DNA from: an uncultured Eubacteriales bacterium
GTDB lineage: Bacteria; Bacillota_A; Clostridia; Christensenellales; Aristaeellaceae
Assembly: GCA_902803675.1 (NCBI GenBank)
Contig: CADCQZ010000358.1
Span: forward strand, 1-19,148
Direction of reading: 5' to 3'
Length of the DNA: 19,148 nt
In this document: piece by piece, positions 1 through 19,148 of the stretch
Position numbering within the stretch: position 1 is the first letter of the stretch
Layout of the letters: each line of letters begins with the position of its first letter
Translations under genes and position numbers: made by a program
Notes under the pieces: model-generated
The model's input: only the letters and a program-made list of their open reading frames with translations
Database searches by the model: none
Told to the model about the DNA's origin: nothing

Positions 1-1
1 A

Positions 2-77
2 TGGAGCGGTAGACGAGACTCGGACTCGCGACCTCCACCTTGGCAAGGTGGCGCTCTACCAACTGAGCTACTACCGC
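2..77 (-). tRNA. tRNA-Gly (anticodon GCC)
   Basis: Read on the minus strand this folds as a full cloverleaf. It has a 7-bp acceptor stem (GCGGTAG with CTACCGC), a D-arm with TAGCTCAGTTGGTAGAGC, an anticodon stem CCACC/GGTGG with loop TTGCCAA (anticodon GCC), a T-arm, discriminator T and an encoded CCA at 4-2. It is the last tRNA of the six-gene array visible here; more may follow beyond the window edge. Confidence 0.96.
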
Positions 78-82
78 AAATA

Positions 83-166
83 TGGTGCGGGCGAAGAGAC
101 TCGAACTCTTACACCGTTTGGCACCAGAACCTAAATCTGGCGCGTCTGCCATTCCGCCACGCCCGC
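83..166 (-). tRNA. tRNA-Leu (anticodon TAG)
   Basis: An 84-nt class II tRNA on the minus strand. The acceptor stem is GCGGGCG/CGCCCGC, the anticodon stem CCAGA/TCTGG encloses loop TTTAGGT (anticodon TAG), and a long variable arm lies before the T-arm, as expected for leucine. CCA is encoded. The UAG anticodon reads CUN codons. Confidence 0.95.
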
Positions 167-179
167 GTACGGGACAAAG

Positions 180-255
180 TGGTGACCCATCGGAGATTCG
201 AACTCCGGACACCTTGATTAAAAGTCAAGTGCTCTGCCAACTGAGCTAATGGGTC
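180..255 (-). tRNA. tRNA-Lys (anticodon TTT)
   Basis: Complete 76-nt cloverleaf on the minus strand: acceptor GACCCAT/ATGGGTC, D-arm TAGCTCAGTTGGCAGAGC, anticodon stem CTTGA/TCAAG with loop CTTTTAA (anticodon TTT), T-loop TTCGAAT, discriminator A and encoded CCA. The gap to its neighbours is only a few bases, so the array is co-transcribed and processed. Confidence 0.96.
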
Positions 256-258
256 ATG

Positions 259-333
259 TGGCTGGGGTGGCAGGGATCGAACCTACGCATCCAGGAGTCA
301 AAGTCCCGTGCCTTACCGCTTGGCTACACCCCA
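259..333 (-). tRNA. tRNA-Gln (anticodon TTG)
   Basis: 75-nt cloverleaf on the minus strand: acceptor TGGGGTG/CACCCCA, D-arm TAGCCAAGCGGTAAGGC, anticodon stem CGGGA/TCCTG with loop CTTTGAC (anticodon TTG), T-loop TTCGATC, discriminator G and encoded CCA. The weak first pair (U1-A72) is typical of glutamine tRNAs. Confidence 0.95.
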
Positions 334-356
334 TCAATAAGGACGATGGACTGAAA

Positions 357-433
357 TGGGGTGGGTGGTGGGAGTTGAACCCACGATTTCCAGAGCCACA
401 ATCTGGCGCTCTAACCACTGAACTACACCCACC
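357..433 (-). tRNA. tRNA-His (anticodon GTG)
   Basis: Cloverleaf on the minus strand with acceptor GTGGGTG/CACCCAC, anticodon stem CCAGA/TCTGG and loop TTGTGGC (anticodon GTG), T-arm GTGGG/CCCAC, and encoded CCA. An extra G at 433 can pair with discriminator C73; this G-1 is the histidine identity element, so I include it in the gene. Confidence 0.95.
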
Positions 434-441
434 ATGGCAAT

Positions 442-518
442 TGGCGCGCCTGAAGGGATTCGAACCCCTGGCCCACGGCTTAGAAGGCCGTTGCTCTGTC
501 CAGCTGAGCTACAGGCGC
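442..518 (-). tRNA. tRNA-Arg (anticodon TCT)
   Basis: First gene of the array. 77-nt cloverleaf on the minus strand: acceptor GCGCCTG/CAGGCGC, D-arm TAGCTCAGCTGGACAGAGC, anticodon stem ACGGC/GCCGT with loop CTTCTAA (anticodon TCT, reads AGA/AGG), T-loop TTCGAAT, discriminator G and encoded CCA. Confidence 0.96.
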
Positions 519-573
519 ATACCGCAGCTGTCATCAGCTTTCCTGGCATCGCCATACCCGCTGACAATTAAGG

Positions 574-602
574 ATATTATCACAAACGAAAACAGATGTC
601 AA
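574..602 (-). promoter_or_regulatory. Promoter of the tRNA array
   Basis: On the minus strand a perfect -35 TTGACA (602-597) is followed after 17 bp by TAATAT (579-574); an overlapping GATAAT (581-576) would give a 15-bp spacer. The start point would lie about 50 bp before tRNA-Arg. No clear terminator separates it from the amylase-family gene upstream, so some read-through from that gene is possible. Confidence 0.75.
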
Positions 603-641
603 TAATAAATTTCGCATCCGCACCATCTTTCCGAGGATTTT

Positions 642-1970
642 TTAAGCCGGATCGGTTTCATTTTGACCGTCATGAGACCGCCGCCCGTTCGGCACCGTGA
701 AGATCACCGGTTCTCCCCCGACGCTCACCAGTCCCTGCTCCGCCTGCACGTCCCCGCCGCCGATCAGGTCGGTGTATATCCCATCCGGCACGGAAAGCGT
801 CGCGACCCCTCCGCGGCCCTCGACACAGAACACGCCCACAAGGCACTCGTCGTCATGGACGTATTCCCCGATGATGATGCCCCTTCCCCCTTCGCGGACG
901 GTATAAGCGCCGTCCCTCATCAGGGGCGATCTTTTGATCCGCGACAGGGAACCGATAAGGCCCGACAGATCCCGACCGGTCTCCCAGGGGATGGCATCCC
1001 TGTCAAACAGGCCCGGCCGGTGGACACAGGCCTTTTCCTGACCGTTATAGATGAGGGTCAGGCCCCGCTGGAAAAACACGAACGCCGTCCAGTTCCTCAG
1101 GGCTCTCTCGTCCGGAGCCATGAACGCCGCGCGCATCCGATCATGGTTCTCCAGGAACCTCAGCTTGACATAGTTGTCGGGGTACAGGTATTCCTGCTGA
1201 CGGACCCTGAAGAGATAATCCTTCAGGGGCATCTCGCCCGTTAAATACCTGACCCAGTCATGGTACACATCGTACTCGTAGCTGATGTCGAAAGCCTGGA
1301 AGATCTCCGAGTCCGAGAGGCTCATCATGCCCCGGGACCGGTTCTCGACGGTGAATTCCGGCTCGACGGACTCACTGAGCCACAAACAGTCGGGCCTGAC
1401 CTGCGCCACCTGCCGCCGCGCCTCCCGCCAGAACTCCAGCGGGATCAAAGGCGCCACATCGCACCGGAACCCATCCACGATCCCGGCCCACATCTTCAGG
1501 GTGTCGATCTGATAGTCCCACAGACCGCGCTGCGCATAATCCAGGTCGATGACGTCGTACCACTCGCCGATCCTGTTGCCGAAGGTCCCGTCCGGCCGGT
1601 GGTAGAACCATTCCGGATGCTCCCGGGACAGCACCGAATCCGGGGACGTGTGATTGTACACCACGTCGATGATGCACTTCATCCCCTCGGAGTGGATCGC
1701 GTCCACCAGGGCTTTAAAATCCTCCAGAGTGCCGTATTCGGGATTGACGGCCCGATAATCGCTGATGGCATAGGGACTTCCCAGAGACCCCTTCCGGCGT
1801 TTGACGCCGACGGGATGGATGGGCATCAGCCAGATGATATCGACCCCCAGGGCCCTGATCCGCCCGAGATCTTCCCGCACCTTGTCGAAAGTCCCTTCAG
1901 GGCTGTACTGCCGCACGAAAACGCAGTACATCACCTGGTTGCGGAGCGACTTATCCGTATCCGCCGCCAT
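642..1970 (-). CDS. GH13 alpha-amylase-family glycosidase, cytoplasmic
   Basis: Predicted retaining alpha-glucan hydrolase of family GH13, about 442 residues. It has no signal peptide, so it should act on imported maltodextrins or stored glycogen. All four conserved regions are visible (numbered from the chosen ATG): DVVYNH at 102-107, GFRCDVA with nucleophile Asp171, LSESVE with acid/base Glu200, and FLENHD with the stabilising Asp277. A short C-terminal beta domain follows the barrel, and there is no extra N-terminal domain. I chose ATG at 1970 because GAAAGGCGG lies 11 bases upstream; a GTG at 1982 would add four residues but directly abuts that site. It is a single gene, divergent from copA. 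The substrate (amylase, alpha-glucosidase or neopullulanase-like) cannot be settled by eye. Confidence 0.9.
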
Positions 1971-2013
1971 AAACGCAGACACCGCCTTTCAAAACTCTGT
2001 CAATGACAGAAGC

Positions 2014-2022
2014 ATTATATCA
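2014..2022 (-). promoter_or_regulatory. Extended -10 promoter for the GH13 gene
   Basis: The minus strand reads TGATATAAT, a perfect -10 hexamer (2019-2014) with the upstream TG of an extended -10 element. No good -35 is seen 17 bp upstream. It lies about 45 bp before the chosen start codon. Confidence 0.65.
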
Positions 2023-2081
2023 ACTCTTCCGGACGCGCACAAGCCCGGAGAGGGCCCGTCATGGATTTTTGTTTCGTTTTC

Positions 2082-2090
2082 TGCTATAAT
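2082..2090 (+). promoter_or_regulatory. copA: Extended -10 promoter for copA
   Basis: The plus strand reads TGCTATAAT, again an extended -10 with a perfect TATAAT and no convincing -35. It lies 43 bp before the copA ATG and diverges from the GH13 promoter. Promoters with poor -35 boxes often need an activator or are repressor-controlled, but I see no clear CopY or CsoR operator. Confidence 0.6.
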
Positions 2091-2133
2091 AACGATGTCC
2101 GGCGTTTTGATCCCGGGCAAAAGGAGCATCCGT

Positions 2134-4659
2134 ATGAAGCAATACATCGTGACCGGTATGAGCTGCGCGGCGTGCCAGGCCCGCGTGGAAAAGGCTGTGA
2201 GCGCCGTCGACGGCGTGACGAGCTGTTCCGTGAGCCTGCTCACCAACAGCATGGGAGTCGAGGGCAGCGCGTCCGCCGCCGCGGTCATCCGCGCCGTGGA
2301 AGAGGCGGGATACGGCGCCTCGGAAAAGGGACAGGCCGATCACAGAAACACCGCGGCAGACGATGAGGACGCCCTGAAAGACCGGGACACGCCCCGGCTG
2401 AGGAAGCGCCTGGTTGCCTCCGTCGCCTTCCTGGCGCTCATGATGTACATCACCATGGGGCACAACATGTGGGAATGGCCCGTACCGGGCTTTTTTGCGC
2501 ACAACCACCTGGGGCTGACTCTCCTGCAGATGATCCTGGCCGCGGTGGTGATGATCATCAACCACGCTTTTTTCGTGAGCGGCTTCAAGTCCCTCCTGCA
2601 CAGGGCCCCGAACATGGACACCCTGGTGGCCCTGGGTTCATCCGTCTCTTTCGCGTGGAGCACAGCCGTGTTTTTTGAAATGTGCGGCATGGTGACGGGG
2701 GGTGCCCCGAACGCCGACCTGATGCCCCTGTATCACGGCCAACTGTACTTTGAATCCGCCGCCATGATCCCGGCGCTGATCACGGTGGGCAAGATGCTGG
2801 AAGCCATGTCCAAAGGCAGGACCACCAGCGCCCTCAAGGCCCTGATCCGGATGAAACCGAAAACGGCCGTCGTCATCCGGGACGGCGTGGAGACCCAGGT
2901 CCCCGTGGAGGCTCTCGAGCCCGGGGATATCTTTGCCGTGCGGCCGGGCGAGAGCATCCCGGTGGACGGGGTCATCGTGGAAGGCACGAGCGCCGTCAAC
3001 GAATCGGCGCTGACCGGTGAGTCCATCCCCGTGGATAAAGCGCCCGGCGACACCGTCAGCGCGGCCACCGTCAACCAGGCCGGATACATCCGCTGCCGGG
3101 CGACCCGCGTGGGTGAGGACACGACCCTATCCCAGATCATCCGCATGGTCAGTGACGCCGCCGCCACCAAGGCGCCCATCGCCAGGATCGCGGACAAGGT
3201 GTCCGGCATTTTCGTCCCTGCCGTCATCATGATTGCCGTCATCGTCGTCATCGGATGGCTCCTCGTGGGAGAGAGCCTCAGCGGCGCCCTCGCGCGGGGC
3301 ATTTCGGTGCTGGTCATCTCCTGCCCCTGCGCCCTGGGGCTCGCGACCCCGGTGGCCATCATGGTGGGAAACGGCCTGGGTGCGCGCAGCGGCATCCTGT
3401 TCAAAACGAGTGAATCCCTGGAGACCGCGGGCAAAGCCTCCATCATCGCCCTGGACAAGACCGGCACCATCACCCGGGGCACGCCCGAAGTGACCGCCGT
3501 GATGCCCGAGGACGGCATCACCGAGGCCCGTCTGATGCGCGCCGCCCTCACCCTGGAGAACAAGAGCGAGCATCCCCTGGCCCGGGCCGTCACAGCGGAA
3601 GGCGAAAAGCGAAAGATGACACCGGAGGCCACGACGGATTTCAAAGCCGTCCCGGGCAACGGGCTGAGCGCCGTCACCGGGGACGGCAAACACCTGTACG
3701 GCGGAAACGCGGCCTTTATCGGCGGGATACTGCCCCTCGGGCAGGATATCCTCAAAAGAGCGGACGCCCTTGCCGCTCAGGGAAAGACGCCCTTGTTCTT
3801 TGCCGAGGACAACACCTTTTTGGGACTGATCGCCGTGGCGGACGTGCTGCGCGGTGATTCGAAAGAAGCTGTCCGGGAGCTGAGGAAGCTGGGGCTCGAA
3901 GTGGTGATGCTGACCGGTGACAACCGCCGCACGGCGGACGCCATCGGTCGGGAAGCCGGCGTGGACCGGGTGATCGCCGACTTGCTGCCCCAGGACAAGG
4001 AAAAGGCCGTGAGGCAGCTGCAGCGGCAGGGAAAAACCATCATGGTGGGCGACGGCATCAACGACGCGCCGGCCCTGACATCCGCGGACATCGGCATCGC
4101 CATCGGGGCCGGGACGGATGTGGCCGTGGACAGCGCCGACGTGGTGCTGATGAACAACAGCCTCAAGGACGCCGCCGCCGCGATCCGTCTGAGCCGGTAC
4201 ACCCTTACAAACATCCATGAGAACCTCTTCTGGGCCTTCATTTACAATCTGATCTGCATCCCCCTGGCGGCCGGGCTCTTCGGCTGGAAAATGAGCCCCA
4301 TGATCGGCGCCGCGGCCATGAGCCTGAGCAGCTTCACCGTGTGCATGAACGCCCTCAGGCTGAACCTGAAGGACATCCGCGACCCCTCCCGGGACCGCGC
4401 GCCGCGGAAAAAGAAAGCCCCGGAAAGCAGGACCGCGCGGCCTGTTCCGGAAGAAATAACGGTGCGGGTGGGCGGCATGATGTGCGTGCACTGTGAGAAC
4501 GCCGTGAAGAACGCCCTTGAAAAGCTCCCCTTCGTGACCGAGGCCGCAGCGGATCACGAAAAAGGCGAAGCGGTGATCCGTCTTAGCGGACCTTTTGACG
4601 AGGACGCGGTCCGACAGGCCGTCCAGAGCGAGGATTACGAGTATCTGGGCCGCAAGTGA
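2134..4659 (+). CDS. copA: Cu(I)-exporting P1B-type ATPase with N- and C-terminal HMA domains
   Basis: Predicted copper efflux pump of 841 residues in the cytoplasmic membrane. An N-terminal heavy-metal-associated domain carries GMSCAAC (Cys11, Cys14). The pump core follows: TGES at about 294-297, the transmembrane CPC motif at 397-399, the phosphorylated Asp441 in DKTGT, the His480-Pro481 pair diagnostic of P1B pumps, and GDGINDAP at about 639. Late membrane helices carry YN and MSLSS, which are copper(I)-type ligands. After the core a second HMA domain holds GGMMCVHC (Cys784, Cys787). The start is fixed by AAAAGGAG seven bases before ATG at 2134; the reading frame stays open upstream to 1801 but that part overlaps the divergent gene. 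It appears to be a single-gene unit, with no chaperone or repressor gene adjacent. Closely related metal specificities (silver) cannot be excluded. Confidence 0.95.
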
Positions 4660-4726
4660 CGACGCGGAGCCCTTCCCCGGGGCCCGGGATCATACGGATT
4701 CTCAAAAGAGACAAACGAAATTTTTC

Positions 4727-4755
4727 TTGTTATTTACGGCCGAATGTGTTACTAT
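4727..4755 (+). promoter_or_regulatory. Promoter of the ferredoxin gene
   Basis: TTGTTA (4727-4732) and TACTAT (4750-4755) are separated by exactly 17 bp in an AT-rich patch, about 45 bp before the ferredoxin ATG. This makes the ferredoxin an independent unit from copA. Confidence 0.65.
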
Positions 4756-4799
4756 ATGAAAGCTTAAATAAAGCAAACAACAACTTTGGAGGTGTTACC

Positions 4800-4970
4800 A
4801 TGGCTTATCAGATCAGTGACGATTGTATCTCCTGCGGCGCTTGCGCTGCTGAATGCCCCCAGGAAGCCATCAGTGAAGGCGACGGCAAGTTCGTGATCGA
4901 TGCCGACAAGTGCATCGACTGCGGCTCTTGCGCGGACACCTGCCCGGTCGGCGCTCCCCAGCAGGCATAA
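4800..4970 (+). CDS. 2[4Fe-4S] ferredoxin, clostridial type
   Basis: A 56-residue low-potential electron carrier. Two typical motifs are present, CISCGACAAECP (Cys9, 12, 15, 19) and CIDCGSCADTCP (Cys38, 41, 44, 48), each Cys-x2-Cys-x2-Cys-x3-Cys-Pro, so both clusters should be [4Fe-4S]. Length and pattern match the classic ferredoxins that serve pyruvate:ferredoxin oxidoreductase and hydrogenase in anaerobes. A strong GGAGGTG site lies just upstream of ATG at 4800; an in-frame start further upstream would overlap copA and carries no such signal. Own promoter and terminator make it a monocistronic gene. Its acidic sequence is normal for the family. Confidence 0.96.
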   Translation: MAYQISDDCISCGACAAECPQEAISEGDGKFVIDADKCIDCGSCADTCPVGAPQQA

Positions 4971-4985
4971 GCTTTTGTAAGCCGG

Positions 4986-5020
4986 TCCCCCCGGGCATCC
5001 TGTGCCCGGGGGGATATTTC
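4986..5020 (+). terminator. Rho-independent terminator after ferredoxin
   Basis: A perfect 12-bp stem (4986-4997 with 5003-5014, TCCCCCCGGGCA and its complement) encloses the 5-nt loop TCCTG and is followed by a short weak T-tract (TATTTCAT). It starts 16 bases after the ferredoxin stop. Confidence 0.8.
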
Positions 5021-5073
5021 ATATCCGTGAGTTCGATCGCGGGCGGGTCTCCTGACGGCAGCCGGCCGCGGAT

Positions 5074-5089
5074 GGGAGGATGGAGCTTG
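5074..5089 (+). promoter_or_regulatory. Ribosome binding site that fixes a TTG start
   Basis: GGGAGGA (5074-5080) is followed after six bases by TTG at 5087. The nearby in-frame ATG at 5072 would have its own first codons inside this site and no site upstream of it, so TTG is preferred. Confidence 0.65.
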
Positions 5090-5725
5090 AACAGACTGAT
5101 CGATATCCTCGAGAGAAAAATGGGCCGCTTTTACATCAGAGGCCTCATGCAGTATATCTGTTTCGGCATGCTGGGCGTGTTCATATTGGACATGCTGCCC
5201 ATCGGCTACGGCAGGGTCATGGCTTTCCTGAGCTTTGATCGGGCCATGATCCTGCGAGGCCAGATCTGGCGGCTGTTCACGTTCATTTTCCTGCCGCCCT
5301 CCAGCAGTATCATTTTCATCATATTCGCGCTGTACTTCTATTACTTCCTGGGGACCACCCTGGAGCAGCGCTGGGGAAGCCGGCGCTTCAACCTGTACTA
5401 CCTCTTCGGCATCCTGGGCGGTATCCTGGGGGGCTTCCTGTTCGGATACAACACCAACACCTACCTGAACATGTCCCTCTTCCTGGCTTTCGCCCTGCTG
5501 TATCCCGACTATCAGATCCTGCTGTTCTTTATCCTGCCGGTCAAAATGAAGTACATCGCCCTCGCGGACGCCGCCCTGATGACCTACAGCTTCATCATAG
5601 GCACCTGGCCCATGCGGGGCTGCATGATCCTGTCCCTGCTCCCGCTGTTCCTGTTTTTCGGGGACACGATGCTCGCGGAAGGAAAACGCATCGTCAGGCA
5701 GATCAGATACAAGCTCGGAAAATAA
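5087..5725 (+). CDS. Rhomboid-like membrane protein lacking the catalytic Ser/His
   Basis: A polytopic membrane protein of 212 residues with about five or six hydrophobic segments. Rhomboid-fold marks are clear: WRLFTFIFLPP after the first helix, the LEQRWGSRRF loop before the next, and LPVKMKYIAL after a later helix. The GxSG serine motif expected before ALLYPDYQILL is replaced by LNMS, and no histidine occurs in the last helices, so it should not be an active protease. It may instead bind or shepherd membrane proteins, as derlins and iRhoms do; that is inference from the family. The start is TTG at 5087, chosen because GGGAGGA at 5074-5080 lies six bases upstream; the ATG at 5072 overlaps that site. 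It is flanked by terminators on both sides. Confidence 0.8.
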   Translation: MNRLIDILERKMGRFYIRGLMQYICFGMLGVFILDMLPIGYGRVMAFLSFDRAMILRGQIWRLFTFIFLPPSSSIIFIIFALYFYYFLGTTLEQRWGSRRFNLYYLFGILGGILGGFLFGYNTNTYLNMSLFLAFALLYPDYQILLFFILPVKMKYIALADAALMTYSFIIGTWPMRGCMILSLLPLFLFFGDTMLAEGKRIVRQIRYKLGK

Positions 5726-5744
5726 TGTCCGCATCAAAGCATCC

Positions 5745-5780
5745 GCCCCGAACGCTCAAAAGCATTCGGGGCATGTTTTT
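5745..5780 (+). terminator. Terminator after the rhomboid-like gene
   Basis: A 12-bp stem with one mismatch (GCCCCGAACGCT with AGCATTCGGGGC) and loop CAAA is followed by ATGTTTTT. It lies between convergent genes; on the minus strand the hairpin lacks a T-tract, so it mainly serves the plus-strand gene. Confidence 0.85.
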
Positions 5781-5819
5781 ATAGGGACCGATATATTGCA
5801 CACGGCGGCGCGCCGGATA

Positions 5820-7619
5820 TTATTTTCGCGGCGCGAAGGTGAATGTGACCTCCATGGTCTCGATATGCCCCATGCACTCCAGATCCCTGTTCAACGGGGT
5901 AGCGGAGATCCCCGTCAGGTCCCCGTAAAGCACCCGGGCGTCGGCCTTCGTGACCTTTTTCATATCGACCCACTCGTTGAACAGATTGGTTCGGGTGCAT
6001 TTGCCGTCGTCGGAACAGGTATAGTTCCTGCCCTTGAGCTTGACCTTTTCCCCGTTGATCCTCACCTCGGTCACGTTGACACACCAGCCCGGGAAAAGCT
6101 GCTCGGCATTGGACAGCCCCACAGCGCAGAAAGCCGTATTCTGCGCGAACCCCTGCTGAGTGCCGGTGAAATCCAGCGCCACGGTGTAGACCCCCTCGCC
6201 GGTGATCTCCACATCCGTGGGAACGATGCCCGGCGTGATGGCGTCCGGCGTGTAGGTGTCCCCCACACTGTAACTGAGCGCCCAGCCGCCCTCACTGAAC
6301 ATGATCCACGCCACGCAGGTATCATCCGTCACGGGGATGGCGTCCGCACGCAGGGATACTGGGGCCGCGGCGATCGCTTCCTCCACGGCCCGGCGGCCGG
6401 AAGCAGCGATCTCAGCGCGATCCCTGCCCTCCTCGGAAGCGGCGTTCCTGCCAAGGTAGATCGCCGCCATCTCCTTATCGGTGATCTTAAGATCCCGCCG
6501 GATGAAGAACCCGCTGCAGTCCCACAGGCAGGAAGTAAAGTTCAGAGCGTCACAGCAGTCCAGGAACACCTTGTGATACAGCGCGGCATTGGGCTTCATC
6601 ACCCCGTCCTCGCCGGGCAGCGCGCCGTATTCGCCGATGACCACGCCATAGCCCTGAGCCGTGAAGCGGCTCATCTGGCTGAGGGTCTTGTACATGGCGT
6701 CAAGATCCGACGCCGATCCCCACAGCGTGGCCCTCGACGCGGAGGCGGCGCCGCAGTAGCTCCAGGGATCATAGTAGTGCACTGAGACCATCAGCCTGTT
6801 TACGGCCGTATCCGCCGGCATTTTGAAACGGCTGTCAAAGGTAGCCTTGATGTTGGTGCCGTATCCTGCGATGAGCAGGAAGCGCTCCGCGTTGTTGCCG
6901 CCGCTTTCCCGCACCGTATCCACGAAGGCCTGGTTGACCTCGTTGGTCAGAGCGTAGCGCTTATCGTCAGAAAGATAGGTCTTCACAGAGTCCCGGCAGT
7001 AGCACGGGGAATTCTCATCGAACCTCGCCCCCAGCTCCTCGTTGGCGCTCTCGAAGATCACATAGTCGGAATAATCCCGGAAGTACCCGGCGATCTGACG
7101 CCACATGCCCTTGTACGCTTCCATGGCGAAAGCGGCAGTCTGATCGTCCTCCGAGCCGAACATGCCCCACCAGCCGCCGTCCCAGTGGTCGTTGATGATG
7201 ACGTACATGCCGGCGTTCCGGGCGTAATCCACGATCTCGCGGACCCGGGCCAGGTAACTTTCATCCAGGGTACAGTCCTTCATCTCAAAGGGCATCGGGC
7301 TGGCGTTGGTCATCCATGCCACGGGAATACGGACCGTATCGAAACCCGCGGCTTTCATAGCCGTGAGCATCGCTTGGGTGGTCACCGGCTGGCCCCAGGA
7401 TACCTCGTACACTTTGGGATCCCCGCTGTAGCGGCCGCGTGTGGCGTCACAGGCCTCCATGGTGTTTCCCAGATTGATGCCGTTGCCCATGAGGCAGGTG
7501 GCCTCCATCGCAGTGAGGGCATGCCGAATCGTGCCGTCATCCCCGGAAGCGCTCTCACCCCATGCCGCGCCCGGGATCAGCATCGAGAGGATCAAAACAG
7601 CGCAAAGCACTCGTATCAT
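5820..7619 (-). CDS. Secreted GH5 endoglucanase with a C-terminal shared module
   Basis: A 599-residue extracellular enzyme that should cut beta-1,4-type glucans by the retaining GH5 mechanism. A signal peptide spans about 1-21 (hydrophobic core to GAAWG). The GH5 barrel covers about 35-395: GINLGNTMEA at 47-56, SWGQPVTT, VRIPVAW, DHWDGGWWG, acid/base Glu194 in ESANE, HYYDPW at 281-286, and nucleophile Glu330 in VIGEYGAL. The pattern is close to subfamily 4, which includes endoglucanases, lichenases and xyloglucanases. After a linker, residues 436-597 form a module homologous to the repeats of the secreted protein at 12081-14078, here with six cysteines (435, 498, 513, 535, 541, 582). AAGAGGG precedes the ATG at a good distance. 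It is the last gene of the locus, beyond a hairpin, so it probably depends on read-through. Confidence 0.9.
   Translation of the reverse strand: MIRVLCAVLILSMLIPGAAWGESASGDDGTIRHALTAMEATCLMGNGINLGNTMEACDATRGRYSGDPKVYEVSWGQPVTTQAMLTAMKAAGFDTVRIPVAWMTNASPMPFEMKDCTLDESYLARVREIVDYARNAGMYVIINDHWDGGWWGMFGSEDDQTAAFAMEAYKGMWRQIAGYFRDYSDYVIFESANEELGARFDENSPCYCRDSVKTYLSDDKRYALTNEVNQAFVDTVRESGGNNAERFLLIAGYGTNIKATFDSRFKMPADTAVNRLMVSVHYYDPWSYCGAASASRATLWGSASDLDAMYKTLSQMSRFTAQGYGVVIGEYGALPGEDGVMKPNAALYHKVFLDCCDALNFTSCLWDCSGFFIRRDLKITDKEMAAIYLGRNAASEEGRDRAEIAASGRRAVEEAIAAAPVSLRADAIPVTDDTCVAWIMFSEGGWALSYSVGDTYTPDAITPGIVPTDVEITGEGVYTVALDFTGTQQGFAQNTAFCAVGLSNAEQLFPGWCVNVTEVRINGEKVKLKGRNYTCSDDGKCTRTNLFNEWVDMKKVTKADARVLYGDLTGISATPLNRDLECMGHIETMEVTFTFAPRK
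5829..6314 (-). other. Shared module in the GH5 C-terminus
   Basis: Codes for residues 436-597 of the GH5 enzyme. It lines up with the modules of the 665-residue protein: ITGEGVYTVALDF against ITGAGTYTVGLEF, NVTEVRINGE against NVTEVKVNGE, and YTCSDDGKCTRTNLFNEWV against YTSSDDGITTRENLYNEWV. The best match is to the third module. I do not recognise it as a named carbohydrate-binding family. Confidence 0.8.
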
Positions 7620-7648
7620 ACCTTTATCCCTCTTGATCGAAGATCAGA

Positions 7649-7687
7649 TAAAAGGACTGCCGTACGGTCCTTTCCGTACGGCAGTCC
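7649..7687 (-). terminator. Intercistronic hairpin/terminator after the solute-binding protein gene
   Basis: A perfect 14-bp inverted repeat (7654-7667 and 7674-7687, arm GGACTGCCGTACGG) with a 6-nt loop begins 9 bases after the binding-protein stop. On the minus strand it is followed by TTTTATC. It is a good intrinsic terminator, yet only about 30 bp remain before the GH5 start, too little for a separate promoter, so partial read-through or mRNA end protection is likely. Confidence 0.85.
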
Positions 7688-7696
7688 CGGTCGACT

Positions 7697-9460
7697 TCAG
7701 TTCTGCTGCGTCATGGCCACCAGTTCCTGCTGGGCCTCCCAGCACCGGGCGGCTTCCGCCTCGCACCAGGCCGCGTACTTCTCATAGCCCTTGGCCTTGC
7801 ATTCGTTGATCATGGTGGTCAGATGAAAGTTGAACTCACCGTCGTTCTTGGCGTAGATGCAGCGCCAGCTGTAGGTCTTCACCGCGTCCATGATGCTCTT
7901 GGCCTGGGCCTTGAGCTCCGGATCCATCGCGCCGGCGGAATAAGTCCCCCTGGACAGCATCAGCTTGTAGGGATGCTTCTCCAGGTATTCCTGCAGGGTA
8001 TCGCAGCCGCTCCAGGCGCACCAGTCCTTCTGGATGTCGGTCATGTCCCCGTTCATGACACTGACCCAGCCCTCTTTGTCCAGAGTCTCGGTCTTTTTGC
8101 TGTCCGGGTTCTGCTGGCTGGCAGTGAGGGTCGTATTGTTGATCTGCAGGGCGCCATCGTTGTAGGTGCCGCTCTGGGGGTATTCCTTCCCGGTGCGGGG
8201 CCCAACGAGCACGGTGCCGGACATGTCATACTTGGGATCCTTGTTGGTCTTCAGGCCCAGATCGGTAAAGCAGGCACCGCCTTCCTCGTCATAGTCCCAG
8301 GTCAGTCCCTTGGGGCCGTACCACATGGTGAGACTGCCTTCGGGCGTGGCCAGGTAGTCGATGATGGCCAGGCACAGTTCGGGATACTCCGCGTCCGCGC
8401 CGATGGTCCACACCCGGTTGCCGCCGGCGGTGGACAGCCCGTAGCAGATGGGCGTGGCTTCATCGGGCACCATGGTGCCCATATACCGGCCCGCGGCCAT
8501 ATGATCGGCAGTGTTGTAGGTGGAAGAGCCGGCAAAATTGAAGATGGACCAGAAGGTGCCGCCCGCCTTGACCTTTTCACTCATCTTGTCGAAGGTATTG
8601 CTGGAGGAATCGGGATCCAGCAGTCCCTCCCGGTACAGGGCGTTGAAGAAGCGGAGGCATTCGATGTACATCCCGTCCGGCTCCAGGCAGCCCTGGAACT
8701 CACCGGTCTCGGTGCTGATGAGGCCCTGCTCGAACTCATCCCAGCCGTAGTAAGCCGTGGCCAGGGATTTGACGTACATCACCATGTTTCCATCCCAGTC
8801 CGGCCAGAGGGAGACGGCGTAGGTGGGATTGCCGTTCTCGTCCGCGGGGCAGATCTCCTTCATCTTTTTGAACAGGTCGATCATGCCGTTCAGATCCTTC
8901 ACGGCAGGATAGCCCAGTTCCTTGTACAGGTCCCATCTTAAGTCCCAGGTGTAGAAGAAGTTCTCATGGCTGCCGGCGTTCAGGGCCACATTGTGCCCGA
9001 AGCCGTGTATCTTCCCGTCACCGCTCTTGGCCCTGTTGGCGTTCAGGGCCATCTGGTAATTCTCCCAGATATAGGGCGCGTAGTCCTGCACCAGGCCGTC
9101 TTCTTCCCAGTCCAGGAGCAGCCCCTGTTTGACCGCTTCCTGGTACTGGTCGCCGTCCGCGCCCCAGACCACGATATCGCCCAGGTTCTTGCTCTCCATC
9201 CGGGTGGCGTAGGTACCGTCGGAATCGGGGATGATGTTGATGCGTACATTGAACATGTCCAGCAGCAGATCGGCGCTCCAGTGCCCCTGGATGCCGCTGT
9301 AATTGGCCAGCTGGCTGTACACGTTGATGGTGATGGGGTCGCCGTCATAGACACCGATATCGGCCAGTTTGGCGTAGATATCGCTCTCATCCGCGGCAAA
9401 CGCGCCCGCGAGCCCGGAGAGGAGGAGAAGCACACAGAGACAGGCGATGCACTTTTTCAT
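7697..9460 (-). CDS. Extracellular solute-binding protein of a carbohydrate ABC transporter
   Basis: A 587-residue binding protein of the LplA-like type, longer than typical 400-450-residue sugar binding proteins, as is usual for the partners of LplB/YtcP-type permeases. An N-terminal signal peptide ends near residue 22 (SGLAGAFA, then ADES). The mature part has the mixed alpha/beta pattern of the family, rich in Trp and Tyr suited to stacking on sugar rings, with a typical LAIIDYLATPEGSLTMWYG hinge-region segment. No lipobox cysteine follows the hydrophobic stretch; the cysteines at 4, 8 and 10 lie too early. AAAAGGAGG is eight bases before the ATG. It follows the two permease genes and precedes the GH5 gene. 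Ligands are inferred from context to be beta-gluco-oligosaccharides. Confidence 0.9.
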   Translation of the reverse strand: MKKCIACLCVLLLLSGLAGAFAADESDIYAKLADIGVYDGDPITINVYSQLANYSGIQGHWSADLLLDMFNVRINIIPDSDGTYATRMESKNLGDIVVWGADGDQYQEAVKQGLLLDWEEDGLVQDYAPYIWENYQMALNANRAKSGDGKIHGFGHNVALNAGSHENFFYTWDLRWDLYKELGYPAVKDLNGMIDLFKKMKEICPADENGNPTYAVSLWPDWDGNMVMYVKSLATAYYGWDEFEQGLISTETGEFQGCLEPDGMYIECLRFFNALYREGLLDPDSSSNTFDKMSEKVKAGGTFWSIFNFAGSSTYNTADHMAAGRYMGTMVPDEATPICYGLSTAGGNRVWTIGADAEYPELCLAIIDYLATPEGSLTMWYGPKGLTWDYDEEGGACFTDLGLKTNKDPKYDMSGTVLVGPRTGKEYPQSGTYNDGALQINNTTLTASQQNPDSKKTETLDKEGWVSVMNGDMTDIQKDWCAWSGCDTLQEYLEKHPYKLMLSRGTYSAGAMDPELKAQAKSIMDAVKTYSWRCIYAKNDGEFNFHLTTMINECKAKGYEKYAAWCEAEAARCWEAQQELVAMTQQN

Positions 9461-9534
9461 GGAACGAGCCTCCTTTTGGCGAAAGTCGAACGGGAAACGA
9501 AAAGATCAAACGCAAATGATCCGCGATGCCATGA

Positions 9535-10491
9535 TCAGCCCTTGACGGCTCCCAGCATGATGCCCTTGACGAAATACCGCTGCATGAAGGGATACACCAG
9601 AAGGATCGGGATGATGCTGACCATGGATACCGTGTACTGGATCACACGCTGGTTCAGCATGTTTTGAGCAGCCTGCTCGCTGATGGCGCCGCCCTGGCTC
9701 ATCATGGCTCCCAGATTGCTGGAGCTCGTCAGATACACATACAGCCGATGCTGCAGGGTGTACAGATCAGGCCGGTTGTTCATCAGCAGCAGGGAGTCCT
9801 GGAAGGAGTTCCAGTTGCCCACGGCGCCGAAGATGGCGATGGTAGCCAGGATGGGAACACTCAGGGGCAGGATGATGCGCATCCAGACTTTCAGGGTGGA
9901 CGCGCCGTCGATCACGGCGCTCTCCTCCAGGGATGAGGGGATGGACTCGATATAGGTCTTCACCAGGATGATGTTGTAGGGTGCCACCAGACCGGGGATG
10001 ATGTAGGCGAGGAAATTGTCCGTCAGGCCCAGCATGAGCATGTTCATGTACCAGGGCACCAGGCCGGCGTTGAAATACATGGTGATCACGAGGAAGCGGT
10101 ACCAGAATGAGCGCTTCCACATTTTCTGTTTGGTGACCAGATACCCCGCCCAGGCCGAGGTGATCACCATCAGCGCGGTGCCGACGACCGTGCGGGTCAC
10201 GGTGACGATCACGCTGCTGCCCAGGTCCTGCACGTTTTGAAGCGCCACATAGTTGCTGATCTGCACGCCGAACACCGCGGTGCCTTCGGCGTTCTTGACC
10301 TGCGGGAAGAAATTGATCAGCCCGCTGGTCACCAGATCATTATCCGAAATGGTGTTGATCAGCAGATAATAGAACGGGAATACACAGATCAGCGTGAACA
10401 GGCTGAAGAAAATGACCAGCGCCGTGTCGAACACACGGTCCCCGGCGCTCCGTCGGATATGAAGGGGAGCCGCAGTCTCTTTTTTCGTCAT
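9535..10491 (-). CDS. Carbohydrate ABC transporter permease, LplC/YtcP-like
   Basis: One half of the membrane channel for oligosaccharide import, 318 residues. It has six predicted membrane helices, starting with FDTALVIFFSLFTLICVFPF. The cytoplasmic EAA loop that docks on the ATPase is clear at about 189-211 (EESAVIDGASTLKVWMRIIL), and the C-terminus ends in MQRYFVKGIMLGAVKG, characteristic of this permease type. GGGAGGGGG before its ATG overlaps the stop codon of the upstream permease gene (16-bp gap), so the two are translationally coupled. No ATP-binding subunit is encoded in the locus; this transporter class normally borrows a shared MsmK-like ATPase. Confidence 0.93.
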   Translation of the reverse strand: MTKKETAAPLHIRRSAGDRVFDTALVIFFSLFTLICVFPFYYLLINTISDNDLVTSGLINFFPQVKNAEGTAVFGVQISNYVALQNVQDLGSSVIVTVTRTVVGTALMVITSAWAGYLVTKQKMWKRSFWYRFLVITMYFNAGLVPWYMNMLMLGLTDNFLAYIIPGLVAPYNIILVKTYIESIPSSLEESAVIDGASTLKVWMRIILPLSVPILATIAIFGAVGNWNSFQDSLLLMNNRPDLYTLQHRLYVYLTSSSNLGAMMSQGGAISEQAAQNMLNQRVIQYTVSMVSIIPILLVYPFMQRYFVKGIMLGAVKG

Positions 10492-10507
10492 AGTCCCGAC
10501 CCCCTCC

Positions 10508-11995
10508 CTATATGATGCTGTCCCCGCGGACGGCTTTGGAAATGCCGTTGGCGGTGAACAGAAGAGCGATGCCCACCAGGGATTTGGAGATGCCCACCAC
10601 GGTGCTCAGCGGGATCTGATCGTTCCCGATGCCGATGTTGTACACATACAGATCCAGCACCTCGATCATGTCCTTGTTCATAGGATTGGAGAACACCAGG
10701 TACTGCTCCATACCGTTGCTCAGGATGCCGCCGATGCTCATCAGCAGCATGACCATATAGGTGGGGATCAGCCCGGGGATGGTGATGTGCCAGATGCAGC
10801 GGAAGCGGTTGGCGCCGTCCACCCTGGCAGCCTCATACAATTGCTGATCGATGCCCGCAATGCCGGCGATATACACGATGGCGCTCCAGCCCACGCCCTT
10901 CCAGGTGCCCCACAGGAGCATCTTCAGCCAGGTGTGGTCCGGGATCTGCAGATAGTTGGTATTGGCGCCCGTCACGTGCATCACATTGGTCAGGAAGCTG
11001 TTGATAAAGCCGTTGGTGGAGAAGATGCAGATGGCGATAGCGTACACCAGCACCCAGGAGATGAAATTGGGGATGGTGGTGAAGGTCTGCACGAAGCGCT
11101 GGAACCGCGTGCTGCGCACCTCCGCCAGCAGGACCGCGAAGGCGATGGGCAGCCAGGAGGTGGCGATGCCCAGGCCGCTCATGATCAGCGTGTTCCTCAG
11201 GACACGCACCAGTTCCTTGGCGTTGGCCGGATCCAGGAACAGGAACCGGAACCACTTGAATCCCACGAAGTTCTCCGCCCCTATACTGCCTCCGGGCGTA
11301 TAGTCGAAGAAGGCGAAGCGCCAGCCCCAGATGGGCAGATAACTGAAAACGAAAGCAAGCAGGATCACCGGAAGCATCATCAGGAACAGCCGGTACTTTT
11401 CGTCCATCTCCATCCTGGCCGCCTTATCCGTTTCCTTCTCGGAGGTCAAAAACGCGATCAGGGCCGTTATCAGGAGCAGCCCCGCGAAGACGCAGAACAC
11501 ATAGAAACCGCCGGGAAGGATCACCCGGATGGTATCCAGCTTGCCCGCTTCCTCACCGTGGGACAGCATATTGCCGTATGCTTTCCTGATCAGCAGCAGC
11601 CCTCCGGCCATGACGGGCGAGCCGACCAAGGGCAGGATAAGGCCTCGGCGGCACATTTTCCTGTTGCCCAGGCTCATGCACGCGCCCACACCGCAGGCGA
11701 TCACACCGGCCATGAGCAGGCAGCAGGCGATCATGAGCAGGGTGATATCCGATGTGCGGATCCACTGGGACCGCAGGATGCGGCCCATGCTGTTGGTGAT
11801 GGTATCGAAGCTGACGCCTGTGGTGAACAGGCTGGTGGATTCATTGATCTTTTCACTGATCCTGCCGGGATTGACCGGCGGAAAGAAAACAGCCAGGCCG
11901 GCGATCAGCGCCGCGGATCGGAAGATCCACAGCGGCAGCCGCCGGCCAAGGGACGGCCCCCCCGCATGGATCGTCTTGTGAACGCTTGCTTCCAC
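10508..11995 (-). CDS. Carbohydrate ABC transporter permease, LplB-like, with extra N-terminal membrane domain
   Basis: Second permease half, 495 residues against the usual 290-330. The core from about residue 200 onward is standard: LFLMMLPVILLAFVFSYLP as the first helix, WGWRFAFFDY, and the EAA loop YEAARVDGANRFRCIWHITI at about 387-406. Residues 1-199 are additional. They carry about four hydrophobic segments (22-39, 83-107, 117-136, 157-183) and a polar stretch of about 45 residues between the first two, which probably lies outside the cell. The start is GTG at 11995, six bases after AGGAGGAG. The function of the extension is unknown. Confidence 0.9.
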   Translation of the reverse strand: MEASVHKTIHAGGPSLGRRLPLWIFRSAALIAGLAVFFPPVNPGRISEKINESTSLFTTGVSFDTITNSMGRILRSQWIRTSDITLLMIACCLLMAGVIACGVGACMSLGNRKMCRRGLILPLVGSPVMAGGLLLIRKAYGNMLSHGEEAGKLDTIRVILPGGFYVFCVFAGLLLITALIAFLTSEKETDKAARMEMDEKYRLFLMMLPVILLAFVFSYLPIWGWRFAFFDYTPGGSIGAENFVGFKWFRFLFLDPANAKELVRVLRNTLIMSGLGIATSWLPIAFAVLLAEVRSTRFQRFVQTFTTIPNFISWVLVYAIAICIFSTNGFINSFLTNVMHVTGANTNYLQIPDHTWLKMLLWGTWKGVGWSAIVYIAGIAGIDQQLYEAARVDGANRFRCIWHITIPGLIPTYMVMLLMSIGGILSNGMEQYLVFSNPMNKDMIEVLDLYVYNIGIGNDQIPLSTVVGISKSLVGIALLFTANGISKAVRGDSII

Positions 11996-12040
11996 GTCCG
12001 TCTCCTCCTAAAACGCACGATAGATCAAAGAACAGTCCTG

Positions 12041-12070
12041 CGGGGAGCGCCCGAAAAAGGGCGCTCCCCG
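12041..12070 (-). other. Strong intercistronic hairpin without a U-tract
   Basis: A perfect 12-bp stem (12041-12052 with 12059-12070, arm CGGGGAGCGCCC) and a 6-nt loop begin 10 bases after the stop of the modular protein gene. The T-run lies on the wrong side of the stem for a minus-strand terminator. It is more likely an mRNA stabiliser or processing boundary between the modular-protein message and the permease message. Confidence 0.75.
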
Positions 12071-12080
12071 AAAAAACGTA

Positions 12081-14078
12081 TTACCAGCCGCTGACGGTGA
12101 AGGTGATGGTGATGGTCTCGTTGGGGCCGGGCACTGTGTAGCCGAAGTCGGCACCGGTGCCGTAGACGTTGATCACGTCGATGCGGGCGTAAGCGCCCTC
12201 TTCGATGTTCACATTGGTGTATTCCTGGGTCGCGGCACCGCCGATCTTGATCTTGACGCCGTCGATGGTCAGGAAGCCGTCGGCGATCAGCTTGGAGGGG
12301 ATATCCGTGGACACGAACAGCAGGTTGAATTCCTCCGTCGCGCCGAAGCCCCTCTCACCTGTGGTGAGGCTGACAGTGTACTCGCCGTCGCCGGTGATCT
12401 CCACGTCCACGAAGCTGCCGCCCAGATCATCGGAACCGTCTTCGGTGTCCGGATTGTCCCAGCCGGTCAGCCGGTAGAAGTAAGGATGCTCCGCGTCGTT
12501 CATGCCGTAACTGTCATTCCAGGCATTGCGGAACACGTAGGTATCCTTGCCCTGAACACCGATATAAGCATGGAAGCCGGCTTCCTTCAGGGCATTGGCT
12601 TCTTCCTCGGTCATGGGTGCGTCATCACCCTTGGCGATGGGCTTGCCGTAGATGAGATCGAAAGTCACTTCCACGTTCTTGACGGCGGCGAAAGCTTCCT
12701 TATCCACGATGATGGGGGACGCGTCCGTCAGATCGCCGTCCGCACGGCGGGCATCAACAGGCAGCTCGGTCACCCATTCGTTGTACAGATTCTCCCGGGT
12801 GGTGATGCCGTCATCGGAGGAGGTATACCCCTTGCCGAGCGCGATGGCCTCCCCGTTGACCTTCACTTCGGTAACGTTGATGAAATAGCCGTTGAAGGTC
12901 TTCTCGCCGTTGACGATGCCCACGGCGGAGAAAGCCAGGCCCTGGGCCTCTTCCGCGAACTCCAGGCCCACGGTGTAAGTGCCGGCACCGGTGATCTCGG
13001 CGTTGACGGCGGTTACACCTTCAGGCGCGTCACCGCCCCAGTACTGGTACGCCCAGTTGGCGTCCGCATACATGAGGTAAGCCGTGTCGGTGACGGGCAC
13101 CAGGGTGAAGTCGATCTGGACGGACTTCACGGCACCGAACAGCTCCTTGTCCACGATGATGGGCTTGGCCCCTTCCACTGTGCCGTCGAAAGAATGCGCG
13201 TCGGTGGGCAGATCGCTGACCCATTCATTGTACACGTTCATCCGGGTGGTGACGCCGTCATCGGAGGAGGTGTAGCCCTTCTCGAAGGCGATCTCTTCGC
13301 CGTTCACACGGATGGCGTTGATCTTGATCGAAGCGCCGGGATAGGTCTTTTCACCGTTCACGATGCCCAGGGCGGCAAAGGCCAGGCCCTGCGCTTCTTC
13401 CGCGAACTCAAGGCCCACGGTGTAATCGCCAAAGCCGTCGATCACGGCGTTCACGGCCGTAACGCCTTCAGGCGCGTCGCCGCTCCAGTACTGGTAAGCC
13501 CAGTTGGCATCGGCATACATGATGTAGGCGGTGTCCACGCCGAACTGATGCAGCGTGAAGTCCACTTCCACGCTCTTCACGGCAGCGAAGAGCTCCTTGT
13601 CCACGATGACGGGCTTGGCGTCGTCCGTCTTCCCGTCGAAGGATCGGGCATCGGTGGGCACTTCGGTCACCCACTCGTTATAGATGTTCATGCGGGTCAC
13701 GATCCCGTCATCCGAGGAGGTATAGCCCTTCTCAAAGGCGATCTCTTCCCCGTTCACGCGGATAGCGCTGATCTCGATGGTATAACCGGGCAGAGCCAGT
13801 TCACCGTCCGTGATCCCCACGGCTGTAAAGGCCAGGCCCTGGGCTTCTTCGGCAAACTCCAGGCCCACGGTGTAGGTGCCCGCGCCGGTCACGGCGGCGT
13901 TCTTCGCGGTCACGCCCTCCGGGGCTTCACCGCCCCAGTACTGGTAAGCCCAGGCACTGTCGGCGTACATCAGATACGCTTCAGGGCCGGCGGGAGCTTC
14001 TTCCGCCACGGCGGGGACGATGCCCGTCAGGCTCACGATCAGAGCCAGGCAGATAAGAACAGCCAGTGTCTTCTTCAT
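12081..14078 (-). CDS. Secreted protein of three near-identical modules plus one divergent copy
   Basis: A 665-residue exported protein with a signal peptide (1-25, ending VPAVA). The mature part is almost wholly modules: 34-176, 184-326 and 333-475 are close copies with a period of 149-150 residues, and 504-663 is a divergent fourth. Each copy begins with an aromatic patch (WAYQYW), then an ITGAGTYTVGLEF strand, AEEAQGLAF, a VNGE turn, YTSSDDG and YNEWV, ending in an IIVDKE..AVK..VDF strand. No catalytic motif, dockerin, LPXTG, SLH domain or lipobox is seen, and the mature protein has no cysteine. The same module ends the GH5 enzyme of this locus. A multivalent glycan-binding role is inferred. 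AAGGAGG lies seven to ten bases before the ATG. It follows lacI by 77 bp with no clear promoter between them. Confidence 0.9.
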   Translation of the reverse strand: MKKTLAVLICLALIVSLTGIVPAVAEEAPAGPEAYLMYADSAWAYQYWGGEAPEGVTAKNAAVTGAGTYTVGLEFAEEAQGLAFTAVGITDGELALPGYTIEISAIRVNGEEIAFEKGYTSSDDGIVTRMNIYNEWVTEVPTDARSFDGKTDDAKPVIVDKELFAAVKSVEVDFTLHQFGVDTAYIMYADANWAYQYWSGDAPEGVTAVNAVIDGFGDYTVGLEFAEEAQGLAFAALGIVNGEKTYPGASIKINAIRVNGEEIAFEKGYTSSDDGVTTRMNVYNEWVSDLPTDAHSFDGTVEGAKPIIVDKELFGAVKSVQIDFTLVPVTDTAYLMYADANWAYQYWGGDAPEGVTAVNAEITGAGTYTVGLEFAEEAQGLAFSAVGIVNGEKTFNGYFINVTEVKVNGEAIALGKGYTSSDDGITTRENLYNEWVTELPVDARRADGDLTDASPIIVDKEAFAAVKNVEVTFDLIYGKPIAKGDDAPMTEEEANALKEAGFHAYIGVQGKDTYVFRNAWNDSYGMNDAEHPYFYRLTGWDNPDTEDGSDDLGGSFVDVEITGDGEYTVSLTTGERGFGATEEFNLLFVSTDIPSKLIADGFLTIDGVKIKIGGAATQEYTNVNIEEGAYARIDVINVYGTGADFGYTVPGPNETITITFTVSGW
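12090..12569 (-). repeat. Divergent fourth module copy
   Basis: Codes for residues 504-663. It keeps the outline of the other copies, AYIGVQGKDTYVFRNAW at the aromatic patch, VEITGDGEYTVSL in the second strand and a TIDGVKIKIGG turn, but lacks the AEEAQGLAF and YTSSDDG motifs and carries an insertion rich in Asp, Asn and Gly. Confidence 0.6.
12654..13979 (-). repeat. Three tandem module repeats of about 450 bp
   Basis: Module I is encoded at 13979-13551, module II at 13529-13101 and module III at 13082-12654. They are easily aligned at DNA level as well as protein level (for example the stretches coding for EFAEEAQGLAF and IVDKELF), which implies fairly recent duplication or ongoing gene conversion. 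Modules I and II are closest in the MNxYNEWV region; module III differs there. Confidence 0.9.
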
Positions 14079-14155
14079 GGTTCTTCCTCCTTAATAAATG
14101 TTGCATTGGAAACACATCTATCGCTCCCCCCCGTCAGGGCGGGTAAGCTTCCGCG

Positions 14156-15160
14156 TCACGTCTCCGGGGCGGGTCCCAGAGTCTCCCCCGGGATCAGCAC
14201 ACCTGCAACGGTGATCTTCCGCCTCTCATGGGCATCCGGATCCTCGATGGCTTCCTGCAGGAGCTGAGCCGCTTCCTGCGCCACTCTGGCCGCGTCCTGG
14301 CGGTAGGTGGTCAGACGGGGATGGAGCATCTGGGTCATGCGGATGCCGTCATATCCCACCAGGCTCACGTCCCGGGGCACCCTCAGACCCATGTTCTCCA
14401 GTGCCTCCAGCGCCCCCAGGCAGCTGAAATCATCCGGGCAGAGGATGCAGCCGGGCTTTTCGCTCCCGGCCATCAGGGCCCTGACCTCAGCCGCGCAGAT
14501 GTCAGGCGCGTGGAAGCGGCCCTGTCGCACATATTCTGAAGGCACTTTCAGGCCCAGCTCCGCGCAGGCCTTATAGAACCCGGCGGCCCGCTCACGGGTC
14601 ACCATGCTGTCATCTCCCTGGATGAAGGCCACCCGCCGGTGTCCCTTCTCCCAGACCGCCCGGACGATCTGTTCGACGCTCCCCCGGTTGTCGCACATGA
14701 CGCAGTCACATCCGTCGTACGCGTGATCGATCACCACCGTGGGCATGCTTCCGGAGGCCAGGCGCATCACGTCGGGAGAATGGAAATCCGCCTGGACCAC
14801 CACTACGCCGTCCAGATTGCGCCGGCGGGCCCGGTCGTGGTAGTTCCCTTCCTCGCTGTTGGGGAAACGCCGGATGAACGTCAGGTCGTACCCCTTGTTC
14901 TCCGCCGCGAAACGGATCTCGTTGAGCAGCAGGCTGAAATACTCATGGTCCATCCTGTCCTCGTACAGGATGCCGATATTGTAGGACCGGCTGGTCTTGA
15001 GGGTGCGGGCCGCGGCATTCGGATAATAGCCCATCTCCTTGGCGGTCCTCAGGATAAAGGCGGTATTCTTTTTGCCCGGATCCGCCAGCCCGTTCAGCGC
15101 ACGGGAGACCGTGGCGGCGGATACCCCGCAGGCCTGAGCGATATCTTTCAGCTTTACCAA
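14156..15160 (-). CDS. LacI-family transcriptional regulator
   Basis: A 334-residue sugar-responsive DNA-binding protein. Numbered from the chosen TTG, the helix-turn-helix is at 4-23 (KDIAQACGVSAATVSRALNG), the hinge helix NAAARTLK at 48-55 with the Leu54 that normally wedges into the central CG of the operator, and a periplasmic-binding-protein-like sensor domain follows (SYNIGILYED, DGVVVV, GHRRVAFI, CILCPDDF, VSLVGYDG, LTTYRQD). I chose TTG at 15160 because it gives the usual family N-terminus and a G-rich site lies upstream. The ATG at 15187 has no site, and still longer versions start upstream of the predicted transcript start. It is the first gene of the glucan locus and should control it and itself. 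Confidence 0.9.
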   Translation of the reverse strand: MVKLKDIAQACGVSAATVSRALNGLADPGKKNTAFILRTAKEMGYYPNAAARTLKTSRSYNIGILYEDRMDHEYFSLLLNEIRFAAENKGYDLTFIRRFPNSEEGNYHDRARRRNLDGVVVVQADFHSPDVMRLASGSMPTVVIDHAYDGCDCVMCDNRGSVEQIVRAVWEKGHRRVAFIQGDDSMVTRERAAGFYKACAELGLKVPSEYVRQGRFHAPDICAAEVRALMAGSEKPGCILCPDDFSCLGALEALENMGLRVPRDVSLVGYDGIRMTQMLHPRLTTYRQDAARVAQEAAQLLQEAIEDPDAHERRKITVAGVLIPGETLGPAPET

Positions 15161-15207
15161 TCCCGTTCCCCCCCGCCGACCAAGCATCGAAGACCGAATA
15201 CAGCAAA

Positions 15208-15223
15208 TTGCAATCGTTTGCAA
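15208..15223 (-). promoter_or_regulatory. LacI/CcpA-type operator over the lacI start point
   Basis: On the minus strand TTGCAAACGATTGCAA, a near-palindrome with a central CG. It fits the general cre consensus WTGNAANCGNWNNCAW at every fixed position. It begins two bases downstream of the -10 box, so a bound repressor would cover the transcription start. Confidence 0.8.
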
Positions 15224-15225
15224 TC

Positions 15226-15254
15226 ATTATAGAATGCTCCGGAGACTTTGTCAA
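15226..15254 (-). promoter_or_regulatory. Consensus sigma-A promoter of the glucan locus
   Basis: Minus strand: perfect TTGACA (15254-15249), exactly 17 bp, perfect TATAAT (15231-15226). The predicted start near 15219 lies within the operator. It is the only good promoter I see ahead of the six-gene minus-strand series, so it probably drives all of them. Confidence 0.9.
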
Positions 15255-15348
15255 CATGTATATGTTATCCGGCTGCATTTTTATTGTTTAAGCCATAAAA
15301 ACGAGTTTATTCACGCTTTTCCCGTCCCGAACGGGCCGCTTTTTAAAA

Positions 15349-15364
15349 TTGCAAACGTTTAAAT
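15349..15364. promoter_or_regulatory. Second LacI/CcpA-type operator
   Basis: TTGCAAACGTTTAAAT matches the same consensus with one mismatch and has the core AAACGTTT. Its centre is 141 bp from the first operator, a spacing compatible with DNA looping; it could equally be a degenerate or CcpA site. Confidence 0.55.
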
Positions 15365-15424
15365 AATTACATACCGGAAACGCACGGGCAGCCGCTTTGC
15401 ATTGCATGAAGGCCCCGCCGCGGC

Positions 15425-15451
15425 AAAAAAAAGACCCGGGACAGGCCCGGG
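15425..15451 (-). terminator. Terminator after the 21-residue-repeat protein gene
   Basis: On the minus strand a CCCGGG-CCTGT-CCCGGG hairpin (15451-15435) is followed by TC and a run of eight T (15432-15425). It isolates the repeat-protein gene from the lacI promoter. Confidence 0.85.
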
Positions 15452-15523
15452 AAGATCCCTCATACCGCGGCCGCCCGCTCCGGCTGCCTCGGAAATAGGC
15501 TCAAAAGGATCCGGTGATGCTTA

Positions 15524-15916
15524 TCAAAACCCCGTGTCATCCCCGTCCGGACAGCCGGCGTCGTCGTCATCGTCGAACAGGCCGGAAATGCCCTTGGGAC
15601 CGGTACCGTAAGTGGTGCTGCCAAAGAACACGTTGGGAGTGCTGAATCCCGCCGGACTGCCCCCGGCGTCGTAATGATCCATCCCGCCGAACAGGCCCTC
15701 TGTGGAAAAGCCCGCGGGGCTCCCGTCGGCGTTGTAATGATCCATCCCGCCGAACAGGCCTTCCATGGAAAAGCCCGCGGGGCTCCCGTCGGCGTTGTAA
15801 TGATCCATCCCGCCGAACAGACCGGGCAGGCTGTAGCCGACGCGCTTGCCGTTCTCATCATAATGGTCGACACCGCCGAAAATACCGGGCAGGCTGGTCA
15901 CCCGTTTGCGTCCCAT
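15524..15916 (-). CDS. Small protein of 21-residue tandem repeats
   Basis: A 130-residue protein that I do not recognise as a named family. After MGRKRVT come four clear 21-residue units of the pattern S-x-x-G-(I/L)-F-G-G-x-D-H-Y-(D/N)-x-x-G-x-x-x-G-(F/Y), then a degraded fifth (STPNVFFGSTTYGTGPKG), and an acidic tail with five consecutive Asp. The regular Gly, the DHY triplet and the DxxG turns suggest short beta-hairpins stacked into a small beta structure. There is no signal peptide or membrane segment. The start is ATG at 15916, eight bases after GGGAGG; a longer in-frame start at 15982 has no such site. It is transcribed alone, divergent from the methyltransferase-like gene, with its own terminator. 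Confidence 0.8.
   Translation of the reverse strand: MGRKRVTSLPGIFGGVDHYDENGKRVGYSLPGLFGGMDHYNADGSPAGFSMEGLFGGMDHYNADGSPAGFSTEGLFGGMDHYDAGGSPAGFSTPNVFFGSTTYGTGPKGISGLFDDDDDAGCPDGDDTGF
15614..15895 (-). repeat. 63-bp in-frame tandem repeat
   Basis: Units of 63 bp encode the 21-residue repeats. The central copies are nearly identical in DNA: the segment beginning GATCCATCCCGCCGAACAG on the plus strand recurs at 15676, 15739 and 15802, exactly 63 bases apart. The outer copies have diverged. This points to recent expansion by slippage or unequal exchange. Confidence 0.9.
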
Positions 15917-15984
15917 ATTCCTTACCTCCCGAAGCAAAAGCGCCCCGCCGGGGAAAACCGCCCGGAAGACGTCAAAAGTCATGC

Positions 15985-16080
15985 GTTGATAACTGTGTTT
16001 ATTCTATAATAGACAGAATATTAAATTATTACGAATATGTTAATTTATATTGCATTTATTTTAATAATATATTAAAATAA
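15985..16080. promoter_or_regulatory. AT-rich divergent control region with an A+T-only palindrome
   Basis: This block is far richer in A+T than the rest of the window and separates two divergent genes. It has a plus-strand TATAAT at 16005-16010 flanked by TATTCT/AGAATA arms, and a perfect 11-bp inverted repeat with a 3-nt spacer at 16056-16080 (arm TTATTTTAATA), 26 bp before the plus-strand ATG. No convincing -35 could be assigned on either strand. Confidence 0.5.
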
Positions 16081-16106
16081 GCTGATCCGATGAAACGAGG
16101 TGGCTT

Positions 16107-16655
16107 ATGTCCGTCAGAGCGCTCTACGGTGAATACCGGGAAAACAGCACAAAAAGCCTGATCCCTTTGAGCGGCAGCCAGAAAGCCGCTCTGAGCTGGG
16201 CCGCCATCGAGGATCATGACACGGTCCTTGAGCTGGACTGCCGGGACACTGCCGCCCTGGGCCTGATCGAGGGCAGCCTGAACACCCAGTGTTTCGGCCT
16301 GTGCCATGATGAAAAGGAAGCCCGTTACGCCGCCGAGATCCTGGAGAAGAGCGCGTTCGCCGTCAGTTCAGGGGACCGCCTTCCCTACCGTGACAGGACT
16401 TTCCATGTGGTATTCAGTGCCCGGAAGGAAATAAAGGATCATTCACCGGAGGAGCTCAGGGAGATCTGCCGCGTGATGCGGCCGGGTGCCCAGCTGGTCA
16501 TCTCGGGGAGCCTTTTAAAGACCCGTACGCAAAACTGCCGGGCGCTCATGCAGTCCCTGCTGGAGTGCGGATTCAAAAACGTTTCCTGCCGGATCAGCGG
16601 GCTGAACCGCGTGATCATCGCGTGGCGGAGACCCGAATTAAAAGGAAAGGCCTGA
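16107..16655 (+). CDS. SAM-methyltransferase-like protein with degenerate motif I
   Basis: A 182-residue cytoplasmic protein shaped like a small class I methyltransferase. The order of elements fits: a first strand and motif I at about 39-52 (TVLELDCRDTAALG), a segment SSGDRLPYRDRTFHVVFS at 87-104 that matches motif II/III of the Methyltransf_11 type, and EICRVMRPGAQLVISG before the last strands. However, motif I lacks the glycine-rich loop (usually DxGxGxG) that holds the cofactor, so activity is doubtful. GAGGTGG lies four bases before the ATG. It is divergent from the repeat-protein gene, with its own terminator. A specific substrate cannot be named. Confidence 0.75.
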   Translation: MSVRALYGEYRENSTKSLIPLSGSQKAALSWAAIEDHDTVLELDCRDTAALGLIEGSLNTQCFGLCHDEKEARYAAEILEKSAFAVSSGDRLPYRDRTFHVVFSARKEIKDHSPEELREICRVMRPGAQLVISGSLLKTRTQNCRALMQSLLECGFKNVSCRISGLNRVIIAWRRPELKGKA

Positions 16656-16687
16656 CACGGCCCCACCGGAGACCCTGTTATATACCG

Positions 16688-16723
16688 CAGCAGCCGCCGG
16701 TCCCCGACGGCTGTTGATTTTTT
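16688..16723 (+). terminator. Terminator after the methyltransferase-like gene
   Basis: A 9-bp stem CAGCAGCCG/CGGCTGTTG (one G-U pair) with an 11-nt loop is followed by A and six T. Confidence 0.8.
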
Positions 16724-16749
16724 AAAACCACTGTACGGAACAAAAGACC

Positions 16750-16795
16750 CGCCTGCTCCGTTATATGTTCGATCACTCAAGCAGGCGAAGGAGGT
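16750..16795 (+). promoter_or_regulatory. Leader hairpin abutting the ribosome binding site
   Basis: Arms CGCCTGCT (16750-16757) and AGCAGGCG (16780-16787) are perfect complements around a 22-nt loop. The AAGGAGGT site of the next gene (16788-16795) begins at the very next base. The structure could affect translation initiation; no clear promoter hexamers were found around it. Confidence 0.5.
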
Positions 16796-16798
16796 CGT

Positions 16799-19000
16799 AT
16801 GGTTCAAAACATCGTCAGAACGCGCACTTCGAGGCAGGGCCGGATCAGGCCCCTTCTCCTCGCGGCGGTCTGTTTGCTTTTTCTCCTCCTTTTGGTCCCG
16901 GCAGCGGGGCCTGAAGCGAAGGCCGAAGAAACTTTCCCCTATGACGCGATCCACGACGCGCTGACCGGTACCCTCAATGAGGAAGCCGGTGAATTCAGTG
17001 CCGCCGCTTTCACGATCCTCGGAAGCGAGGGATCGGGCGACCAGACCACATTGTACCTGAAAGCATCGGCCCTGCGCTACGGCTTTATGGGTGGGTACTG
17101 CGTCCCGATCTCCGGCTGGAAGGGCCCCTGCACGGCCGTGGTGATGGATCTGAGAGGGCTGTGGCTGCTCACGGATCTGACCACCATCGAATCCTACAGC
17201 GATATCGAAGGCATATTCTCTCCCGAGGCCGCCAAAGCCTTTTTTGAGGCTGACGGTGACTGGGAAGAGATCGACCGCCTGATCAGCGACGAAGCTGAGG
17301 AGACCCTCAGGCGCATGGGCCGGAGCGAAAAGATCGGCACTTTCACTGACGCGTCGGGGGAACTGCCGAACATCGTCACCATCGCCTCCAACCTGCTGGG
17401 GAACCTGAGCGACTGGCCGCTGGGCTGCACCTACCTGGAGAAAGCAGAACCCGATGGGCGCATGATCTACGAAAAGGCCTGGGAAGCCGACAGCGAAGAC
17501 AACCTCGTCACTCTCCGGCCGGACGGAAGCAGCTATGACTGGGGCGGGACCACCGGAACGCTCACCTTTACGAAGACCCGGAAGGATACCGGGCTGAACA
17601 TCTTTACCATCACAGCCCGCGCGACGGTCACGGAACTGGTGATCACCCTGTCGGACGAGGGCGGACTGATCCGTTACATCCTGCCTGTAGTCTGGGGTGA
17701 GGACGGGGCTCCGCATTACGAGCAGCCCGTGGTCCGCAGGGAGAACAGCTGCAGGGCCTCCGCGGACCTGATCGAGCGGATGGTGCAGTATCTGCCGGGA
17801 GAACGGCAGGACCTGACCACGGATATCGGCAGGACCAACGCCGAGACGATCTTCAAAGGATGGACCATGGGCTACTATGAGAGCCAGAATTACGGCGTCC
17901 AGGCCTACGCGGTCTATTACCGGATCCAGAAAAAGGCCCTGACTCTCAGATACGTCACCCTGAGCGCCGCCACGGGCGTGGCGGAGCAGAAGGACAGCCT
18001 CCCGATCCCATTGAGCGCCTCCTTCATGGAAAGCCTGGACACCGCCGGGCCTGACGGCCTTTTCACCTTTTCCAAGTCGGGGCTGACCTTCCTGACGGAA
18101 GACGCCGTGGACAGGAACATCCTGCCCCTGGAGGGCCGTGTGATCCAGATCGATCCCCAGCCCGAAAGCCTGATCATCCTGACGCAGACGGATCTGAGCT
18201 GCCGGCTGTGGGTCGCCGAAAAAGCCGGCGGAAGCTGGTTTTCCGTGCGCTTCACGCTGCAGCTGCCCGTCGATACCTCCCTGGACCTTGTGCAGAGAGC
18301 TTTCGGCCAGGTCTGGCTGAACTGGAACGCCCTGTACAGCCAGTGTGTATTTGAAAGGAGCGCTGACGGCACCTGGTCCCTGACGCGGGTCAGTTTGTCC
18401 GGCGCGTATTACACCGTATCCTGGACCGGCATCCGGGGCACCACCAGGACCGGGGAGGAGATCCGGGCTTTCGGCACCTTCCCCTCAAGAGACCTGTTCG
18501 AATGTGACTTGCTCACGCTGCCCTCCACCGCCGCCGACGCGGCCGCGCTCCTTGACACCACGGGGATCGCCGCCGTGAACAATCCCGACAGCGAAGACAG
18601 GCTGAACCTGCGTGAGAGCGCCGACAGGGCCTCTGTTTCCCTGGGTTCCTTCAGGAACGGGACCCCGGTCACGGTGCTGAGCGACGAGGGCGAATGGTGC
18701 CTGGTCAGGATCGGCATCGATCCCGGCCTCTCCGGCTGGATGATGAAGCAGTATCTGGCATTCGGAGATGAAGCGCCGGATATTTCTCAGAGCGATCCCG
18801 GGCTGAAACTGTCGGAGGACTATCTGGGCGCTTTCGCGGCCGGCCCCGACGGGAAAGAAAAAGCCCTGACCGGTCAGGAGATCATCCTGGGCACCGGAGA
18901 GGACTCAAACGGCGGGCGTCTCTTCATCCTGCTGGCAGACGACGGGCATGTGCTGTACGCGCCGGAGATCTGGTATGTTTCGGGAGCGGACGCCCTCTGA
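16799..19000 (+). CDS. Large secreted protein with a C-terminal SH3b domain
   Basis: A 733-residue exported protein of unknown overall function. A strong hydrophobic segment (about 18-37) ends in GPEAKA then EE, a likely signal-peptidase site, though uncleaved anchoring is possible. Residues about 45-585 are beta-rich, with no motif that I recognise. Residues about 588-655 look like a bacterial SH3 domain: RLNLRESAD, a GSFRNGTPVTVL turn, WCLVRI and GWMMKQYL. SH3b domains usually bind cell wall peptides, so a cell-envelope location fits. A final 75-residue part follows (IILGTGEDSNGGRLFILLADDG). AAGGAGGT lies immediately upstream of ATG. Alternatives such as a hydrolase inhibitor or lipoprotein-like sensor cannot be tested by eye. 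Confidence 0.85.
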   Translation: MVQNIVRTRTSRQGRIRPLLLAAVCLLFLLLLVPAAGPEAKAEETFPYDAIHDALTGTLNEEAGEFSAAAFTILGSEGSGDQTTLYLKASALRYGFMGGYCVPISGWKGPCTAVVMDLRGLWLLTDLTTIESYSDIEGIFSPEAAKAFFEADGDWEEIDRLISDEAEETLRRMGRSEKIGTFTDASGELPNIVTIASNLLGNLSDWPLGCTYLEKAEPDGRMIYEKAWEADSEDNLVTLRPDGSSYDWGGTTGTLTFTKTRKDTGLNIFTITARATVTELVITLSDEGGLIRYILPVVWGEDGAPHYEQPVVRRENSCRASADLIERMVQYLPGERQDLTTDIGRTNAETIFKGWTMGYYESQNYGVQAYAVYYRIQKKALTLRYVTLSAATGVAEQKDSLPIPLSASFMESLDTAGPDGLFTFSKSGLTFLTEDAVDRNILPLEGRVIQIDPQPESLIILTQTDLSCRLWVAEKAGGSWFSVRFTLQLPVDTSLDLVQRAFGQVWLNWNALYSQCVFERSADGTWSLTRVSLSGAYYTVSWTGIRGTTRTGEEIRAFGTFPSRDLFECDLLTLPSTAADAAALLDTTGIAAVNNPDSEDRLNLRESADRASVSLGSFRNGTPVTVLSDEGEWCLVRIGIDPGLSGWMMKQYLAFGDEAPDISQSDPGLKLSEDYLGAFAAGPDGKEKALTGQEIILGTGEDSNGGRLFILLADDGHVLYAPEIWYVSGADAL

Positions 19001-19070
19001 CATGATAAAACCCAAAGGCACAAGGACATAGAGAAAAGGACCGGCCCCCTCCCCCGCCACAATGATATGC

Positions 19071-19121
19071 TCCCTCTACAAGAGACAGAAAAACAAGAAC
19101 TGTCTGTAGAGGGGGTATTTT
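19071..19121 (+). terminator. Hairpin at the end of the SH3b gene, overlapping the next ribosome binding site
   Basis: CCCTCTAC (19072-19079) pairs with GTAGAGGG (19106-19113), and inside it AGACAG (19083-19088) pairs with CTGTCT (19100-19105), with a 3-nt bulge on the 5' side. A weak T-tract (TATTTTATT) follows. The same 3' arm carries the GAGGGGG that would serve the next start codon, so it may be a terminator, a translation-control hairpin, or both. Confidence 0.6.
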
Positions 19122-19124
19122 ATT

Positions 19125-19148
19125 ATGAAGAAGAAATGGAAAATATCG
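19125..19148 (+). CDS. Start of a further gene, cut by the window end
   Basis: ATG at 19125 opens MKKKWKIS, a Lys-rich beginning typical of a signal peptide or membrane protein, nine bases after GAGGGGG. Only eight codons are visible, so the product is unknown and even the gene call is tentative. Confidence 0.4.

Follow-up and report, generated by a model that had tools for sequence, protein, structure and literature searches.

SusE and SusF of Bacteroides consist of several domains in a row, and an N-terminal lipoprotein signal is a defining feature of the Bacteroides surface glycan-binding proteins. These two proteins and SGBP-B, as found for example in the xyloglucan locus of B. ovatus (PMC12710961 and PMC10318527, each available in part), are non-catalytic, carry beta-sandwich domains in a row and lie beside an importer and an endo-glucanase. 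In Roseburia and E. rectale, no close Sus homologues were found and polymer binding is ascribed to CBMs within the enzymes, according to the accessible portion of one account (PMC5320581), and in the mixed-linkage glucan locus of Blautia producta the CBMs again sit on the enzyme, four CBM4 domains being carried by a GH16 (PMC10318527, in part). These Gram-positive loci combine a glycoside hydrolase, an ABC importer and a LacI-type regulator. The xyloglucan importers Athe_2052-2054 of Anaerocellum bescii and that of R. cellulolyticum have a large SBP and two permeases, and Athe_2052 (PDB 9PMY) has been described as binding xyloglucan heptasaccharide with a Kd of 14 nM (PMC12710961, in part).

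The window, by which we mean the whole 19,148-nucleotide stretch of DNA that was analysed, contains a Gram-positive polysaccharide utilization locus in which a glycoside hydrolase, an importer and a regulator are linked. Its genes run in one direction, on the minus strand, in the order LacI-family regulator (14156..15223), an all-module protein of 665 residues (12081..14078, the position given correctly in the original prediction), ABC permease 1 (10508..11995, 495 residues with an N-terminal extension), ABC permease 2 (9535..10491, 318 residues), SBP (7697..9460, 587 residues, no lipobox) and a GH5 enzyme (5820..7619, 599 residues). Both permeases exceed the cut-off of BPD_transp_1, the SBP matches SBP_bac_8 and SBP_bac_1 below cut-off, and the GH5 scores 151 bits against the Pfam Cellulase model. 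The all-module protein opens with an SPI-like signal, placed by eye at residues 1 to about 25, has no C-terminal anchor and matches no catalytic family in Pfam or NCBIfam; it is a non-catalytic, multi-domain, exported protein inside a glycan-utilization locus. We put at roughly 60% the probability that it is an extracellular glycan-binding protein serving the CUT1-type ABC importer, and that, jointly with this, its three repeats and the tail of the GH5 form one unnamed CBM-like family (as checked against Pfam, NCBIfam and the PDB) of which its fourth domain is a distant version. This reading draws on the partners, the architecture and the anchors of the protein and its relatives.

The repeats m1 (residues 34-176, 13551..13979), m2 (residues 184-326, 13101..13529) and m3 (residues 333-478, 12645..13082), all on the minus strand, are 70-74% identical in pairs over 143-144 residues, and the DNA of this region holds three 300-nt copies that are 68-78% alike. 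The original prediction of three near-identical modules of about 143 residues was therefore right in number and slightly strong in wording, and its divergent fourth module proved to be a remote relative. This last domain, m4 (residues about 485-665, 12084..12626, minus strand), reached BLASTP E values of 2e-5 against the GH5 tail and 0.002-0.03 against m1 and m3, and in a profile-profile comparison with the module (hhalign) a probability of 63% with P 7e-5 over 82 collinear columns. Because these scores are far weaker than those among the other modules, the idea of a true fourth repeat copy was dropped, and m4 is taken, from its sequence, as a separate, remote subfamily of the module. The further claim that the last 160 or so residues of the GH5 are the same module is borne out: this C-terminal module (residues 428-599, 5823..6338, minus strand) shares 35-45% identity with m1-m3 over 157-162 residues, with m3 the nearest of them, at BLASTP E values of 4e-30 to 1e-38 that are indicative only since the database, here as for m4, held five sequences. 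The peptide pairs that had been quoted for the two are correct, and the genes, said to lie about 4.5 kb apart, are separated by 4.46 kb. In the AlphaFold2 model the GH5 tail is a discrete beta-rich domain separate from the catalytic domain.

That the module is not recognisable as a named CBM holds within three collections: the module protein stayed below the cut-off of every Pfam and NCBIfam model, and no PDB sequence matched. Among PDB sequences a profile built from 36 diverse modules had no credible match (best E 0.65), the same 36 modules gave no convincing Pfam match when searched singly, and no confident match to a known CBM or adhesin came from Pfam, NCBIfam or PDB sequences; assignment of the module or m4 to a known family was dropped for lack of a usable match in these three collections. 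The Shr-like HID family (PF07550) appears in the precomputed annotation of a few homologues of the module protein, and the window protein scores 18.6 bits against its gathering score of 22.3; this identity was set aside, with the window modules below cut-off and about 35 residues covered. A literature search, which left most subscription papers outside its range, turned up no publication recognised as naming the module, and the accessible parts of PMC7480376, PMC4954948 and PMC13003330 hold nothing on it. AlphaFold2 predicts the modules with high confidence as small beta sandwiches of about 143 residues, with the same strand and helix order in m1 and the GH5 tail (E-E-E-E-H-E-E-E-H-E, compared by order only). 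For m2 and m3, galactose-binding-like sandwiches are among the best single-domain structural matches (about 90-105 residues at 3.1-3.6 A), and some weak structural matches of the modules are pilins and adhesins. Near-invariant aromatics (W10, Y36, F42, F51, Y86, W103 and F141) and a strongly conserved polar stretch, YTSSDDG..TR.N..NEWV, mark the family.

This family is large. At least 882 homologues were found at E up to 1e-3 among 7,999 scored and, with a broader profile, at least 5,097 of 7,997 scored reached E 1e-5 or better; where source names are shown, they read 'hypothetical protein'. The best 120 of the at least 882 homologues carry three significant module hits in 113 cases, four in 6 and two in 1, and the 69 distant homologues newly listed with the broader profile have three modules (64) or four (5), all followed by m4. 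The best 120 homologues listed for the GH5 tail have one module in 117 cases, two in 1 and three in 2. These repeat counts are more than chance, and the architecture of three (or four) modules plus one is constant. One full three-plus-one protein with a membrane anchor comes from Spirochaeta dissipatitropha (P0285). In the module tree, 30 of 30 GH5-tail modules fall into one clade (support 0.997), so that the GH5 probably gained its module once. The notion that every module position is its own old lineage holds only partly, for m3 is mostly one clade (44/59, support 0.57) and m1 and m2 intermix.

The genomic surroundings of the module gene point to the importer. One scan of species genomes gave 355 relatives, and 77 loci were kept, which by title are nearly all from metagenome-assembled Clostridia, mostly of rumen or gut; the names include Christensenellaceae, Christensenella, Hungateiclostridiaceae, Clostridiaceae and Ruminiclostridium, with one Anaerolineaceae. 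The module occurs in 10 of 297 sampled genomes of one relative's order, that relative counted. The complete locus lies, with the gene order of the window, on a contig of 3.26 Mb in one genome, which makes an assembly artefact unlikely as the source of the arrangement. When only loci with enough flanking sequence on the side concerned are counted, permease 1 adjoins the module gene in 71/73, permease 2 is present in 68/70, the SBP in 65/65 and LacI in 34/63. A downstream GH5 is present in 35/58 loci with room for it and bears the module in 27 of those 35; among the eight without, the one scanned, that of L026, carries Big_2 domains, and it shares 59-67% identity with the remaining seven. The GH5 was therefore dropped as defining partner. 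The constant partner of the module protein is the CUT1-type ABC importer, and the GH5 is optional. The glycan-binding role originally proposed fits these partners, but it is the transporter, not the glucanase, that stays with the module protein.

Two very distant relatives of 950-953 residues (L138 and L139) have three modules, an m4-like region and a hydrophobic C-terminal end; L138 adjoins permease 1, permease 2 and the SBP, and L139 part of a permease-1 homologue before its contig ends. Distant proteins of about 600 residues at L140:3124-4914 and L142:2654-4534 have two divergent modules and a common C-terminal region, with no importer gene of the window type within the stretch fetched. The module gene is split over two or three frames at L019:8989-10999 and L024:9076-11143, through assembly error or decay. 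Across 12 whole genomes two proteins account for nearly all occurrences of the module, which is found in an all-module protein in 12/12 and in a GH5-type frame in 10/12, eight of which genomes have that frame on the contig of the all-module protein; the only other carrier, in G006, is a distant protein with two modules.

Such confinement could also mean that the modules bind protein, either each other or the SBP, and that the all-module protein is a scaffold joining the GH5 and the importer; the original prediction had likewise named, as its second option, a self-pairing module that tethers the enzyme. Many CBMs occur on varied enzymes, and a module that each genome all but restricts to two proteins of a single operon would suit this alternative, as would the fact that the window SBP and module protein both lack a visible anchor, so that some partner could hold them. 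However, the all-module protein stays where the GH5 is absent (23/58 loci) or module-less (8/35), which argues against tethering of the GH5 as its main job, and a GH5 may bear two modules (P0140). The repeats also have many conserved aromatics, as at a sugar site, although core residues may explain these. On balance we regard a scaffold as unlikely.

The anchors bear on a second alternative. Among the 77 loci whose module protein is complete at its C-terminus, 69 show no anchor on it; of the eight anchored loci, three have an LPxTG-like signal and the others a membrane segment with a Lys tail, L072 having both types on two proteins. In addition, 37 of the 69 distant homologues added by the broader profile have a membrane segment at the C-terminus. 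The module protein could accordingly be a surface adhesin or stalk that fixes the cell to plant fibre, its nearness to the importer reflecting co-regulation only. The LPxTG-like and membrane anchors of relatives would agree with this, and so would a FIVAR domain matched by a pair of distant relatives, one of them above cut-off, and the pilins and adhesins among the weak structural matches. However, the window protein is among the many without an anchor, and one would not expect a general adhesin to be linked to one importer almost without exception; we hold this role to be quite improbable. Very improbable is an enzymatic or envelope-binding module (for example, one binding peptidoglycan) unconnected with the imported glycan, since, although the conserved polar stretch could be a metal or active site and the Shr-like HID family weakly matches 5 of 36 modules (E 0.0078 at best, with those of the window under the cut-off), the module is a beta sandwich of some 143 residues that is attached to a complete catalytic domain in the GH5 and matches no enzyme family in Pfam or NCBIfam.

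In the anchored loci the SBP has a lipobox in 8/8. The other 60 SBPs, the window's among them, show no lipobox pattern in 52 cases and a loose one in 8, each with a Cys followed by an AxA-type site, and these loose matches we judge false. Sixteen of 20 further SBPs from G001, G002, G006 and G008 were readable, with one clear lipobox (L136), six loose patterns with an AxA-type site and nine without anything, while in the outgroup genomes G005 and G009 nine of nine readable SBPs, out of ten, have a lipobox by reading. The lipobox-less SBP thus seems to be a lineage-wide trait. An outer membrane was dropped as the reason for the missing anchors because Omp85 was found in 0 of 12 genomes, and a loss of lipoprotein processing because Lgt and LspA are each present in 12/12; sortase is present in 9/12. 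From these genes and the lipobox-less SBPs, the relatives of the window appear to have a single membrane and SBPs without a lipid anchor. The Lgt family (PF01790) gives 4-7 matches in G001-G004, G006-G008, G011 and G012 and 1-2 in G005, G009 and G010. The spirochaete homologue belongs to an organism with an outer membrane and would there face the periplasm, which hints at the holding of oligosaccharides.

The enzyme and the importer offer indications of the substrate. By PDB and fold comparison the closest solved relatives of the GH5 are GH5_4 enzymes, the best of them a lichenase and xyloglucanases, and the family-5 Glu residues are retained (NE at 193-194 and E330 are invariant among 35 aligned sequences), which together make the enzyme GH5_4-like. 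The window SBP alone has no PDB match at E up to 0.01, and a profile of 16 SBPs has a single one even at E up to 10, namely 9PMY (E 2e-5). As to membership of cluster G, which comprises SBPs of about 60 kDa with a characteristic fold that serve CUT1 importers, the SBP has 587 residues and this lone match is a cluster G protein, remote at 26.5 bits. A GH31 lies beside the locus in L039, L052, L072 and L077 and scores 1078-1261 bits against an alpha-xylosidase cut-off of 606; all four contain FKTDFGE, which we take to be a motif typical of alpha-xylosidases, and those of L052 and L039 have YicI as nearest PDB entry. A fifth GH31, in L044, falls below that cut-off, and a truncated relative of the same GH31 lies in L050. 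A GH95 and a two-component system are further present in L072 and L077, and a GH94 in L052. Against xyloglucan, a search of whole genomes found a frame above the alpha-xylosidase cut-off in 6 of 12, interrupted in two of them by one or two stops, and no frame reaching it in G001-G004, G008 and G011; none was found in the window. For the family as a whole xyloglucan is the likely substrate. In the window's own lineage xyloglucan is only possible, with mixed-linkage glucan as the alternative.

The genes are likely to form one transcript. The LacI-type operator palindrome TTGCAATCGTTTGCAA (15208..15223) directly follows a promoter-like site, TTGACA-17-TATAAT with 12/12 consensus positions (15226..15254, minus strand, consensus scan only), which is the only minus-strand promoter that the scan found from 5500 to 15600. 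A match to the operator with at most two mismatches occurs in 9 of 200 shuffled windows, the copy in the window having none, and of 34 relatives looked at 23 have such a site close to the LacI start, against a background, measured on 20 of the 78 sequences, of 0.019 per 420 nt in which true sites are still included. The listed LacI start at 15223 overlaps the operator, and the true start is probably the TTG at 15160, which follows a purine-rich stretch. A terminator-like hairpin of 15 pairs with a T-rich tail lies between the SBP and GH5 genes (7653..7688, minus strand) and may lower GH5 expression relative to the importer; 12 such hairpins were found against 6.1 expected. Outside the gene row, the window has six tRNA genes for Gly, Leu, Lys, Gln, His and Arg (2-518, minus strand), presumably a heavy-metal P-type ATPase and a small ferredoxin-like protein, by their motifs (1801-4970, plus strand), a GH13-type (alpha-amylase-family) protein (642-1982, minus strand), a 733-residue secreted-looking protein with a C-terminal bacterial SH3 domain (16799-19000, plus strand), and a 152-residue reading frame of tandem repeats of about 20 residues around GLFGGMDHYNADGSPAGFS (15524-15982, minus strand), for which the loci retrieved gave no homologue at the threshold applied.

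If the all-module protein is a glycan-binding partner of the importer, the system could work as follows. Release of LacI would switch on the one operon, and the secreted GH5_4-like enzyme, held on the polymer by its own module, would cut a polysaccharide whose backbone is a beta-1,4-glucan, xyloglucan or a related beta-glucan being the most likely candidates. Through its modules the three-plus-one protein would bind chains or fragments, keep them near the cell and raise the local supply for the SBP, to which they would be handed over and which in turn would feed the two permeases. A wider proposal, which we regard as possible but doubtful, is that the module represents a large unnamed glycan-binding family and the three-plus-one protein a dedicated, importer-coupled receptor with which Clostridia, and at least one spirochaete, capture glycans, and which arose for ABC import as the equivalent of SusE/F-type proteins; the window's lineage would then have lost the anchors of module protein and SBP together, leaving a soluble extracellular relay.

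How the locus stands to the known systems depends on which of them is considered. Like SusE/SusF and SGBP-B, the module protein is non-catalytic, has a series of domains that are predicted beta sandwiches, and is encoded next to an importer and an endo-glucanase, but here an ABC importer replaces SusC/SusD, and the window protein begins MKKTLAVLICLALIVSLTGIVPAVAEE, without a lipobox by reading. No sequence relation to SusE/SusF or SGBP-B was found, nor any SusC/SusD among the scanned neighbours (ABC importer, GH5 and LacI). As part of the reading we favour, it would probably work like SusE/F or SGBP-B without being one of them. With the two xyloglucan importers the locus has in common the large SBP and paired permeases and, in some relatives, a neighbouring GH31 alpha-xylosidase or, in L072 and L077, the two-component system; the accessible parts of PMC12710961 and PMC8576529, however, describe no all-module protein, and Athe_2052 is only remotely similar to the SBP. 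Among binding domains, CBM32, discoidin and F5/8C galactose-binding-like sandwiches resemble m2 and m3 in fold (3.1-3.6 A). CBM46, CBM65, CBM79 and CBM80 are likewise attached to GH5_4 enzymes, but the module had no PDB sequence match to them, a PDB search alone setting them apart.

The Roseburia/E. rectale and Blautia loci have the hydrolase, importer and regulator of the window, but their CBMs are placed on the enzymes. Within the literature found, an all-module protein that stands apart from the enzyme and goes with the importer is therefore a new arrangement. The family belongs mostly to rumen and gut Clostridia, with at least one named spirochaete, and keeps one strict architecture and a near-constant linkage to one type of importer. 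If its modules bind beta-glucan, the known CBM families would gain one more, the coupling of glycan capture to a transporter could be tested directly in Clostridia, and a gap would be filled in the Roseburia/E. rectale group of Gram-positive gut bacteria, where no equivalent of the Sus binding proteins has been found.
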